A stretch of DNA of 64,000 nucleotides. Origin: Pirellulimonas nuda (GTDB lineage: Bacteria; Planctomycetota; Planctomycetia; Pirellulales; Lacipirellulaceae). Below the pieces are notes generated by a model. It did no database searches. It saw nothing but the letters and a program-made list of their open reading frames with translations, and was not told the origin of the DNA. The stretch covers positions 5,306,905 to 5,370,904 of the forward strand of contig NZ_CP036291.1 in assembly GCF_007750855.1 (NCBI RefSeq). The letters are read 5' to 3'. Below, piece after piece: positions 1-64,000 of the stretch (positions within the stretch are counted from its first letter, which is position 1; the number at the start of each line of letters is the position of its first letter). A program made the position numbers and the translations under genes.

Positions 1-269
1 GTGTGGCAGCAGGGCTCAAGCGACACGTACAGCGTGGCCCCGCGGGCCCCCTCGCCCGCGGCGTTCAGGGCGTTCACCTCTGCGTGCGGGCCGCCAAACC
101 GCTCGTGCCACCCCTCACCCACCAGGCGGCCTTCGCGGACGACGACACAGCCGACCATCGGGTTGGGCTCGACGAGGCCCTCGCCGCGCAGCGCGAGCTC
201 TGCCGCACGCCGCGCCCAGTGCTCGTCGCGGTCGGAAGGATCGGCAGGGTCTATGGAAGCGTCCGTCAC
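1..269 (-). CDS. ribD: RibD deaminase domain, N-terminal part (partial)
   Basis: Riboflavin biosynthesis protein RibD; this part is the pyrimidine deaminase domain, which acts on the diaminopyrimidine intermediate in the cytoplasm. The minus-strand translation shows the family blocks in order: [36 protein letters not shown] (the H-A-E zinc/catalytic motif) and [10 protein letters not shown] (zinc cysteines). About 89 residues are visible and the gene runs off the left edge, so the reductase domain is outside the window. No ATG is in frame upstream of the conserved region; the GTG at 269 is the chosen start and agrees with the family's usual N-terminus. It is divergent from the next gene, with about 217 bp between them. 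Confidence 0.85.
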
Positions 270-486
270 AGCGACCTGTCGTGAAGTGCAGGGAGCGGGC
301 CAATCCGTACTAAGAACGAAGCCGCCGACCGGCGCCGATCGTGGCGGACCGACTCAACGCCCCAACAGAAAACGTTTGCGGCGACCGCCGGCGACCCCAT
401 ACGATCTAAACATCCAAGTTGACCGGCGTCTATCGTCGGCGTCACGTCTCTGCCTGGTCTCCACACGAACCCGGAGCGCCCCTGCC

Positions 487-855
487 ATGATCCACCACCA
501 ACTGCTCCCCGACCAGCGGGTCCTGGTCGTCACCCCCGAGAGCCCGCTGGAGAAGCGCGACTTCGAGGCCCTGGCGCCGATCGTCGACCGTGTGATCGCC
601 GAGCACGGGTCGCTTGGCGGGCTGATGATCTACACCAAGAGCTTCCCCGGCTGGAAAGACTTCTCGGCGATGCTGGGCCACTTTAATTTCGTCAAGGACC
701 ACCAAAAGCACATCACCAAGGTGGCCGCGGTCACCGACAGCGCGTTCCTGTCGATCCTGCCAAGCGTGGCCTCCTTCTTCGTACACGCCAAGGTGCGGCA
801 CTTCGACTACGAAGACAAAGCCGAAGCGCTGGCGTGGCTCGACAGCGACACGTAG
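487..855 (+). CDS. SpoIIAA-like (STAS-related) protein
   Basis: A 122-residue soluble protein. It resembles the SpoIIAA-like family (PF11964), which has a STAS-type fold of about 120 residues. Visible hallmarks are a start with a short strand and Pro-Glu turn (VVTPESPLEKRDFEALAPIV), the central G-L-M-I-Y stretch followed by a Phe/Trp-rich segment (FPGWKDFSAMLGH), and the closing FDYEDKAEALAWL helix. The length fits the family. The function of these proteins is poorly known; a role in membrane association or regulation is inference. The ATG at 487 is chosen because the family homology begins there; the open frame further upstream overlaps ribD and has no family similarity. Confidence 0.75.
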   Translation: MIHHQLLPDQRVLVVTPESPLEKRDFEALAPIVDRVIAEHGSLGGLMIYTKSFPGWKDFSAMLGHFNFVKDHQKHITKVAAVTDSAFLSILPSVASFFVHAKVRHFDYEDKAEALAWLDSDT

Positions 856-1091
856 GTCAGGCCGTGCCTGACGCCTGGCTGGAGCCCAGCCACGCCGCGA
901 AGCAGGAAAGGGAAGATGGCGACGCTTGGAGATGAGGGGATAGGCGTCCGCGGGTCTGAACGCCGCCAAGCAGGATGGCTGGATCGATGCGACCGGTTGC
1001 AAACCGTCAGTCAACGAATCAACGCATCCCCCTACCTCCCGTTCATCTCCACCCCTCCCTTCTGTCTTTCGCGGCCTCGTTTTCCTTTAGG

Positions 1092-1415
1092 CTACGACGG
1101 CATCCACAGCTTCTTTTCCCCCGCGGTCGCCGCGGCGCCGTCGGGGGTCCAGATGGCCGAGGCCGGGGCCGGTTCGGCGGGGGGGCCGAGGTGGGCACCC
1201 TGTTGCAGCGCCCCGGCCGGGTCGGGGACGTCCGGCAGCGCGCCGATCGCGCTGAGGATGGCGTACACCCGCTCGGCGATGCCGGGCTCGTCGAAGTGGT
1301 TGCTGCGGAGGTGGTTGAGCTGCTCCAGGGCCTCCTGCTCGCGCCCGACTCGATCAGCGGCTCGAACGACAGCACCTCCCACTTAGCGACCGATTCGCCG
1401 AAGGCCTCCGCGCGA
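1092..1415 (-). pseudogene. Broken duplicate of the 3' end of the SEC-C/TPR gene
   Basis: From 1092 to about 1343 this matches 2966 to about 3217 with two mismatches in roughly 252 bp. Beyond that there is a one-base deletion (CTCGCGCCC against CTCGCGTCCC), which shifts the frame, and identity fades out near 1415. Homology begins exactly at the TAG stop codon in both copies; the bases beyond it are unrelated. It encodes the same last ~84 residues, ending in EKKLWMPS, but has no SEC-C motif or TPR region and no plausible start, so it is a remnant. The PEP-CTERM gene at 1445-2782 lies between remnant and parent. Confidence 0.85.
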
Positions 1416-1444
1416 CGTGGGTGGGCGCCAAGCAGGCTATCACA

Positions 1445-2782
1445 CTATCGCAGAAGCCGCCTGCGCAGTCCCGCCACGCCGGCAAACGCTCCCGCGACCG
1501 ATAGCACCCAAGCGGCCGGCTCGGGTACAGTGACAAAACGAATCAGTCCTGCGTCGGCGCCCGGTGACACCTGGCGAGTGAAGTCGAAGGCGAACGCCTG
1601 GCCGTCCGCGAGCCACCCGCTAACGCTCCCGGCCATCGGGAACTCCCCCGGAGGGCCCAAGCCTTCAACCAGAAAGCCGCTGCCAAAGAATGTCACGACG
1701 CTGCCGGTTTCAATCAGCAGGTTGGCGTCGCGGAAGATGCCGCCGCGGATCGAGACTTCGCTGCCAAGCTTCGCCGTGATTGAAAGCTCATCGAGGTCAC
1801 CTCCGGAGAGGTTGACGAAGGAGTCGCTGGCGTCGATCGTCAGCCCTCTGGCGCGCAACCTGACCAGGTCGACGAACGATCCACTCTCTGCCAGGATGCT
1901 TGCAGCCTCCGTCGGGTAGGTTCGCGTTACATCGAGCGTGATCTTTCCTCCCCGCGCAAGAGTGGCCAGCCGAGAGAAAAAATCTGTGCGGTACCTTTCA
2001 AGGAGGATCGTTCCGCCGTCAGTTGCAACCAAGTCTCCGAATGCGCCAGCACCGAAGTTTACCACAGCGAGGCCGCGATCTCGCACCGTCACTAGGTCAA
2101 AACCTGCGAAACCCGTTGAGAATCGAGCGTTGTCTTGGACAAGGATTTTGGACAGCAATCCATTCCGAGCGATCAACGTTGCGTTGCCGGAGACGACTGA
2201 GACGGGATTGGTAGGATTATTATCTGCGTAGAGAATCTCGGCGAAGCCATTTTCCGTCACCGTAAGGTTGCCCATGGCGCCACCGTTGAACGAAGCGGTG
2301 GCATTGCCGGCAATCTCAATTACTCCGGGTCCCGAATTTGTGAACTCGGCACGGGCGTTCTCGTTGAGGGTTACCTTCCTCGCACCTGCACTTAGCCCAA
2401 CCTGGAGCAATGCAGAACCTGTAATCAGCGCCTCTCCTTCGACGGAACTGCCAAAGATTAATGAAATGGTGGAATCGTCGGTCGCGAACAGATCGCCGGA
2501 AATCTGCCCAAACCCGTGGCGGAACAAAGAGCTGCCGTAGACCGCAACACTCCGCCCGGGGCTCGGTCCACCTCCGATCGGAAGAGAATTCACGAAGACT
2601 GTGGTTGGGGAGAGATCCACGCTGTCCCGCACCACGATGCCAGCCGGGAACATCATCCCGTCCGATACCTGAATCTCATTTGCCATCCCGTTGTCGAAAA
2701 CAACCTGGGCAACGCAGTCAATGCTGGGCGTCTGCAGCAAGGTTGTCAGAACGACAACGCTGCACCATCCTCGTGAATCCAT
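1445..2782 (-). CDS. Secreted PEP-CTERM protein of unknown function
   Basis: A 445-residue exported protein. The chosen ATG (2782) gives a short signal peptide (SVVVLTTLLQTPSIDCVAQ) followed by VVFDNGMANEIQVSDG. The frame stays open upstream but that part has no signal-peptide character. The body is made of imperfect repeats rich in Gly, Asn, Ala and Ser with alternating hydrophobic residues (for example GNATASFNGGAMGNLTVTENG), which looks like a beta-solenoid or autotransporter-type passenger. It ends in a canonical exosortase signal: V-P-E-P, a hydrophobic span (AAWVLSVAGAFAGVAGL) and RRRLLR. The role is unknown; a surface or extracellular-matrix protein is the reasonable inference. It is bracketed by the SEC-C gene and a fragment of that gene. 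Confidence 0.8.
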   Translation of the reverse strand: MDSRGWCSVVVLTTLLQTPSIDCVAQVVFDNGMANEIQVSDGMMFPAGIVVRDSVDLSPTTVFVNSLPIGGGPSPGRSVAVYGSSLFRHGFGQISGDLFATDDSTISLIFGSSVEGEALITGSALLQVGLSAGARKVTLNENARAEFTNSGPGVIEIAGNATASFNGGAMGNLTVTENGFAEILYADNNPTNPVSVVSGNATLIARNGLLSKILVQDNARFSTGFAGFDLVTVRDRGLAVVNFGAGAFGDLVATDGGTILLERYRTDFFSRLATLARGGKITLDVTRTYPTEAASILAESGSFVDLVRLRARGLTIDASDSFVNLSGGDLDELSITAKLGSEVSIRGGIFRDANLLIETGSVVTFFGSGFLVEGLGPPGEFPMAGSVSGWLADGQAFAFDFTRQVSPGADAGLIRFVTVPEPAAWVLSVAGAFAGVAGLRRRLLR

Positions 2783-2965
2783 GTTGAAACTCAGGGCGCG
2801 GAGGTAGATGAGCAGGGAAGAGACTCGTACGGCTGACACTTCGGCAGCAACGGCGATAGTATCCTCGCGGCGCTTGCCGAAGTCTAGCGACTTGGTCAGA
2901 CAATCCGCGCGGCGTCTTCCGCCGGCAGGCGGCGACGTCACTACCGGCGCGTCTGACTCAGCCCC

Positions 2966-5095
2966 CTACGACGGCATCCACAGCTTCTTTTCCCCCGCGG
3001 TCGCCGCGGCGCCGTCGGGGGTCCAGATGGCCGAGGCCGGGGCCGGTTCGGCGGGGGGGCCGAGGTGGGCGCCCTGCTGCAGCGCCCCGGCCGGGTCGGG
3101 GACGTCCGGCAGCGCGCCGATCGCGCTGAGGATGGCGTACACCCGCTCGGCGATGCCGGGCTCGTCGAAGTGGTTGCTGCGGAGGTGGTTGAGCTGCTCC
3201 AGGGCCTCCTGCTCGCGTCCCGCCTCGATTAGCAGCTCAAACGACAGCACCTCCCACTTGGCGACCGACGCGCCGGAGGCCTCGGTGCGGCGCCGCGCCT
3301 CGTCCACCAGGTCGAGCGCCACGGCCGGGTCTTCTTGCTGCTGGATCAGCCGTGCGTAGATGTCGTCCGTCTTGATCTTCTCGGCGACGCTCGGGCGGCG
3401 CAGCAGCTCGCGTCCGGTGACCTCGATGGCGGTCGAGGCGCCGGCGATGATCGCCCGCCGGTGCAGGCCCGCCAACGCTTCGTCGTCGAGCTTCTCTAGC
3501 TGTACCCGCGCAAAACGCACCAGCGGCAACCGCTCAACGTCGACCCCTTCGGCCGTCGGGTCGATCGGCTCGGGCTGGGGGAGCGAGAGCCCGTCGCGGA
3601 GCGCGGCGATGGTCTGGGCGTGGTCGGCGTTGGCCGCCCCCTGCTCGAGGATCAGCACCGAAGCCATCACGGCCCGCCTGGACTCGGGGTCGGCGACCCC
3701 CTCGCTGGGGGACTTTCCCGCCAGGGCGGCGCGGGGCGCCAGCGGCCACTTCTGCAGGATCCGCTCGCGGCGTTCTTCTCGCCGCAGCTCGCGACGCAGT
3801 TCGGCCGGGGTATCGGTCGGGAAGCTCCACCGCCAGCCGAGGGCGGCGTCGATCGCGGGGATGTGGTCGATGGTCTCGGGGGGCTCCGGCTCGCCCGCCG
3901 CGTCGCCGGCGAGCTCGCGGACCCCGGCCAACGCGGCGTCGAAGTCGGCGCCCGCCAACGCAACCAGCTCGAGCCGCTGTGGGCGGTTGGTTTGGCGCCC
4001 GAAGTAGCCGAGCTGGGCGATCACGCACGGCACCTCGGAGCGGGTGAGCTCCTTGCCCGACGCGGGCATCGCCCGATCGAGCACCAGGTACTCGGCCCGG
4101 GGCGGGGGCCCGTCGACCGACTGCGGGTCGACGTAGGCGCCTGTTTGGCGGTGCAGTCGGTCCGCGGCGTCGAGACGGGAGATCAGCGCCTCTTCGTCCT
4201 GCATCGGGATGGTCACCAGCAGCGTCTCGACCATCGCCTCGTCGGTGTCGGGGTCGAGCAGTTGGGCGATCGCCTCGGCCTCAACCGCGTCGTCCACCGG
4301 CACTTCCATCTTGGCGAACTGGTGCATCTTCTGGGCGAAGCCGCGGCGGTCGCCGAGCCAGCCGTGCACCAGCGCCGAGTTGAACACCAGCGCCTCGAGC
4401 TCCGGGTGCCGCTCTACCAGCGCGTCGAGCACGCCAGCCGCCTGGCGCCACTTGCCTTGGCTGGCCAGCACCTGGGCGACGTAGTGGTCGTGTTCGCAGA
4501 CGTGCCCCTCCGGCACGTCGCGGAGGAACAGGTTGTCACGCAACAGCACCGGCAGCCCGGCCGACTGGTTGAGCCGCAGCAACAACTGCATGGCGCGGGT
4601 GTCTTCTTTGCCGACGATCCCCTGGTAGAGCCACAGGTGCGCCCGCGCCGCTAGCACGTCGCCGGAGAGCAGCAGCGCGTGCCCCACCGCGCCGATCGCC
4701 TCGAGCACGCGCAGCGGCATGTTCTCCGCGACCAGCTCGAGCGCGTCCTGCAGGCGCCCGACCGCCAGGCCGAGGTCGTCCTTCACGCACGCTAGCATCG
4801 CGGCGTGGGCGTGGGCCGAGGGATTCTTGATCTCCTTGGCGAGGAAGTCGTCTACCGTCTTGGCGACGTCTTCGAACTTCTCCAGCGTGAACTCCACCAC
4901 GGCCTTGAGGTCGAGCAGCGACGCGCGGCCCGGGTACTTGCGGAGCGACTGCTCGACGTGCTGCAGGGCGGCGCGGGGCTGATCCCCCTCGATCATGCGG
5001 TGGATCTTCTCGATCTCGCCGGCGAGGTCGGAGCAACAGAACTTCAGCTTCTTGCCGCTGCCGCAGGGGCACAGCGCGTAGGGGTCGACCGACAT
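2966..5095 (-). CDS. SEC-C motif and tetratricopeptide protein
   Basis: A 709-residue cytoplasmic protein. The N-terminus (residues 9-21) carries the SEC-C metal-binding motif C-P-C-G-S-G-K-K-x3-C-C, the zinc finger also found at the C-terminus of SecA. It is followed by helical TPR-like repeats (ALQHVEQSLRKYPGRASLLDL and similar) over about the first 300 residues. The remainder is alpha-helical with a Pro/Ala-rich tail ending EKKLWMPS. The ATG at 5095 is chosen because it puts the SEC-C motif at the N-terminus; the longer open frame upstream reads through a G+C-rich inverted repeat. The function is unknown; SEC-C proteins with TPRs are common in planctomycetes. Its 3' end is duplicated at 1092-1415. 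Confidence 0.8.
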   Translation of the reverse strand: MSVDPYALCPCGSGKKLKFCCSDLAGEIEKIHRMIEGDQPRAALQHVEQSLRKYPGRASLLDLKAVVEFTLEKFEDVAKTVDDFLAKEIKNPSAHAHAAMLACVKDDLGLAVGRLQDALELVAENMPLRVLEAIGAVGHALLLSGDVLAARAHLWLYQGIVGKEDTRAMQLLLRLNQSAGLPVLLRDNLFLRDVPEGHVCEHDHYVAQVLASQGKWRQAAGVLDALVERHPELEALVFNSALVHGWLGDRRGFAQKMHQFAKMEVPVDDAVEAEAIAQLLDPDTDEAMVETLLVTIPMQDEEALISRLDAADRLHRQTGAYVDPQSVDGPPPRAEYLVLDRAMPASGKELTRSEVPCVIAQLGYFGRQTNRPQRLELVALAGADFDAALAGVRELAGDAAGEPEPPETIDHIPAIDAALGWRWSFPTDTPAELRRELRREERRERILQKWPLAPRAALAGKSPSEGVADPESRRAVMASVLILEQGAANADHAQTIAALRDGLSLPQPEPIDPTAEGVDVERLPLVRFARVQLEKLDDEALAGLHRRAIIAGASTAIEVTGRELLRRPSVAEKIKTDDIYARLIQQQEDPAVALDLVDEARRRTEASGASVAKWEVLSFELLIEAGREQEALEQLNHLRSNHFDEPGIAERVYAILSAIGALPDVPDPAGALQQGAHLGPPAEPAPASAIWTPDGAAATAGEKKLWMPS

Positions 5096-5285
5096 GTGTG
5101 TTTCGCCTTGGATTTCGTATCGGCCGCGCGCAAGCGGGCCGACGCGTGAGGGTTCACGCGGGGGTGTTCGGTAACCACCGATTCTAGCCGAAGCTGGCCG
5201 TCCATCCCACCGGCGCGGCGGGGGCGCCGCCGGAGCCGACCCGACCGGCGTCCGCCCGCAGGCGGGGTGTCGCCCCGCGGAAGCC

Positions 5286-5374
5286 GCGCGAGCCGGGCCG
5301 TCGCCGGCCCCGGCCTTCTCGGGGCGCCAGCGGTATTCGCGGGGCGCCGGGGCCGGGGACGGCCCGGCTCGCGC
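5286..5374. repeat. Long intergenic inverted repeat (type B variant)
   Basis: Arms 5286-5313 and 5347-5374 are reverse complements over about 28 bp with one mismatch and a 33-nt loop. The core GAGCCGGGCCGTC resembles the arms of the repeat at 55199-55273 (GAGCCGGGGCGTC), so this is probably a diverged member of the same dispersed palindrome family. It lies in the 492-bp gap between two divergent genes (SEC-C start at 5095, BBP7 start at 5588), so it is not a simple terminator. No other feature is seen in that gap. Confidence 0.7.
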
Positions 5375-5587
5375 CACGAACATGCTGGCGCGCCGATGGC
5401 GGGTTTTGTCGGTTGTTCTGCTGGTAGGGGTTGTGCCTGGCGGGGCGGTTCGTCGGATTCTAGCGGTAATTCCTGTACTGCGGGCCGCGGGAGGTCGATG
5501 AACAACGCAGGACGCCCGGCAGACCGGCGCGGACCGGGCCGGGGGTACGTTCCGCAAGGAAACGAAAGGGGCGAGGGCAGCGTGACC

Positions 5588-6817
5588 ATGAATCGATTCC
5601 AAACCGCAATCCTGCTTGCCGCGATGGCGGCTTGGCCCGCGTGTCGGGCCTGGGCAGATGATCTACCGACCCCCGCCGCAAGCGAGTTCGACTACGACGC
5701 GCCCGGCGGACCGTCGGAGCACTTCGAAGAGATCACCCCGCCGGTCTCCTCCATGGGCGACATCGGCGGCGCCCTGCAACCGATCCCGCAAGGGGAACAG
5801 TTGTGGGAGTACGAACCGGCGGTGACCGAGAGCACCGGCACCTGGCTGCGCCGCGGGTACTGGTACGTTGAGAGCGACGCGGTCGTGCTCAACCGATACT
5901 GGGACCGCAACGCCTTTGTGCTGGCGTCCGACCTGAGCAGCGGCGGGCTGCAGGACCTGCAGCTCGATCGCAGCAAGCCGGGCGCCGAGGGGAACGTACG
6001 CCTGACGCTCGGGCGGTTCCTGTTCCGCGACACGACCAACCGCGACCACACGATGGAGTTCACCGGCTTCGGCGGCGGCGAGTGGACGCAGTCCAACCGC
6101 ATCACCTCCGACGTGCCCAACGCGTTGTTCGTCCGCGACGACATCGACCTCAACAACCCGTCGTTCGACGGCGCGTCGACGATGCAGACCAAGTACGACA
6201 GCCGGCTGACGATGTTCGAGCTGAACTACCGGGTGCACGACCGCATGGGCCGCGACCAGATGGTGCTGACCCCCAACGGCGATTGGGTCCGACGCGCAAA
6301 CTCTGGCTTGACGCGGAACTTCCTGGTCGGCCTGCGCTACATCGACCTCACCGAGAACCTCGCCTGGTCCGCCCAGGACATCGCCACCCAGACTACGTCC
6401 GCCGATTCGGGCCTCTACAACATCCGCACCAGCAACGACGTGATCGGCCCCCAGGTAGGCGGCGGCATCACCTACGAGTCGGACCGCTTCAGTGTCGAGC
6501 TCTTCGGCAAGGGGGGCGTGATGCTCAACGACGCCAAGGGGGTCTCTCGTATGACCTACGCGAACGCCCAAGGCCTCGACGACTTCTACACCAACAACCG
6601 CGAGGGCGTGCTGACCTACGTCTTCCAGACCGGGTTCATCGGGCGTTGGCACATGCGGCCCAACCTCTCGCTCCGCGGCGGCTACGAGATGCTGTTCCTC
6701 GTGAACATGGCCGCAGCGCCCGACCAGATCAAGTTCGACCCCGACTTCAGCCGCGTAGCGACCTCAAACAACCCGTTTTACCAAGGGCTCACTCTCGGGA
6801 TGGAGTACTTCTGGTAA
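5588..6817 (+). CDS. BBP7-family outer-membrane beta-barrel protein
   Basis: A 409-residue envelope protein with an N-terminal signal peptide (TAILLAAMAAWPACRAWA, cleavage near ADDL). Typical BBP7-type features of planctomycetes are visible: WYVESDAVVLNR near the start of the barrel, repeated amphipathic strands (TMEFTGFGGGEW, LTMFELNYRVHDR, NFLVGLRYIDL, FSVELFGKGGVML), the GPQVGGGITYE segment, and the terminal aromatic strand GLTLGMEYFW, whose final aromatic residue suits outer-membrane assembly. The start is ATG 5588, behind an AAGGGGCGAGG ribosome-binding site; GTG 5582 is two codons upstream and cannot be excluded. The role is unknown. It appears to be monocistronic. Confidence 0.8.
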   Translation: MNRFQTAILLAAMAAWPACRAWADDLPTPAASEFDYDAPGGPSEHFEEITPPVSSMGDIGGALQPIPQGEQLWEYEPAVTESTGTWLRRGYWYVESDAVVLNRYWDRNAFVLASDLSSGGLQDLQLDRSKPGAEGNVRLTLGRFLFRDTTNRDHTMEFTGFGGGEWTQSNRITSDVPNALFVRDDIDLNNPSFDGASTMQTKYDSRLTMFELNYRVHDRMGRDQMVLTPNGDWVRRANSGLTRNFLVGLRYIDLTENLAWSAQDIATQTTSADSGLYNIRTSNDVIGPQVGGGITYESDRFSVELFGKGGVMLNDAKGVSRMTYANAQGLDDFYTNNREGVLTYVFQTGFIGRWHMRPNLSLRGGYEMLFLVNMAAAPDQIKFDPDFSRVATSNNPFYQGLTLGMEYFW

Positions 6818-6954
6818 CCAGCCGCGGTTTGGGCTAGCAACGCCGGGCCGAGCGGGTTTAGCTTGAACCTATCGGCCGCGCAAGGACGCAACTAACTCCA
6901 CGGCCCAGTTCCGGGGTCCTGTTCCGGAGCTCACTTCCGGACCGCAGTGCACCC

Positions 6955-9900
6955 ATGGATCAGCCCGCCCCCTCCGATCGCTCCTCCTGGCTCGACCGCA
7001 AGCCCTGGGGCCTGTCGAACTGGCTGATGGTGGCGATGATCGCGCTGCTGGCGATCGGGCTCACGCCGCGCGGCCTGCGGCGGGCGGTCGAGGGGAACAC
7101 CAACAACGCCGAAGACTGGCTCCCGGCCGACTACCCAGAGTCCACCGACCTGCGCTGGCTCGCCGACCGCTTTGTCAGCGCCCAGTTCGTGCTGGTGAGC
7201 TGGGACGGCTGCACGCTGGGCGACACCGAACGGCTCCGGCTGCTCGAGCAGAAGCTGCAGCACGAGACCACGCCGGCCGGCGCGCCGATGTTCGGCCGGA
7301 TCGTCACCGGCCCCGGCATGGTGGCCAAGCTGACCGAGGCGCCCGCCAATCTGGAGCGGGCCCAAGCCATCGACCGCCTCGAAGGGGCGCTGGTCGGTCC
7401 GGCGCCGGTCAGCGACGCGGGCGAAAGCCTGGGCGATCAGGCCCGCACCACCTGCCTGGTCGCTTGGCTGTCTCAGGCTTCGCTGGGCAACAACCGCTCG
7501 ATGCGTGCCGCGGTGGAGCGGGCCCACGAGATCGTCGAGACCGAGTGCGGCGTGGCGGCCGCCAACATCCACCTCGGGGGCCCGCCGGTCGACAACGTGA
7601 CGATCGACATAGAAGGGGAACGCACCCTCCGATCGTTGGCCCTCTACTCCGGCCTGCTGGGCATCGGCCTGGCCTACTGGTGTTTCCGCGACTTGCGGCT
7701 GACGCTGGTGGTGTTCGCCGGCGCCGGGCTGAGCGCCGGCCTGAGCCTGGCCATCGTGTACTACTTCGGCGTGTTCGAGGTGCTGGCGCTGGGGCGCGAC
7801 AAGCCGCTGTACGGATCGGTAGACGCCATCCTGATGTCGATGCCGGCGGTGGTGTACGTGCTGGGCCTCTCCGGCGGCATCCACCTGGTCAACTACTACC
7901 GCGACGAGCGGGCCGCGCACGGCCGCTGGGGCGCGGTCGAACGGGCCGTCGCGGTGAGCTGGGCGCCCTGCGCGCTGGCCGCCTTCACCACCGCGGTGGG
8001 GCTCGGGTCGCTGGCGGCCAGCGACATCATCCCGATCAAAAAGTTCGGCATGTTCACGGCCTCGGGCGTGCTGGCCACCGTCGGCATGCTGTTCAGCCTG
8101 GTGCCGGTGTACCTGCACCTGTTCCCGCCCAAGGACGCCCCCGGCGAGCAGGCGAAGAAGAAGCACCAACCCTCGCTCCCCGCGTGGGCGACGCGTTACG
8201 CCGAGTACGTGGTCGGCCACAGCAATCGCGTGACGTTTGGCTGCTTGGCGTTGATGGCGGTCATGGCGTTGGGGCTGCCGAAGATCACGACCTCCGTCCA
8301 GATCCTCAAGCTGCTGGACGAAGACGTCGACCTGATCCACGACTACGCCTGGCTCGAGCGGCACATCGGGAACCTGGTGCCGATGGAGGTGATCGTGGCG
8401 CTGCCGCCGGAGAACCTCCGCGGGCCCGCCGAGCACCCCGAAGACGGCGGCGACTGCTACCGCATGACCATGGTCGAGAGGCTCGACCTGGTGCGCCGGA
8501 TCGGCGCGGCCGTCGAGCAGCTCGACCCGGTCAGCCGGGCGCTGTCGGCCGCTACCTTCGGCCCGGCCGAAGTAGCCCCGGGCCAGACCGCCTCGGTCCG
8601 CCGCGGCGCCGAGTACGCCGCCAGCACCGCCATGCAAGAGAACCGCGAGGCGCTGGGCGACTACCTGCGGATGGAAGGCCCCGACGAAAACGCCCGCGAG
8701 CTGTGGCGCGTCAGCGCCCGCCTCGCGGCCCTGAGCGATATCGATTACGGCCAGTTTGTCGGCGAGCTCCGCGCCAAGGTCGAGCCGGTGCTGGCCGCGT
8801 ACCGGCTGCGCGACGCGCTGACGGCGCGGCTGCACGCCCAAGGCAAACGCCTAGAAGGGTCTCGCGTGTGCGTGGCGTTTGCGGGCGAGGCCGCCGAGAA
8901 CGCGCCGGCCCAGCAGTCGGAGTCGGCGCTGCTGATGGACCTGCTCGCCGAGTCGGGCGTGCGGAACACGGTGGGCGGCGCCCGCGGCGTGCTACAGCCG
9001 CTGAACGTCACGCGCCTAGGCGCCGCGTCGCCCGAGGCCCGTGAGAAGCTCGAGCAGGGGCTCGCCGGGTTTGACGCCGTGGTGGCGCTCGACCGGCCGA
9101 CGCTGCAAGCGGTCGACGCGTTGCTGCCGGAAGGGGTGGCGCTGCTGCCCCCCGGCCTGGACAGCCCCCCCGCGGGCCCGCAGAGCGTCCGCGCCGATCA
9201 GCCGGTGATCGCCAGCATCTACAGCGGCATCGTCCCGCTGGTCTACAAGACCCAACGCGAGCTGCTCATCAGCCTGTTCCAAAGCATCGGCTGGGCCACG
9301 GTGCTGATCGCCTGCGTCATGGCCGTGCTGCTGCGGAGCGTGCGTGCCGGCGCCGTCTCGATGCTGCCGAACGTCTTCCCGATCATCCTGGTGTTCGGCG
9401 CGATGGGTTGGCTTGGGGTGAAGGTCGACATCGGCATCATGATGTGCGCTAGCGTCGCGTTGGGGGTTGCGGTGGACGACACGCTGCACTTCCTCACCTG
9501 GTTCCGCCGCGGCGTGGTGGAAGGGCTCGACCGTCGGGCCGCGACGCTGGGCGCCTTTGAGCGTTGCGGCGTGGCGATGTGTGAGACCACGCTGATCGCC
9601 GGCCTGGGGCTGGCGGTGTTCGCCGTGAGCACGTTCACGCCCACGCAGCAGTTCGGCTCGCTGATGATCATCATCCTGGGCGCCGCGTTGGTCGGCGACC
9701 TGTTGATGCTGCCGGCCATCCTCTGCGGGCCGCTGGGGCGGTGCTTCGCCCCCAACGAGAACCGACCGGCCCAGCCAGAAGAAGCGTCCCCACGGCACGA
9801 GGGCCCGAGGCTGGCGCGCCAGCCGGAGCCCCTTGAGCCCCCGGCCACGCCGCGGCCTGCGCCGGAGGCCGAAGCAACGCCCTCGGCCGGCGTCCCGGCG

Positions 9901-10026
9901 GCGGCGCCGAGCCGGGTCGACCCCCCGACGCCCCGCGCCGAGGGCCCCATGGCCCCGGACCACGCCCGGCTGTTCAACAAGCTGCAGGGGATGCGGCGGA
10001 GCGACCCGCACGGCCCGACGCGCTGA
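6955..10026 (+). CDS. MMPL/RND-superfamily transporter
   Basis: A 1023-residue inner-membrane transporter. The first membrane helix spans about residues 22-38. A large periplasmic loop follows, then a helix bundle at about 226-443, a second periplasmic loop of about 300 residues and a final helix bundle at about 770-900. This is the duplicated RND layout. The segment SVALGVAVDDTLHFL in the last bundle is the typical RND helix 4 motif with acidic residues for proton coupling. The family exports lipids or hydrophobic molecules; the substrate here cannot be told. After the last helix comes a cytoplasmic Pro/Ala-rich tail of roughly 100 residues, which is unusual. It is followed 105 bp later by an S41 protease gene on the same strand. 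Confidence 0.8.
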   Translation: MDQPAPSDRSSWLDRKPWGLSNWLMVAMIALLAIGLTPRGLRRAVEGNTNNAEDWLPADYPESTDLRWLADRFVSAQFVLVSWDGCTLGDTERLRLLEQKLQHETTPAGAPMFGRIVTGPGMVAKLTEAPANLERAQAIDRLEGALVGPAPVSDAGESLGDQARTTCLVAWLSQASLGNNRSMRAAVERAHEIVETECGVAAANIHLGGPPVDNVTIDIEGERTLRSLALYSGLLGIGLAYWCFRDLRLTLVVFAGAGLSAGLSLAIVYYFGVFEVLALGRDKPLYGSVDAILMSMPAVVYVLGLSGGIHLVNYYRDERAAHGRWGAVERAVAVSWAPCALAAFTTAVGLGSLAASDIIPIKKFGMFTASGVLATVGMLFSLVPVYLHLFPPKDAPGEQAKKKHQPSLPAWATRYAEYVVGHSNRVTFGCLALMAVMALGLPKITTSVQILKLLDEDVDLIHDYAWLERHIGNLVPMEVIVALPPENLRGPAEHPEDGGDCYRMTMVERLDLVRRIGAAVEQLDPVSRALSAATFGPAEVAPGQTASVRRGAEYAASTAMQENREALGDYLRMEGPDENARELWRVSARLAALSDIDYGQFVGELRAKVEPVLAAYRLRDALTARLHAQGKRLEGSRVCVAFAGEAAENAPAQQSESALLMDLLAESGVRNTVGGARGVLQPLNVTRLGAASPEAREKLEQGLAGFDAVVALDRPTLQAVDALLPEGVALLPPGLDSPPAGPQSVRADQPVIASIYSGIVPLVYKTQRELLISLFQSIGWATVLIACVMAVLLRSVRAGAVSMLPNVFPIILVFGAMGWLGVKVDIGIMMCASVALGVAVDDTLHFLTWFRRGVVEGLDRRAATLGAFERCGVAMCETTLIAGLGLAVFAVSTFTPTQQFGSLMIIILGAALVGDLLMLPAILCGPLGRCFAPNENRPAQPEEASPRHEGPRLARQPEPLEPPATPRPAPEAEATPSAGVPAAAPSRVDPPTPRAEGPMAPDHARLFNKLQGMRRSDPHGPTR

Positions 10027-10131
10027 CGCGGCCCACGACCGCGGCGCCGAACATTTGGCCCGACCGTTCTCTCGGCCGGCCCGACCGGGCATAATCAGGG
10101 GCGCCAGCACGCCCCCCGGTCACTACGGTCT

Positions 10132-11502
10132 ATGTCGCGACGCAATTTCACGTGTTTGATTGTGGCGGTCGCGGTTGCGCTGGTGTGTGCGTCGCGGGTC
10201 GAGCGGAACCCGTACGCCCGCTACGTTTCCGACGGCTACCGGCTGATCGAGCAGTACGCGTTGGCGCCCCCCTCGGACGACGCGCTGTTCACCGCCGCGA
10301 TGCAAGGGATGGTCTCTGCGCTGCGTCGCGGCGGCGACGAGCACTCCGACTTCTTGCCCCAGGACCAGGCCGACCCGCTCCGCGACGAGCTGAGCCAGTC
10401 GTTCGGCGGGCTCGGCCTGCCGTTCAAGCTGGTCGGCCAGCCCTCGCGCGCTTACGTGATCGCCCCGCCGATCCCCGGCTCGCCCGCGGCCCAGGCCGGC
10501 ATGCGGATCGGCGACCGTATCGACGAGGTCAACGGCGTGCCGATCGCCGGCATGTCGCAACACGAAGTCACCCAGACGCTCAGCGGAGAGATCGGCAAGC
10601 CGGTGCGGCTGACCCTGGCGCGGCACGGCGAGGCGACCCCGCTGCAACTGGTCATCACCCGCGCCCTGCTGCCCATCGAGTCGCTCGCCGGCCTACGGAA
10701 GAACGCCGAGGGGACGTGGGACTACTTTACCGAGCAGTCGCCCGACGTCGCCTACGTCCAACTGCTGGGCTTCGGCGACCGCACGCTCGGCGACCTCCGG
10801 TCGTTGCTCACCAAGCTCAAGTCCCAAGGCATGCAGCGGTTGATCCTCGACCTCCGCGGCAACCCCGGCGGGACGGTCGACTCCGCGGTGGCTGCTAGCG
10901 AGTTGTTCCTACCGGCCGGCGCAAAGGTGGTCGAAACCCGCGGCCGCAACGGCGCCGTGCTAGCCAGCTACGAGACCGAGCACCGGGGCGAGTGGGCCGA
11001 CCTGCCGCTGGTGGTGCTGATCGACCGCGAAACCGCCAGCGCCAGCGAGATCATGGCCGCCGCGCTCAAGGAGAACGGGCGGGCCACTGTGGTCGGCGAA
11101 CGATCATTCGGAAAGGGCTCGGTCCAACGCACGATCGACCTCGAAGCAGGCCGCAGCATGCTGAAGGTCACCTGGGCCACCTTCTGCGGCCCCAGCGGCA
11201 ACAAGATCCACCGCATGCCCACGGACGGCCCCGACGACGTCTGGGGCGTCCACCCTGACGTCGGCTTCGACGCGCCGCTCTCTGCCCAGCAGTACGCGGC
11301 CTTCGTGCGGCTGCCGGAAACCAGGCGGTTGCTCGAGCCGATCCGGGCCGCGATCGCTGCCGGCACCGCCCCAGAGGAGATCGCGATCGAGCCGCTGGAC
11401 TTTAGCGATAACGCGCTGCAACTAGCGATTGACCATCTGCTGGGCAGCGATGGCAAATCGGCCGAAAGCGCCGCGCCCCTCAAGCAGGCAGCGGGGAGCT
11501 AA
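10132..11502 (+). CDS. S41 (C-terminal processing) peptidase with PDZ domain
   Basis: A 456-residue exported serine protease of the CtpA/Prc type. An N-terminal hydrophobic segment (residues 8-20, CLIVAVAVALVCA) gives export or anchoring. A PDZ domain lies at about 90-178 (GLGLPFKLV... GMRIGDRIDEVNGVPI). The S41 core holds the Ser-Lys dyad: S303 in TASASEI and K328 in RSFGKGSVQ, spaced 25 residues apart as in E. coli Prc. LILDLRGNPGGTVDSA is the conserved strand-turn before it. The start ATG follows a CATAAT hexamer by about 36 nt. It lies downstream of the MMPL gene and may be co-transcribed. The substrate is unknown. Confidence 0.88.
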   Translation: MSRRNFTCLIVAVAVALVCASRVERNPYARYVSDGYRLIEQYALAPPSDDALFTAAMQGMVSALRRGGDEHSDFLPQDQADPLRDELSQSFGGLGLPFKLVGQPSRAYVIAPPIPGSPAAQAGMRIGDRIDEVNGVPIAGMSQHEVTQTLSGEIGKPVRLTLARHGEATPLQLVITRALLPIESLAGLRKNAEGTWDYFTEQSPDVAYVQLLGFGDRTLGDLRSLLTKLKSQGMQRLILDLRGNPGGTVDSAVAASELFLPAGAKVVETRGRNGAVLASYETEHRGEWADLPLVVLIDRETASASEIMAAALKENGRATVVGERSFGKGSVQRTIDLEAGRSMLKVTWATFCGPSGNKIHRMPTDGPDDVWGVHPDVGFDAPLSAQQYAAFVRLPETRRLLEPIRAAIAAGTAPEEIAIEPLDFSDNALQLAIDHLLGSDGKSAESAAPLKQAAGS

Positions 11503-11782
11503 TCCCGCGGTCGTGTGCTCTGCCCTGAGCCTCGCCCCCGGATTTCCGGCCGGTTCGGGCCCCGCACAACGAAATGCCGCTGCCTGAGGGTTGTAGCGAT
11601 CCGTTGCAAGGATGTGTATCGGCTTGCAACCTCTTCCATGCAAGCAGGCCCCCGGCCGGCGATAACGCGGCGGCGGTTGAAATTTCGTGAGCCGGCAATC
11701 CCTCTAAATACCCCTGAAATCAAGCCTCTCTCGGGGCCGCCGGCGCCCACTGGGCGCAATTCTCGCCCCCCGGCCGTGGGTT

Positions 11783-11799
11783 TGGCACGGGGCGTGCAT
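11783..11799 (+). promoter_or_regulatory. Candidate sigma-54 promoter
   Basis: TGGCACGGGGCGTGCAT keeps the sigma-54 pattern: GG at 11784-11785, ten bases, then GC at 11796-11797, close to the consensus TGGCACG-N4-TTGCA. It lies about 200 bp upstream of the 84-residue gene at 11999, in a 496-bp stretch (11503-11998) that holds no convincing gene. The expected transcript start near 11809 would leave a leader of about 190 nt. No enhancer-binding-protein site was recognised upstream. Confidence 0.5.
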
Positions 11800-11998
11800 T
11801 ATGGCTTTCCCATGGCAGCCGACGCCCAGGGGGGCTTCGGCCGATCGAGACTCGGAGGGGACGCTTATGGGCCGCCGCGGCCCGACCTCTCCCGGCCGGT
11901 CGAAGGACGCCGTCAAGCCTGTAGTAGGCTTGAGTTAGCAACACCACGAAGGACTTGTCCACACTTCTCGTCCATTCGGAACAGAAAGGAGCTCTACC

Positions 11999-12253
11999 AT
12001 GGCTAACCAAACCAAGATTCGCTGCACCGTTGTCTCGATGCCGACCGAAACCGTCAGCATGCCCAACGCCACGCAGCCACGTTTCCGCCCGAGCGACCTG
12101 CTGCCGTGGGCCGACCCCTACATCGCGTCGCTCGTGCACAAGCTGCAGAACGAGGTCCGCGAAGAGCGTCGCGACTCGCGGCTGCGGCAGCGTCTGAGCG
12201 CCCAGCCCGCCTTCAGCTCGCACGTCGACGAAGACGCGCTGACCGCCGTGTGA
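11999..12253 (+). CDS. Small conserved-looking protein of unknown function (84 aa)
   Basis: An 84-residue soluble protein without signal peptide or membrane segment. It has a strong ribosome-binding site (AGAAAGGAG, seven bases before the ATG), which supports real expression. The middle part reads RFRPSDLLPWADPYIASLVHK and is followed by a highly charged helix (NEVREERRDSRLRQRL). No family is recognised. It stands alone behind a long leader with a candidate sigma-54 promoter at 11783-11799, so nitrogen-, stress- or surface-linked control is possible (inference). A hairpin ends the unit at 12259-12285. Confidence 0.65.
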   Translation: MANQTKIRCTVVSMPTETVSMPNATQPRFRPSDLLPWADPYIASLVHKLQNEVREERRDSRLRQRLSAQPAFSSHVDEDALTAV

Positions 12254-12258
12254 GGCGG

Positions 12259-12285
12259 GCCGACCGGCCTTAGGCGCCGGTCGGC
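12259..12285. terminator. Hairpin between convergent genes
   Basis: GCCGACCGGC (12259-12268) and GCCGGTCGGC (12276-12285) form a perfect 10-bp stem with a 7-nt loop. It sits between the stop codon of the 84-aa gene (12253) and the last codons of folC, whose stop codon at 12270 is in the loop. There is no long T-run, so a role as a bidirectional terminator is likely but not proven. Confidence 0.5.
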
Positions 12286-13724
12286 GACGCCTGGACCGAG
12301 GCCGTCCGGCGGGTCGCCAACCGCCGCACCTCGGCGGCGAAGAACAGCGAACCGGTGAAGCACACCACGTTGCACCCCGCTTGATCGTCGTCTCGGGGCG
12401 GGCCCATCAGCGTGGTCCACGCCTCGAGCGGGTCCGCGGCAAGCCTCACCGACGCCCCGGGCGCCTCACGAGCGACCACGTCGGCGACCTGCTCGGGGGT
12501 CATCGAACGCGGGTTTTCTAGGAAGCGGGTCGCAACAAAGCTCCCGGCCACCGGGGCGAGCGCCCGCACGATCGCAGCCGCGTCTTTGTCGCGGCTGATC
12601 GCCAACGCGATCGTCAACTCAGACGGCCCCCGCACCGCGGTTTCGGCCGCCGCATCGCGACAAGCCCGGGGAAAGTAGTCCGCGAGCGTCTGCGCGAGCG
12701 CCAGCGCGGAGGCCTCGTTGTGGGCGCAATCGATAACCGCCGTGGGACGCGTGCCGAACAGCTCGAACCTCACAGGCAGCTTGGCCGCGGCTAGGCCCTG
12801 CTGGATCGAATCCTCCGACACCAGCAGCCCTTGGCGCGTCAGCTCGTCGATCACCGCCAGCGCCACGGCGGCGTTCTCTGCTTGCCGCCGGCCCGCCAGC
12901 GCTAGGGGCAGCGGCGGCCGCCCGACAGGCGTCCCCGCTGCGTGCGACCAGTACTGCGCGGTCCCCAGCGGCGCCCCGGCGCCCGGCGGCGCGTACACGG
13001 CGCCGAAGTCTTCGCCCCGCTGCAGCAGCCGGCAGCCGTGCTGCAACGCGATCCGCGCGATCACGCCCCGCGGCCCGGGCTCGGTCACGCCGCTCACCAC
13101 GGGGACCCCCGGCTTGATGATGCCGGCTTTCTCCGCGGCGATCTGCTCAACGGTGTCGCCCAGTTGCTTGGTGTGGTCGAGGCTGATGCTGGTAATGACC
13201 GACACCGCGGGCCAGCAAACATTCGTCGAATCGAGCCGCCCGCCGAGGCCCACCTCCAGCACGATCACGTCGCACTGCCGATCGGCGAACAGCAAGAACG
13301 CCATGGCGGTGGCGATGTCGAAGAACGTCGGCCCGCGGACGTCCGTGCGGCGGTCCATCTCCGCCACCAAGGGCCGGAGCCGCTCGACCAAGCCCACCAA
13401 CTCTTCGCCCGAGCAAGGGAGCCCGTCGATCTCGAACCGCTCTTCGATCCGCTCCAGGTGGGGCGACGTGTAGAGCGCCGTCCGATACCCGGCGGCGGTC
13501 AGGATCGAGGCCATCATCTTCGACGTCGAGCCCTTCCCCTTGGTGCCGGCGACGTGCACCACGCGCCGGCCCGCATCGGGGCTCCCCAGCCGGATCAAGA
13601 GCTGCCGGACCCGGTCCAGGCGCAACGCCTGCGGCGAGTGGGGCAGCACCAGCCCCCCCTCGTAGTTGATCCGGCCATAAAGCCAATCAATCGCGGCCTG
13701 GCGGCGTGGGTCGGTGGGGAGCAA
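12270..13724 (-). CDS. folC: Folylpolyglutamate synthase / dihydrofolate synthase
   Basis: FolC is a cytoplasmic ATP-dependent Mur-ligase-type enzyme that adds glutamate to folates, and often to dihydropteroate. Visible motifs are the P-loop GTKGKGS at residues 60-66, the following TSPHLERIEERFEIDG segment that contacts folate, the EVGLGGRLDSTN block, and SLDHTKQLGDTVEQIAAEKAGI with the catalytic His and Lys; DCAHNEASA marks the start of the C-terminal domain. At 484 residues it is slightly longer than usual because of a tail past the second domain. The start is TTG (13724); no ATG lies near the conserved N-terminus, so the choice of TTG is tentative. Confidence 0.9.
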   Translation of the reverse strand: MLPTDPRRQAAIDWLYGRINYEGGLVLPHSPQALRLDRVRQLLIRLGSPDAGRRVVHVAGTKGKGSTSKMMASILTAAGYRTALYTSPHLERIEERFEIDGLPCSGEELVGLVERLRPLVAEMDRRTDVRGPTFFDIATAMAFLLFADRQCDVIVLEVGLGGRLDSTNVCWPAVSVITSISLDHTKQLGDTVEQIAAEKAGIIKPGVPVVSGVTEPGPRGVIARIALQHGCRLLQRGEDFGAVYAPPGAGAPLGTAQYWSHAAGTPVGRPPLPLALAGRRQAENAAVALAVIDELTRQGLLVSEDSIQQGLAAAKLPVRFELFGTRPTAVIDCAHNEASALALAQTLADYFPRACRDAAAETAVRGPSELTIALAISRDKDAAAIVRALAPVAGSFVATRFLENPRSMTPEQVADVVAREAPGASVRLAADPLEAWTTLMGPPRDDDQAGCNVVCFTGSLFFAAEVRRLATRRTASVQASPTGA

Positions 13725-13825
13725 GGGGGCAGCGGTCCGGCGGGCAAAGAAACGACATTAGCCTAGCCCAACCGATACGGCTGGCAAGACGCAGCGCCTC
13801 TCGCAGAGGCGGCTCCGAGCTGACG

Positions 13826-14570
13826 CGTTACCGCACGACTGATTGGGCGGCCCACGCCGACTGGCTGCGAGAGAAGATCGCCGCGAAGCCCGACGCGACG
13901 CGGTTGGAGCCGGTCGCCTGGGCCCGGTGGAACGCGAACGGAAGTCGTCCGACGCCACGATCTACGGCCCGCTCAAGGCCCTGCGGCTGACGCGAAAAAA
14001 AGAACGCTCGTCACCGCCGAGCAGGACCGCGTAGAGGTCACGCTCAAATGCCGGGCGTGGATCGCTTCGCAGGGAGACTTCGCCTCAGACCGGGTGATCT
14101 TTCTCGACGAGACTTGAGCCAAGACCAACATGATGCGGACCCGTGGCCGCAGCGAGAAGGGTTCTCGGGTGGTTGAGAAGACCCCATGCGGGCGATGGGG
14201 CACCACCACCTTCCTGGGGGCGGTCCGCTCGACAGGGTTCGTCGCCCGAGGCGTGTCGAGGGCGCCATCAATAGTCAAGCTTTCAAGGCGTGGGCCGTGG
14301 TGTTGACGGACGGCCTCCCGAGCCTAAGTGGCCCGCGTTGCCCGGGCCATCGAAGCGGCCGGCGCCGAGGTCCGCTGCCTGCCGCCCTACTCCCCCGACG
14401 TCAACCTTTTCGGGGTCGCCTTCCGGAAGCTTAAACGCCGCCTCCGCGACGCAGCCCAACGCGTCTAAGAACGGCTCGTCCGGCTCTGCGGGCAAGCGCT
14501 CGACCTCCTCACGGAAACCAAGATCCGAAACTACCTCCCGACACGGTGTTACCGCCACGCATCGGGGTAG
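13826..14570 (+). pseudogene. Decayed IS630-family transposase
   Basis: Reading across frames recovers an IS630-type transposase: DWAAHADWLREKIAAKPDAT (helix-turn-helix part), then ALRLTRKK, the DDE segment FLDET followed at once by an in-frame TGA at 14115-14117, [63 protein letters not shown] with another stop after it, and the C-terminal TKIRNYLPTRCYRH ending at TAG 14568-14570. At least two premature stops and several frame shifts show that it is dead. The segment between the first and second catalytic blocks is also shortened. Terminal repeats were not found. It marks the left edge of the IS-scarred island. Confidence 0.8.
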
Positions 14571-14602
14571 GGCACTCAAGAGCGATTCACATGGGTGAGG
14601 GG

Positions 14603-15970
14603 TTACTGGACCAAGACCGTCGGGCTTCCCGTCGGCGTCACTTTTTTCTTCTTCCGAGAGTCAGACGCGTTATCTGCCTCCCAGGCTTCCAGCTTGGTCT
14701 TGAGGCTCTGGGCCACGTCCGGGTGGTCCTCAAGGACGTTGTTTTCTTCGCCGATGTCCTCCGCCAGATTGAACAATTCGCAGTCACCGCCCCGCGAGTC
14801 CCATCGAATCAGCTTCCAGTCGCCCACTCTGACGGCGGCGTCTTGCATCTTCCAGAACAGCGCTTCGTGGGGAGCTCCCTTCTTCTGCCCGCCGATGTAC
14901 GGCATAAGGTCCACGCCATCCAACGGCCTCTCAAGTGTTGACGGATCGGTCCCTGCGAGTTGGACAAACGTGGGATAGAGGTCCAGAGAGATGATTGGAC
15001 GATCATACTCCACTCCCTCGGGTAGCCGTCCCGGCCAAGAAAACACGAAGGGCACTCGGTTACCCCCTTCATAGATCGTGCCCTTGTGCCCATTGAGCGG
15101 GGCGTTGTCGGCGTTCGTGGCGGGAGAGCCGCCGTTGTCGTTGGTAAAGACGACAAGCGTGTTCTCGCGCAGGGCGCTACTCTCCAGGTATTCCAGCAAT
15201 CGACCCGTGCTACGGTCGAGCGCCGCGATCATCCCGCCAAGGGTGCGGCGCTTGACATCGTCGAGGCCGACGTAGGGCTGCTTGTCGTCTTCTTTGGCCT
15301 GCAGCGGTCCGTGCACCGCGTTGTGTGAGAGATACAGGAAAAACGGCTCGTCGGCTTGCCGGCTCTCCTCCATGAACGCGATCGCCTTCTCGGTGAACAG
15401 GTCGGTGGTGTAGAAGTCCTTGCCGAACTCGTTGATGAGGCCGTCGTTCTCCATCAACCGGAACGACGTGTTCTTGGCCTTTTTCGAGTTGCGTTTGTAC
15501 GCGAAGTAGTCGCGGTGTCCGGCCAGAAAGCCAAAGAAGTAGTCGAAGCCCCGCTCGGTCGGCCAGTAGCCTTTGTCTGTGCCGATCTGCCACTTGCCGA
15601 TAACGCCCGTGCGGTAACCAAGCGGTTGTACTGCTTCCCCGAAGTTTGGCTCGGCGTGCGGGATATTGAGGCTGAAGTCGTTCGAGTAGACCCCAAACCT
15701 CTGCTGATACCGCCCCGTCAGCATGCCTGCGCGCGATGGGACGCAGACCGACCCAGTCATGTAGCCACTGGTGCACACCACGCCCTCGCGGGCCAGCCGG
15801 TCGATGCAGGGCGTCTTGAATTCTCCTGCCCCTTGAAACGAAAAGTCGTTGAATCCGGCATCGTCCGCGTAGATCAGAAGAATGCTGGGCTTGTCGGCGG
15901 CCCGGAGAAGCCCCGAGCAAGTGGCGGTGCAACAAACGACCAGCGCGATTCGAGCGAGCAGAAGATTCAT
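14603..15970 (-). CDS. Secreted sulfatase (arylsulfatase A type)
   Basis: A formylglycine-dependent sulfatase of 455 residues with a signal peptide (RIALVVCCTATCSGLLRAA). The N-terminal metal site shows as LLIYADDAGFND. The active-site cysteine is C76 in C-V-P-S-R, to be converted to formylglycine, with TGRYQQRFG after it; FTNDNGGSP gives later metal ligands. The ATG at 15970 is chosen for the signal peptide. It lies 118 bp downstream of a second sulfatase on the same strand and may share its transcript. It would cleave sulfate esters from polysaccharides in the periplasm or outside; the exact substrate is unknown. Confidence 0.88.
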   Translation of the reverse strand: MNLLLARIALVVCCTATCSGLLRAADKPSILLIYADDAGFNDFSFQGAGEFKTPCIDRLAREGVVCTSGYMTGSVCVPSRAGMLTGRYQQRFGVYSNDFSLNIPHAEPNFGEAVQPLGYRTGVIGKWQIGTDKGYWPTERGFDYFFGFLAGHRDYFAYKRNSKKAKNTSFRLMENDGLINEFGKDFYTTDLFTEKAIAFMEESRQADEPFFLYLSHNAVHGPLQAKEDDKQPYVGLDDVKRRTLGGMIAALDRSTGRLLEYLESSALRENTLVVFTNDNGGSPATNADNAPLNGHKGTIYEGGNRVPFVFSWPGRLPEGVEYDRPIISLDLYPTFVQLAGTDPSTLERPLDGVDLMPYIGGQKKGAPHEALFWKMQDAAVRVGDWKLIRWDSRGGDCELFNLAEDIGEENNVLEDHPDVAQSLKTKLEAWEADNASDSRKKKKVTPTGSPTVLVQ

Positions 15971-16088
15971 AGGGTCCGCGGGGGGATAGGTGAAGAACGG
16001 GTTGGAAGCGACACAACCGAACACCAAGCCGCCGGCCGTGACACGGTGGGTTTAGACACCGCGTGAAGACAAAGGGGACACCGCAAGA

Positions 16089-17540
16089 TCACCAGCCCTT
16101 CTTGCCAGGAATCGGCGGCGGCAGAAAATCATGCGCACGCATCATCTGGGCGCTCAGCACCGTGCGTAGCCGGTTCTCGACCTCGCGCGCCTCCGCCGAG
16201 CCCGCCAGGTTGTTGAGCTCCAGCGGGTCTTCGGCCAGGTCGTACAGCTCGAACATGGCGCGGTCGGAGAAGTAGAGGCGCGAATGCAACTCGCTCAGCT
16301 CGCCCGCTCCGTTGCGTTTCTTTAGATGATTGAAAAAGGGCGCATGGTCGAAGTCGACCGGCGTGTAGGGGAGTTGCCAGATGCAGTTGTAGATCCGTTT
16401 GAATCGCTCGCTCACCACGGCCCTTCCCAGGTCAAATGCAGAGCTGTTCACGGGGAGGGCGGCGGTATGCCCCATGCGTTCCGCGAAGACGTACTCACGC
16501 GCCTCGTAGTCGCGGCCCGCTAGCCCCGGGTAGAAGCTCTTGCCGGTGATCTCACTCGGGATACTGAGTCCGATCGCTTCAAGCAGGGTAGGAACAAGGT
16601 CTTCCGCGCTGACAAGCGGCGTTAGTTCTGTCCCTGCGTGCTCGTCGTGGGGCAAGCGGATGATCAGGGGCACCCAGATCCCCAGTTCGTTGAGCGTGCC
16701 TTTGCCGCGGAACTGACTCCCGCCATTGTCGCCGATGAACACGACGATCGTGTTGTCGTATAGCTCGCGCTCCCGAAGTACCTCCAAAGCCCGACCGGTG
16801 TGGGCGTCGAGCCGGTTGATCTCGTTGTAGTACTCCGCGAGGTCCTTCCGCACGCCTGGCGTGTCTGGATAGGTTTCCGGCAGAGTCAGTTGGCGCGGAT
16901 CGATGGGGTCCGGCTTGGGGGCGTCGTCCCAACCGCGGTGGGGATCGCTCCAGCATAGCTGCAGGAAAAAGGGCCGATCGGCGGGCTTCTGATCGAGAAA
17001 CTCCTGCATCTGCTTCAGGGCCTGTTCACCGAGATTCGGGTGGCCGGCGACCCTGCAGAAGTCGACACGCTCTTTGATGTTCGGCAGCTCGTCTTGCGTC
17101 AGCAGGGCGCGTATCGCGGGGCGGTTGGCGTCGCCCGATCCATCCAGGTGGTACGCACGACCGCACAAGCCCGTGAAGTACCCAACCTGCGAGAGGTATT
17201 CCGGCAGGATCTTAACTTCGCGCCGAAGGTTGTCTGAAAAGCGACACAGCCCGATTTCCAACGGCATTCTTCCCGTCAGTATGGACGCCCGTGAAGGCAC
17301 GCACTGCGGCGCCGTCACATAAGCACGGCGGCACAAGATGCCGTGCTGGCTCAGTCGGTCGAGCACCGGGGTGCGGACGTCGGGGTTCCCGTAGCAACCG
17401 ACATGCGGCGCGCTATGATCGTCCGAAACCACCAGCAGGATGTTGGGGTAGGTGGTCCTGCTCTCTTCGACAGCAGCGGCCCCCTCAGCCACCGGACAAA
17501 GCAGCACGAGTACAAGGCAGGCCTGCAGCGTGGCGGGCAC
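16089..17540 (-). CDS. Secreted sulfatase, 5' end abutting an ISAs1 copy
   Basis: A sulfatase of 483 residues. Motifs: ILLVVSDDHSAPHVGCYG (metal-binding aspartates), C80 in C-V-P-S-R (formylglycine site), TGRMPLEIGL and FIGDNGGSQF. A hydrophobic N-terminus (LQACLVLVLLCPVAEG) acts as signal peptide but lacks the usual positively charged leader. The only start available is GTG 17540-17538, and these three bases coincide with the first bases of the ISAs1 left end. The native start codon and promoter were therefore probably replaced by the insertion, and expression is uncertain. No better start lies inside the gene before the signal peptide. Confidence 0.82.
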   Translation of the reverse strand: MPATLQACLVLVLLCPVAEGAAAVEESRTTYPNILLVVSDDHSAPHVGCYGNPDVRTPVLDRLSQHGILCRRAYVTAPQCVPSRASILTGRMPLEIGLCRFSDNLRREVKILPEYLSQVGYFTGLCGRAYHLDGSGDANRPAIRALLTQDELPNIKERVDFCRVAGHPNLGEQALKQMQEFLDQKPADRPFFLQLCWSDPHRGWDDAPKPDPIDPRQLTLPETYPDTPGVRKDLAEYYNEINRLDAHTGRALEVLRERELYDNTIVVFIGDNGGSQFRGKGTLNELGIWVPLIIRLPHDEHAGTELTPLVSAEDLVPTLLEAIGLSIPSEITGKSFYPGLAGRDYEAREYVFAERMGHTAALPVNSSAFDLGRAVVSERFKRIYNCIWQLPYTPVDFDHAPFFNHLKKRNGAGELSELHSRLYFSDRAMFELYDLAEDPLELNNLAGSAEAREVENRLRTVLSAQMMRAHDFLPPPIPGKKGW

Positions 17541-18794
17541 GGCGATTGCGCCAAGCTAGGCAATATGCGACCCTCTAGGCAAGCCGGCGTTTGGAATGGC
17601 AGCAGGTGTTGCCTGGCGGCCGGCGGGACCTGGAGGGATGGGCATGGGCGCCAAGGCGAGCGTGCGGATTGCGGAGCATTTCGAGGGCCTCACCGACCCG
17701 CGTCGGCGTGAGGTGACCTACCCGCTGGTGAACATCGTGGCGATGGCGTTGTGCGCGGTGCTGAGCGGGGCGGACGACTTCGTGGCGATCGCCGACTGGT
17801 CGCGGGAGAAGAAGGATTGGCTGGCGAGATTCTTGGACATGAGCAGTGGGGTCCCCTCGCACGACCGCTTCAACGCGGTCTTCGCGGCGATCAAGCCGGC
17901 GGAGTTCGAGAAGTGCCTGCTGAGCTTCATCACGGCGTTGCACGAGGTGACCGAAGGGCAGGTGATCGCGATCGACGGCAAGACCTTACGGAGGAGCTTC
18001 GACGCGGCGAGCAGCAAGGCGCCGATCCACATGGTCAGCGCGTGGGCGTCGGCCAATCACATCGCGCTGGGGCAGGTGGTCACCGACGCGAAGAGCAACG
18101 AGATCACGGCCATTCCCAAGCTGCTGGATATCCTAGAAATCCAGGGGTGTTTGGTGACGATCGATGCGATGGGCTGCCAGCGGGAGATCGCCGAGCAGAT
18201 CGTCGTGGGAGGGGGGGACTACGTGCTGGCGGTCAAGGGGAACCAGCCCAAGCTGCACACAGCGATCAAGGGCTTCTTCGCCGCCCACCTCGAAGACGAT
18301 TGCAGCGGCATCGATTGCCGCCGCTCCGAGTCGCACGAGAAGGGGCACGGCCGGCAGGACGATCGCTACTACTACTTAGCGAAGCTTCCGGACGGGTTCG
18401 ACGAGGGGAGCAAGTGGCGCGGGCTCAAGGCGATCGGCCTGGCGTGCCGCATCACGACCCACGCCGACGGAACGCAGACGCACGACACCCGCTACTACAT
18501 CGCCAGCCGCTACCTCAGCGGCCAAAAGTTCGCCGACGCGGTCCGTGGCCACTGGGCGATCGAGAACGCGTTGCACTGGCAACTAGACGTCACCTTCGGC
18601 GAAGACCAATGCCGCATCCGCAAAGGCCACGCCGACGCCAACTTCAGCCTGCTGCGCAGGACAGCGCTGAGCCTGCTCAAGAACAACACCTCACGCAAGC
18701 TGGGCGTCAAGAACAAACGCCTCGCGGCCGCATGGAGCGACCAGTATCGGCTGGAAGTCCTGTGCGGGAGGTGAGTTATGGTGCGATCGCCCTG
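17538..18794 (+). mobile_element. ISAs1-family insertion sequence
   Basis: About 1257 bp. Candidate terminal inverted repeats are 17538-17552 (CACGGCGATTGCGCC) and 18780-18794 (GGTGCGATCGCCCTG, whose complement is CAGGGCGATCGCACC), matching at 12 of 15 positions. Flanking bases do not form a direct repeat. On the right it abuts a 5'-truncated IS66 gene, and on the left it touches the sulfatase start, which fits a deletion or rearrangement after insertion. Family assignment rests on the transposase; the exact ends are inferred. Confidence 0.65.
17644..18774 (+). CDS. ISAs1-family transposase
   Basis: A 376-residue DDE transposase that looks intact. Family blocks: HFEGLTDPRRREVTYPLVNI at the N-terminus, IAIDGKTLRRSFD (first catalytic Asp), LVTIDAMGCQREIAEQIV (second Asp), DYVLAVKGNQPKL, and HWAIENALHWQLDVTFGED with the catalytic Glu. 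The start ATG 17644 is preferred because GGAGGG lies six bases upstream; ATG 17638 and ATG 17596 are in the same frame. No internal stop or shift is seen, so the element could still be active. Confidence 0.9.
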   Translation: MGAKASVRIAEHFEGLTDPRRREVTYPLVNIVAMALCAVLSGADDFVAIADWSREKKDWLARFLDMSSGVPSHDRFNAVFAAIKPAEFEKCLLSFITALHEVTEGQVIAIDGKTLRRSFDAASSKAPIHMVSAWASANHIALGQVVTDAKSNEITAIPKLLDILEIQGCLVTIDAMGCQREIAEQIVVGGGDYVLAVKGNQPKLHTAIKGFFAAHLEDDCSGIDCRRSESHEKGHGRQDDRYYYLAKLPDGFDEGSKWRGLKAIGLACRITTHADGTQTHDTRYYIASRYLSGQKFADAVRGHWAIENALHWQLDVTFGEDQCRIRKGHADANFSLLRRTALSLLKNNTSRKLGVKNKRLAAAWSDQYRLEVLCGR

Positions 18795-19414
18795 GCGACT
18801 ACTCGGGGATCATCCTGAACTGCGATCGGGCCAAGATGTACCTCGACGGCAAGCGGCTGCAGTGGTGCTGGGCCCACCTGAAACGCGACATCCAGAATCT
18901 GATCGATTCGCCCAACGGCCAAGTCAAACATCTGGGACGCGACCTGATGCGAGAGCACGTCCGGCTGTTCAAGCTCTGGAACCGTTACAAAGCCGGCAAG
19001 ATCAAGTGGCGCGCCTTTCAGGCCGACGCAGCGCCGATCCGCGACAGCGTGAACGGACTCGTGCTGCGCGGCAGCTACAGCGGCAACAAGCAGCTCGTCG
19101 GCTTCTGCGACGGGCTGCTGCCCCGCAAAGAGCACTTGTGGACGTTCCTGGAGGTGGAAGGGGTCGAGCCGACCAATAATACGGCCGAGCGTGCGCTCCG
19201 CCCGGCCGTGATCTACCGCAAGCTCAGCTTCGGCACGCAGAGCGCCTCGGGAAGCCGCTACCTAGAGCGGATGCTGAGCGTCTCGGAAACCTGCCGACTC
19301 CAGAACCGCAGCGCCTACGAGTACCTCGTTGAAGCGATGCAGGCTCACTTCGCAAGAAGGACCGCACCCTCACTGCTGACAGCAAAGAGCGCCAATGCAT
19401 ACGCCGCGGCGTGA
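18795..19414 (+). pseudogene. IS66-family transposase, C-terminal fragment
   Basis: An open frame encoding the C-terminal part of an IS66 (TnpC-type) transposase. Visible are YSGIILNCDRAKMY, the conserved CWAHLKRDIQNLID, VEPTNNTAERALRPAVIYRK with the catalytic Glu, and SFGTQSASGSRYLERMLS. The N-terminal half, including the leucine-zipper and zinc-finger regions and the first catalytic Asp, is absent because the sequence is cut by the ISAs1 copy. It is therefore not functional, although the remaining frame is undamaged, which suggests recent loss. Confidence 0.85.
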
Positions 19415-19442
19415 ATCAATTCACCAGGTCGTGAACGGTTAC
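18795..19442 (+). mobile_element. Right-end fragment of an IS66-family element
   Basis: The 3' part of an IS66 element. Its outer end reads GTGAACGGTTAC (19431-19442); the reverse complement starts GTAA, as is typical of IS66 terminal repeats. The left part of the element is missing where ISAs1 begins. The right end lies inside the 3' part of a sulfatase gene, whose codons are interrupted exactly at 19443. Confidence 0.75.
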
Positions 19443-20829
19443 AATCCCCAGCCCGAATGACCGACTGAGGCGCCTGATCCCTGCCGCTTTCGGTCAGGTA
19501 GCCGGGGAAGTGCCAGAACAGCGAGTCGCGTTCCACCGTTGCTTCGACATCCGCAAAGAGCGGCGAGATGTCCACCCCGTCGACCGTGGTTCCTTGGGGC
19601 ACAGCGCCCCCGGCTAGAGCCGCGAAGCTCCGATAGAAATCGACGCCGATGACCGGCGTGTGATTGACAGAGCCTCCATCCACTAGGTCAGGATTGCCGC
19701 TCCACGCGATCAGGGGCACACGGATGCCCCCTTCGTCATACTGGCCCTTCTCGCCTTTCAACGGGCCATTGTTCGATTGGCTTTGCTTGCCGCCGTTATC
19801 CGAGTAGAACAGCAGCAGCGTGTTCTCGGCGAGGGTATGGCCTGCATTGGAAGGGTCGGGCGTGGTTTCCAGGTAGTTGACGAGACGTCCGACGCTTTGG
19901 TCGAGACCTTCGATCAGCGCCCCGAATGAGGCGTTGCTGTCTTCTACGCCGGGCGCCTTGTTCTGGTACTTCGCCAGCAGGTCGCTTCGAGCATGGACAT
20001 TACCGATAGGCCCGTGCACCGCGAACGTGTTGAACTGCACGAGGAAGGGCCCCGACTTCTCCTGCTCCATGAAGTCGATCGCGGCGTCGGCCAGGGCGTC
20101 GGACACGTGCTTGTCGGTTCCCACCAGAGCATCCATGGCGGCATCGCTCACGCCGGAGGCGTACGGCTTGAGGTTGGCGTTCACGTACTGTTGCGTGTAG
20201 GGCGCCGCGTAGGGGTCGAGGCCCGGGCCGATGCTGCTTCCGAAGGTCCCGCCGCTTGCGTGATAGGCGCCGGGGCCGCCGGAGGCCTGTCCCCCGAAGT
20301 TTTCATGGAAGCCGTGATCCGAGACGATGAGGTTCGCCCCGTCTGTGCCGCTCTCGGTCACATGGAACTTTCCGAAATGGCTGGTCCGATAGCACGCGGC
20401 TTGCAGCATTTCCGCATACGTGAAACTCGAAGTCGGAATGGCCACTTCGCCATCCGCGAGACCCTGCTCCGGGCCGACGAGCATCGTGTTGTTGCCGGCT
20501 CGGTTCAGGCTGCCGACGTTAAAGACGTAGTTCGACGGCCGCGAGGCGTACACGCCGGTCAGCAGGGCGGCGCGGGTGGGCGCGCAGTTGGCCCCATTGG
20601 TGTAAGCGTTGGTAAACGCCATGCCTTCGCTAGCAATCCGCTCCAGGACGGGCGTTTCGTAGAAGTCGCTTGGATGGCCGAGATTGGTGATCGCGTTGCT
20701 CGTGTCCGACCAACCTAGATCGTCCGCCATGATGAAAACGATGTTCGGCTTGCCCTGCGCCAATGGGCAAACGTCGCTCAGGACGAGCGATGCGACGATG
20801 AGGGCCAGGGGTGTTCGTAGTTTTGACAT
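19345..20829 (-). pseudogene. Sulfatase truncated at its 3' end by IS66
   Basis: Genuine sulfatase sequence runs from 20829 to 19443 (462 codons). It has a signal peptide (LALIVASLVLSDVCPLAQG), metal motif VFIMADDLGWSD, formylglycine site C82 in C-A-P-T-R and FYSDNGGKQS. In intact relatives the motif VIRAGD is followed by W-K-L and a terminal ~60-residue domain; here AGD is followed by 32 codons read backwards from the IS66 end, stopping at 19345. The active site survives but the C-terminal substrate-contacting part is lost. It was probably the last gene of the operon starting at 25607. Whether the chimeric protein folds is unknown. Confidence 0.85.
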
Positions 20830-20972
20830 GTGCAGACTTCTTGATTATCGCTGGTTGACTATCGCAGGTGTGCGGGGCAGGCTACCGATCGGACCGGCGG
20901 GGTACGGACGGAGAGCGGCGCTTGAGTGATGACTCGAATGACCGGGCGCTTTCCACCCCCCTGCGGCAGCCG

Positions 20973-21413
20973 CTACTCCTGCAACTCAAACGTGTGTTCG
21001 TTGTCCTCCCCCTCCTTAATGTCGATCGCTAATTCCGTCCTTGAATTGTATCGTTTGGGCAAGTATTGCTCGACTTCTGCCTCCGTTACTCCGCTCTCCG
21101 GATCGGTGAAAGTCTGAGCTGTATCCCGCATCGCCTTGATCTCCACGCGGTACTCGCCCGGCGCCAGGCCCGGAACCCGTCCGATGCTAAACCGCCCATC
21201 GACGATATCGGCGCCGGCTGTTTGGCCGTCGCCGAGGGGGCGTAGGACGATGGCGCCACTGGGCAACGGATCGCCATTAAAGGTGACCTCGCCGCGCAGG
21301 GACGCCCGTCCGCTCTCGCCGCAACGTACGCACGCCCAGAGCGCGAGAATGACGATCGATAGCCGCGCGGTCGCCTGTTTCCAATCAGAAAGATGCGTCA
21401 ACCACTTCTCCAC
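20973..21413 (-). CDS. Lipoprotein with carboxypeptidase-regulatory-like domain
   Basis: A 146-residue exported protein with a hydrophobic leader and lipobox-like L-W-A-C ([18 protein letters not shown]), followed by one beta-sandwich domain: [23 protein letters not shown]... [20 protein letters not shown]... [12 protein letters not shown]. This form is very common next to DUF1559 genes in planctomycetes. The GTG start at 21413 overlaps the end of the DUF1559 gene by 29 bp, which points to coupled translation. The function is unknown; a surface-anchored partner of the DUF1559 pseudopilin is inference. A paralogue with the same neighbour is at 43684-44154. Confidence 0.78.
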
Positions 21414-22449
21414 GATTCATGGTGCTCAGCGCTTGCCAGACGGGTAGGTCGATATCGTCAGCCACAAACTGTACCGAGGCGTCGCACAGCAAGGCCATCA
21501 CACCGCCGGGATGTCTGCTACGACTGCTGGTGTACGACTGCGTGTTGCTCGCTTGATTGTTCGCGCCTAGACGGTTGCAGGGCGCGTGTTCGTACTCTCG
21601 ACAGTTCCCTTCGTCTGGCGCGCTGCTGTTGGGGGACAGGAAGGTGGTTATGTTGCCGCAGCCCCCCTTCTCGCACCAGATACGGGCGCGTCGGTCACAC
21701 TCCGTGTCGCCCGGGGGCTGATTCATCTCCATCATGGCGAGCGTCTTCGAGGTTCCGTCAGTAACCTGAGCGAGCCGCGCCCCGAAGCTTAGGTGGAACG
21801 GCGCGACGCGCAGCGTTGCGGAAGCCAATGGGTTGGGCGGCCCGACGTTGCAGTCGGGGTGCGGCGCATCGGTGCTCGGCGCCTGCGGGATCTGGCAGAT
21901 CTGCCGCCATGCTCCCCAGTTGATGCCGTAATTGCCCTTCCAATCGATTCCGGCGCCGGCAACACACGCCGAAGCGTTCTGCGACTCGTCGCTCGGGCAC
22001 TGAAACGCGGCGAGCTTCTGCCCGACGGGGCTGTTCGCAACCGCGTATTGATCTTGCGTGCTTTGCTTGAAGTCGTACTGAGCGAACAGCGCCGACTCCT
22101 CCAGGTAAGGCAGGATGAAAGGCACGAACGCCGTCGCCACCTCGGTCGGGTGGTCGACCAAGCGCGTGAGCGTTGTCGCTTTCGCGTCGTAACCAAGGTT
22201 GCCCGGGGGGAGCCGCTTGTTTGACGACTCGTAGTTGTGAAGTGCGATCCCAAGCTGCTTGAGGTTATTCGTGCACTGAGATCGCCGCGCCGCTTCACGG
22301 GCTGCCTGCACGGCCGGCAGCAGGAGCGCGACCAGGATGCCGATGATGGCGATAACCACCAGCAGTTCTACTAAGGTGAAGCCCGCTTGATGAATATCTG
22401 CTTTACTGACGCGCGTCTGGCTCAAGCGTTTCGGATCGTGATCCATCAT
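21385..22449 (-). CDS. DUF1559 protein with prepilin-type leader
   Basis: A 354-residue pseudopilin-like protein. After a 23-residue charged leader comes the type IV prepilin motif G/FTLVE and a long hydrophobic helix ([18 protein letters not shown]), then the DUF1559 signature [20 protein letters not shown]. The C-terminal half has the family's [21 protein letters not shown] and [19 protein letters not shown] blocks. The start ATG 22449 (or the next codon, 22446) is chosen because upstream codons lack family similarity. It sits 43 bp after the tandem PEP-CTERM gene and overlaps the lipoprotein gene, so it is in the middle of a minus-strand operon. The function of DUF1559 is unknown. Confidence 0.9.
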
Positions 22450-22492
22450 TTTCTCGGTGATTGCCTGCTTGTGGTCATGAATACGACGGCGA

Positions 22493-24832
22493 TTAAAACC
22501 CGCAGGTACGGCGGCCCAGTAGACCCCCAAGGACCACGAACAGAGACACCGCGGCGGCGGGCTCCGGCACGGCGCTGCCCGGGCTGGCGCCGCCGACGGC
22601 TGGGTTGCCGAAGCCGTTCTTCCACGTGGTGTAGTCTCCCGGATCGACCGTGCCGCTGCCGTCGCCGTTGCCGTTCAGCACCGCCTCGTTGCCGCCCAGG
22701 TTGTCGCGCCACACGGTGTAGTCCGCCGCATCCACGACGCCGTCGTCGTTGAAATCGCCGCTGAGGCCTTCCGACGCTAGGTACCGCACGATGCCGGTCT
22801 GGATCTCGGTTTGACCTACCTGCCGGTAGAGGAACGTGAGGTCCTGCTCGCCACCCGGAACGAAGCCGGAACCCAACGAGATTTCGGCTCCATCGAGGAC
22901 GACGGAGCTTCCGAGCAGAAACGATTCCGCGATGAAGGTAGCCGAGTTCGCCAAGCCCGGCTCCCAGCCGTTGCCCGACCCGTTGCCGCCCGGGAAGCCG
23001 GGGTCGCCCGCCAGGCCCGTGAACCCGGCGGGGTTCAGCGAGCCGCCATCGGCACCCGCGTCCGCGCTGACAATCTGAATGGCGTCGATCTCGATGCCGG
23101 GCGGAGGGGTCGCCCCGCCGATGGTGCCCCCCACCAGCCTTAGTTCTCCATTGCTAAACACTTGCAGGGTCAGCGGTCTAGGCCGGGCGCCGATGAAGAC
23201 CCGCAGGTCGTTCCACAGCAGCCCGCCATTGTCGTTCACCACGTTCTCTAGCGAACTAAACTCGAGCACCGTACCCGCGGCGACCGCGATGTCTCCCAGG
23301 GGGATGTCGTCTTCGGGGCCTTCGGAGGCGCCCATGTCGGAGGTGATGTAGGTGAAATTGCCGCCGCCGAATGGATCGACGCCGCCGGAGACGTACGACA
23401 GCCGGAAACCTTCATTTTCCGACTGCAGGGACCCCACGCGGAGCGACGACAGGTTGATGTCGGTATCGAAGCTAAACCGGAAGGTTTCCCCGTCCACTGC
23501 CGTGTCCATGCGACGCATCGTGTTGGTGTTGCCGGCGTCGTTAGCAGAGAAAATCCCGATGCCTGTCGCGTTCGATCCGTACGAGCCGGGCGCGTTTGTA
23601 GTAAATCCCTGGAGCGTCATGGTGACGCCCCCTTGGGTGTTCATTAGGGGATCAAGCGGCGATTGATCGGCGATCGGGAAATTGCTGGTGGCCCCGAAGT
23701 CGAAGACGATCACTTGTGCGCTGGCGGGAGCGCCCGAAAGGACGCACGCCGCTAGTGCGACGACGCATCCAGCAACAAGGACGACGCGTGGCGTCCAGGA
23801 CCGAACGCGTCCGGCCGCTCGCACCGCGGCCATCAGAACAAACCCGCAGCAGGCCAAGAGCCCGGCGGATGGCTCGGGGACGGCGCCGAAGGTTGGCAAC
23901 GCCGCGAATGCCGCGGCGCCGTTCGCGTCGATGTAGAGGCTCTTAAAATCGACGAAGTCGTTGATGTCTGTCACGCCGTCGAAGTTCACATCGCCCATTT
24001 GGTAGGCGGCGGTCGTTGTCAACATGCTCAAATCAGCTCCTTGCCCGGAACGGAAGAGTTGCCAGTCGGCCGGATCAATGTCTCCGTCGAAATCTAGATC
24101 ACCAAGAGCCCTCTCCATGCCGTTTCCGTCGAGGATGAACGACGTGTCGGACACCACCAGATCGTCCATCAGCCCGCTGTACACGCGCACCAGATTGCGA
24201 TTGGCGCCGACGATGAAGGACTCCATCGACACAGGGAAGCCGCCAACGCCCGTAAGCTGCCCATCGACGTAGGCGAGCACGGTTTGAGGAACCGCGTGGT
24301 AGGAGAGGATGATTTCTTGCCAGGTATCGGCCGCCAGATCCCCCCCGTCTACCAGGTCGAACGAGCCGAACGCCGTTACACTCGCGACCGTGGAGCCGTT
24401 TTCAATCTGCCAATCGGAGTTCGCAAAGGCGCCCTCGGAAACCCCGGACACGATGCCCCTAGAGCCCATCGGGTCGTCGATGAAGGCTTGATTGGGATTG
24501 ACCCAAAGCCGGACGGTGAAGTTGTCGCTCGGAGTAAAGTTGGGAAACGCTGCCGTTGGGAACTGGATGAACTTCCCGTTCTCGAAGTCGATCGGCTCGA
24601 ACAACGCCGAGGAAGCGCCCGCGGAGCCGGGCCGTACATTCGCGGAAGAAGCGAGAACCCCGAAGAACCCGGCGTCCGCGATGGCGCCGGTCCGGTTGTT
24701 GCCACTCGTGTCTTGTGCGAGGTTTCCGGCGTTCTCGAAACTCAGCCTGAGCACTTCTGCGGCATGGACGCCGCTGTACGCGCTGAGTAGCAGTGCAGCC
24801 GATGCCACGGCCCGAAGCTTCCAGTTACGCAT
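22493..24832 (-). CDS. Tandem PEP-CTERM protein: two exosortase cargos in one frame
   Basis: 779 residues in one uninterrupted frame, start ATG 24832 with signal peptide [17 protein letters not shown]. Module 1: a LamG/concanavalin-like domain (about 25-235), two dockerin-type repeats ([28 protein letters not shown]), then a full PEP-CTERM tail, VPEP at 318-321, a hydrophobic span and Arg residues at 338-349. Directly after comes a second hydrophobic stretch ending A-P-A-S-A (residues 350-372), like a signal peptide. Module 2: a beta-rich domain, two more dockerin-type repeats (about 691-742) and a final VPEP at 755-758. Module 2 is a paralogue of the stand-alone protein at 24906-25607. An internal ATG (23833, residue 334) could start module 2 alone, but no ribosome-binding site precedes it. 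Role unknown; surface display likely. Confidence 0.85.
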
Positions 24833-24905
24833 GACGTCTTCCGTTCTGATGATGACTGTGATCGAAGATAGAAAAGGCGACGAGCCTTCGCTCACGGCTC
24901 CCGGC

Positions 24906-25607
24906 CTACCGATTCTGGCTCTGGTGCGCAGCTCTCCTGGCCGGGAAGCACGCTCCGATGGCGGCAAGCAGGAGAAGCGACGCAGTGGCCGGCTCCGGCA
25001 CCGGCTCCGTACTCACGACAAGGTCGTTCCACAACACACCGCCTGAGGCGTCATTCAATGAGCGAAACTCCAGCAGCGTGCCCGCGGTCACGAAAATGCT
25101 GCCTAAGGGGATGTCGTAGGTTGGTCCCTCGGTGGCTCCAGAGTCGGCAGTCGTGTAAGTGAAGCTGCCACCCGCGAATGGGTCATCGCCCGACAGGAAG
25201 GCCAGCGCAACACCTTCGTCGGCGCCGTTCACATTCCCAAGCCTCAGCGAGATGAGGAACACGTCTGTGTCGAAACTGAAGTGAACCGTCTCTCCATCTT
25301 CCGTGGCGCCGATTCGGCTCCGCTGCCCGCCATTGCCGGATTCCCCGCTGGTTTCGATACCAAAGCCCTGAGAGTTGGGGGTGTAGACTCCGCCTGGAGG
25401 GGTGGTCGTCATGCCCTCTAGAGTGAGGGTGACGCCATCGACGGCGTTCGATTGGGGTGACAACGAGACAGCGGGCACGACGAAATTGGCCGCCACGCCA
25501 GTGTTGACATCTACGCTTCCATCGCCGAAATCGAAGCGAATGGGCGCCGCCGTAGCGAAGCCACCAGCCACCAGAGACAAGCCGACGAGAATCAACTTCA
25601 GCCACAT
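24906..25607 (-). CDS. PEP-CTERM protein, stand-alone paralogue of the neighbour's second module
   Basis: A 233-residue exported protein: signal peptide KLILVGLSLVAGGFATAA, a beta-sandwich domain, and a C-terminal exosortase signal (VPEP, hydrophobic span, PARR). It shares many blocks with the second half of the tandem protein at 22493-24832, such as DGET-(V/F)-x-FSFDTD, FTY-(T/I)-T-(A/S)-D and LLWNDL. ATG 25607 is preferred; ATG 25619 is four codons upstream, but its first base falls in the IS701 target duplication. The IS701 copy begins at 25623, so the native promoter has been pushed about 1.55 kb away. It is the first gene of a probable five-gene operon. Confidence 0.82.
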   Translation of the reverse strand: MWLKLILVGLSLVAGGFATAAPIRFDFGDGSVDVNTGVAANFVVPAVSLSPQSNAVDGVTLTLEGMTTTPPGGVYTPNSQGFGIETSGESGNGGQRSRIGATEDGETVHFSFDTDVFLISLRLGNVNGADEGVALAFLSGDDPFAGGSFTYTTADSGATEGPTYDIPLGSIFVTAGTLLEFRSLNDASGGVLWNDLVVSTEPVPEPATASLLLLAAIGACFPARRAAHQSQNR

Positions 25608-25622
25608 TCGAGAGCACATTAG

Positions 25623-27169
25623 TACTACAGCGCTACGTTGATCTTGTTTGCGTTTGGGCGATCGGCCATGTTGTTGGTGTCGCAGGGGGGCGACCTGGCG
25701 CAGGGCCGCTAGCATGGACGCCGATGAGATCCGCCGTTTGAAGCCGGAATTGACGAGTTACTTGCACGAATTCGACGCCTGTTTCTCGCGTCGAGATACT
25801 CGTGCGCACTTGCCAACCTACGTCGAAGGCCAACTCTCCGAACTGCCCGCGAAGAGTTGCGAGCCGATGGCGCTGGCCGCCGGAGTGGCGCCGCGGACGC
25901 TGCAAGAGTTCCTGGCCCAGCACCGCTGGGACGAAGACGCCGTGCGCCGGCGACTCCAAGAGATCGTCCTCCGAGATCATGCGGGGCCGCACTCGATCGG
26001 CCTGATCGACGAAACGAGCGACGTCAAGAAGGGGGACAAGACGCCCGGCGTGCAGCGGCAGTACTGCGGCTGCGTCGGCAAGCAGGAGAACGGCATCGTC
26101 ACGGTCCACTTGGGCTACGCGACCGGCGACTTCCACGCGCTGGTCGACGGCGAGCTGTTCTTGCCGGAGAGTTGGTCGGAGGACCGCCAGCGGTGTCGGG
26201 CCGCCGGCATTCCCGAGGACATGGTCTACCGCTCCAAGTGGAAGATCGCCCTGGAGCTTTGCGATCGGGCCGCGGCCCACGGCGTGATGTTCGACTGGCT
26301 GACGTTCGACGAAGGCTACGGCGGAAAGCCGCTGTTTTTGCAGGGCTTGGACGGTCGAAAGCAACGCTTCGTCGCCGAGGTCCCGACGACGTTCTCGTGT
26401 TGGACCGACCGGCCGCGCGTGACGGAGCGACCCTTTCGCCGCGGCGGTCGCGGCCGGCCCCGCAAGGTCCCGCGGTTGGTCGCCGCAGCGAGCGCCCCGC
26501 AGAGCGTGCAAGACCTCGCCGAGAACTGGCCCGAGCTGCGCGATCAAGCGTGGACCCGGTACTACGTGAAGGACGGCGAGAAGGGGCCGCTCGTGTGGGA
26601 GGCGAAGCACGCCCGCATCGTCATGAAGAACGACGACGGGTTGCCGGGGATCGAACTCCACCTGCTCGTCGCCCGCAACGCATTGAACCACGATGAGGTG
26701 AAGTATTTCATCAGCAACGCCCCGTCCGACACGACCATCGAGACGTTGTTGCTGGTTGCGTTCTCGCGGTGGCGCGTCGAACGGTGCTTCCGCGACCAGA
26801 AGCAGGAGATCGGACTCGATCAGTGGGAGGGCCGCTGTTACCTCGGTCTCAAACGCCACTTGATCCTGTCGTGCGTCAGCTACTTGTTCCTGGCCCGCTG
26901 TCGTGAACGGCTGCGGGGGAAAAAATCCGGAGGTCACGGTCTGCCAAGTCCACGCCGCCGTCGGCGCGCTGCTGCCGAGTTGGCAGCGTAACGGCCGGGC
27001 CTCGCCGACGCTCATCGAGCACACCGCCAACGTCATCCAGCACTGGCAACAACGCAACGCCGCCGCGCGGGCCTCCCACCGGAAGCGAAACCTGAAAAAA
27101 CTGCGGAGAAACGGCATCATTCTCAAAGGCCTGATACGATGCAGATGGACGTGACCTAGCGCTGTAGTG
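25623..27169 (+). mobile_element. IS701-family insertion sequence with TTAG target duplication
   Basis: 1547 bp. The left end reads TACTACAGCGCTACG; the complement of the right end reads CACTACAGCGCTAGG, giving a perfect inner match ACTACAGCGCTA. Both sides carry TTAG (25619-25622 and 27170-27173), matching the YTAR-type 4-bp duplication known for IS701. The ends are therefore exact and the insertion seems recent, although the transposase frame is shifted. It lies directly upstream of the PEP-CTERM gene starting at 25607. Confidence 0.88.
25714..27154 (+). pseudogene. IS701-family transposase with a single frame shift
   Basis: From ATG 25714 the frame encodes an IS701 transposase with all three catalytic blocks: SIGLIDETSDVKKG (Asp), DWLTFDEGYGG (Asp) and RWRVERCFRDQKQEIGLDQ (Glu). 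At about 26920-26930, in GGGGGAAAAAAT, the frame shifts. Frame 1 ends at 26991 in a basic, meaningless tail, while the true C-terminus (KNPEVTVCQVHAAVGALLPS to the stop at 27154) continues in the +1 frame. Loss of one A from the six-A run would restore a full-length protein of about 480 residues. It is either a recent mutation, an assembly error or a slippage site. Confidence 0.82.
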
Positions 27170-27389
27170 TTAGGCGGACTCCAATTGATGAGCATTTGGG
27201 AGGCGAGAACAGGGGCGCCGATCAGATGCGTCGGGCACACCCACGGTCGACGCGACTTTCGATGAGGTCAGTTGCCGTGCTTCGGCGACAAAGACTAACG
27301 ATCGGGGGGCGGAAAACTTAGCAATAAAAAGTGGGGAAATCTCCGCAAACCCAGGATTCCTGCTACGAACTCCTGCGTGCTGGACCCTT

Positions 27390-27615
27390 TTATCTCGGAC
27401 CCGCCCCGCGGCCTCGTCGCTGGGGAGGCACTCGGCTTCCTCCTCGTCAGACCGGATCGTCCCGTGGTCGCACCCCAACAGCTCCGAAATGTAGGGCTTG
27501 CCGCACGCCCCAGCCTCTCGGCCTCCACCGCCGCATACCGCCGCCGGTCCTTCTCCGAGAGCGTGCCGAAGAAGTTCACCATCCGCCGCTCGACATCCGC
27601 GTGGTACAAACCCAT
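27390..27615 (-). pseudogene. Possible remnant of an ISAzo13-like transposase N-terminus
   Basis: Two overlapping minus-strand frames join into an ISAzo13-like opening: MVNFFGTLSEKDRRRYAAVEAERLG, then after a shift YISELLGCDHGTIR and DEAAGRVRDK. This is the DNA-binding part only; the catalytic domain is absent. It lies in the 657-bp stretch (27170-27826) between the IS701 copy and the fourth sulfatase, where nothing else is recognised. The assignment rests on remembered family sequence, so it is tentative. Confidence 0.5.
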
Positions 27616-27826
27616 CGCTACCCCTCCGCGACGGGAACAAACACCGCGGGAAGTCTATGCGGTGGGAACTGCGGGAGTTATTCTCGAGCGGTTGCTTAGA
27701 TCACATGGCTGGCTCTGCTTGATAGAATCAAGTCAGCAGACCTTTCTACTCTCTGATCAACCAGCGTAAATCTCGTTGCTCGCGCAGTTGGTAGCGGCTC
27801 AATTCTATTCGCACAGGTCATTTTCG

Positions 27827-29791
27827 ATGCGCACTTCGAAGTTCGATCATTCTCCCCACGCGCGGTGCTTAATCGTCGTCGGTGTTGCCGCGTGGTTGGC
27901 TACACTCGCCTCGCCCTACGTTCAAGCCGCCGAGCAAGACCGGCCCAATATCCTGTGGCTCACCATTGAGGACACCAGCCAGCGAGAGTTCGGGTGCTAC
28001 GGCAACAGGCTGGCCCAGACGCCGACGATCGACCGCCTCGCGGCCGAGGGGGTGAAATTCACCCACGCCTCATCGACCGCCCCGCACTGCTCGCCGGCAC
28101 GGTCGACGATCATCTCGGGCTGCCCGGCCACCACGTACGGGACCGACTGGCACCGGGCCGACTGGCGAGTGCCGGTAGAGCAGTATTTTTTCCCCAGGCT
28201 GCTCCGAGAGGCGGGTTACTACACTACCAATAACAGCAAGACCGACTACAACACCGCTCGACCCGATAAACGCCGGGGGATGGACGCCGCGTGGGACGTC
28301 AGCGGCGGCAAAGCCACCTACAACAGCGGCAAGCGCAAGCCGGGGCAGCCGTTCTTTGCCGTGTTCAATCAGGCGTCGGTCCATATGGTCCGTGTCCGCA
28401 GCTACACGCTCGAGGGCCGGCGGGAATTGGAGGGTTTACCGCTGGACGAGATCGACGTCCCGCCGTTCTTGCCGGACCTGCCCGAGGTGCGTTCGGACAT
28501 TGCGTTGCACCAGGAAGGAATCAACGAAGTCGACCAGTGGGTTAAGCAGTTCCTCGACGACCTAGACGCACGCGGGCTGAAGGAGGAGACGATCGTGTTC
28601 TTCTTCTCCGACCACGGCGGCGTGCAGCCGAGGGAGAAGGCGTTCCCGTTTATCACGGGCTTCCGCGTACCGATGGTCGTTTGGGTTCCCGAGAAGTGGC
28701 GCGACCGCGTTGGCCTGCCGATGGGCCAGGCGAGCGATCGGTTGATTGGTTTCGAGGACCTGGCGCCGACGGTGTTGTCGCTCGCCGGCGTCGAGGTTCC
28801 AAACTACATGCAGGGCCGCGATGTGCTGGGGCCCGGCGCCGAGCCCAAGCCGTACCAGCTCGAGTTCCGCACCAACCAGAGCCAGCACTACGCGCCCTAC
28901 CGCAACGCCAGCGACGGGCGGTTTCACTACATCCGCGCCTACGCGCCTCATCGACCGGAAGCGTTGAGGCAGAGCTACCAGTGGGGCGTCCCCGCCTTCA
29001 TGGCGTGGGACAAAGCGTACTACGCCGACGCCCTGAAGGACCCACGGCACAAGGCGATCTTTGAGCCCAGCCCGACCGAGATGCTGTTTGACCTTGAGGC
29101 CGACCCGTGGGAGATGACAGACATCGCCGACGACCCGGCCTATTCGGAGAAGCTAAGCGAGCTGCGTGGCGTGGTCAGCCGCCACCTCCGCGACAGCAAA
29201 GACCTGGGGCTGTTCCCGTTCACCACTCGGGAGCACGGCGACGAACCGCTCTACGATTGGGTCCGCCGCACCAACTTCCCGCTGGAGACGCTGTACACGG
29301 CGGCCGAGATGGCTGGCCAGGGCGACCAGGCCAACGAGGAGGAACTTGTTGATTTGCTCGCGCACGAGCAGCCGGCGATTCGGTTCTGGGGGGCTATGGG
29401 CTTGGCGACCCTCGCTCAACGCGGCCGCCTGGAGACGGCCCCCCCTGAACTGGTCGAAGCGATGAACGACAAAAACGCCGACGTGGTAGTCGCCGCGGCC
29501 GACGCAATCACCCGCATGGACGATCCGATGCCGGGCCTGGAGCGACTCGTCGGGTTGCTCGGCGACACGACCGAGGAGGGTGACGCGGCCGGCAGCGCGC
29601 TCGAAAGCCTCGGCGAACTGGCCCGCCCGGTCGCCGATCGACTCAAGCAGCTGCCGGAGAACCAGTCGGCCCGCTCGACGCTGATCACCCTCGGCGAACT
29701 GCCGCACTCGGCCTATTTCACCGACGACCAGTCAAAGCACGCCCTCCGAGTAAACCAACTGCGTCGCAACTGGCGTAGCCCGGCGCCGTGA
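27827..29791 (+). CDS. Secreted sulfatase with a HEAT-like C-terminal extension
   Basis: 654 residues from ATG 27827, chosen for its signal peptide (CLIVVGVAAWLATLASPYVQAA). The sulfatase core shows NILWLTIEDTSQREFGCYG, formylglycine site C88 in C-S-P-A-R-S, and FFFSDHGGVQPR. After the core (about residue 480) comes a helical segment of repeated units (LVDLLAHEQPAIRFWGAMGLATLAQ; LVEAMNDKNADVVVAAADAI; LERLVGLLGD) resembling HEAT repeats, as seen in some planctomycete sulfatases. It is likely monocistronic or the first gene before the DUF1592/DUF1552 pair. Natural substrate unknown; polysaccharide sulfate esters are likely. Confidence 0.87.
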   Translation: MRTSKFDHSPHARCLIVVGVAAWLATLASPYVQAAEQDRPNILWLTIEDTSQREFGCYGNRLAQTPTIDRLAAEGVKFTHASSTAPHCSPARSTIISGCPATTYGTDWHRADWRVPVEQYFFPRLLREAGYYTTNNSKTDYNTARPDKRRGMDAAWDVSGGKATYNSGKRKPGQPFFAVFNQASVHMVRVRSYTLEGRRELEGLPLDEIDVPPFLPDLPEVRSDIALHQEGINEVDQWVKQFLDDLDARGLKEETIVFFFSDHGGVQPREKAFPFITGFRVPMVVWVPEKWRDRVGLPMGQASDRLIGFEDLAPTVLSLAGVEVPNYMQGRDVLGPGAEPKPYQLEFRTNQSQHYAPYRNASDGRFHYIRAYAPHRPEALRQSYQWGVPAFMAWDKAYYADALKDPRHKAIFEPSPTEMLFDLEADPWEMTDIADDPAYSEKLSELRGVVSRHLRDSKDLGLFPFTTREHGDEPLYDWVRRTNFPLETLYTAAEMAGQGDQANEEELVDLLAHEQPAIRFWGAMGLATLAQRGRLETAPPELVEAMNDKNADVVVAAADAITRMDDPMPGLERLVGLLGDTTEEGDAAGSALESLGELARPVADRLKQLPENQSARSTLITLGELPHSAYFTDDQSKHALRVNQLRRNWRSPAP

Positions 29792-29908
29792 CGACCGGTC
29801 GATATGCATCCCGAGCCTGGGACCGTGTAGTGGACCACAACCAATGACAACACCAACCCGGCGCCGCCGCTGTCCGAAAGTGCTGGGCTAACGCACTCCA
29901 AGGTTGCC

Positions 29909-32671
29909 ATGACAAATCGGAGTATTGGTACTGGAGTTAGCTCGAACGCGGGGGTGAGCGGCCGATGCGCAGCCACATACGGACGCCGGCGATGGCCTTT
30001 GAGTCGCACCGCCCGTCTACCAGCGGGAGGCCTAGCCTGCTGGGCGGCATGCCTTCTGGCCGTCGGCGCCACACCTGCAAGTGACAACCATCAAGAGGTC
30101 GTTCGGGGGTTTCTTGAATCGAATTGCCTCTACTGCCATGAAGGCGCCGCAGCGGAGGCAGGGCTAGACCTCGGCACGCTCTCATTTGATTTCGATCACC
30201 CTGCCGTCTTCGAGCAATGGATCAAGATCCACGATCGGGTTCGTGACGGGGAGATGCCGCCACCGAGTGATGGCGTTCCCGTTGCGATCGCTCCGGTAGG
30301 GTGGAGTTCTCGCTCGAATCCGGAGTCCGGCCCCCCGGTCAATGCCGTTCATGCGGACTCTCTTCACACGCTACGGGCGCTCGCGGCGTTGCTCGTTCGG
30401 CACGACCGGCAGCGGGTCCGGCTCGCGGGTCGTTCCCAAGTTCGGCGGCTAAATCGCGAAGAGTATGAAAACAAGTTGCGAGCTGTTCTCGATGCGCCCT
30501 GGCTGCAGGTTGCGGACGCGCTCCCCGAAGACGGCGTCAAGGACCTGTTCTGCAAGAGCGGCGAGAGGCTCGATTTTTCCCACATCCAGCTTCAGCGTCT
30601 TTTGGAAGCCTCGAGTCGAGCGGTCCGGCTCGCCGTTGACGCGGCCGCGCACAAGCCCAAGGTCAGGCGGTTCTATGCGCGTGAGGAACCGACTCTTCAG
30701 CGATTTGTCCACTACCGGTTTGGGCAGATGGCCGCTACCCGATCGATTGTCCCGCTCCTGGGGTGGCAATCGGAGCCTGAGATCATCCGCAACAAGCGGC
30801 CGATGTCCGTCGGGTCCACGGATCAGGCTACACGGGAACTCGAGGCCATGGGCGTTTTCAGCGGCGCCTACAGCGCGACTACGACTTACGACTTCACCAG
30901 GCTCAAAGCCCCCACCGACGGTCGGTACAAGATCCGTTTCAAGACCTACACCTTTATGGCTGGGCCCAATGGCGCCAGCGGCGGCGACGATCACGGTCTT
31001 ACCGGCGGCAACCGGGCGTGGTGGCGGCCCGATCGCAACGTCACATTCAAAGGCCGACGCAGCGAGCCCGTAACGCTCTACGCTCTCGAGCCGGGCGGCG
31101 AAAGCCGCTGGCTGACAACGTTTGATTCGCACCCCGAGCCGAGTGTCTTTGAGTGCGTGGTTGACCTCCGGACCGGAGAGGGGATCCGGCCCGACGCCGC
31201 GCGGCTTGTGCGGACCCGACCCGGCTGGAGCGGCAACCCCAACGCCACCCAAGACGGCGTGCCGGGCTTCGCCATGAATTGGCTGGAGGTCGAAGGTCCC
31301 CTGAGCGATTCGTGGCCCCCTGCGAGCTACCAAGCGGTGTTTGGCGACTCTCCGTTCGAAACAACGGATGAAGGTCGGGTAATACTTGTCGGCCACAATC
31401 AAGAGGACGACGCCCGCGGGTTGCTCACAAGGTTTCAGGGGCGGCTCACGCAGGAAGAGGGACCCGGTGCGGAGCCGAGCATGCAGGTCTTCCGGCGAGC
31501 GATCGCGTTGGACCAAGATTTTACAGAGGCCCTCATTGCGGCGACTTCGGCGATGCTTTGCTCACCCGAATTCTTGTACCTTGAGTCTGCCGCGGGGCCG
31601 CTCGATCAGCATGCTTTCCGCGAACGTCTATCCTACTTCCTCTGGAACGGTCCGCCCGAGGCCGATTTGCCGCCCGAAGGCCTTGCGACGAGCGAGCCTG
31701 AGGTCGTCTCTTCGACCGTTGATGGTATGCTCGATGATCCGCGTAGCGATCGGTTTATCAACGCGCTGCTTGATTATTGGCTCGACCTCCGGGATATCGA
31801 CGCCAATGCCCCCGACGCCGCCCTCTACCCCGACTACTACCTGGATGAGATGCTCACGGAGTCCTCTGTCCTAGAGACTCGGATGTTTTTCCGCGAACTG
31901 ATTGCGCGGGACCTGCCGGTGCGGCGCCTGGTCGAGGCGGATTTCGCGTTCGTCAATGAGAGGTTAGCTCAGCACTACGGGATCCCGGATGTCGAGGGCG
32001 TCGGGCTTAGGCGCGTAGACCTGCCCCCGGATTCGACACGGGGGGGGTTGTTGACGCAGGCCAGCGTACTGCGTGTGACGGCCAACGGCACGACAACCTC
32101 ACCCATCGTCCGCGGCGCCTGGGTGTCGGAGCGGCTGCTCGGCGTGGAAGTACCTGGCCCCCCCTCCGGAGTGGACGCGATCGAACCCGACATCCGTGGA
32201 GCAGAAACGATCCGTCAGCAGCTCGAGAAGCATCGCTCAACAGCCTCTTGCAACGCGTGCCACGCCAAGTTCGACCCCGTAGGACTGGGACTGGAATGCT
32301 TCGACATAGCCGGCGGCTGGCGAGATCGCTACCGCGCCCTCGGCAATGAAGGAGACCCCGTTGCGGGGTACGGCAAAAACGGAAACCGGTTTGTCTTCAC
32401 GCTGGCGCAGCCGGTCGACTCCTCTGGAACGCTCCGCGGCGGCGATTCCTTCACCGATGTACGCGAGCTCAAAGCGCTGCTGACGGCGGACGAGCGACGC
32501 CTTGCCCGCAATCTTCTGCACCGACTGATCGTTTACGCAACCGGGTCCCCCGTTTCGTTCGCCGACCGCGCCGAGGTCGAGTCGGTTCTTGACGACGCTG
32601 CCGAGCGCGGATTCGGCGTCCGTTCGTTGATTCATGGGCTCGTGCAAAGCCCGCTCTTCGGAAGAAAATGA
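29909..32671 (+). CDS. DUF1592-type planctomycete cytochrome protein
   Basis: 920 residues with the full planctomycete domain string: cytochrome-like N-terminus with C73-L-Y-C-H, then the DUF1587-like region (RRLNREEYENKLRAVL), DUF1595/DUF1592 region (LDQDFTEALIAATSAMLCSPEFLYL, DPRSDRFINALLDYWLDLRDI), DUF1588 with a second CxxCH (SCNACHAKFDPVGLG near residue 780) and the C-terminal DUF1585 (RRLARNLLHRLIVYATGSPV). It is exported; the leader before GGLACWAACLLAVGA is long, so the true start may be TTG 29999. It overlaps the next gene by 4 bp (ATGA). Such pairs are thought to act in extracellular redox or polymer breakdown, but the function is unproven. Confidence 0.9.
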   Translation: MTNRSIGTGVSSNAGVSGRCAATYGRRRWPLSRTARLPAGGLACWAACLLAVGATPASDNHQEVVRGFLESNCLYCHEGAAAEAGLDLGTLSFDFDHPAVFEQWIKIHDRVRDGEMPPPSDGVPVAIAPVGWSSRSNPESGPPVNAVHADSLHTLRALAALLVRHDRQRVRLAGRSQVRRLNREEYENKLRAVLDAPWLQVADALPEDGVKDLFCKSGERLDFSHIQLQRLLEASSRAVRLAVDAAAHKPKVRRFYAREEPTLQRFVHYRFGQMAATRSIVPLLGWQSEPEIIRNKRPMSVGSTDQATRELEAMGVFSGAYSATTTYDFTRLKAPTDGRYKIRFKTYTFMAGPNGASGGDDHGLTGGNRAWWRPDRNVTFKGRRSEPVTLYALEPGGESRWLTTFDSHPEPSVFECVVDLRTGEGIRPDAARLVRTRPGWSGNPNATQDGVPGFAMNWLEVEGPLSDSWPPASYQAVFGDSPFETTDEGRVILVGHNQEDDARGLLTRFQGRLTQEEGPGAEPSMQVFRRAIALDQDFTEALIAATSAMLCSPEFLYLESAAGPLDQHAFRERLSYFLWNGPPEADLPPEGLATSEPEVVSSTVDGMLDDPRSDRFINALLDYWLDLRDIDANAPDAALYPDYYLDEMLTESSVLETRMFFRELIARDLPVRRLVEADFAFVNERLAQHYGIPDVEGVGLRRVDLPPDSTRGGLLTQASVLRVTANGTTTSPIVRGAWVSERLLGVEVPGPPSGVDAIEPDIRGAETIRQQLEKHRSTASCNACHAKFDPVGLGLECFDIAGGWRDRYRALGNEGDPVAGYGKNGNRFVFTLAQPVDSSGTLRGGDSFTDVRELKALLTADERRLARNLLHRLIVYATGSPVSFADRAEVESVLDDAAERGFGVRSLIHGLVQSPLFGRK

Positions 32672-33966
32672 AAGGGGGTCACTCCGTGACGAGGAAGATC
32701 AATCGTAGAGTATTCCTGAGGGCCGCTGGCGTGGGTTTGGCTCTCCCGTCACTAGAGGCGATGCAGCCCGCATTGGCTTCTTCTGAGGTCGTGGCCCCTG
32801 CGCCCAAGCGGATGCTCGCGGTTTGCAACAACCTTGGCTTACTCCCCGACAAGTTCTTTCCGGACCAAGCCGGGTTTGACTACGAGCTTTCCCCCTATCT
32901 GAGCAGCCTGGCGGAATACCGCCGGCGCCTCACTGTCTGCAGCGGGACCTCGCACCCCGGCGTAGATGGTTCTCACGCCTCGGACGTTTCGTTCTTGACG
33001 GCCGCTCCGCACCCTGGCAGCGGAGGATTTCGCAATTCGATCTCGCTCGACCAGGTTGTCGCCGGGCACGTTGGTCGCCTGACCCGCTTCCCGTCATTGA
33101 CCTTGGGCGTCAACGTGAAAGCCGGCCGGCGCAGCCTTTCTTGGACCGACGGCGGGGTGCTGATTCCGTGCGAGGACAGCGCTTCGAGCGTTTATGCTCA
33201 GCTGTTCCTACGGGGCTCGCAGAAAGAACTGGAGGAGCAGTCACGCAGGCTCAAGCTTGGGCACAGTATCATGGACGTGCTTCGCGATCAGGCTCACTCG
33301 TTCCAACGTCGCTTGAACGCCGCCGATCGCATCCGGATGGACCAGTACACCACGGCCGTCCGGGACGTCGAGCGACGCTTGACCGAACTCCAACAGTGGG
33401 AGAAGAAGCCTAAACCGAAGCCTTCGACTACGGCGCCGGTCGACCCCGCCGATCCAAGCCAGTACGTGGAGAAGACGCGGCTGATGTACCAGATGTCGCG
33501 GCTCGCGTTTGAGACCGACTCGACCCGGGCGATCACCCTCCTGCTCGACAGCAACAACTCTCCCACGCTTTCCCTTGATGGAGCGAACATCACTGACGGC
33601 TATCACAACCTCTCTCATCACGGGCGCAGCGAGGTTAAGCTGCGGCAGCTTCAGGCGATCGACACGGCGCATATGGATTTGCTTGCCGAGTTGTTGAGCG
33701 ATCTCAGCCGCGTTTCCGAGCCTACCGGGACGCTGCTAGACAACACGATGGTGCTCTACGGCAGCAACATGGGTGACGCGAACAAGCACACGACCGACAA
33801 CCTGCCGGTATTGCTGGCGGGCGGGGGCTTCCGCCATGGCCAGCACATGGCGTTCAACCGCCAGAACAACTACCCACTGTCTAACTTGTTCGTCAGCATG
33901 CTGCAGCAATTCGGCATCGAGACGGATACGTTCAGAAGCGCGACGGGCGCCATGCGAGGACTCTAG
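32668..33966 (+). CDS. DUF1552 protein with Tat-type signal
   Basis: 432 residues. The N-terminus has a twin-arginine motif and hydrophobic region (R-R-V-F-L-R-A-A-G-V-G-L-A-L-P), so folded export by Tat is likely. DUF1552 blocks follow: KRMLAVCNNLGLLPDKFFP, SHPGVDGSHASDVSFLTAAPHP, LTLGV, MYQMSRLAFETDSTRAITLLLD and MVLYGSNMGDANKHTTDNLPVLLAGGG. The start codon overlaps the stop of the DUF1592 gene, so the two are translationally coupled, the standard arrangement in planctomycetes. The biochemical role is unknown; a metal-dependent fold related to alkaline-phosphatase-like DUF1501 proteins is suggested by its C-terminal blocks. Confidence 0.9.
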   Translation: MKGGHSVTRKINRRVFLRAAGVGLALPSLEAMQPALASSEVVAPAPKRMLAVCNNLGLLPDKFFPDQAGFDYELSPYLSSLAEYRRRLTVCSGTSHPGVDGSHASDVSFLTAAPHPGSGGFRNSISLDQVVAGHVGRLTRFPSLTLGVNVKAGRRSLSWTDGGVLIPCEDSASSVYAQLFLRGSQKELEEQSRRLKLGHSIMDVLRDQAHSFQRRLNAADRIRMDQYTTAVRDVERRLTELQQWEKKPKPKPSTTAPVDPADPSQYVEKTRLMYQMSRLAFETDSTRAITLLLDSNNSPTLSLDGANITDGYHNLSHHGRSEVKLRQLQAIDTAHMDLLAELLSDLSRVSEPTGTLLDNTMVLYGSNMGDANKHTTDNLPVLLAGGGFRHGQHMAFNRQNNYPLSNLFVSMLQQFGIETDTFRSATGAMRGL

Positions 33967-34266
33967 ACCAACGATTGACCGGCCGGCAACGAGTCGCCGA
34001 CAGGGACACATCGCCTAGTTGGATTGACATGAGCCAACGACCAACGTCAACGAAACGGCTCGCTAGCCTTAGCTGCTTGTGCCCCTGCCGAAGCGCGATC
34101 CGTGAAGAAGCCCACCGCTAGCGCGGCGCCGATATTTCTGCGCATTGGACCTTGCCGACCGCTAGAGCTGATTAGGACACGAGTCGCTGTCCTGGCGTTC
34201 GGCCGCGACCGCTCTGCGGCCGGCAACTGCCGGGAAGCACAACGAGTGACGTTCTCATGAGTCTGG
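33967..34266. other. Gap between convergent genes
   Basis: 300 bp between the DUF1552 gene and the convergent GH78 gene. No open frame, clear hairpin or repeat was seen. Confidence 0.6.
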
Positions 34267-37254
34267 TCATTTTTCTTGGTAGACGGCGTCGGTTGTATCG
34301 GATGCCGCCTCGACTGCTAGTGGAAGTGTTTGAGAACGAGAAGTGCTCAGCGCCTCAGGGGCAGATGTTGTGCTGCTAGGCGCCTGGAAGCGGTAGGCGC
34401 CGGAACGCACCGACAGGAAGGCTCGTTCCGGCTCAGTGCGGAGCAGCCGCACGCCTTCGACCTCGTTCAACGGCATGTCGCTTTCCGTGATGCGTCCGGC
34501 GTGAGCGGTTGGGATCACCACAGTCGCAGTCGTGTTCGCCGGGATGCTGACGATCAACTCAAACCCGCCATCTTCCAGTCTCCACTCGCTTGCGATCGTT
34601 CCTCGGATCGATTCCTGCGATGCCCTCACCCAATGAATGGGAGGGCGCTCCGCATTGCTGCTGGGCGATGGCGGATTGGGTTGGATAATGATGTGCTCGT
34701 AGCCCGGCTTGCCTGGGCGGATGCCGGCGACTTCCTGGAACATCCATTCGCACACCGCACCGAACGCATAATGAGAAAAGGAGTTCATGGCCGCGTTGTG
34801 TCGTCCAAACCCGTCTTCTAGCGTGTAGCTATCCCAGCGTTCCCAGATCGTGGTCGCGCCCTGGTCGATTTCGTATCCCCACGACGGGAATTCGTGGCTT
34901 TGTAGCAGGAACGTCGCCAGATCGTGGTGACCCGTTTTCGTCAGGGCCGGCAGCAGCGAGTAGGTGCCGAGGAAACCGGTCGACATCCGGTTTTGGTTCG
35001 AAGTGATCTTCTGCGCAAGCCGATCGCCCAGAGCGGCACGCTGGCTGTGCGGGATTAGCCTCGCGTAGACGGCCAGCGCGTAGGCCGTCTGTGTGTCGAC
35101 AGAAAGTCGGCCCTCGGGCAAAACATACCGCTCAGCGAACGCTCTTTCTATGTTTCCGAGGAGCTGGCGGTACTGCTCGGCCTCGTCATGCAGGCCGATC
35201 GCATCCGCCATTTCTGCCATCATCCGCGTCGAGACGGCGAAGTAAGCCGTATCGATAAACGCCAACGGGGTTTCTTCGCCCTGCGACAACCAGTCCCCCC
35301 AGGGGTTGCCGTGTTCGACGCCTAGGTACCCCTGGCTGGTCCGCTTTCGCCAGTCCATGAACTGCGTCATCGGCGCCCAGCACTCCTCTATCACTCGCGT
35401 GTCGCCGTACGCCTGCCAGATGGTCCAGGGACAGACAACTCCTGCGTCGCACCACGCAGAGCCAAAGTCGTGCCCGTGCTGAAAGGGGAAGGGCGCGTAA
35501 CCGGGGAACACGCCATTCTCCCGCTGCGCCTCCATTAACTCGCGGAGCCACTTGGTGAAGAACGCGGCGACATCGGCGTTGATCGTCGCGGAGCCGATGT
35601 AGACCTGAGCGTCGCCGGTCCATCCCATCCGCTCGTCGCGTTGAGGGCAATCGGTCGGCAAATCGATGAAGTTTGCCCGCTGCGTCCAGACGATGTTCTT
35701 GAACAATCGGTTGATCGTCGGGTCGGAACACTCGAAAGCGCTCCCGCCGGGCGTGTCGCTGTGCAGCACAAGCCCGGTGATCGTGTCCCTGTTAGGCTCA
35801 CCAGGGAAGTCACTCACCTCCACGTAGCGGAAGCCGTGGAAGGTAAACCTGGGCGAAAACTCTTCGCCGGCTGGATCGCCCTTGCAGATGTAATGATCGT
35901 GCGCGCGGGCTTTGCGGAGGTTCTCGGTCATCAGCCGGCCGTCTGGGTGCAACATCTCGCCGAATCTAAGCCGCACGCGGTGACCCTTCGGCCCAGAAAT
36001 GCGGAGGCGATAGGTTCCCGCGAAGTTCTGCCCCAGGTCGAAGATGTATCTGCCCGGACTTCGTCTGGTGACGCTCTGGCAGGGGATTTCCTGGGTCATG
36101 CGCACAGGCACGCCCGGGAAGGCTTCGAGTTTCGGCCGCTGGAAGCCCAAGTTCTTCGGCCGCGACGCCTTCTCGGGACCCGTTCTGGGGTCGTTTGGAT
36201 TCTGGTACTCGTAAAAGTCGGCCACTGGGTCGCCATTCTCTTCGGCAAGGATGGAGGCGCCCCAGTCGCTGTCATCGTAGCCGGGCTCGGTCCATCCAGG
36301 GGTTTCCCTCGTAGCATCGTAGTACTCGCCCATCAGGAAGTCGGCCTCGCGGATGGGGCCGTCTCCGGTTACGCGCCAGGTCTTGTCGGTGCCGATGGTC
36401 TCCCGCGTGCCGTCTTCATACTCGATTTCAATCTGCGCCATGACCGACGGAGTCTTGCCGTAGGTGTAGCGGCCGATCTGCTCGGTCCCGATGCCCGTCA
36501 ATAAGCCGAAGCCGACGTAGCCGCTGTACCACCCGTCGGCGACCCAAATACCGATCGCGTTGCCTTCGCTTCGGATTAAGTCAGTGACATCATAGGTCTG
36601 GTAGTACGCCCGCTGATGGTAGTCGGTCCAGCCCGGCGCGAAATACGCATCACCGACCTGCTGTCCGTTGAGGTGCAGTTCATAGATGCCGAGCGCCGTG
36701 GCGTAGACCATGGCGCGTCGAATGGGCTTCTCGATTGCAAACTCCCTACGGTATTGTCGCGCGGGGGGCAGGAACAGCTCGTCGCGATTCTTAAAGACTG
36801 GCGTCTGGTCGCGGTAGCTGATGTAACTGGCCGCCCATTCCGATTCATCCAGCAAGCCCATGGACCATTGGGCGGCGGGGCTCCATTCCGACGGCCTGCC
36901 GTCGCGGTCCCACGCGCGTACCTTCCAGAAACACTGCTCCCCCGACCCCAGCGGCTCCCCCTCGTAGGGAACGTGGATCGTCCGACTGGACGCGACTTTA
37001 CCCGAATCCCATAGGTCTCCCTGGTCAGCATCGAGCTGGTCCTGCGTCGATGAGGCCAACACCTGGTAGGCCGTTTGCTTTGCTCCCCGTGTGCTGGACT
37101 CGATAGCCCAGCTCAAGCGTGGATGCAGGTCGTCAATGCCGAGCGGGTCGATTCGATACTCACAGCGTTGCCGGGTGACAACGATCTCCCCTTGCGATAC
37201 GTGGACGGAGACGACACACAGCACGGCGACAGATTGGATGAGGCGGTTGATCAT
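34267..37254 (-). CDS. GH78 alpha-L-rhamnosidase
   Basis: 995 residues, exported (signal peptide about 1-22, ending VHVSQG). Domain order fits family GH78: an N-terminal beta domain (YRIDPLGIDDLHPRLSWAI, FWKVRAWDRDG), a rhamnose-binding-type domain (ALGIYELHLNGQQVGD, APGWTDYHQR), a middle domain (YIFDLGQNFAGTYRLRI), the (alpha/alpha)6 catalytic barrel and a C-terminal beta domain. Catalytic acid E541 lies in DCPQRDERMGWTGD and catalytic base E805 in TTIWERWDS. It releases terminal alpha-linked L-rhamnose from polysaccharides or glycosides. A Ser/Thr-rich tail of about 35 residues follows. With four sulfatases nearby, a sulfated rhamnose polymer is a plausible target. Confidence 0.93.
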   Translation of the reverse strand: MINRLIQSVAVLCVVSVHVSQGEIVVTRQRCEYRIDPLGIDDLHPRLSWAIESSTRGAKQTAYQVLASSTQDQLDADQGDLWDSGKVASSRTIHVPYEGEPLGSGEQCFWKVRAWDRDGRPSEWSPAAQWSMGLLDESEWAASYISYRDQTPVFKNRDELFLPPARQYRREFAIEKPIRRAMVYATALGIYELHLNGQQVGDAYFAPGWTDYHQRAYYQTYDVTDLIRSEGNAIGIWVADGWYSGYVGFGLLTGIGTEQIGRYTYGKTPSVMAQIEIEYEDGTRETIGTDKTWRVTGDGPIREADFLMGEYYDATRETPGWTEPGYDDSDWGASILAEENGDPVADFYEYQNPNDPRTGPEKASRPKNLGFQRPKLEAFPGVPVRMTQEIPCQSVTRRSPGRYIFDLGQNFAGTYRLRISGPKGHRVRLRFGEMLHPDGRLMTENLRKARAHDHYICKGDPAGEEFSPRFTFHGFRYVEVSDFPGEPNRDTITGLVLHSDTPGGSAFECSDPTINRLFKNIVWTQRANFIDLPTDCPQRDERMGWTGDAQVYIGSATINADVAAFFTKWLRELMEAQRENGVFPGYAPFPFQHGHDFGSAWCDAGVVCPWTIWQAYGDTRVIEECWAPMTQFMDWRKRTSQGYLGVEHGNPWGDWLSQGEETPLAFIDTAYFAVSTRMMAEMADAIGLHDEAEQYRQLLGNIERAFAERYVLPEGRLSVDTQTAYALAVYARLIPHSQRAALGDRLAQKITSNQNRMSTGFLGTYSLLPALTKTGHHDLATFLLQSHEFPSWGYEIDQGATTIWERWDSYTLEDGFGRHNAAMNSFSHYAFGAVCEWMFQEVAGIRPGKPGYEHIIIQPNPPSPSSNAERPPIHWVRASQESIRGTIASEWRLEDGGFELIVSIPANTTATVVIPTAHAGRITESDMPLNEVEGVRLLRTEPERAFLSVRSGAYRFQAPSSTTSAPEALSTSRSQTLPLAVEAASDTTDAVYQEK

Positions 37255-37733
37255 TGGTTCTCAGCGTACGAGTTTGGTTAATCCGCAGTGGGCGCCGCGA
37301 GCGAGGCAGAAGTCTTGCCTAGCTGCCTGTCTGAAATCGGCTCTGGCCAACCGTGGGTGACGTGAGATCGAACCCCAGAAGCCCCATGTCCGAAAAGACC
37401 TGGAAGGCCGTACGGCGGCGTCGGTGCAATGGAGTTCCGGCGACCGCCATGGGGGCAGAGTCCCTTGCCACGCAGGGTACGCACCTAGCCGCCCCGCTGG
37501 CTCGGCTAGTGCGGCGCCAGCCGTCTCGTGAGCCGCTACACGGGGGACAGACCACGGCAGGAGGATCCCCAGAGCAACGGTTGGCACGGGACTACAGCGA
37601 TAGCAGGCGGCTGTCACGGTCCACCCCGCGCTTGAACGCGCAGATTTTGGCAAGGGGGTCCCCAAGCATATTTCCGCCGCTACGGTTGGCTAAGCAAGAG
37701 ACGCTCTCGAGACTAGGTTGCGACTCATGACGA
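37255..37733. other. Gap upstream of the rhamnosidase gene
   Basis: 479 bp between the rhamnosidase start and the end of the FecR-like gene. Open frames here have no recognisable features. It should contain the rhamnosidase promoter, but no clear -35/-10 or operator was identified. Confidence 0.5.
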
Positions 37734-39353
37734 TTAGCGGCGATCTCGTGAAGTTACCGCCTCCCAGGTCTCTCCGACGACGATGTCGTCAACCGCCGTT
37801 GTGGCGTGGTCGGAAGTAACCCTCAAAGTAAGACGCTCCATCCATTCGTCGGTGAAAAACTCTGGACTTACAACCGACCAGGAGTCGGGCTCTCTAGCAC
37901 TCGACAGTTCGTCTTCCGTCACGACCCTAGCAAGAAGCTGATCGGGGCCGTCGCGGTTGCTGATGATCTTTCCAACCAAACAGTAGGTGGTGTCCGCGTC
38001 GAGCTGATACTCGAGACGGGAAAATTGATTGCGACGACTGGCGACTAAGAACGACGAGCACGCCACAAAACGCAAACCCTCTTGATAGTGCGGGGTATCG
38101 GGCGTGCCAGGCTGCCTCAGCACAAGCACCACACTTGTCGCTGCGCGGCTCTTCTTCGTTGGGTCGGTGGCGGAGAAACGGAACTTGCAACTCAGAAAGT
38201 AGATTCCGTCTCTGTCCATCCGCAGCGGACGCTCCAGATCGCGATAAGCCTCAAAGACAGAGTCGCACCGTAGGTGCGTCCCCCATGTTGAGAGTGCGGG
38301 ATCAGTGTCGACGGTTTGCTTTGCTTCGAATTGGGGCGGTAGTCCGTCGATCGTCCAGACACGCTTCCAGCCGGCGCCGCTGGCGGTCTGTCCAGCAATA
38401 GGCTTTTCGTGATCGTAGTCGAAGGGCTCCACCGCTATCAGCTCGTTTTCGTCGTAGACGCGAGGGTGGGTGTCCTCGGTTGTCGCCTCGGTGCGATCGA
38501 AAAACGTCGTCGAGAGTTGCACCTCAGAAGCAGCCCGACCCGTGAACAGCTTTGCCTGACCTGACTCAAGATGATCAACCGCTTGGCTGTCAAGCAACCG
38601 ATGCACTTCGCCCTCCAGCACGTGGATCTCTTCGTGGGTGCCTGCAACCAGCACGGCGTACTCGGTGCCAAAATGCATCAGCTCAGAATTCGGGGTGCTG
38701 AGGGCAAAATGCAGGCCAGAGCCGTCGCTTCGAAACACCACTTGCCCCTTCTCCAGGGTGGCGGAGGAGTCCCCTGTGATGATCAAACGGGCGGGTCCGA
38801 TCAGAGACAACGAACCACCAGAGTCGAAGCGAATGGTAGCCGACCCAGACTCCAACTGAAGCACGCCCGCCGCTAGTCGGCCGCCGACCGATCGACCTTC
38901 GGCAGGGGAGGACCACTCTGCGTCGGTCGCACCAACCAAAGAAGCGACGTACCGCTGCCGCCGAGACGGGTCTTCTCCAGGCGGCGACGACTCGCTCAAT
39001 GCGGGTAGAGCCGTAGTACTGCTACCGAAACTGAACCATGCCGCCGCGATACTCGCGGCTAGCCCCCCGACAACGACCATCAAGGTTCTTGAAGAGATTG
39101 AATGCCCCTTGGTCGCCACCGCTTGGTCCGGCACACACGCTACATCGGCGGACCCAAGCCTCTCCAAGTCGGCAAGTGGCATCCGGTATAGATCGTCGTG
39201 CAGCGCGATAAACTTGCGGTAGAGAGAACGGGCTTCGTCACTGCCGGCAAGCAGTGCGTCTAGCCGAGCGCATTGCTCATCGGTTAGCAAGTCCGCTTCC
39301 AAAGCGGAAAACAGGTCAACGAGCTCAGCGCCATGAGGATCGGAGTGCTTCAT
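37734..39353 (-). CDS. FecR-like membrane regulator (probable anti-sigma partner)
   Basis: 539 residues. The N-terminal ~85 residues are cytoplasmic and helical (LVDLFSALEADLLTDEQCARLDALL), one membrane helix spans about 91-109, and a FecR-type beta domain follows (VGGRLAAGVLQLESGSATIRFDSG, SLIGPARLIITG, KGQVVFRS, FGTEYAVLV, VLEGEVHRL). The C-terminal part (about 310-530) looks like a concanavalin-type carbohydrate-binding domain (DGIYFLSCKFRFSATD, LTLRVTSDHATTAVDDIVVG). The start overlaps the stop of the sigma-factor gene (ATG 39353 with TGA 39352-39350). Known logic: the cytoplasmic part holds the ECF sigma factor until the outer domain senses a ligand. Confidence 0.83.
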   Translation of the reverse strand: MKHSDPHGAELVDLFSALEADLLTDEQCARLDALLAGSDEARSLYRKFIALHDDLYRMPLADLERLGSADVACVPDQAVATKGHSISSRTLMVVVGGLAASIAAAWFSFGSSTTALPALSESSPPGEDPSRRQRYVASLVGATDAEWSSPAEGRSVGGRLAAGVLQLESGSATIRFDSGGSLSLIGPARLIITGDSSATLEKGQVVFRSDGSGLHFALSTPNSELMHFGTEYAVLVAGTHEEIHVLEGEVHRLLDSQAVDHLESGQAKLFTGRAASEVQLSTTFFDRTEATTEDTHPRVYDENELIAVEPFDYDHEKPIAGQTASGAGWKRVWTIDGLPPQFEAKQTVDTDPALSTWGTHLRCDSVFEAYRDLERPLRMDRDGIYFLSCKFRFSATDPTKKSRAATSVVLVLRQPGTPDTPHYQEGLRFVACSSFLVASRRNQFSRLEYQLDADTTYCLVGKIISNRDGPDQLLARVVTEDELSSAREPDSWSVVSPEFFTDEWMERLTLRVTSDHATTAVDDIVVGETWEAVTSRDRR

Positions 39354-39880
39354 CCGGCAGCCTCCTCCCGCGTAGCGGTGTTCTCAATACACGCGAGCAG
39401 GTTCCGGCGGATTCTTGCCAGTTTCTTGTACAGGTTCTTCGCCGTCACTCCCATGGTGCTGGCCACTTCCCGAACGCTCCGGCTCGTCGCATATCTCAAC
39501 TTAATGAGCTCCACGTCCGGCTCGCTTAGCTTCGCCATGCACTGCCTCAACGAATTGAGCCGCGACTCGGCCTCCCTAGGGAACTCCGCAGGCCTGTCTG
39601 CCAGCAGCTCGATAGTTGAGAGGGAGAAGCACCTCCGCTTCGCTGCGCGCCGTCTCCACTCCAGTACTTCATAGTAGGCGAAGCGGCACGCCCAACCGGC
39701 AAAGGGCTGCGCTGGGTCGTACTCGTCGAATTTTCGGAGCATCGCTATCGACGCGTTTTGCATCACATCATCGACGGCGCTCCAGTCGGCCAGCAGCGAC
39801 ATGGCGTAGCGCCGCACCGTCTTCTCGTTCAACGAGAAGAGCCGCACAAACTCATCGGCTGCCTTGAGTGATGCTTCCAT
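39350..39880 (-). CDS. ECF sigma factor (sigma-70 family)
   Basis: 176 residues from ATG 39880. Region 2 lies at about 10-75 (RRYAMSLLADWSAVDDVMQNASIAM, FAGWACRFAYYEVLEWRRR) and region 4 at about 110-165 with a helix-turn-helix (SVREVASTMGVTAKNLYKKLARIRR). There is no region 1 or 3, as in ECF factors of the Rhodopirellula/Verrucomicrobium type. The longer open frame upstream lacks sigma-factor similarity. It is translationally coupled to the FecR-like gene behind it. Which genes it controls is unknown; the adjacent rhamnosidase, sulfatases and PEP-CTERM operon are candidates (inference). Confidence 0.9.
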   Translation of the reverse strand: MEASLKAADEFVRLFSLNEKTVRRYAMSLLADWSAVDDVMQNASIAMLRKFDEYDPAQPFAGWACRFAYYEVLEWRRRAAKRRCFSLSTIELLADRPAEFPREAESRLNSLRQCMAKLSEPDVELIKLRYATSRSVREVASTMGVTAKNLYKKLARIRRNLLACIENTATREEAAG

Positions 39881-40478
39881 CCAAACCCCGCGGTGCAGTT
39901 TTCCGCCGGCGTTGGCGGACCGAACGTTCTTCCGGGCCGGCCGTCCTCGCCGCACTATCTCCGGCTTGTCTTACCGGTCACTAGTATCCGGGCCTCGGGG
40001 GGAATATACCCCCTCTATTCTTGCAAATTCTTGCGACCCCGTTGGGTCAATCCTCCGGTGCGATGCTTGCGTTGCGTTGAATGCCCGTAGCGCCGCGGCG
40101 ATCTTGGGAAGAGTCCCCAAACCGGCGGCGCCGCGCACCCCCCGAACGGCGTATCCGTACGCAACCGGCAAAGCCGACCCACTGGAGTGAGCATGTTCTT
40201 CGTGGGCGGCTCCGGCGGAGCTAGCGGCGAGCCACGAGATGATTCTAAGAAAAAGTTGATTTCGCGAGGGGCAAAACCGACCTATCGCACGGAAATAGGG
40301 TGACACGGTCTTCTCTGACGCGTATCCTACTCCCCACTTCTCTGCCGCCAATTCTCAACTCCCTAGTCTGCGGCGCCAGATAAACTGGCGGCCTTGGCCT
40401 TCGTCGCACCGCGACCTCCGTTTTCAAGTTCTATTCGCGACCACTTGTTATCGACAGTCACCATTAAGGAATCAACCG
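39881..40478. other. Divergent control region between sigma factor and PEP-CTERM operon
   Basis: 598 bp between two divergent transcription units. No coding frame with features was seen. It contains a G-run/C-run near 39995-40012 (GGGGGGAATATACCCCC) and an A+T-rich stretch near 40245 (AAGAAAAAGTTGATTTCG). Both operon promoters should lie here. The gene at 40479 is preceded by TAAGGAA as ribosome-binding site. Confidence 0.5.
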
Positions 40479-42380
40479 ATGATTGAACTAAGACGCTTGC
40501 TAGTTCCGGGAGTTTTCTTCGGCATATTAGCCATCTCCAGCGTCGACGCCTCGACCACGACGCTCGACGGCAGCCCGACGCTGTTCGAAGTCATCAACAT
40601 TGGTGATTTCAACGACGGGACCGCGCAAGGGTGGACCATCAATCCGTTGGGGGGAGGGGTATTCCTGCCCGGCACGGAGCTGCAGAACAACGACCCTGTC
40701 AGCGGAGGCGATCCCACGGTCTCGCTCAACCTGAATAACTCGACCCTCCCGGGCGTCCCTTCTACGGTGACCCTCGGAAGCCTCCCGGGACAGTACGACA
40801 TCGTGCAGTTTCGCCTACGCTTCGACACGTTGCCCGCCGCTGCCATCGCGAACACTGCCGTTGCTGGCGACCAGTTCTTTCTCACCGGAGGGCCGAACGC
40901 ACGAGAACCGTTCTATGTCAACAACGGGACCGGGATACAGGGCGTCGATACGGTCCCAGAGCTCCAGACGGACGGCGCCTACCACACCTACACCATCCAG
41001 CGCGCCCCCACCGACGCCGGCTGGGGCAGCAGCTACAGCGTGGTGCGCATCGACCCGATCAACACGTCCGACGCGGTCGGCACGCTGTTCTCCATCGACG
41101 ACGTCAAGCTGGCCCGCTCCAACGACGTGCAGGCCTTCCCCGCGTTCGTCGAACCCGTGCCGCCCAACTTGATCGCCAACGGCGGCTTCGACGCCCTCAC
41201 CGATCCCACGCCTCCAACCGCTACTGGAGCTTGGAATATCAACGGCTCCAACGGCAACTTCACTTTGTTCCAGGGGCAAACGGTCACGGTAGACAACTGG
41301 GGTGTTCACTTCGACGACCCAAATAACCTAGTCCCCGCGGTCAACGGCGGAGAGCTGAACGGATCTTTCTACCTCGACACGCACCGCCGTGTCGCCGGCG
41401 GCGATGTCACGTTGAATTCTGCGATGGGCTACCTCAACGGTCTCGTCCAGGAAAACATCCTCAGCGGGGTGACGATCGACCCTGCCGCGACCTATGAATT
41501 CTCGTTTGATCTGGGGCAGAACGCGGGCACCAACCAGAGCCAGGCCTCCTTTCAGATCGGGCTGACCGTTGGGACCGGCGCGGACGCCACGAACCCGGCC
41601 AACGCGATTGCGGGCTCGTTGCTCGACGTCACGGACTTTTCAACAGTGCCCAATGCCAAGACCACGAACACCCTCATGGTCAGCGGCGCCGATCTGCTCG
41701 CCGCCCAAAGCAGCGGGCAGGTCAACGTCTTCTTCCAGACGCGCAATCTGGCGGCGATCCCCGGCTTTCCGGGGAGTGTCGCCAGCGGCGACGTTTCGAG
41801 TACCGCCATCGTGTCGCAGGTGATGATCGATAACCTCTCCCTCATCTCCCCAAACGTCTTTCCGGCGGGTGACGTGAACAAGGACGGCGTGGTCGACCAA
41901 GCCGACGTCGATGTCGCCCAGCTCTACCTCGACGGCGACGGCGGCGCCACCGCCGCGGTCCGCCAGAACACGCTGACCGCGGCTGGGAACGCGGCGGCGG
42001 CAGTGCTGGCGGGGCTGAACCTCACAGACTTCGACCTGACCGGCAATGACTTCTTCGACGCCGCCGACGTCGCGGCGATCGCCGCGCTGGCCAACGGCGC
42101 CGGCCTGCCCGGCGACTTCAATAGCGACGGCTTCGTAAATGCCGCTGACTACACCGTCTGGCGCGACAATCTCAATGCACCCGAGTCCGTGCTGCCGCCC
42201 GGCACCGGCGACAACTCCGGATCGGTAGACCCCGGCGACTACACGATTTGGAAGAACAACTTCGGCTCGCCCGCGGTGTCGGGCCTGAGCGCCTCGACTG
42301 CCGCCGTGCCGGAACCGGCTACCGTCGGCATGTTGCTCCTGGCGTGTGCTGCGGCGGCAGTAGCGCGCCGCGTGCGTTGA
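40479..42380 (+). CDS. Secreted dockerin-repeat PEP-CTERM protein
   Basis: 633 residues. Signal peptide [18 protein letters not shown]; then a beta domain beginning [13 protein letters not shown], a second domain from LIANGGFD (carbohydrate-binding-like), a dockerin-type block ([20 protein letters not shown]), two more at the end ([35 protein letters not shown]), and a canonical tail: [19 protein letters not shown]. It is a full-length paralogue of the second half of the protein at 44412-48188. The TAAGGAA site sits before ATG 40479. It is the first gene of a plus-strand operon with DUF1559, lipoprotein and tandem PEP-CTERM genes. Role unknown; surface-exposed polysaccharide binding is inference. 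Confidence 0.85.
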
Positions 42381-42550
42381 CGCGTCACGACGCGGCCCCG
42401 GGCCGTGTGACGCGAGCGGAGCGGCGGGGCAGCGCCGCTCCGCTCTGCTCACCGTTGTCGGCGTCAAAGCCCCCTCGGGAAGGACGGGGCCTGCCGCCTA
42501 AACCCAAGCCGGCCGCGGGCGCAAGTCGCCCTAACCTAGAAGGAGGTAGC

Positions 42551-43684
42551 ATGCATACCACGGGTCGGGTGCGAGTCGATCCGCTGCATTGGGCTCGGAC
42601 CGACCGATCGCGGCGGCCTCGGGCAGCGGCCGCTCGCGGCTTTACGCTCGTCGAGCTGCTTGTTGTGATCGCTATCATCGGCATCCTGGTGGCGCTGCTG
42701 CTGCCGGCGGTGCAAGCGGCGCGCGAAGCGGCGCGGCGGTCGCAGTGCATGAACAACCTCAAGCAGTGTGGGCTGGCCGCACTCAACTACGAGAGCTCGC
42801 GCAAGGCGTATCCGTCCGGGGTCGAGGTCTGGCCCGACGACACGGGCGAGCTCATCCCGGAGGTGGGGTGGACCGCAGCGGGGGCAGCCGCCCGTTCGAA
42901 GGGGAACTGGGCCATCCTAACGCTCCCTTACATGGAGCTGCAGGCGCTCTACGACCAGTACGACTTTTCCAACGGGAACGGCGCCGCGAGCACGACGTCG
43001 GTGGTCCGCGGGGGCTCGTCCAATCACAAGAACTCGTTCACCGTCGTCGAAGCCTATCGCTGCCCCTCGGACACAGGGTCCGCCGACTACACGGGCCAAG
43101 AGGCGGTGGGCTCGTATCGGGGGGTTAGCGGGAGGAAGGAGTGGAACGCGGCCCACTACTGGGGGTACCCCTGGTCCTTGAGAAAAGGAGGCTACCTCAA
43201 TGGGTCGGGGCTGAATCTGGTGACCGATGAGTTCGGGGACAACGCCCAATCCAACGTTAGCCGTAAGAACACACGAGGCATCTACTCGGTGTCGGGGATC
43301 CAAGGGGTCAAGCCCGTCCAGATGAGGCAGGTCACCGACGGCACAAGCAAGACGCTGCTTATCAGCGAGTACCACACGATCAGTGGAACTCTGCCCACCA
43401 GGTGGGGGCTGCCGTTTACGAACGCGACGCTTAGCGAAGTGCAGCACCATTTCGTCACCCGGGGTTTGGCCGACTACAACAAGTGCGTCGAGATGCACCC
43501 CGGCTCGGGCAACGAGGTCGGGGGGGACTGCCGGCGCTCGTTCGCCAGCCTCCACGCGGCGGGCGTGCTGGTGTCGACATTCGCCGATGGGCACGTGGCC
43601 ATCGTGCAGCCCGAGATCGATCCGATCGTCTGGAAGGCGCTCGCGACTTTCGGGGGAGAAGAGATTGTGGAGGCCAACCTATAA
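42551..43684 (+). CDS. DUF1559 protein with prepilin-type leader
   Basis: 377 residues with an excellent ribosome-binding site (AGAAGGAGGT just before ATG 42551). A 30-residue basic leader ends in G/FTLVE, then the hydrophobic pseudopilin helix and [19 protein letters not shown]. Later blocks include [50 protein letters not shown] and [20 protein letters not shown], all typical of DUF1559. Its stop overlaps the next start (TAATG), so it is translationally coupled to the lipoprotein. The same gene pair is present at 20973-22449. Confidence 0.92.
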
Positions 43685-44154
43685 TGACGCCGTCCCCAAT
43701 GCTCCGCCACGCTCTGGCCCGCACCGCACCGGTTGTGGTTGCCTTGCTCGCCGTCGGGTTGTCGGCGGGGTGCTCGAAACCCGACTTTGCTGTCGCTCCG
43801 GTCGCGGGGACCGTCACGCTTGGGGGCGAGCCGCTCGCGGGCGCACTTGTCACCTTTCAGCCCCGTGCGTCGGAGGGGGGCATCCTCGCCGGGCGGCCGT
43901 CGGTCGGCGAGACCGGTCCCGACGGCCGCTACCAGCTTGAGACGTACGACGGGTACGAGGGCGCCGTTGTCGGAACGCATCGCGTCAGCATCTCCACCTT
44001 CCGCAAGAAAGCGGCCGAGGGGGACTCGTCGAGCGTCGTTGTCATCGCCGAAGAGCGGGTGCCCGCGCGTTACAACCGGCAATCCGAGCTGAGCGTGGAG
44101 GTGCCCAGCTCCGGGCTAGGCGATTGCAACTTCGAATTGTCGAGCAACAAGTAA
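43684..44154 (+). CDS. Lipoprotein with carboxypeptidase-regulatory-like domain
   Basis: 156 residues. A typical lipoprotein signal ends in L-S-A-G-C (VVVALLAVGLSAGC). One Ig-like beta domain follows: VAGTVTLGGEPLAGALVTFQP, TGPDGRYQLETYDGYEGAVVGTHRVSIS, and VPARYNRQSELSVEV. Coupled to the upstream DUF1559 gene through TAATG. Probably outer-membrane or surface anchored; the function is unknown. Paralogue of the protein at 20973-21413, with the same place relative to DUF1559. Confidence 0.85.
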   Translation: MTPSPMLRHALARTAPVVVALLAVGLSAGCSKPDFAVAPVAGTVTLGGEPLAGALVTFQPRASEGGILAGRPSVGETGPDGRYQLETYDGYEGAVVGTHRVSISTFRKKAAEGDSSSVVVIAEERVPARYNRQSELSVEVPSSGLGDCNFELSSNK

Positions 44155-44411
44155 CCGCGGCCCACGCCCTCAATGCCGCAGACCGCCGCACGCAGCATCC
44201 AAGCAGGCGGGATCCAAACAGAGGGGCAGAGCACGGTCCGAGTGATCGCGACGACCGCCGCGTAGGTGACGTTCAAGACGCGGGCAAAGGCGGTGGGCAA
44301 CGGGGTGTTGGTCGGCGAACGCCGCTTACGAGTTGCCGCTTTCCGGGCATGGGTGTCGATTGAAACGGATCAAAAACCATACACCTGCCGCCTTAGACGG
44401 CCAGACGCAGC

Positions 44412-47400
44412 ATGCACCACCTTCGATCGTTGGCGGCAGCCCTGCTTTTACTGACAACGCTGGGGGCATTCGCCAGAAACCCAAATGTCGTGGACCTAGG
44501 GCCGGTGGCCCCCGGCGATAGCTCGCTAGCGGTGCGGGCCGTTCCGTGGGGGAGCGTTCCCGGCGACGTCCAGCAGATGGCCTACCAAGGGTCGGACCTC
44601 TACTTCGCCACGCGCGAGGGGCAGGTCTGGCGGTACGACCAGCAGGGCAACCGAGAGGCGACGGCGTTCCTGGACCTCAGCGCCGCGCTGGCCACGCGAT
44701 TCAAGGCGGTCAACAACCCGCTCTCCGTCAGTGCCGGGCTGCGGGGGATCGCCTTCCACCCCGACTTCGCCGAGCCGGGGGCCGCGGGCTTTGGGAAACT
44801 CTTTACCGCACACGCAGAGAATTTTGGCTCCGCGACTCCGGACCACGCGCTCAATCCTGACTGGGACACCGACGGCACAAAGATCGACAGCGCCCTGGTG
44901 GAATGGTCCGTGGACCCACAAACGGGTCGGGTCAATCCGGATTCCGGCCGCGACGTGTACCGTGTGCAGTTCCCGTTCGGCCGTCACCCGGTCCAGCAAA
45001 TTGCCTTCAATCCGGCCGCCAGGCCGGGAGACGCAGACTACGGCAACCTGTACCTCACCTACGGCGACGCCGGCTCCGCCAACAGCGACAACGTCGTAAA
45101 CTTCAACCGTGTCCAGGGCACGGACACCCCCCTGGGGTCCATCGTCAGAATCAACCCGCTGCAGAGCGACGGCGAGCAATTCACCATCCCGTCGGACAAC
45201 CCATTCGTGGGTTCCGGCGATGGCGCGTTGGACGAGATCTACGCTTACGGCTTCCGCCACCCGCAAACGCTCGGCTTCGACCCCCGCGACGGACGGCTGT
45301 TCGCGGCGGACATGGGCCAGAGCAACGTCGAGGAGGTCAACCTGATCGAGCCCGGCGCCAATTACGGCTACGGCACACGTGAAGGGGTCTACGTGTTCAC
45401 CGACCAGGTCAAGGGGAGTACTGCCGTCGACGACAGCCTGCGGGAGGTCCTTCTGGATTCGTCCCAGACGCTCTTCGTCCAGACCGACGCCGACCCCACC
45501 GGCTCGAACCAAACGGTGCTGTCGCGTGTTGCGGACGGGTTCACCTACCCCGTCGCGCAGTTCGACCACAAGAACGGGGGCTCTGGGAATAATAAGATTG
45601 CAGCAGTTGTGGGGGGCTCGGTCTACCGCGGGACATTGGCGGAAGAGCTCTCCGGTCTGTACCTGTTCGGCGACATGGCGAGCGACGCGATCTACTACTC
45701 AGACGCAAGCACATTGACCAACGACCAAGACCCGGCCGCCGTATTCCGGCTGCCGCTTGAGAACGCCGCGGGGCAACCGAGGACGCTGGGCCAGATCGTG
45801 GGCGTGGGCGCCGGGGGGAGGGCAAATTTCCGCTTCGGTCAGGACGCCCACGGCGACGTCTTCGTAATCAGCAAGGCGAATGACACGATCTACCGCCTGG
45901 AAGGAACCCCAAGGCGGCCGGGTGACTACAACGGCGACGGCGCCGTCGATGCTGCCGACTACACCGTGTGGCGCGACGCGTCCGGCTCGCAGCGCGATCT
46001 CTGGGCCGATGGCAACCGCGACTTTGTGGTCGATGGTCTCGACTACCACGTCTGGAGGCAGAACTTCGGCGTCGGGCCCGCGGCGCACGGCGCCGCCGTG
46101 CCCGAGCCCGCGGCGGGCGTTCTGCTTGCGTGGGTCGCCATCGCTGCGGCTGTGTGGCGGCGCCGCGACTGCCTCCGATGGCGCCCGGCTTCCGCAGCGG
46201 CGCTTGGCTGTCTGTCGATGGCGCTGGGGAGCGCCGCCGCACACGGGGCAACGACGACCCTAGATGGCGGTCCGACCCTCTTCGACACGATTGTCATCGG
46301 GGACTTCGACGACGCAACGCGTCAGGGCTGGACCGAGGCCGCAAACGGGCACGCGGGTGGACTTAGTTCGGATGGTGTGCAGCTACGGAACAATGGCCCC
46401 ACCAGCGGCGGCGACGCGCAGGTCTACCTCGACTTGGGCTTGTCAACGCTCCCCGGAGTTCCCACCCAGTTAACGGTCGGCAACCTTCCCGGCCAGTTCG
46501 ACATCGTGCGGTTCGACCTGCGTTTCGACGCGCTTCCAGCGACGCTCGGCACGACCCACCGTGGTGACCAATTCTTGCTCGATGGGGGCCCTAACGCGCG
46601 TGCTGCGTTCTTCGTGAACGATGGCGCCGGAACGCAAGGCGGCCACTTGGCGCCCGAGCTCCCGACGGACGGCCTGTACCATACCTACACGATTCAACGC
46701 GTGCCGACCGATGTGGGTTGGGGAGAGACCTACGGCCGCGTTCGTATCGACCCCATCAACGATTCCAGCTCCAACGGCACGCGGTTCTCCCTAGACAATG
46801 TCAGGCTGGGCCGAAGCAACGCGGTTCAGCCCTTCCCAGAAATACCCCGGCCCGAGTTGATCAAGAACGGGGATTTCAACAGCGTTAGCAACTACGCGAC
46901 CAACACCGTTGGTCACCAGACCAAGGACGTCCGGGTGGGTGGATCGTTCAACGACTTCGCTCCGTTTACCGGCAGCAATGCAGACATCGACCACTGGACC
47001 CACTTCTCGCGGAATGCCGAAGCGCTGGAAGCCGCGGTAGGGAATGTCGGCGTCGTGGACGGCGTCGGTGAACTTGACGGCACCTACTACCTCGACGCGG
47101 TGTGGCTGGTTGGGCCGGGAGATTACCTTTCGGATTCCGGCGGCGGCTACGACCATGGCCTCGTGCAGGAGATCCGTCTCGAATCCGGTTCGATTACCCC
47201 GAGGACAAACTACACCCTCACGGTAGACTTCACCGTGAAGCAGAACACGGGCCAGGGGCCCGGCGGTGGTCACGAGAACGCCGTCGTAGAGATAGGCCTG
47301 ACCGACGGCGGCGGCGCCGCCGCCACGGACCGGGCCAGCGCCTTCGCGTGGGCCTCTTCACCAACGCTCGACAACAACCCCTCTCAGGTGACCTTGCAGG

Positions 47401-48188
47401 TGTCCGGAGCAGACCTGCTGGCCGCATCAGAGTTGAACGTACTCTTCTCGCACGTGAACACGACCCCGATCCCTGGTTTCCCTGGCAGCGTTGACCCGGC
47501 GGATGTTCGCCCCACGCCCCCCAACCTGGTCTCCTCCGTCGTTTTCAACAACGTGTCGCTGCGGCCAAATTCGATGACCGGCGACGTCAACCTAGACGGT
47601 CTGGTGAACCAGGCTGACCTCGACTTGGCTCAGTTGTATTTCGATGGCGATGGAGGCGAGCCGGCGATCGAACGGCAGAACACGCTCTTCAGCGCCGGCA
47701 ACGGGGCCGCGGACGTGCTGGCGTCGCTCAACCTCACCCGTTTCGATTTGTCCGGCGACGACTTTTTCGACGCAGACGACCTCGCGATGCTCAGCAGCCT
47801 GGTGGTTCCTCTACCTGGCGATCTGAATGGCGACGGCGCCGTAGACGCGGCCGACTACACGGTGTGGCGCGACGCGTTTGGCGACGCGGGGGTCGGCTTG
47901 GCCGCGGATGCAAGCGGCAACGGCCTGGTAGACGCGGCCGACTACCAGATCTGGAACGACACCTTTGGCCAGACGCTAGCCGCGGTTGGGCAAACGCCAG
48001 ACGGCACAGCCGTGCCAGAGCCCACCGCCGCGTGCGTGGTCGTGCTCGCGGGCTTGGCGGGCGGCGTCTGCACGCGATGGGTTCGCCGGTTGAACTCTCG
48101 CGTCAATGGAACTTGTGAATGCAACGTGCGCATGGGCGCACGCTTTACTATGGAAAGCACGCTGCAAGATGAGCGTCTGTTGGTGTAG
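44412..48188 (+). CDS. Tandem PEP-CTERM protein: sugar-dehydrogenase-like module plus second cargo
   Basis: 1258 residues in one frame. Signal peptide LAAALLLLTTLGAFA. Module 1 (about 40-500) is a PQQ-dependent glucose/sorbosone dehydrogenase-like beta-propeller (LRGIAFHPDFA, GNLYLTYGDAGSA, DEIYAYGFRHPQTLGFDP, AADMGQSNVEEVNLIEPGAN), then two dockerin-type repeats and a PEP-CTERM tail with VPEP at 563-566 and RRRDCLRWR at 583-591. A second hydrophobic leader (593-610) ending S-A-A-A follows at once. Module 2 is a paralogue of the protein at 40479-42380, with dockerin-type repeats and VPEP at 1201-1204. The final tail is unusually long (about 30 residues after WVRR). An internal GTG (46152) could start module 2 alone; no clear ribosome-binding site precedes it. 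Confidence 0.85.
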   Translation: MHHLRSLAAALLLLTTLGAFARNPNVVDLGPVAPGDSSLAVRAVPWGSVPGDVQQMAYQGSDLYFATREGQVWRYDQQGNREATAFLDLSAALATRFKAVNNPLSVSAGLRGIAFHPDFAEPGAAGFGKLFTAHAENFGSATPDHALNPDWDTDGTKIDSALVEWSVDPQTGRVNPDSGRDVYRVQFPFGRHPVQQIAFNPAARPGDADYGNLYLTYGDAGSANSDNVVNFNRVQGTDTPLGSIVRINPLQSDGEQFTIPSDNPFVGSGDGALDEIYAYGFRHPQTLGFDPRDGRLFAADMGQSNVEEVNLIEPGANYGYGTREGVYVFTDQVKGSTAVDDSLREVLLDSSQTLFVQTDADPTGSNQTVLSRVADGFTYPVAQFDHKNGGSGNNKIAAVVGGSVYRGTLAEELSGLYLFGDMASDAIYYSDASTLTNDQDPAAVFRLPLENAAGQPRTLGQIVGVGAGGRANFRFGQDAHGDVFVISKANDTIYRLEGTPRRPGDYNGDGAVDAADYTVWRDASGSQRDLWADGNRDFVVDGLDYHVWRQNFGVGPAAHGAAVPEPAAGVLLAWVAIAAAVWRRRDCLRWRPASAAALGCLSMALGSAAAHGATTTLDGGPTLFDTIVIGDFDDATRQGWTEAANGHAGGLSSDGVQLRNNGPTSGGDAQVYLDLGLSTLPGVPTQLTVGNLPGQFDIVRFDLRFDALPATLGTTHRGDQFLLDGGPNARAAFFVNDGAGTQGGHLAPELPTDGLYHTYTIQRVPTDVGWGETYGRVRIDPINDSSSNGTRFSLDNVRLGRSNAVQPFPEIPRPELIKNGDFNSVSNYATNTVGHQTKDVRVGGSFNDFAPFTGSNADIDHWTHFSRNAEALEAAVGNVGVVDGVGELDGTYYLDAVWLVGPGDYLSDSGGGYDHGLVQEIRLESGSITPRTNYTLTVDFTVKQNTGQGPGGGHENAVVEIGLTDGGGAAATDRASAFAWASSPTLDNNPSQVTLQVSGADLLAASELNVLFSHVNTTPIPGFPGSVDPADVRPTPPNLVSSVVFNNVSLRPNSMTGDVNLDGLVNQADLDLAQLYFDGDGGEPAIERQNTLFSAGNGAADVLASLNLTRFDLSGDDFFDADDLAMLSSLVVPLPGDLNGDGAVDAADYTVWRDAFGDAGVGLAADASGNGLVDAADYQIWNDTFGQTLAAVGQTPDGTAVPEPTAACVVVLAGLAGGVCTRWVRRLNSRVNGTCECNVRMGARFTMESTLQDERLLV

Positions 48189-48257
48189 GGTCGCCGGCAG
48201 GTTGGCGTCGCGGTTTCGGGTTCGGTAGTATCGAATAATCCCAAGCGGCAGACTCTC

Positions 48258-49223
48258 ATGCAAAACGTAACAACTTTCTGCATTGCCCTGATGGTCGCCA
48301 CCGCGGCGATCGCTGCGACGCCCGAGAAGGATGGGCCAGACCTGCTAGTGATCGACAACGGCGCCGTGAAGGTCGGGATCGACCGGACGATGGGTGCGGC
48401 AATCACTTGGCTGTCCTGGAAAGACTACCCACAGAACGCCGTCAATCTCCACGACCCAGGGCGGCTCGTCCAGCAGTCCTACTACGCAGGACGGCCCAGG
48501 GATCGGACCGACGAAGGTCAGAGCGAAGACTGGAGCCCCTGGCGATGGAACCCGATCCAGGGGGGCGGCGTTGGTTCCTGGGCGCGGGTGACGTGCTTCG
48601 AGAAGCTCGACCCCACCACGCTTTCAAGCGAAACGATCCCCAAGCTCTGGGACATGCCCTCGGAGGAAGCCGCCGCGGTCCTGATCCAGGCAACCAGCTT
48701 TGAACCCGGGATGCCTCATGTGCTCGTCGTCCGCAACCAAATCATTTGCCGCAGGAATGATGGAGATCCGTGGGGCCCCGCCATCAGAATCCCACAGGAG
48801 GTTCCAGCATGCTACTTCACGCGCGGTTTCGACAGCTTTGAGAGCTACCTTGGTGGGGGCCGATGGCGCCGCGAAAACGCGAGCCCCGGACCTCCTTGGG
48901 GAAAAGCCCGTCCTCCAAAGAAGGCGGTCGCTTGCTTCAACAAGAAGGGCCATGGGGTTGCGGTTTTTAGCCCGGGTTCGGACGGAACATGGAACTTCGG
49001 CCCCCACGGTCAGGCGCTGTCCGATGGCCCCCAGGACGGCCCCTGCGTTCACGTCGCCCCGATCTCCCGCGTGCTGCTAGGCCCCAAGTCTACTTACGCT
49101 TACCGCTACTGGCTCGTGGTCGGACGAAAGCCCCAGATCGCCGCTGCTCTCGACGACTTGGAGTCGAAGTACGCGGAAGAACGGGGGGTAGTCGCCAACC
49201 CGCATCCAATCTCGCCGAATTAG
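48258..49223 (+). CDS. Secreted protein of unknown function
   Basis: 321 residues with a signal peptide (TFCIALMVATAAIAA). The start of the mature part, LLVIDNGAVKVGIDRTMGAAITWLSW, resembles the opening strands of mutarotase or carbohydrate-active beta-sandwich proteins, but no family is assigned with confidence. Trp-rich segments (EDWSPWRWNPIQGGGVGSWA) and repeated Gly-Trp-Arg patterns suggest sugar binding. It follows the tandem PEP-CTERM gene by 69 bp on the same strand and is probably the last gene of the operon. It has no PEP-CTERM tail. Confidence 0.65.
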   Translation: MQNVTTFCIALMVATAAIAATPEKDGPDLLVIDNGAVKVGIDRTMGAAITWLSWKDYPQNAVNLHDPGRLVQQSYYAGRPRDRTDEGQSEDWSPWRWNPIQGGGVGSWARVTCFEKLDPTTLSSETIPKLWDMPSEEAAAVLIQATSFEPGMPHVLVVRNQIICRRNDGDPWGPAIRIPQEVPACYFTRGFDSFESYLGGGRWRRENASPGPPWGKARPPKKAVACFNKKGHGVAVFSPGSDGTWNFGPHGQALSDGPQDGPCVHVAPISRVLLGPKSTYAYRYWLVVGRKPQIAAALDDLESKYAEERGVVANPHPISPN

Positions 49224-49845
49224 TGCTTTACGCAGCGACAAAGCAGCGGAGCCGGTCTCGGAAATGAGGTTCTAGACCGCACAGCAAGAGGGCATGCAGA
49301 AGCCTCGCCACGCCTAGCAGCCCGCGTTGCTGCCCTCCCGCTACTTCAGAATAGAACGCGAATTGGATCGCCTCGACGCTTCTGAGGTCCCCACGCCGCT
49401 GCATACCTGACTGATCGTGAAGTCGCTGGCGGCGGACCAGATTCCCGCTCTGGGGCCATCCTCGAGCCCGCGGCGGTGCAGCTCACCTCACTCGCGATCC
49501 CGAATGGGCAACTGAGCGATGTTGCACCATCCGCGGCAGTTGGCCGGCTCGGCCAGCTCGCAGCGGTGTCCAAACTCGGCAAAGACCTCCGCAGATAGTT
49601 CGAGGCGCCCAGCCGCCGACCAACTGCTGCCCTACGCGACCCTCGGTCTGGTAGGGGGGCCACTACGGCCTTACGCGGACGGACCTCGCCAAAGTGATAA
49701 GGGGTCGGCATACGAGTTTCGCTCCCAGCTTTCGGGCGCTGAGCTAGTCTTCATGGCGGCGGCTGTGCAAAGCCCATCGCTGCGCCGTCGGACGTAGCGA
49801 TGGAAGCGGTTGTGCCGAGCGTGCGGCTGATCGGAGGCCTCGAGG
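49224..49845. other. Gap without a convincing gene
   Basis: 622 bp. Short open frames lack family features, signal peptides and good ribosome-binding sites. The 15-mer GTGCAGCTCACCTCA near 49482 recurs near 52199, in the other large gap on the far side of the 49846-52055 gene pair. It may be decayed coding sequence, but nothing can be named. Confidence 0.45.
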
Positions 49846-51609
49846 GTGGGGGAATGTCGGTTGAAGTACGCCCTGACAGTCACTGGCGGACTGGCGGCCA
49901 TAGCACTGGCGGCCCCCGGGATTGTGGTGTTGGGCTATGTGGCCTTGATCGTTCCCGGGCTCATTCTAACGGCTGCGCCCACGGCGTTTGTTTATCTCGC
50001 CGGTGCGGCGGTGATTCGTCGGCTGTCACCTACGAAATCTCCCACCGCATTTCTGCCGGCAGCATTGTGCGTAGCGTTGGTCCTGGGTTGGGCAGCTATG
50101 CAACCAGGCCGTCTCCGGGCGATCACGGCATACGAGTCCCAGTTGTTGCCGGATGTTCAGGCCGGGGCCCCTCTCGAGATCGACGGTCACGTCCGCATCG
50201 AGATGCCCCACCGCCGCGGCGAGCCGGAATGCGATTACCTGTGTCTGGCGTTACTCGACTGTCCGGGCGTCCGGAGCACGACCTTGGTCAGTTCCAATCG
50301 TGACAACCGCTTCGAGGAACCGTGCGTGGCAGGCTACGCTCTGGAACCAGCGGAGGCGGATCGCGAGCCCGGCCTGTTTCCGACCGGTCCGGGGCGCCTC
50401 GTCCGCGAACACCCGACGCTAGTGCGGAAGCACGCCGGACGCAACTTTTTCACAGCGATGAAGGCCGTCGAGGCGGATTGGGCGGTGCGGCTAAGCGACA
50501 CGGAGCGTCTACGCACTGCGGAGCCGGTAAGTGCCGAGGCGGCGGATTGGGTCATTCGGTTTGAGGATCGCTCCAACGATCCCACGGCCCGCGTCCGCAG
50601 AGTCACAATCAGCGATGCGACTGGCGCGATCCGCTTCCGGAGGAGCTATGTCGAAACCGCGGCGCCAGCTCGGGTCTTCTACCTCGGGTTCGACGTTCAG
50701 TGGGGGGCGGGCATGATCTCCAACGCGTCGTTCCGTGTCGGCCGAGAGCGGCTCAGTTTGGGCGACCGATCGCTCCGACTCGAGCCGGCCTTGCTTGCCG
50801 CCCTCAGGCTTCCCATGCCACGTCAGGACGCCGGAGCGATCGACCTGCTGCGTCAACAGGTCCAACAAGCTATGGATGACCCGGATGCGACGCCGGTCCG
50901 GATCGACATGGCGCGGCGTTATCTGGGACTCTTCCTCTTCGATGCGAACGAGAGAGACCATCTGCTGATCGCACAGATCGTTTCCGACCACCGCGTACGT
51001 GACCTTGAAGAGCAACTGACGAACGTCTATTCCGAACGCCACACGCCAGTGACGATGCGTGACGCCTTCGCCAAACGGATCGTGATGGATCACTCTTCAC
51101 CGAGTCTGCGGCGCTGGCTAGCAGAGCGGCTGGCGAGTCTGCCCGTCGGCGCGTTCGCCGAACCGACCGCCACGCACCTAGCGATCTGGGAAACCCCCGC
51201 GATTTATACGGAGGCCGCACCATTTATCGCGCGTGTGGCCGATCTTGGGCCGGCTCGGGCGGTGCCGGTCCTCGAGGCTGCACTCGAAACAGCGCTTCGG
51301 GTCCCGAGTTGGAGTGGGCGGCGGCGCTTGGTTGAGGGCGTTCGCTCAGGATTCGCTCGCCTCGGTCCCGGCGGCGCGCCCGCAGCGGCGTGGATCCAGG
51401 AGCTGTTCCTGCGGCGTCCGTCGCCGATCCTGAACAACGCCGGCGACGCGGACGATTGGCGGTTTGCGTTAGCGAGAATGGGCGTAGCAATCGATGACTT
51501 GCCGTTCTTCCCGAACCAGTCGGAACACGATGCAGACCAAATCCGCAGGCGGATCGCCGACAGGCTTCGGCGGCATGAGCAATTCGATCCCGAGGAGGGC
51601 GATAGATGA
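49846..51609 (+). CDS. Membrane protein of unknown function (587 aa)
   Basis: The N-terminal ~90 residues hold three hydrophobic segments (ALTVTGGLAAIALAAPGIV; VALIVPGLILTAAPTAFVYLAGAAVI; AFLPAALCVALVLGWAAM). The rest is a large soluble region without recognised domains, rich in Arg, Glu and Asp, with helical repeats towards the C-terminus. The start may be GTG 49846 or TTG 49861, the latter behind GGTGGGGGA. It overlaps the next gene by 4 bp (ATGA), so the two form an operon. No homologue family is recognised; a membrane-anchored scaffold is possible but unsupported. Confidence 0.6.
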   Translation: MGECRLKYALTVTGGLAAIALAAPGIVVLGYVALIVPGLILTAAPTAFVYLAGAAVIRRLSPTKSPTAFLPAALCVALVLGWAAMQPGRLRAITAYESQLLPDVQAGAPLEIDGHVRIEMPHRRGEPECDYLCLALLDCPGVRSTTLVSSNRDNRFEEPCVAGYALEPAEADREPGLFPTGPGRLVREHPTLVRKHAGRNFFTAMKAVEADWAVRLSDTERLRTAEPVSAEAADWVIRFEDRSNDPTARVRRVTISDATGAIRFRRSYVETAAPARVFYLGFDVQWGAGMISNASFRVGRERLSLGDRSLRLEPALLAALRLPMPRQDAGAIDLLRQQVQQAMDDPDATPVRIDMARRYLGLFLFDANERDHLLIAQIVSDHRVRDLEEQLTNVYSERHTPVTMRDAFAKRIVMDHSSPSLRRWLAERLASLPVGAFAEPTATHLAIWETPAIYTEAAPFIARVADLGPARAVPVLEAALETALRVPSWSGRRRLVEGVRSGFARLGPGGAPAAAWIQELFLRRPSPILNNAGDADDWRFALARMGVAIDDLPFFPNQSEHDADQIRRRIADRLRRHEQFDPEEGDR

Positions 51610-52055
51610 TCGAAACACTGCTGGTTCAATCCGTGGGAGTCGGCTTTGTAATTGCCTTGATCGCCGGTATGTACAAAGCAAACGCGAGACGGTGGGGTCG
51701 CCTCGCTAGCGCCTACCGCGTGAGCGAGCAATTGCCGAGCTACTCCGAGTCGGCGATGCAAACCATCATTCTGGTGGGTGGCGATTTCGGCTGGAACTCC
51801 TACCGCGGCATCACTACGGTCGGGGTGGCTCCCGAAGGGCTATTATTGAAGCTGATGCCTCCGTTCTCAACTTTTCACCCCCCCTTACTGATCCCATATT
51901 CCGATCTAAGCATCGAACCGAAGCGGTGGTATCTGATCGGCAAGTCGCATCAGTGCACGCTGCGTCGGGTGGACGACGTACGCATCATTATCGACGACAA
52001 GGTGCTCGAGTGGATCAAGTCCGAAGCGACAAGCCTGGCGGTTGAGACGCGCTGA
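51606..52055 (+). CDS. Small membrane-anchored protein of unknown function
   Basis: 149 residues: one N-terminal hydrophobic helix (LLVQSVGVGFVIALIAGMY) followed by basic residues, then a compact beta-rich domain (ITTVGVAPEGLLLKLMPPF, LLIPYSDLSIEPKRWYL, DVRIIIDDKVLEWI). The pattern 'value below a membrane helix, then a threshold-like beta domain' is common among bacterial hypothetical membrane proteins. Coupled by ATGA to the gene before it. Function unknown. Confidence 0.65.
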   Translation: MIETLLVQSVGVGFVIALIAGMYKANARRWGRLASAYRVSEQLPSYSESAMQTIILVGGDFGWNSYRGITTVGVAPEGLLLKLMPPFSTFHPPLLIPYSDLSIEPKRWYLIGKSHQCTLRRVDDVRIIIDDKVLEWIKSEATSLAVETR

Positions 52056-52725
52056 CTCCGCTACGTCAGCGGACGGCTAGGCCGCTAGGTCACTCGTGGG
52101 ACGGGCGAGGCTAATCACGTCGCCGAGCGACGCGACGGACGGCTTTCGCGGGTTGGACCATCTTCGGCAGATTCGCCGCGCTCGTGATCCGCTCCAGGTG
52201 CAGCTCACCTCAGCGGCTCTGAATGCTCGACAGCAACGGCGGCTACATCGCCCTGCACGCTTCTGTCCCCCGTAGGCGAAAACAACAGGAGACGCTCGTT
52301 CGCATCACGACGGCGCGAGCTCGGAACGCCTCCGCGCCTATGCGATAAGCTCGCGGCGGCCGCAGAATGCCCCATCAAAAGCAAGAGGGCCGTTGGGTTG
52401 CGGGAAACCCAACGGCCCTAGTGAGGGGATCGGAAATGCAAGAAGTTTGGAGAGTCCTGAGAGCGAAGTCCTTTTCATTCTGGAGTCGGAAGCTGTTGAC
52501 CGTGCCGTGTCGTTCTTGACACGCCCTATTGCATCCGCGGCGCCAAACGGGCCGACAAATCTCGGATTTTGCCCGAACCCAACCGCACCCGGTGCGTAAA
52601 GCAAGGCGCTGCTTCGTGTTAGCCCCCGCGGGCCGATCACCGCCGGCCGGCGCCCCCCGGGTGCTAGCGGCCGACGGTTTGTAACCCTTTCCCCGCTGCT
52701 TGGAACAAACTACAAGCTGGGGACC
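52056..52725. other. Gap holding only a hairpin
   Basis: 670 bp between the 51606-52055 gene and the ABC transporter. Apart from the hairpin at 52386-52419 (listed separately) and the short shared word noted at 49224-49845, no gene or known RNA was seen. The ABC promoter should lie near its right end. Confidence 0.5.
52386..52419. terminator. Strong 14-bp hairpin
   Basis: AGGGCCGTTGGGTT (52386-52399) and AACCCAACGGCCCT (52406-52419) form a perfect 14-bp stem with a 6-nt loop. There is no T-run after it. It is 331 bp past the stop of the preceding gene and 307 bp before the ABC operon, so it may be a terminator, a leader structure or a small RNA hairpin. Confidence 0.5.
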
Positions 52726-53406
52726 ATGCTGCTACTAGAAAACGTCCAGAAGTCGTACCGAGAGCCGAGCGGCGCGCCGCTCGCGATCCTCGACGTCCCC
52801 CATTTCGCCATCGCCGCGGGCGAGCAGGTGGTGGTCCGTGGCCGCAGCGGCTGCGGCAAGACCACCATGCTCAACTCGATCGCCGGGCTGACGACGATCG
52901 ATTCGGGCAAGATCGAGATCCGCGGGCACAACGTCACCGCCATCCGCAACGAGGCGGTCCGCGACCGCTTCCGCGCCGAGAACATCGGCATCGTCTTCCA
53001 GACGTTCAACCTGCTGGCGCCCTTTACCGCGCTAGAGAACGTGATGCTGGGGATGACCTTCGCCAGCGGACGGGCCGACGCCGCCCGCGCCCGCGGCCTG
53101 CTGGAGCGCGTCGGGCTGGGCCACCGCCTGCACCACAAGCCGTCGGCCCTGTCGGTGGGAGAGCAGCAACGCGTGGCCGTGGCCCGGGCGCTCGCCAACC
53201 GCCCGGTGCTGCTGCTGGCCGACGAGCCGACCGCCAACATCGACCCCGCCCACCAGCAGCAGATCATCGACCTGCTGCGTGCTAGCTGCTCCGAGGAGAA
53301 CATCGCCATGCTGCTGGTGACCCATTCCGACGAGGTGTCGGACCAGTTCGACCGCGTTGAGCAACTGGAGAAGATCAATCGGGTCGGCCAGGGGGCGGCG
53401 GTATGA
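52726..53406 (+). CDS. ABC transporter ATP-binding protein (LolD/MacB type)
   Basis: 226 residues, cytoplasmic ATPase of a MacB/LolCDE-type exporter. Walker A GRSGCGKTT (39-47), Q-loop IVFQTFNLLAPF, signature LSVGEQQR (142-149; the usual LSGGQ has become LSVGE), Walker B VLLLADE (161-167), H-loop LLVTHSDEV. Such ATPases work with FtsX-type permeases to move lipoproteins or peptides across the envelope using ATP. The stop overlaps the permease start by 4 bp (ATGA). Confidence 0.9.
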   Translation: MLLLENVQKSYREPSGAPLAILDVPHFAIAAGEQVVVRGRSGCGKTTMLNSIAGLTTIDSGKIEIRGHNVTAIRNEAVRDRFRAENIGIVFQTFNLLAPFTALENVMLGMTFASGRADAARARGLLERVGLGHRLHHKPSALSVGEQQRVAVARALANRPVLLLADEPTANIDPAHQQQIIDLLRASCSEENIAMLLVTHSDEVSDQFDRVEQLEKINRVGQGAAV

Positions 53407-54764
53407 GTTACTGGAAGATTGCTTGGCGGAATATGCTTGAGCGCGGGCTGGCGTCTGCGCTCACCGCGTTTTCCATGGCGCTGGGCGTGGCGGCGGTCAT
53501 CTGCGTGCTGGTGGTCCACTCGGCCGCGGTCGACCAGTTCTCCCAGGACGCCCAGGGCTACCACCTGATCGTCGGGGGCAAGGGGGGCGCCACGCAGCTC
53601 GTGCTGAGCACGGTGTACCACCTCGACAAGCCGCTGTACCCCATCCCCTACGGCTACTACCGCCAATTCGTCGACGGCCGGTTCGCCAAGATCACCGAGA
53701 CAGCCATCCCCTACTGCCTGGGAGACAGCTTCTACCCCAACCCGGAACGCGCCTCGGACGCCCAGTTCCGCGTGGTCGCCACCACGAGCGACCTGTTCGA
53801 CAAGCTGGCCTACGGCGCCACCTCCGACGGCACCCCCAAACGGTACACCTTTGCTTCGGGGCGCAACTTCCGCACGGACCACGCCTACGAGTCGGTGCTG
53901 GGCTCGGTGGTCGCCGCCCAGAGCGGGCTGAAGGTCGGGGACACGATCAACCCGACCCACGACATCGACGGCGGCGACTTCCACGACCCCTTCACGATCG
54001 TCGGCATCTTGGCCCCGACGGGCACCGCGAACGATCGCGCAGTGTTTGTGAATGTCGAGGGGTTCTACCTGCAGAGCGGGCACTCGCTGTCGGCAGACAT
54101 GGTCTCGGAAAGCGGGGCGACCCCCGAGCCGCTGGTTGACGACCCCAAGGGGATCCTCCCCCCTGCCGAGCTCTACGACAGCAAGGAAGAGCTCATCGAG
54201 CCGCTGCCGGTGAACCGCCGCGAGGTGACTTCGATCCTCGTCAAATGCACCAGCGACCTGGCGCCCAACCTGCTGCTCACGCAGATCAATAAAGACAACG
54301 AGAGCGTCGCCCAGGCCGTGGCGCCGATCGGGGTGGTGTCCGCGCTGCTTGAGAAGGTGGTCACACCGCTGCAGGTGGTGCTGCTGGCGCTTACGGTGCT
54401 GGTGGTGTTGGTGGCCGCCATCGGGGTGCTGGTGAGCATCTACAACTCGATGAGCGAACGCTCGCACGACATCGCGGTGCTGCGGGCGTTGGGCGCCAGC
54501 CGCACCGCGGTGGTGATGATTATCTTGTTCGAGGCGATCCTGATCGCGCTGGTCGGGGGCGCCGCCGGGGTGCTGATGGGGCACGGGCTAATCGCGGCGG
54601 TCTCGCCGATGGTGGTGGCGCGGACCGGGGTGTCGCTGGGGCTGTTCCAGTTCAGCCCGCTAGAGGCGATGCTGGTGCCAGGGCTGGTGCTGCTGGCCGT
54701 AGCGGCGGGCATCATCCCCGCCCTAGCGGCCTACCGAACGGACGTCGCCAAGGCGCTGAAGTAG
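53403..54764 (+). CDS. FtsX-type ABC transporter permease
   Basis: 453 residues: N-terminal membrane helix (ERGLASALTAFSMALGVAAVICVLVVHSA), a large periplasmic MacB-like domain (about 50-300), and three C-terminal helices (VVLLALTVLVVLVAAIGVLVSIY; VVMIILFEAILIALVGGAAGVLM; MLVPGLVLLAVAAGIIPALAAY) with the conserved MSERSHDIAVLRALGASRTAV between the first two. This is the FtsX fold. Pairs with the ATPase upstream. It may export lipoproteins or other envelope molecules; the substrate cannot be told. Confidence 0.9.
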   Translation: MSYWKIAWRNMLERGLASALTAFSMALGVAAVICVLVVHSAAVDQFSQDAQGYHLIVGGKGGATQLVLSTVYHLDKPLYPIPYGYYRQFVDGRFAKITETAIPYCLGDSFYPNPERASDAQFRVVATTSDLFDKLAYGATSDGTPKRYTFASGRNFRTDHAYESVLGSVVAAQSGLKVGDTINPTHDIDGGDFHDPFTIVGILAPTGTANDRAVFVNVEGFYLQSGHSLSADMVSESGATPEPLVDDPKGILPPAELYDSKEELIEPLPVNRREVTSILVKCTSDLAPNLLLTQINKDNESVAQAVAPIGVVSALLEKVVTPLQVVLLALTVLVVLVAAIGVLVSIYNSMSERSHDIAVLRALGASRTAVVMIILFEAILIALVGGAAGVLMGHGLIAAVSPMVVARTGVSLGLFQFSPLEAMLVPGLVLLAVAAGIIPALAAYRTDVAKALK

Positions 54765-54779
54765 TCCCCGATCGCTCCG

Positions 54780-54864
54780 TAGCCGACGGGCTCCGCCCCG
54801 TCGGGGCGTCGCGGGAGGGCGGCTGGCTTTTGATACACCCCGACGGGGCGGAGCCCGTCGGCTA
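54780..54864. repeat. Long intergenic inverted repeat (type A)
   Basis: Perfect 27-bp arms, 54780-54806 and 54838-54864, with a 31-nt loop. Each arm is itself palindromic (CCGACGGG-CTCCG-CCCCGTCGG), so each could fold alone. The core CCGACGGGCTCCGCCCCG recurs at 57833-57853. It lies between the permease gene and the ferredoxin gene on the same strand, so termination is possible here, but the second copy between divergent genes argues for a dispersed repeat family. Confidence 0.8.
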
Positions 54865-54902
54865 GTTCGCTTGTTTATTGTTCGTCTCTTGGACACCGCG
54901 CC

Positions 54903-55175
54903 ATGCAGCCAGACGAAGACCTCTGCCTCTGCTTCCACGTCACGCGACGCAAGGTAGAGAACTACCTGCGGATCGAGCGGCCCGCGGCGCCCTCGCTGCT
55001 GTCGGAGTGCGGCGGCGCCGGCACCGGATGCGGCTGGTGCCGCCCCTTCTTGAAGCGGCTCTTCGAGGCGGCACGCAAGAACGAAGCGGACGCCCCCCTC
55101 CCCTCCTCCGATCAGTACGCCGCCTCGCGTGGCTCGTACATCCAAGCCGGCAAGGGGAAGCCGCCCGTGGCGTAG
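54903..55175 (+). CDS. Bfd-like [2Fe-2S] protein
   Basis: 90 residues. Cysteines C8, C10, C43 and C46 give the bacterioferritin-associated ferredoxin pattern C-x-C-(x32)-C-x2-C (LCLCFHVT, then GTGCGWC). It would bind a [2Fe-2S] cluster; relatives help release iron from bacterioferritin or act as electron carriers. The C-terminal ~35 residues are low complexity. It stands alone between two long inverted repeats (54780-54864 and 55199-55273). Confidence 0.8.
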   Translation: MQPDEDLCLCFHVTRRKVENYLRIERPAAPSLLSECGGAGTGCGWCRPFLKRLFEAARKNEADAPLPSSDQYAASRGSYIQAGKGKPPVA

Positions 55176-55198
55176 GCCGGGGCGGCGGACTTGCGAAA

Positions 55199-55273
55199 CG
55201 CGCCGGGGGCGAGGACGCCCCGGCTCGCACTCGTTTTTTTTTTTCGAGCCGGGGCGTCCTCGCCCCCGGCGCG
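55199..55273. repeat. Long intergenic inverted repeat (type B)
   Basis: Perfect 29-bp arms, 55199-55227 and 55245-55273, separated by a 17-nt loop with an 11-T run. Arm core: GCCGGGGGCGAGGACGCCCC. It lies between convergent genes (Bfd-like and trpC) and could terminate both. A diverged copy is at 5286-5374 between divergent genes, so this is a repeat family rather than a pure terminator. Confidence 0.8.
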
Positions 55274-55290
55274 GCTGAACACAACCCCGC

Positions 55291-56082
55291 CTATAAGCCC
55301 GGCCGCCCTAGCAGGCGATCGACCGCGGCGCCGATATCGTCCTCGCGCATCAGCGACTCGCCGACCAAGATCGCGTTCACGCCTGCCTGCTCCAGCCGCG
55401 TCACGTCGGCGTGCGTGCGGACGCCGCTCTCGGCCACCAGCACGCAATCGGCCGGGATCCGTTCCCGCAAGCGGATGGTGTGGTCGAGGTCGACCTCAAA
55501 CGTGCGCAGGTCGCGGTTGTTCACCCCCACCAAGCGGGCGCCGCACGCCAGCACGGCGGAAAGCCGCTCGGCGTCGTACAGCTCTACCAGCGGCGTCAGC
55601 CCGAGGTCGATCGCCTCGTCGAACAGCCGCTTGAGCTCCTTGTTCGATAGGCACTCCGCGATCAACAGCACCGCGTCGGCGCCGGCCACCCGGGCCTCGA
55701 CCAACTGATAGCTGTCGAGGATGAAGTCCTTGCGGAGCACGGGGATCTCAACCGCCTCGCGCGCCAGCCGCAGGTTCTCCAGGCTGCCGGCAAAGAACTG
55801 CTCGTCCGTCAACACGCTCAGGCAGGTTGCGCCGTGCTGTGCGTAGGTCGACGCGATCGTTGCGGGGTCGAAGTCTTCACGGATCAGCCCGGCCGAGGGG
55901 CTCGCCTTCTTGATCTCGGCGATCAGCTTGATGGGGCCGTCGGCGGCCAGGGCGTCGAAGAAGTCGCGGGCCGCGGGCAGGTTGTCGAGGGCCCCGCGCA
56001 GGTCCCCCTCGGGGTTCTCGGCCTTGGCCTGCTGGATCTCGACGCGCTTGGCGGCGACGATCTTATCGAGGATAGATTCCAT
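55291..56082 (-). CDS. trpC: Indole-3-glycerol phosphate synthase
   Basis: 263 residues from ATG 56082, which opens with the family N-terminus MESILDKIVAAKRVEI. A TIM barrel of the tryptophan pathway that converts CdRP to indole-3-glycerol phosphate in the cytoplasm. Visible conserved parts: IKLIAEIKKASPSAG, PVLRKDFILDSYQLVEA, ADAVLLIAECLS, LVGVNNRDLRTFEVD and VAESGVRTHADV with active-site Lys and Glu residues. No other trp gene is in the window; trp genes are often scattered in planctomycetes. Confidence 0.95.
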   Translation of the reverse strand: MESILDKIVAAKRVEIQQAKAENPEGDLRGALDNLPAARDFFDALAADGPIKLIAEIKKASPSAGLIREDFDPATIASTYAQHGATCLSVLTDEQFFAGSLENLRLAREAVEIPVLRKDFILDSYQLVEARVAGADAVLLIAECLSNKELKRLFDEAIDLGLTPLVELYDAERLSAVLACGARLVGVNNRDLRTFEVDLDHTIRLRERIPADCVLVAESGVRTHADVTRLEQAGVNAILVGESLMREDDIGAAVDRLLGRPGL

Positions 56083-56261
56083 GCTATGCCGCGGCCCGGA
56101 GGGGGGTCTGTTCCGCCCAGCGTTGTACGGCTGTGGGGCGGGCGCGGTCAACGCCCCCAGGAGCGACAGCAAGCCGCAATCACCTAGCCCGAATGACCGA
56201 ACCGCGCAGGCGATCGGCTGCGCGGTTTGGTCATGCGGGCGTGGTCATTGGCTATTCTGTA

Positions 56262-57761
56262 CTAACCCGCGGCCAGGCCGCGGTCGGTGGCGGCCTGCTC
56301 GCGCCCGTAAACCGCCAGGGTGGTCTCGAACGTCGCCTTCGGGACCCGCCACTCGGGGCGGTCGTCCGTGTAGTTGCCGCAGTGGGTCGAGATCAGCCGG
56401 TACAAGAACTTGAACAAGTGGCGGGGGGTCCGCAGCGAGCGGAACGCCTCGGTCAGCCGCTCGTCGGAGATGTCGTCGGCGAACAGCGAGCGGACCGTCG
56501 GGTGCTGCCCCTCGGCGGCGCACGCGGCCAGGCGGGCGTTGGTCAGGTCGATGAGCGCTTCCCCCGTCCAGTCGAGCGACGGCACCATGTTCTGCTTGTC
56601 GAGCCGGGCGCGTTGGTGGAAGTCGCGGTCTTCGCGCTGCACGTTCTCAAACAGCTCTGCCGGCAGCAGCAGCTTGACGCCGAGCCCGGGCTGCTTGAGG
56701 AACTTGTTGTCCAGCAGCGACCACACGAAATCGCGCATCAGCTTGCCGGAGCCCTTCACCAGGTGGGGCTCGTCGACCCGGTCCACCAGCACCAACATGC
56801 CGGTCGACCCCAGCGAGCGTAGCAGCCCCTGCAGCTTGGCCAGCAGCTCGTAGCGGTCGTCGGTGCGTTGCTTGGTGGGGAGCGGCTGGTTCTCGAGGTC
56901 GCTGGCGGGGAGCGAGCTGAGCAGCACGCTCAGCGACGGGCGGTCGCGACGCAGCACACGCACGCGGCTGGCGATCCGCGACGCGTCGAGCCGCCGGCTC
57001 CAGGTCTTCCACAGCCAAGGGAGCCAGCCCGCTAGCACGACCAGGTAGGGCCAGATCCACCGCAGCCATTCCCAGTGCCCCGTGCCGGCCACCACGCCGG
57101 CAACGGCCGCCGTCACCAGCACGCCGACCGAGAACCAGCCCCAGCTACGCCAGGTGGGGAACCGCAGCACGCGCCGCAGCCTGCGCCAACGCGACGTAAA
57201 GGGCTCGGCGGTAGAGTCGTCGTAGCAGGCGGCCAGCAGCAGCAGGTCGCGTTTCTGGGCGGTGTCGAGCCGCGCGGCCGCAGACACGTTGCCGATGCCG
57301 TTCACCCGCGTGCCGCGTTGCTTGTTCGATCCGAGCACGTGGTCTACCAGGTCGGTGACCGCGAGCGCCAGGATAGCGTCCATGTGGTCCCACAGCTTCC
57401 ACTCGGCCAGCACCTTGGCCGGCTCCTTGCGCTTGCGCGCCGGCAACCGGTCGGCGAAGCGGTCGAGGAACGGGTTGAAGTCGTCGTACTGCACCACCCA
57501 CACCCGCTCGTTGGGCGCGGCCTGGTTGTGCTCCTCAATCCGGCCCAGCATCTGGATCCGCATCGCGGTTTTGCCGGCGCCCTTCTCGCCGAACACCAGC
57601 GACGTGGCCGGGTCGGACGGGTCGCCGAACACCTTGTCCCAAGCCGGGTGGTAGATCGACTCGCGGCACCGCTTCTTAAAAACGGGGTCGTTCTGCGCGT
57701 CTTCCTCGGCGAACGGGTTGGCCGCGATGCCGTGGTGCTGGAGGAATTGTTCAGACCGCAT
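56262..57761 (-). CDS. Membrane-associated P-loop ATPase of unknown role
   Basis: 499 residues from ATG 57761. Walker A GEKGAGKT at 58-65; a Walker-B-like strand GMLVLVDRVDE near 325. Two close hydrophobic segments (about 207-226 and 233-252) would form a membrane hairpin, with the ATPase parts before and after it in the cytoplasm; this layout recalls KAP-type P-loop NTPases. The N-terminus HHGIAANPFAEEDAQ is typical of planctomycete 'NPFA' ATPases. Function unknown; signalling, transport or defence are all possible. It stands alone. Confidence 0.7.
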   Translation of the reverse strand: MRSEQFLQHHGIAANPFAEEDAQNDPVFKKRCRESIYHPAWDKVFGDPSDPATSLVFGEKGAGKTAMRIQMLGRIEEHNQAAPNERVWVVQYDDFNPFLDRFADRLPARKRKEPAKVLAEWKLWDHMDAILALAVTDLVDHVLGSNKQRGTRVNGIGNVSAAARLDTAQKRDLLLLAACYDDSTAEPFTSRWRRLRRVLRFPTWRSWGWFSVGVLVTAAVAGVVAGTGHWEWLRWIWPYLVVLAGWLPWLWKTWSRRLDASRIASRVRVLRRDRPSLSVLLSSLPASDLENQPLPTKQRTDDRYELLAKLQGLLRSLGSTGMLVLVDRVDEPHLVKGSGKLMRDFVWSLLDNKFLKQPGLGVKLLLPAELFENVQREDRDFHQRARLDKQNMVPSLDWTGEALIDLTNARLAACAAEGQHPTVRSLFADDISDERLTEAFRSLRTPRHLFKFLYRLISTHCGNYTDDRPEWRVPKATFETTLAVYGREQAATDRGLAAG

Positions 57762-57832
57762 GGCAGGGTCGCTCGGGCAAAAGGTCGGAAGTACGGAGCA
57801 AAACTCAAACAGCAAGATCCAATAGCCAGTAG

Positions 57833-57910
57833 CCGACGGGCTCCGCCCCGCCGCCGCGCTTCTGCAGAGCAGCCCGCATCGAATCGCGCCGGCGGGGCGG
57901 AGCCCGTCGG
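57833..57910. repeat. Long intergenic inverted repeat (type A, second copy)
   Basis: Arms 57833-57853 and 57890-57910 are perfect 21-bp reverse complements, CCGACGGGCTCCGCCCC being identical to the repeat at 54780. The loop is 36 nt, and a T-rich run (TTATTTTTTCC) follows. It lies between divergent genes, so it is not an ordinary terminator. Confidence 0.78.
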
Positions 57911-57979
57911 TTATTTTTTCCTTGGGAGTCTAGCACGCTGGCGGGGGCGACACGTTCGCCGGGATGGGGCGCCGCGCAG

Positions 57980-57985
57980 TATAAT
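57980..57985 (+). promoter_or_regulatory. Possible -10 element
   Basis: A perfect TATAAT lies 38 bp before the ATG at 58024. No matching -35 is obvious at the expected spacing. Similar hexamers precede 10132 (CATAAT at 10090) and 60891 (TACAAT at 60850). Confidence 0.3.
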
Positions 57986-58023
57986 CCCCCTAGCCGCTCC
58001 CGTGCGTACAACCGGTCCCCGCG

Positions 58024-58512
58024 ATGAACGAACAAGCCCAACTCCCCGACCTGAAGATCGTCCCCCGCTACGGCTATTTCCCCCGCTGGCCCCAGGACGG
58101 CGACGCGTGGCTCCACCCCGAGGACGTCGAAGCGGCGCGGTCGCTGCTACCCAGCAACCGTGTTTGGCGGCACGAGGCCCGCGAGGGGCGGTACATGGTG
58201 TTGCGCTACGGCGCAACCCGGTTGCGCGTGCTTCCCGCCCTCTGGATCGAGACGCCGCACGAAGGCTTCGACGTGGGCGACCAGGTCGAAGTCAAGCCGC
58301 GGGGCGGGCAGAACGACCCCGTAACCGGCTACATCCGCGAGGCCCGCATCAACGAAGCCACGTACGAACGCTACTACCAAATCGATCAAGCCGGCACGCC
58401 CCTGCCGGCACGGCTGAAGGCCGTCGACATGAAGCACGTCGACGAACCCGCGCCGCGAGAGGAAACGCGGATCGAACCCCCAGACTCGGTAGATCTGTCG
58501 GACTTGCTCTAG
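58024..58512 (+). CDS. Protein of unknown function (162 aa)
   Basis: A soluble 162-residue protein rich in Arg, Glu and Pro: LKIVPRYGYFPRWPQDGDAWL, then a small beta domain (RYMVLRYGATRLRVLPALWIE, FDVGDQVEVKPRGGQND, TGYIREARINEATYERYYQI). It has no signal peptide or membrane segment. It looks like a conserved planctomycete hypothetical protein, but no family was recognised. A TATAAT lies 38 bp upstream. Confidence 0.65.
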   Translation: MNEQAQLPDLKIVPRYGYFPRWPQDGDAWLHPEDVEAARSLLPSNRVWRHEAREGRYMVLRYGATRLRVLPALWIETPHEGFDVGDQVEVKPRGGQNDPVTGYIREARINEATYERYYQIDQAGTPLPARLKAVDMKHVDEPAPREETRIEPPDSVDLSDLL

Positions 58513-58568
58513 CGCTGGGCGAGCGCGTCTGCCCAGGGACTGCTCCCGAGCAACCTTCTGCCACGGAC

Positions 58569-59480
58569 TCAGGGTTTCAGCCCCTTTGGCACCCCCTGCG
58601 GGAACTCCTCCGCGATCACCCCTTGGATGTACGCCACACGGTTGGCCGGCTTCGGGTGGGTGCTCATCATCTCGGGGGGGCCGCCGCTTCCGGACGCCTC
58701 TTCCAGCACCTTCATGACGCCGATCATGGCGCGCGGGTCGTAGCCCGCCAGCTCGCACAAGCGGACCCCCCACTTGTCGCTCTCTAGCTCGTCGTCGCGG
58801 CCGTACTTCATGCTCACCATCTGGGCGATCATCTGGCTCATGCGTTGTGCGTTGACATCGCCGCCGGCCACGCCGCCGGCCGCCGCCAGGCCGCTGAAGA
58901 GCTGCTGCTTGGCCATCCGCTTGTTGCCGTGGCGGGCGATCACGTGCCCCACCTCGTGCCCCAGCACGCCGGCGAGCTGCCCCTCGGTTTCTAGCGCGTC
59001 AAACAACGCCTGCGTGATGAACACCTGCCCGCCGGGCAGCGCGAACGCGTTCACGGTCTTGGGGTCGGCCAGCAGCGTGAACTCGAACCGGTAGGGGTTC
59101 TCGCCACCGGGGTGGTGCTCGGCGATCCACTGGTCCACCGCGCCCAGCAGCTCCTGGCCGATGCCGGAGACCATGCGCTGGGCGGCCGCGTCGCGTGTGG
59201 GGCCGCCGTGCATCTGCACCAACTCTGGCTTGGCCTGCAGGCCCATCTGCACTTCCTGCTGCTCGTCGTGCATGGCGACGCGTTCTTCTTCTCCGGTGAT
59301 GCGGTTCTCGTCCCCCGGCTGGCCGTAGTAGGAGATGAGCGCGAAGGCCGCGATCGCAAGCGCAATCAACAGCCGCACCTTGAACCCCGACATGCCGCCG
59401 CCGCTGGCCCGCTGCCGGCCAACGCCAAACATCGGCCGCGACCCACCGGAAGACGAAGCAGGAAACCGAAGCAAACCCAT
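58569..59480 (-). CDS. M48-family metallopeptidase, membrane anchored
   Basis: 303 residues from ATG 59480. One membrane helix lies at about 36-52 (VRLLIALAIAAFALISYYG). The zinc site H175-E-V-G-H179 is in GVLGHEVGHVIARH and the third ligand in DELESDKWG. It ends with MSTHPKPANRV, the motif typical of BepA/LoiP-like M48 peptidases. Such enzymes degrade misassembled outer-membrane proteins. A GTG at 59516 is an alternative start, but the longer leader has no feature. A hairpin (59526-59581) separates it from the M29 gene upstream. Confidence 0.88.
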   Translation of the reverse strand: MGLLRFPASSSGGSRPMFGVGRQRASGGGMSGFKVRLLIALAIAAFALISYYGQPGDENRITGEEERVAMHDEQQEVQMGLQAKPELVQMHGGPTRDAAAQRMVSGIGQELLGAVDQWIAEHHPGGENPYRFEFTLLADPKTVNAFALPGGQVFITQALFDALETEGQLAGVLGHEVGHVIARHGNKRMAKQQLFSGLAAAGGVAGGDVNAQRMSQMIAQMVSMKYGRDDELESDKWGVRLCELAGYDPRAMIGVMKVLEEASGSGGPPEMMSTHPKPANRVAYIQGVIAEEFPQGVPKGLKP

Positions 59481-59525
59481 AGCTAGACTCCCAAGTGCCA
59501 AGCCGCGAACTGTCACGCCAAATTC

Positions 59526-59581
59526 TAACCACGAAGGGCGCCGAGTAACACGAAGGATAACCGTGTCGTCCTTCGTGGTTA
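59526..59581. repeat. Inverted repeat between two minus-strand genes
   Basis: TAACCACGAAGG (59526-59537) and CCTTCGTGGTTA (59570-59581) pair perfectly over 12 bp with a 32-nt loop. Words such as CACGAAGG inside the loop echo the arms. It lies between the M29 gene and the M48 gene and may end the former's transcript. Confidence 0.65.
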
Positions 59582-59592
59582 ACCTGCTTGCG

Positions 59593-60705
59593 TCAGAGCC
59601 CCTCGTTCAGCCCCTGCAGGTCTTTCGGCACGAACCGGCCGTCTTTCCGCAGCAGCTCGCCGTCGAACCAGATCTCGCCGCCGCCGTAGTCGGGGCGTTG
59701 GATCAACACCAGGTCCCAGTGCACCACGCTGTCGTTGCCGTTGTCGGCGATGTCGTAGGCGTTGCCGGGCGTCAGGTGGAAGCTGCCGCCGATCTTCTCG
59801 TCGAACAACGTGTCGAGCATCGGGTGGCGGACGCGGTTGTTGGTGCCCATCGACCACTCGCCGATGTAGCGGGCGCCCGCGTCGGAGTCGAGGATCTGGT
59901 TGATCCGCGTCGTGTCGCTGGAGGTCGCGTTGACGATCTTGCCGTCCTTGAACTCGAACATGATGTCGCTGAACACGGTCCCCTGATACCGGCTCTGCGT
60001 GTTGAAACGGATCACGCCGTTCACGCTGTCGCGCACGGGCGCGGTAAACACCTCGCCGTCCGGGATGTTGCGTTCGCCGTTGCAGGGGATCACGGGGATC
60101 CCCTTGATAGAGAACTCCAGCTCCGTGCCGGGGGCGACGATCCTCACGCGGTCCGCCGCCTCCATACGGGCGACCAGCGGCTTTTGCGCCTCGCCCATCG
60201 CGGCGTAGTCGGCGGTGCAGACGTCGAAGTAGAAGTCCTCGAACGCCGCGGTGCTCATGTTGGCCGCTTGGGCGAACGAGTCGGTCGGGTACCGCAGCAC
60301 CACCCACTTGGTCTTGGGGACACGCACCTCGCTGTGCACGGCGTGCCACCAGTGCTTCTGGTACAGGTCCATCCGCTCGGCGGGAACGTCCGAAAGCTGG
60401 CTGGCGTTGGCCGCGCCGCGCACCCCGATGTAGGCGTCCATCTTGGCCATCCGCGCGCGTTCGAACTCGCCGGCCAGCAGCATCCCTTCCTTGGTCGCGT
60501 TGCGGTACAGGCTCCTCAGCACGGCCTGTTGCTTGCACGTGACCAGCGGCACGCCGCCGCGTGCGGCGGCGCCTTCGACCAGCGCGCAGACCAGCGCGGG
60601 GTCGGGCAGGTCGATCGCCTCGATCAGGATGTTCTCGCCCGGCTTCAGCCGGCAGCTATGGTCGAGCAGTACGCCGGCTAACCGGTCAATGCGGGGGTCG
60701 TTCAT
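59593..60705 (-). CDS. M29-family aminopeptidase
   Basis: 370 residues, cytoplasmic metallo-aminopeptidase of the AmpS/PepS/AMPII family. Visible blocks: CRLKPGENILIEAIDLPDPAL, GIPVIPCNGERNIPDGEVFTAP with a metal-binding Glu, RYIGEWSMGTNNRVRHPM with another Glu, GGSFHLTPGNAYD and DSVVHWDLV with metal-binding residues near the end. The start ATG 60705 fits the family N-terminus. It releases N-terminal residues from peptides. Monocistronic, divergent from the acyl-CoA dehydrogenase gene. Confidence 0.88.
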   Translation of the reverse strand: MNDPRIDRLAGVLLDHSCRLKPGENILIEAIDLPDPALVCALVEGAAARGGVPLVTCKQQAVLRSLYRNATKEGMLLAGEFERARMAKMDAYIGVRGAANASQLSDVPAERMDLYQKHWWHAVHSEVRVPKTKWVVLRYPTDSFAQAANMSTAAFEDFYFDVCTADYAAMGEAQKPLVARMEAADRVRIVAPGTELEFSIKGIPVIPCNGERNIPDGEVFTAPVRDSVNGVIRFNTQSRYQGTVFSDIMFEFKDGKIVNATSSDTTRINQILDSDAGARYIGEWSMGTNNRVRHPMLDTLFDEKIGGSFHLTPGNAYDIADNGNDSVVHWDLVLIQRPDYGGGEIWFDGELLRKDGRFVPKDLQGLNEGL

Positions 60706-60742
60706 AAGAAGGTGTTAGGATTTAGGTGTTAGCCATTGGTTT

Positions 60743-60812
60743 CGAGCGGTCAGCGGTCAGCTTTCAGCAATCAGTTCATTGGAAAGGCCGACCGCCGACC
60801 GCTGACCGCTCG
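60743..60812. repeat. Inverted repeat between divergent genes
   Basis: CGAGCGGTCAGCGGTC (60743-60758) and GACCGCTGACCGCTCG (60797-60812) are a perfect 16-bp inverted pair with a 38-nt loop. It lies in the short region between the divergent M29 and acyl-CoA dehydrogenase genes, so it cannot be a simple terminator; a repeat-family member or regulatory site is possible. Confidence 0.65.
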
Positions 60813-60890
60813 CATCAGTTATACCGCCCCCAGCCAGGGGCCATCAGCCTACAATAGAGATGGACAAACTCGGACCCCGCGAGGCCCCCC

Positions 60891-62831
60891 ATGACCACAG
60901 AAATCCGCGACTCTGGCACGGACCACCCCGCCGACGGCCAAGGGGCCGAGGCCGCTTCGTTCGCCGAAACCGCCTTGAAGCTGGGGGGAAAGAGCGACGA
61001 CGAGGCCCGCCGCACCGGCGCCATCGACAAGGCCGACGACCAGGTAGAGGCCCTCTTCTCGGCCCAGTACCAGACGGTCAACAGCCCCGCCCACCGGGCC
61101 GTCTGGGACCGCAAGACGCCCATCGACGCGTTCGACATCCCCGCGTCGCCCGTCGATCCCGCGTTGCACGCCAAGATGGAGGAGGCCCTGGCCGTGGTGC
61201 GGCGCCACAAGCAGGCCGGCACGCTGCACAACCACGAGGGGCGTATCGATCAGGCCGTGCTCGACGACCTCGGCCCCACCGGCTACTGGGGCCTGCTGGT
61301 GGACCCAAAGTACGGCGGCCTGGGCGCGCCGTTCGCCCACTTTGCCCCCTTCCTGGCGCGGATGGCCACGCTCGACGGCACCATCGCCGGCCTGGCGTCG
61401 ATCCACGGCTGCATCGGCGCGGTCGACCCGGTGCAGGCCTTCGGGACCGCCGAGCAGAAACAGCGGTTCCTCCCCGGCCTGGCCGACGGCTCGCGCCTGA
61501 GCGCCTTCGCCCTCACCGAGCCGGGCGCCGGCAGCGACCTGACCGCCCTGAAGACGACGGCCGTGCTTGATGGCGACGACTATGTGGTGACCGGCGAGAA
61601 GCTGTTCATCTCCAACATCACCCCCGGCCGCACCATCGGCCTGGTGTGCCTGGTCGATGACCGCCCGGCGGTGCTGATCGTCGAGCTCCCGGAGGAAGAG
61701 AACGAGCAGTTCCAGCTCCGCAAGTACGACATCTACGCGCTCAGCCACCTCTACAACCGCGGCATCATCTTCAACGGGCTGCGTGTGCCCAAAGGGAACC
61801 TGCTCACCCCCCCCAAGGGAGACGGGCTCACGATCGCGTACCACGGCCTGAACCTGGGCCGGGTGTCTCTGTGCGCCAACGCATCGGGAACCATGCGGCT
61901 GATGATGGCCGGCATGATCCCTTGGGCCCACTACCGCGTGACCTACAGCGAGCCGATCGCGCGGCGCGAGCTGGTGCGCAAGCGTCTGGGCGAGCTGGCC
62001 GGGCTGATCGTGGGCTGCGACGCGTTGGTGGCTTGGTGCGCGGGGCTGTTGGACCGCGGCTACCGCGGCGAGATGGAGTGCATCGTCGCCAAGGTGTTCG
62101 GCTCCGAGGCGCTCAAGCACGCCGCCGTCGAGCTGATGATGAAGACGCACGGCGGCCGGTCGTTCCTGGCCGGGCACGCGTTCGGCGACAACGTGCACGA
62201 TTACCTCGCCCCCTGCATCTATGAGGGAGAGGGAGAGATGCTCAGCATGGCGCTGTTCAAATCGCTGGTGAAGCACCACGGCAAGACCTACTTCGAGCCG
62301 GTGGGCAAGGCGCTTGCCGCGGCCGGCATCAAGCGGGCCAACCCGCTCAACCCGCTGCACGCCATCAAGCTGGCGCCGGTGGCGATGCCCTACCTCAAGT
62401 GGCTGGTCGGCCGGCGGCTGATGTGGTCCGCGGCGCCCGAGCTCCCCTCGATGCCCGGCGCCCTCCGCGGCCACGCCGAGTACGCGGCCGGCGGGCTGCA
62501 GGGCATGGCGCTGAAGATCGACAGCGCCATGCAGAAGTTCCAGCTCTCGCTGGCCGACCGCCAGTGCCGGATGGCGAGCCTCAGCCAAGACTGCCAGGAC
62601 CTGATCACGATCCTCGCCACGGCCCTCTACGCGTCGCGTCAACACGACGAGGTGATCCGCGGCGCGGCGGACGTGCTCTGCCAGCGGTTGCGGCAACGCA
62701 TCGATGGCGCAAAGCCGAGCAACCAGTACTTCCGCGAAGTCACCACGCTGGGCGCCGCGATCGCCGACGGAGCGTTCCCCGGCCTCGAAGAGATACCGAC
62801 GGACGAGATACTGATGCGCTACGACCGGTGA
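60891..62831 (+). CDS. Acyl-CoA dehydrogenase (FadE-like)
   Basis: 646 residues, longer than the usual ~390. The core shows AFALTEPGAGSDLTALKTTA (FAD/substrate block), VTGEKLFISNITPG, LNLGRVSLCANASGTMRLMM and MKTHGGRSFLAGHAFGD, with the catalytic Glu in CIYEGEGEML. The C-terminal ~200 residues are an added helical domain, as in FadE-type enzymes. It makes enoyl-CoA from acyl-CoA in fatty-acid oxidation. Starts at ATG 60891 after a TACAAT-like hexamer; its stop overlaps the convergent cupin gene by 13 bp. Confidence 0.93.
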   Translation: MTTEIRDSGTDHPADGQGAEAASFAETALKLGGKSDDEARRTGAIDKADDQVEALFSAQYQTVNSPAHRAVWDRKTPIDAFDIPASPVDPALHAKMEEALAVVRRHKQAGTLHNHEGRIDQAVLDDLGPTGYWGLLVDPKYGGLGAPFAHFAPFLARMATLDGTIAGLASIHGCIGAVDPVQAFGTAEQKQRFLPGLADGSRLSAFALTEPGAGSDLTALKTTAVLDGDDYVVTGEKLFISNITPGRTIGLVCLVDDRPAVLIVELPEEENEQFQLRKYDIYALSHLYNRGIIFNGLRVPKGNLLTPPKGDGLTIAYHGLNLGRVSLCANASGTMRLMMAGMIPWAHYRVTYSEPIARRELVRKRLGELAGLIVGCDALVAWCAGLLDRGYRGEMECIVAKVFGSEALKHAAVELMMKTHGGRSFLAGHAFGDNVHDYLAPCIYEGEGEMLSMALFKSLVKHHGKTYFEPVGKALAAAGIKRANPLNPLHAIKLAPVAMPYLKWLVGRRLMWSAAPELPSMPGALRGHAEYAAGGLQGMALKIDSAMQKFQLSLADRQCRMASLSQDCQDLITILATALYASRQHDEVIRGAADVLCQRLRQRIDGAKPSNQYFREVTTLGAAIADGAFPGLEEIPTDEILMRYDR

Positions 62832-63373
62832 GCCCTGGGCGCCAGCCGGCGGATCTCTTCGGAAGCGGTGGGGTTGCGCTCGGCGAGCCGATCGACTTCT
62901 TCGGGCGTAGCGACGTGAAAGTCGCGGAAGTCGAAGCCGGGCGCCACGGTGCAACCCAGCAGCGCCAGCGCGCCGCCAGCGGCCAGCCGGCACGCCTGCC
63001 ACGCGCCCCCGGGGACCAGCACCTGGGGCCGCTGCCCCGCGGCGAGATCGACGCCAAGCGTCTGCGTATCGACGCCCCCGCCCGGCGGCAGTTGCGTCAT
63101 CACGACTGGGTCTCCCAGGTAGAAATGGAACAGCTCGTCGCTGGGAAGCACGTGCCAAGCAGAATGTTCTTCCGGGGTCAGCAGGAAGTAGATCGCCGTG
63201 CCGGCGTTGCGGTCTCCCTCATAGGAGGCGGGCAACCCGGCTCCGGCGATCGTGCACGCCGATCGGTAGGTCTCTCGGTAGAAGCCCCCCTCCTGCGGCA
63301 GCGGCTTCAGCCCGAGCAGCGTCTTGATGGCCTGGGCGTCTTGCGGGTTTCGCGACATCATGACCTCGTCCAT
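62819..63373 (-). CDS. DUF985 (cupin_5) protein
   Basis: 184 residues from ATG 63373 (ATG 63361 and 63358 are possible). A small cupin: LGLKPLPQEGGFYRETYRS, then IYFLLTPEEHSAWHVLPSDELFHFYLGDPV, LVPGGAWQACRLAAGG and LLGCTVAPGFDFRDFHV. The Glu/His residues in these blocks line the cupin pocket; the function of the family is unknown, although a sugar-epimerase-like fold is known. It overlaps the convergent acyl-CoA dehydrogenase gene by 13 bp. Confidence 0.88.
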   Translation of the reverse strand: MDEVMMSRNPQDAQAIKTLLGLKPLPQEGGFYRETYRSACTIAGAGLPASYEGDRNAGTAIYFLLTPEEHSAWHVLPSDELFHFYLGDPVVMTQLPPGGGVDTQTLGVDLAAGQRPQVLVPGGAWQACRLAAGGALALLGCTVAPGFDFRDFHVATPEEVDRLAERNPTASEEIRRLAPRAHRS

Positions 63374-63448
63374 CTGCTTGTGAGTTACGCTAAACGTCAC
63401 TATTGTAGCCAATAGCAGACACATTCATTTTTCGGACGGAACCAGCTC

Positions 63449-64000
63449 ATGCATCGGCGGTCCCGCGCACTCGGTGCGCTCGTTCTCTGGACCTGCATGG
63501 CCGGCGTTTCGCTCGGGCAGGTCTTCCCCGTCGACTCCAGCAACCGCGCGCTGGGGAACAAGACGGCCCTCTACATGGTGATCCGCGACACAAGCGACCC
63601 CGCTCTGGGCGCGACGCAGATCAATCAGATCAAGAGCTTCGAGTCGACGATGCGCGAGTTCTACGCTCGCAACTCCGGCGGGAAGCTGGACATCGCGTAC
63701 AAGCGCGACGCCAGCGGCGACGTGGTCGTCCTCGACATCCCCGTCACGCTCAACGCGGACCGCACGCGCCCGTCGAACTACCGCACGACGGCCGAGTCCG
63801 TGGCGGCCTCGCTGGGGTACGGCAGCCCCAGCAGCTACTACGCCCAGCTCTTCGACGTCAGCGGCACCCAGGCCAGCGAGGGCCAGGGCTGGGCCGGCGT
63901 GTACTGCTGCACCAACGACATCCAGATCCAGACCAAGGTCACCAACGGGTTCTACGACAACGTGCTGATCCACGAACTGGGGCACCGCGCCGGCTCGGGG
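63449..64000 (+). CDS. Secreted zinc metalloprotease, N-terminal part (partial)
   Basis: 184 codons before the right edge, with no stop. A signal peptide (LGALVLWTCMAGVSLGQ) is followed by a metalloprotease-like domain ending in H175-E-L-G-H179, the zinc-binding motif of M11/M12-type (gluzincin/metzincin) proteases; the next ligand would lie beyond the edge. GGACGGA precedes ATG 63449 by 10 bases. By analogy with other genes here, a dockerin/PEP-CTERM tail could follow outside the window (inference). Confidence 0.75.
   Translation, partial: MHRRSRALGALVLWTCMAGVSLGQVFPVDSSNRALGNKTALYMVIRDTSDPALGATQINQIKSFESTMREFYARNSGGKLDIAYKRDASGDVVVLDIPVTLNADRTRPSNYRTTAESVAASLGYGSPSSYYAQLFDVSGTQASEGQGWAGVYCCTNDIQIQTKVTNGFYDNVLIHELGHRAGSG

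What the first reader, a model, noticed from the sequence alone, without database searches (positions are those of the whole stretch)
20973..25607. Two operons share the same set: single PEP-CTERM, tandem PEP-CTERM, DUF1559, lipoprotein
Seen: operon 1 (25607 to 20973, minus) and operon 2 (40479 to 48188, plus) each hold a DUF1559 gene overlapping a carboxypeptidase-regulatory-like lipoprotein gene, one stand-alone PEP-CTERM gene and one tandem PEP-CTERM gene. In each, the stand-alone protein is a paralogue of the second module of the tandem protein in the same operon and has a normal signal peptide (LLWNDL and FSFDTD blocks in operon 1; TTTLDG-x-PTLF and YHTYTIQR in operon 2). This shows that module 2 is a full cargo with its own signal peptide and suggests a cassette that makes paired surface proteins.
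Basis: partly seen in the sequence, partly recalled or inferred. Interest (0 to 1): 0.85.

Follow-up and report, generated by a model that had tools for sequence, protein, structure and literature searches.

The report
Planctomycete surface-protein polyproteins with internal signals
Two bacterial operons each carry a gene in which two complete secreted surface proteins, each with its own start and end sorting signal, are fused into one chain, and such chains of two or three proteins prove to be a conserved feature of a whole planctomycete family, probably cut apart at the membrane to give matched amounts of proteins that work together.

Summary
Both operons carry a stand-alone PEP-CTERM gene, a DUF1559 pseudopilin gene overlapping a lipoprotein gene, and one long open frame made of two complete secretory modules. 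The general phenomenon is bigger than 'paired proteins'. The genome has 11 ORFs with an internal PEP-CTERM followed by a second signal peptide, plus one PEP-CTERM-DUF1559 fusion; five of the 11 hold three modules. A three-module form (CTD1, CTD2, M3) recurs across the family Lacipirellulaceae: 39 of 55 relatives' M3 modules lie in 1278-1570-aa frames. The same three modules also occur as three genes, as 1+2|3, as 1|2+3, and in permuted orders, always with their own signals. At 95 internal junctions PEP is exact in 93; within related clades it is 99.5% identical, against 27% for the rest of the hairpin. Net charge between the two helices is positive in 95/95. Only 13/95 keep an ATG with a ribosome-binding site. 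Best reading: a polyprotein threaded through Sec as helical hairpins and cut by exosortase (PEP) and signal peptidase I (AxA). Operon 1's tandem has a fused orthologue in Aeoliella; operon 2's is a lineage-specific fusion. The two operons are not copies of one cassette. Cleavage itself is inferred.

The parts
24906..25607 (-). operon 1: stand-alone PEP-CTERM protein S (233 aa; signal peptide, cargo, C-terminal PEP-CTERM)
   Evidence: ORF; weak PEP-CTERM 16.8 bits; XDP1-like at 25 bits, far below its cut-off of 125; 42% identical to module 2 of the tandem
22493..24832 (-). operon 1: tandem PEP-CTERM polyprotein (779 aa): SP1 - LamG - dockerin - PEP/TM - SP2 - cargo - CTD2 - dockerin - PEP/TM
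   Evidence: one open frame; LamG and dockerin; full-length fused orthologue L357, 43% identity
23717..23881 (-). operon 1 internal junction: VPEP - hydrophobic helix - [12 protein letters not shown] - hydrophobic helix - ASA|Q (exosortase motif then signal peptide)
   Evidence: no ATG between the helices; only GTG inside the first helix
22592..23200 (-). operon 1 module 2: CTD2 (Ig-like beta sandwich) plus type I dockerin
   Evidence: HMM 202 bits; AlphaFold2 pLDDT 88.8; Foldseek: dockerin matched (2y3n, TM 0.75 by target length), no close match for the sandwich
21385..22449 (-). operon 1: DUF1559 / H-X9-DG prepilin-like protein
   Evidence: PF07596 168.5 bits; TIGR04294 and TIGR02532
20973..21413 (-). 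operon 1: small lipoprotein-like protein, overlaps the DUF1559 gene by 29 bp
   Evidence: (CarboxypepD_reg, below cut-off)
40479..42380 (+). operon 2: stand-alone dockerin/PEP-CTERM protein (633 aa)
   Evidence: 48% identical to module 2 of the operon 2 tandem
42551..43684 (+). operon 2: DUF1559 / prepilin-like protein
   Evidence: PF07596 131 bits; AAGGAGG before the ATG
43684..44154 (+). operon 2: small lipoprotein, start codon overlaps the DUF1559 stop (TAATG)
44412..48188 (+). operon 2: tandem PEP-CTERM polyprotein (1258 aa): SP1 - GSDH - dockerin - PEP/TM - SP2 - cargo - dockerin - PEP/TM
   Evidence: one open frame; GSDH, dockerin, PEP-CTERM; in the other family genomes searched matches cover one half only
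46098..46250 (+). operon 2 internal junction: VPEP - helix - RRRDCLRWRP - helix - AHGA
   Evidence: no start codon between the helices
39350..39955 (-). ECF sigma factor (Sig-70_gvs1) divergent from operon 2, likely its regulator
   Evidence: TIGR02989 142 bits, over cut-off; 14 of 16 such genes lie within 8 kb of a DUF1559 gene
37734..39353 (-). FecR-like membrane protein, partner of the ECF factor
   Evidence: weak FecR 18.4 bits; same pair beside four tandem loci

Best explanation
The tandem genes are polyproteins of exosortase substrates. Each module is a complete PEP-CTERM protein: signal peptide, cargo, usually a beta-sandwich domain and dockerin, PEP motif, membrane helix, Arg cluster. 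In the fused form the Arg cluster after one module's helix also serves as the n-region of the next module's signal peptide, so the chain crosses the inner membrane as a helical hairpin with a positively charged cytoplasmic loop. Signal peptidase I would cut after the second helix (AxA) and exosortase at the PEP, which discards the hairpin and releases separate mature proteins in equal amounts from one translation. The modules of one locus form one surface assembly: a cargo type is often shared by the stand-alone protein and by modules 1 and 2, while position-specific scaffolds (CTD1, CTD2, M3) are constant. A nearby ECF/FecR pair probably controls many such clusters; what the DUF1559-lipoprotein pair does is not known. 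Shown: open frames, motifs, conservation, fused/split/permuted states, gene neighbourhoods, presence of exosortases. Inferred: cleavage at both sites, stoichiometry, joint assembly, regulation.
For: (1) The same modules occur as three separate genes (L226, L239), 1+2|3 (L231, L238, L240), 1|2+3 (L197, L225, L233, L234), 1+2+3 (37 relatives, 5 own) and permuted 2+3+1 (L227) and 3+1+2 (L237), always with their own signals. The tree needs at least 4 fused/alone changes. (2) The internal PEP is exact in 93/95 junctions, against 49/50 terminal ones. Within six clades it is 99.5% identical while the rest of the hairpin is 27%. (3) All 95 junctions have a positively charged loop (median +4, 13 residues) and a -3/-1 motif after the second helix. 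(4) No independent start in most: ATG with an SD-like site in 13/95, against an SD-like site at 11/12 separate-gene starts. (5) Two exosortases in the genome. (6) Operon 1's fused form is conserved in Aeoliella. (7) CTD1 best matches CTD1 in 43/44 and CTD2 matches CTD2 in 42/44, while m1 and m2 cargo of one locus are homologous in 25/44.
Against: No protein or RNA data. PEP-helix conservation could reflect exosortase recognition without cleavage of a non-terminal site; every PEP-CTERM known to me is C-terminal, so whether exosortase accepts one followed by another helix is untested. 13 junctions keep an ATG with an SD, so some loci may also initiate internally. A stand-alone paralogue was not found in about 40% of triple loci (contig ends and limited flanks contribute). 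Operon 2's fusion is not conserved. The motif finder prefers PEP, which slightly favours point (2).
Confidence: 0.72

Rival explanations
1. The chains are not cut at PEP: they stay as multi-module membrane proteins whose modules are tethered by transmembrane hairpins, with only the first signal peptide and the last PEP-CTERM processed.
For: Hairpin topology is ideal in 95/95 junctions; no processing data exist.
Against: Does not explain 99.5% identity of the PEP triplet against 27% for the rest of the hairpin, nor AxA motifs at all junctions, nor free interchange with split and permuted states.
Confidence: 0.15
2. Modules 2 and 3 are separate genes that happen to lack an upstream in-frame stop; each is translated from its own internal start and the fusion is incidental or a sequencing or annotation artefact.
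For: 13/95 junctions keep an ATG with an SD-like site.
Against: 16/95 junctions have no ATG/GTG/TTG before the second helix and many others have one only inside the first helix; the fused frame recurs in 39 relatives' loci from independent assemblies including single-contig genomes; both window junctions lack a usable start.
Confidence: 0.08
3. Simple local gene duplication: PEP-CTERM genes duplicate in tandem, stops are lost by drift, and neither the fusion nor the DUF1559 neighbourhood has functional meaning.
For: Local paralogy of S, m1 and m2; relic ATG+SD junctions show fusion by stop loss; operon 2 is a private fusion.
Against: M3 is unrelated to modules 1/2 by cargo yet joins the same set; fused orthologous clades span several genera; internal signals are under strong constraint; a DUF1559 gene lies within 300 bp downstream in 31 of 55 relatives' loci.
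Confidence: 0.12

Closest known systems
PEP-CTERM / exosortase (EpsH) protein-sorting system (Haft 2006, PMC1569441)
   Same: PEP motif, membrane helix, Arg cluster and N-terminal signal peptide in every module; exosortases in the genome.
   Different: The 2006 description and the 2025 cyanobacterial work (PMC12188702) treat PEP-CTERM as a single C-terminal signal; here it is internal and followed by another signal peptide.
Bradyrhizobium FbcH cytochrome b/c1 polyprotein cut by signal peptidase (from my own knowledge; not found in the library)
   Same: Bacterial polyprotein separated at an internal signal sequence.
   Different: FbcH joins a membrane protein to a secreted one with a single cut; here several secreted modules are joined and two different enzymes would cut each junction.
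Verru_Chthon cassette proteins (TIGR02596, TIGR02599)
   Same: From memory: a repeated gene cassette with prepilin-like proteins in the same superphylum.
   Different: The DUF1559 proteins score 26.9 and 27.1 bits against a cut-off of 70, through the shared prepilin N-terminus only.
Cellulosome dockerin-cohesin assemblies
   Same: Modules carry type I dockerins; the model matches solved dockerins.
   Different: No cohesin found in the genome.

Membership tests
PEP-CTERM exosortase substrates | PEP motif followed by a membrane helix and a basic cluster | tested here: met
   93/95 internal and 49/50 terminal motifs exact; window hits near or below Pfam cut-off
PEP-CTERM exosortase substrates | signal lies at the extreme C-terminus | tested here: not met
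   internal copies in the own-genome ORFs are followed by hundreds of further residues; terminal copies meet it
PEP-CTERM exosortase substrates | exosortase encoded in the genome | tested here: met
   two PF09721 matches, 199 and 162 bits
PEP-CTERM exosortase substrates | cleavage by exosortase | not testable with these tools
   needs proteomics
Polyprotein (one chain cut into several mature proteins) | single open frame with several complete secretory modules and no independent starts | tested here: met
   13/95 junctions keep ATG+SD
Polyprotein (one chain cut into several mature proteins) | proteolytic separation observed | not testable with these tools
   no proteome available
DUF1559 / H-X9-DG prepilin-like family | PF07596 domain, prepilin N-terminus, H-X9-DG motif | tested here: met
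   PF07596 for both; TIGR02532 for both; TIGR04294 found for operon 1 only
Verru_Chthon cassette | members of TIGR02596/TIGR02599 | tested here: not met
   26.9 and 27.1 bits against 70; 15.6 and 14.8 against 256.5
XDP1 exosortase-dependent surface protein | NF041927 at cut-off | tested here: not met
   25 bits against 125 for operon 1 S
Cellulosome-type dockerin-cohesin system | cohesin partner in the genome | tested here: not met
   no PF00963 match at E<=0.1

The most novel reading that the evidence does not exclude
A bacterial polyprotein strategy for cell-surface assembly: multi-protein surface complexes are synthesised as one Sec-exported chain whose modules are separated by excising a transmembrane hairpin with two different proteases, exosortase at PEP and signal peptidase I at AxA. 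The three-part scaffold stays constant while the cargo domain is exchanged as a set from locus to locus, many loci carrying a dedicated ECF/FecR switch.
Probability: 0.5. Interest if true: 0.87.

Novelty: new variant of a known kind. Interest (0 to 1): 0.78.

Why it matters
Exosortase has been treated as an enzyme that trims the C-terminal end of its substrates. Internal PEP-CTERM signals maintained across a family would mean that it can also act as a polyprotein-processing enzyme. Bacterial polyproteins with several complete secretory modules are rare. The split, fused and permuted forms give natural controls, and the module sets say which of the hundreds of uncharacterised planctomycete surface proteins belong together. 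A cultured strain with a finished genome (Lacipirellula limnantheis I41) carries a triple, so the cleavage question can be tested directly.

Tried and rejected
A1 (M3) could not seed the genome-contig scan; a CTD2-M3 alignment was used instead. Cohesin as dockerin partner: none found. CTD2 as a known fold: Ig-like sandwich without a close PDB match, best E 5e-3 at TM 0.25. The junction profile A3 across the phylum finds mostly ordinary C-terminal PEP-CTERMs; only two clean full-length junctions outside the family, G323/L323 and G405/L326. Lipoprotein census by regex misses known cases (both window operons), so 27/75 is a floor. Literature: no PMC paper joins PEP-CTERM with DUF1559 or with polyprotein; subscription journals are not covered. 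Idea that the two operons are copies of one cassette: rejected.
Full report
CHECK OF THE OBSERVATION. Operon 1 (minus strand) runs S 25607-24906, tandem 24832-22493, DUF1559 to 21385, lipoprotein 21413-20973, with gaps of 73, about 45 and -29 bp. Operon 2 (plus) runs S 40479-42380, DUF1559 42551-43684, lipoprotein 43684-44154 (TAATG overlap), tandem 44412-48188. Pfam and NCBIfam support DUF1559/prepilin, dockerin, LamG and GSDH domains; the PEP-CTERM matches in the window are weak but have the right anatomy. Each tandem is one open frame with an internal VPEP, a hydrophobic helix, an Arg-rich loop, a second hydrophobic helix and a signal-peptidase-like site. Neither junction offers a usable internal start codon. 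The stand-alone protein is the closest stand-alone relative of module 2 in both operons (42% and 48%).

A GENOME-WIDE CLASS. The window lies in a 6.62-Mb single-contig genome with 149 PEP-CTERM matches and 91 DUF1559 matches. A frame-by-frame scan of 1.45 Mb around those matches found 11 ORFs with an internal PEP-CTERM followed by a second signal peptide, and one PEP-CTERM protein fused in frame to a DUF1559 protein (at 421934 in the genome). Five of the 11 hold three modules. In these, module 1 carries a C-terminal domain with a dockerin pair (CTD1), module 2 another with a dockerin (CTD2), and module 3 a LamG-like domain (M3) found complete in no other ORF examined.

THE TIE TO DUF1559 AND TO A PARALOGUE. 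Tandem ORFs have a same-strand DUF1559 gene within 1 kb in 8/11 cases against 28/138 stand-alone PEP ORFs (Fisher p=6e-4; 6/11 against 20/138 within 300 bp, p=0.004). In 8 of 10 tandem loci with any stand-alone relative, the best relative lies within 5 kb. Tandem duplicates are often neighbours for trivial reasons, so this shows local paralogy, not function by itself. The pattern is more specific across species. Of 44 triples, 43 CTD1s best match a CTD1 and 42 CTD2s a CTD2, whereas the m1 and m2 cargo of one locus are homologous in 25 and a stand-alone paralogue was found in 21 of 39 relatives' loci and 4 of 5 own. Scaffold follows position; cargo often follows locus.

CONSERVATION. An M3 profile matched 29 of 247 genomes of the order, 27 of them in the window's family. 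Contig lengths identify three of those genomes as Aeoliella straminimaris, Botrimarina colliarenosi and Lacipirellula limnantheis I41, so the family is Lacipirellulaceae. Of 55 strong matches outside the own genome, 39 lie in frames of 1278-1570 aa, 7 in shorter frames of two modules or cut by a contig end, and 9 are M3 alone. Gene maps show three separate genes (L226, L239), 1+2|3 (L231, L240; M3 first in L238), 1|2+3 (L197, L225, L233, L234) and permuted single frames 2+3+1 (L227) and 3+1+2 (L237). A tree of 59 M3 rows needs at least four fused/alone changes, while fused orthologous clades span several genera. A DUF1559 gene lies within 300 bp downstream in 31 of 55 loci.

THE JUNCTION. At 95 internal junctions PEP is exact in 93, against 49 of 50 C-terminal copies. 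Over 142 pairs within six clades the PEP triplet is 99.5% identical while the rest of the hairpin is 27%. The loop between the helices has a median of 13 residues and a net positive charge in 95/95, and a -3/-1 motif follows the second helix in 95/95. An ATG with an SD-like site remains at 13 junctions, against an SD-like site at 11 of 12 starts of separate genes. These look like recent fusions by stop loss on the way to obligate ones. Two exosortases are encoded.

MECHANISM. The simplest account of constrained internal PEP motifs, AxA sites, a positively charged cytoplasmic loop and free exchange between split, fused and permuted forms is a polyprotein exported by Sec as hairpins and cut by exosortase and signal peptidase I into equimolar proteins that act together. 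Both cuts are inferred. An uncut hairpin-tethered protein is the main rival; it does not predict the constraint on PEP.

THE TWO WINDOW OPERONS DIFFER. Operon 1's tandem has a full-length fused orthologue in Aeoliella (L357, 831-aa frame, 43% identity), with a DUF1559 gene directly downstream and a protein ending like the FecR/LamG regulators directly upstream; in the window a DDE transposase gene (25648-26991) sits upstream instead. Operon 2's tandem joins two proteins that match only half by half in the other family genomes searched, so it is a private fusion as far as this sample shows.

REGULATION AND STRUCTURE. Of 16 Sig-70_gvs1 ECF factors over cut-off, 14 lie within 8 kb of a DUF1559 gene, in 19% of the genome (p=5.5e-9); ECF/FecR pairs flank operon 2 and three other tandem loci. 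AlphaFold2 of operon 1 CTD2 gives a confident Ig-like sandwich plus dockerin (pLDDT 88.8). Foldseek recognises the dockerin only, and no cohesin is found.

LIMITS. No expression or protein data. Own-genome counts are lower bounds. The M3 search scored at most seven candidates per genome. Outside the family only two clear junctions were found in a sample of 294 genomes of the phylum, so this is mainly a Lacipirellulaceae trait with rare cases elsewhere. The literature search covers open-access papers only.

Noticed in passing
window 37734-39955 and genome-wide: ECF sigma factors of the Sig-70_gvs1 family cluster beside DUF1559/PEP-CTERM gene clusters (14 of 16 within 8 kb), usually with a FecR-like partner: apparently a dedicated regulator pair for these clusters.
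   Followed up: yes
genome C1:422789-420942 (L041): A PEP-CTERM dockerin protein is fused in frame to a DUF1559 prepilin-like protein, joining an exosortase signal to a type IV prepilin N-terminus in one chain.
   Followed up: partly
window 25648-26991: A DDE_5 transposase gene lies directly upstream of operon 1, where the Aeoliella orthologue (L357) has the end of a FecR/LamG-type regulator; operon 1 may have lost its regulator or be driven by the IS.
   Followed up: partly
genome C1:3441252-3442016 (L243): One of the two exosortases sits in an open frame of 1769 aa, far longer than a normal exosortase.
   Followed up: no
L323, L326: Clean PEP-CTERM/signal-peptide hairpin junctions in other planctomycete families (1241- and 988-aa frames), probably independent polyproteins.
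   Followed up: partly
window 1092-1382 and 2966-5602 (minus): The two ORFs end in the identical 30 residues PPAEPAPASAIWTPDGAAATAGEKKLWMPS, suggesting a recent partial duplication around the PEP-CTERM gene 1445-2941.
   Followed up: no
genome-wide: Many dockerins but no cohesin detectable in the genome; the dockerin partner is unknown.
   Followed up: partly

Follow-up and report, generated by a model that had tools for sequence, protein, structure and literature searches.

PEP-CTERM sorting signals lie "virtually without exception" near the C-terminus of the proteins that carry them, and long-tailed examples may be non-functional (Haft 2006, PMC1569441). In Haloferax volcanii, the archaeosortase ArtA, an exosortase-like enzyme, cuts HVO_0405 at a central tripartite signal in vivo (PMC7157517, PMC9263693), and the HVO_0405 gene is a fusion of two (PMC7157517). 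In Myxococcus xanthus, the internal MYXO-CTERM tag of MXAN_5598 has likewise been ascribed to a two-gene fusion (PMC11980579). The NCBIfam model NF033207, "midcut-by-XrtH protein", denotes by its name a mid-chain exosortase cut; a search of the open literature on midcut/XrtH found no report. Two further chains, the Bradyrhizobium FbcH cytochrome b/c1 precursor and the flavivirus polyproteins, carry a hydrophobic stop-transfer span and, after it, an internal signal peptide whose cutting by signal peptidase sets free the next protein.

The Pirellulimonas nuda frame described here, P0001, contains the features of an ordinary PEP-CTERM substrate (PF07589, TIGR02595) twice, in that each unit has both the usual tripartite tail and its signal peptide. 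Compared through its name and score, NF033207 (cut-off 45 bits) gives no match to P0001, to a second frame of the same region, P0002, or to a triple-unit frame, P0003, and reaches 20 bits on a seven-unit frame, L200.

Two complete units in one open frame

The window analysed is a stretch of 64,000 nucleotides, C1:5306905-5370904 of a one-contig, 6.62-Mb genome. P0001 is a 779-aa open frame on its minus strand (24832-22493) that holds two complete units with no stop between them, each consisting of a signal peptide, cargo, dockerin, VPEP and hydrophobic span. Here and in all other frames, simple rules of hydropathy served to identify signal peptides and spans. The features are as follows.

22493..24832, minus: P0001, double-unit frame (unit A, joint, unit B), with a full-length ortholog, L251
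24761..24832, minus: first signal peptide, residues 1-24, with GGAAG upstream of the ATG
24143..24568, minus: unit A cargo, Laminin_G_3, residues 89-230 (Pfam PF13385, E 7.1e-9)
23921..24103, minus: unit A dockerin-like repeats, residues 244-304 (alignment, and searches using that alignment)
23717..23881, minus: joint, from VPEP (318-321) to APASA (372), comprising span 1, a basic loop and span 2
22766..23716, minus: unit B cargo, residues 373-689
22598..22765, minus: unit B dockerin repeats, residues 690-745 (Pfam PF00404)
22496..22570, minus: terminal PEP-CTERM, with VPEP (755-758), hydrophobic span and Arg-Arg (TIGR02595)
24906..25715, minus: single-unit PEP-CTERM gene related to unit B; P0001 follows it after 73 bp

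The internal VPEP occupies 23881-23870 and the terminal one 22570-22559; span 2 of the joint is the second signal peptide and ends with APASA at 23717. The terminal tail passes TIGR02595 (18.3 bits, cut-off 16). Residues 365-558 of P0001 share 49% identity with the adjoining single-unit gene. An AlphaFold model of P0001 built from three sequences is uninformative, with a mean pLDDT of 33.

The first-pass annotation had described this region as one frame with two tandem exosortase substrates, leaving the strand unstated. The open frame is borne out, on the minus strand, and the residue numbers given for both VPEP motifs and for APASA are all correct. The LamG-like domain that it placed in unit A corresponds to Laminin_G_3 (E 7e-9), and both of its dockerin regions were recovered, the first by alignment and the second as a PF00404 match (residues 692-713) of 22.5 bits, just below the cut-off of 22.9.

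A second case lies in the same window.

44412..48188, plus: P0002, double-unit frame of 1258 aa, two units with a joint
46098..46250, plus: P0002 joint, VPEPAAGVLLAWVAIAAAVWRRRDCLRWRPASAAALGCLSMALGSAAAHGA, where no ATG lies between the hydrophobic spans
48012..48188, plus: terminal VPEP of P0002 and an unusually long C-terminal tail
40479..42380, plus: single-unit PEP-CTERM gene, by eye like the second unit of P0002, TTLDGGPTLFDTIVIGDFDDATRQGWT

The first unit of P0002 is glucose/sorbosone dehydrogenase-like (Pfam, E 3e-24) and continues into dockerin repeats. At the joint, VPEP at residue 563 is followed by a span, RRRDCLRWR and a second leader ending in SAAAHGA; the PF07589 score here is weak (16.9 against a cut-off of 20.7). 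The second unit consists of cargo, dockerin repeats and VPEP at 1201.

In both P0001 and P0002, each unit possesses the PEP motif, hydrophobic span and basic cluster of a PEP-CTERM substrate, and unit B opens with a hydrophobic core and A-x-A as expected of a signal peptide under the hydropathy rules. Across the chains, internal copies are followed by ~440-1010 residues and are therefore far from the extreme C-terminus, so that only the last unit, and not the whole chain, is an ordinary PEP-CTERM protein. The chain has the form of a secretory polyprotein, in which at least two complete products are encoded by a single frame without interruption.

Several other features of the window were noted. 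Each double-unit gene has two neighbours of the same kinds, one gene whose N-terminus is pilin-like and one small gene that is lipoprotein-like (21385-22530, minus; 42248-43684, plus), and this neighbourhood is thus present twice in the window. By eye, transposase-like genes at 17596-18774 (plus) and 25648-26991 (plus) flank the PEP-CTERM cluster on both sides, with several sulfatase genes around them. A piece resembling the end of an IS66-type transposase (18836-19414, plus) abuts the sulfatase gene at 19345-20829 (minus), whose last residues look foreign by eye and which was probably truncated by the insertion.

Distribution and conservation of the joints

The first-pass annotation had held that its reading would be refuted if internal joints were absent from all other genomes. 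The search came out in its favour: 116 joints were found in 75 frames from seven families of the order Pirellulales, in a sample chosen by search whose frequencies are not a census. One joint, and hence two units, is present in 41 frames, and two joints with three units in 31; the remaining multi-unit frames have four, five and seven units. Four scanner matches were removed by hand (the second frames of L033 and L166, the plus-strand match of L034, and L113).

The P. nuda genome contains at least 13 multi-unit frames, triples included, among ~150 PEP-CTERM sites; the count is a lower bound, drawn from searches and from stretches around PEP-CTERM sites. L031, L032 and L033 are clean triples, and L110 is a triple with VPEH at its first joint. 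A further triple-unit frame of this genome, L036 (G000:C1:2330000-2340000, minus strand), has VPEG at its second joint; its third unit is without dockerin and PEP-CTERM, apparently through a frameshift, and L036 appears to be a decaying copy.

A profile of the unit A dockerin and joint matches 44 of 44 genomes of Lacipirellulaceae, and many of the matches are full-length and lie in frames of ~1000 or ~1400 aa. A joint-only profile applied to 198 genomes of the order, combined with reading of the loci, identified frames in families f2, f4, f13, f14, f17 and f18. L200 (G085:C14:26500-38000, minus strand) carries seven PEP-CTERM units in a single 2427-aa frame; the units are ~330 aa long, each has a signal peptide, and most are close copies of each other. 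In the four-unit frame L201, the units resemble formylglycine-generating-enzyme domains by eye. Of the matches listed from 392 genomes across the phylum, one full-length joint (L374, in G278) falls outside the order. Outside the phylum, the matches listed for 33 genomes (Verrucomicrobiota and one Armatimonadota) include no long open frame with a full-length joint; the Lacipirellula positive control was recovered in this search, and PEP-CTERM is common in these 33 genomes. In G054, from another family of the order, PEP-CTERM matches at C11:57161-57259 and C11:84595-84684 fall within frames that are open for 12,608 and 8,905 aa and possibly encode giant surface proteins.

Comparisons between species provide evidence that the joints are maintained. 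First, the P0001 ortholog in Aeoliella straminimaris (G006), L251, is a full-length, fused frame of 831 aa in which all features are kept, at 43% identity overall and 31% at the joint, VPEPASLVTLSMAVVAALLVVGRRRLHPLYLRCGVLVLTTLATATWSSMASA; a second relative, L375, is present in G005. Second, the triple P0003 (L033:2487-6875) is fused in nine species of seven genera, counting P. nuda itself, with orthologs in G006, G010, G027, G035, G036, G041, G042 and G043 and frames of 1422-1570 aa. In the nine-sequence alignment, the flanking spans diverge while PEP is invariant at each internal joint as well as at the C-terminal one of the three sites. Third, the joints of ortholog pairs differ at 469, 358 and 708 first, second and third codon positions, respectively, the third being the most variable, with pN 0.36 and pS 0.66; the joints evolve under coding-type selection. 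By every sequence test applied, the joint looks functional.

P0003 and its orthologs also show a weak Lamin Tail Domain-like match ahead of the unit A dockerin (residues ~276-299; five of nine sequences, best E 0.009), a recurring module of units A and B that has no confident family.

The same modules also occur apart. In G003 (L372), relatives of P0003 units A and C are encoded apart, the genes being tens of bases from one another; G009 (L371) has a separate unit A beside a fusion of B and C; and in G007 (L168), only a stop codon and 54 bases part two units that are in the same frame. Thus, one set of exosortase substrates would exist either as an operon or as a fused frame, and loss of one stop codon could connect the two states.

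Proposed processing of the chain

We consider it probable that these frames encode secretory polyproteins of tandem, complete exosortase substrates, for which the topology, both cuts and the equal product ratio are predicted. A single ribosome would translate the chain from end to end. Export would begin at the first signal peptide and cargo A would cross the membrane, until the first PEP-CTERM span halted transfer with its Arg cluster left in the cytoplasm. The next span would then act as an internal signal peptide and restart export, using the same Arg cluster as its n-region; cargo B would cross, and the cycle would repeat for any later units. Each PEP would be cut by exosortase, and signal peptidase I would act behind each A-x-A. 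The units would thereby be freed as individual surface proteins, in equal copy number, and the remaining membrane hairpin of ~45 residues would be degraded. The first-pass annotation had proposed that exosortase and signal peptidase release two proteins from one chain with a shared Arg cluster, which fits all of the evidence with cutting as the predicted step. The genome encodes two exosortases (PF09721, E 2e-58 and 3e-47), and mid-chain cutting by an enzyme of this type has a precedent in the action of ArtA on HVO_0405 (PMC7157517). One exosortase domain (G000:C1:3441252-3442016, 254 positions) lies within a 1769-aa open frame, much longer than an exosortase requires, which is possibly a fusion or just a long open frame.

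The chief alternative is that the chain remains uncut, and that the joint is a transmembrane hairpin tethering two or three extracellular domains. Such a hairpin needs just two hydrophobic spans and a short basic loop, and these are present: the loop between the spans has a median of ~10 residues and a net charge of at least +2 across the 116 joints, the charge being partly built in by a scanner that required two Arg/Lys. Fusion of domains in an uncut protein would also account for conservation of the single frame. However, PEP and A-x-A are both dispensable for a hairpin. PEP is nevertheless invariant at the two internal joints in all nine P0003 orthologs, and A-x-A follows span 2 at 75% of joints, compared with 12% of random cargo windows and 45% of same-letter shuffles. 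That the modules also exist as individual genes, each encoding its own signal peptide, likewise argues against a permanently joined protein. The invariance of PEP disfavours the uncut hairpin, which we consider unlikely, and the strongest clue to cutting is that PEP is kept internally where an uncut hairpin would need none. From the conserved PEP and the enriched A-x-A, we infer that the products of the polyprotein are parted by proteolysis.

Slightly less likely again is partial processing, in which one site is used; for example, PEP may be cut and the second signal peptide kept as an N-terminal anchor, or the reverse. The quarter of joints that lack a strict A-x-A would suit this reading, as would the degenerate VPEP of two joints, VPEH in L110 and VPEG in L036, which indicates that at least some joints tolerate loss of the exact motif. 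In HVO_0405, moreover, the cut documented in the available text of PMC7157517 is at the sorting signal only. Against partial processing, the looser motif [AVSTI]-x-A stands at the right distance at 93% of joints, a frequency that is 81% after shuffling.

A nested start, in which the first gene has no stop and the second unit begins at an internal ATG, was raised as an alternative by the first-pass annotation, at 23833 in P0001. An ATG does lie between the spans at 27 of the 116 joints, P0001 included. The codon at 23833 (residue 334) is inside span 1, however, and the letters that precede it (...GGGTTTGTTCTG) contain no Shine-Dalgarno motif; P0002 has no ATG between its spans at all. An ATG precedes the hydrophobic core in 52 of 57 first units as against those 27 joints, and an ATG with a core Shine-Dalgarno is found at 38 of 53 first-unit starts but at 6 of 116 joints. 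Because start signals are rare at joints, the nested start is rejected as a general account and is very improbable. An ATG is commoner where the spacer exceeds 14 residues (10 of 23 joints) than in short spacers (17 of 93), as would be expected if the longer spacers were younger fusions, and its retention in some of them makes separate initiation possible in a minority of joints.

Finally, an artefact is a negligible prospect and was rejected, whether a stop codon missed through faulty sequencing or assembly or a pseudogene in decay, as suggested for L036 by its truncated, apparently frameshifted third unit. The joints are conserved across genera, remain free of stops in orthologs at 24-65% identity and recur in numerous independent genomes, of which several, like that of P0001, consist of a single contig.

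For Pirellulales as a whole, we lean, with less assurance than for the polyprotein reading of the individual frames, towards a general polyprotein route. Operons of exosortase substrates would have repeatedly become frames of 2-7 units, made in a fixed ratio and cut by exosortase and signal peptidase, with a ~45-residue cassette (VPEP, span, Arg loop, span, A-x-A) standing where a stop codon, a ribosome site and a start codon would otherwise lie.

Comparison with described sorting systems

If the joints are cut, exosortases would routinely act mid-chain, and bacteria would possess a secretory polyprotein strategy that is systematic. Many units would escape models of sorting signals built around a C-terminal tail, and fused and separate relatives would constitute a natural series from operon to single gene. 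Exosortase action would be easily assayed, with an uncut product doubled or tripled in size; the same property made HVO_0405 a useful archaeosortase reporter. One gene probably yields several surface proteins in many aquatic planctomycetes, a rare bacterial counterpart of viral polyproteins.

No report of tandem or polyprotein exosortase substrates, or of conserved chains of them, was found in the open-access literature. HVO_0405 and ArtA are compared here by arrangement and not by homology, and no membership is claimed. HVO_0405 is alike in having a mid-chain motif, hydrophobic span and basic stretch in a fused gene, with PEP here in place of PGF. HVO_0405 is described as one strain-specific fusion, whereas 2-7 complete substrates are joined here in many genes per genome, conserved across genera, and every joint, unlike that of HVO_0405, combines a PEP-CTERM with a further signal peptide. 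MXAN_5598 shares a C-terminal-type sorting tag in an internal position; it differs in being a rare single case that involves a myxosortase, in having an outer-membrane barrel as its second part, and in that its processing is only proposed (PMC11980579). In contrast to the near-terminal placement of PEP-CTERM reported by Haft 2006 (PMC1569441), internal copies are common and conserved here. The joints of Pirellulales differ in another respect from FbcH and the flavivirus polyproteins, which have no exosortase or sorting signal and form no repeated surface-protein system. Mid-chain sorting signals are known singly, and what appears to be new is a family-wide, conserved polyprotein of two to seven exosortase substrates.
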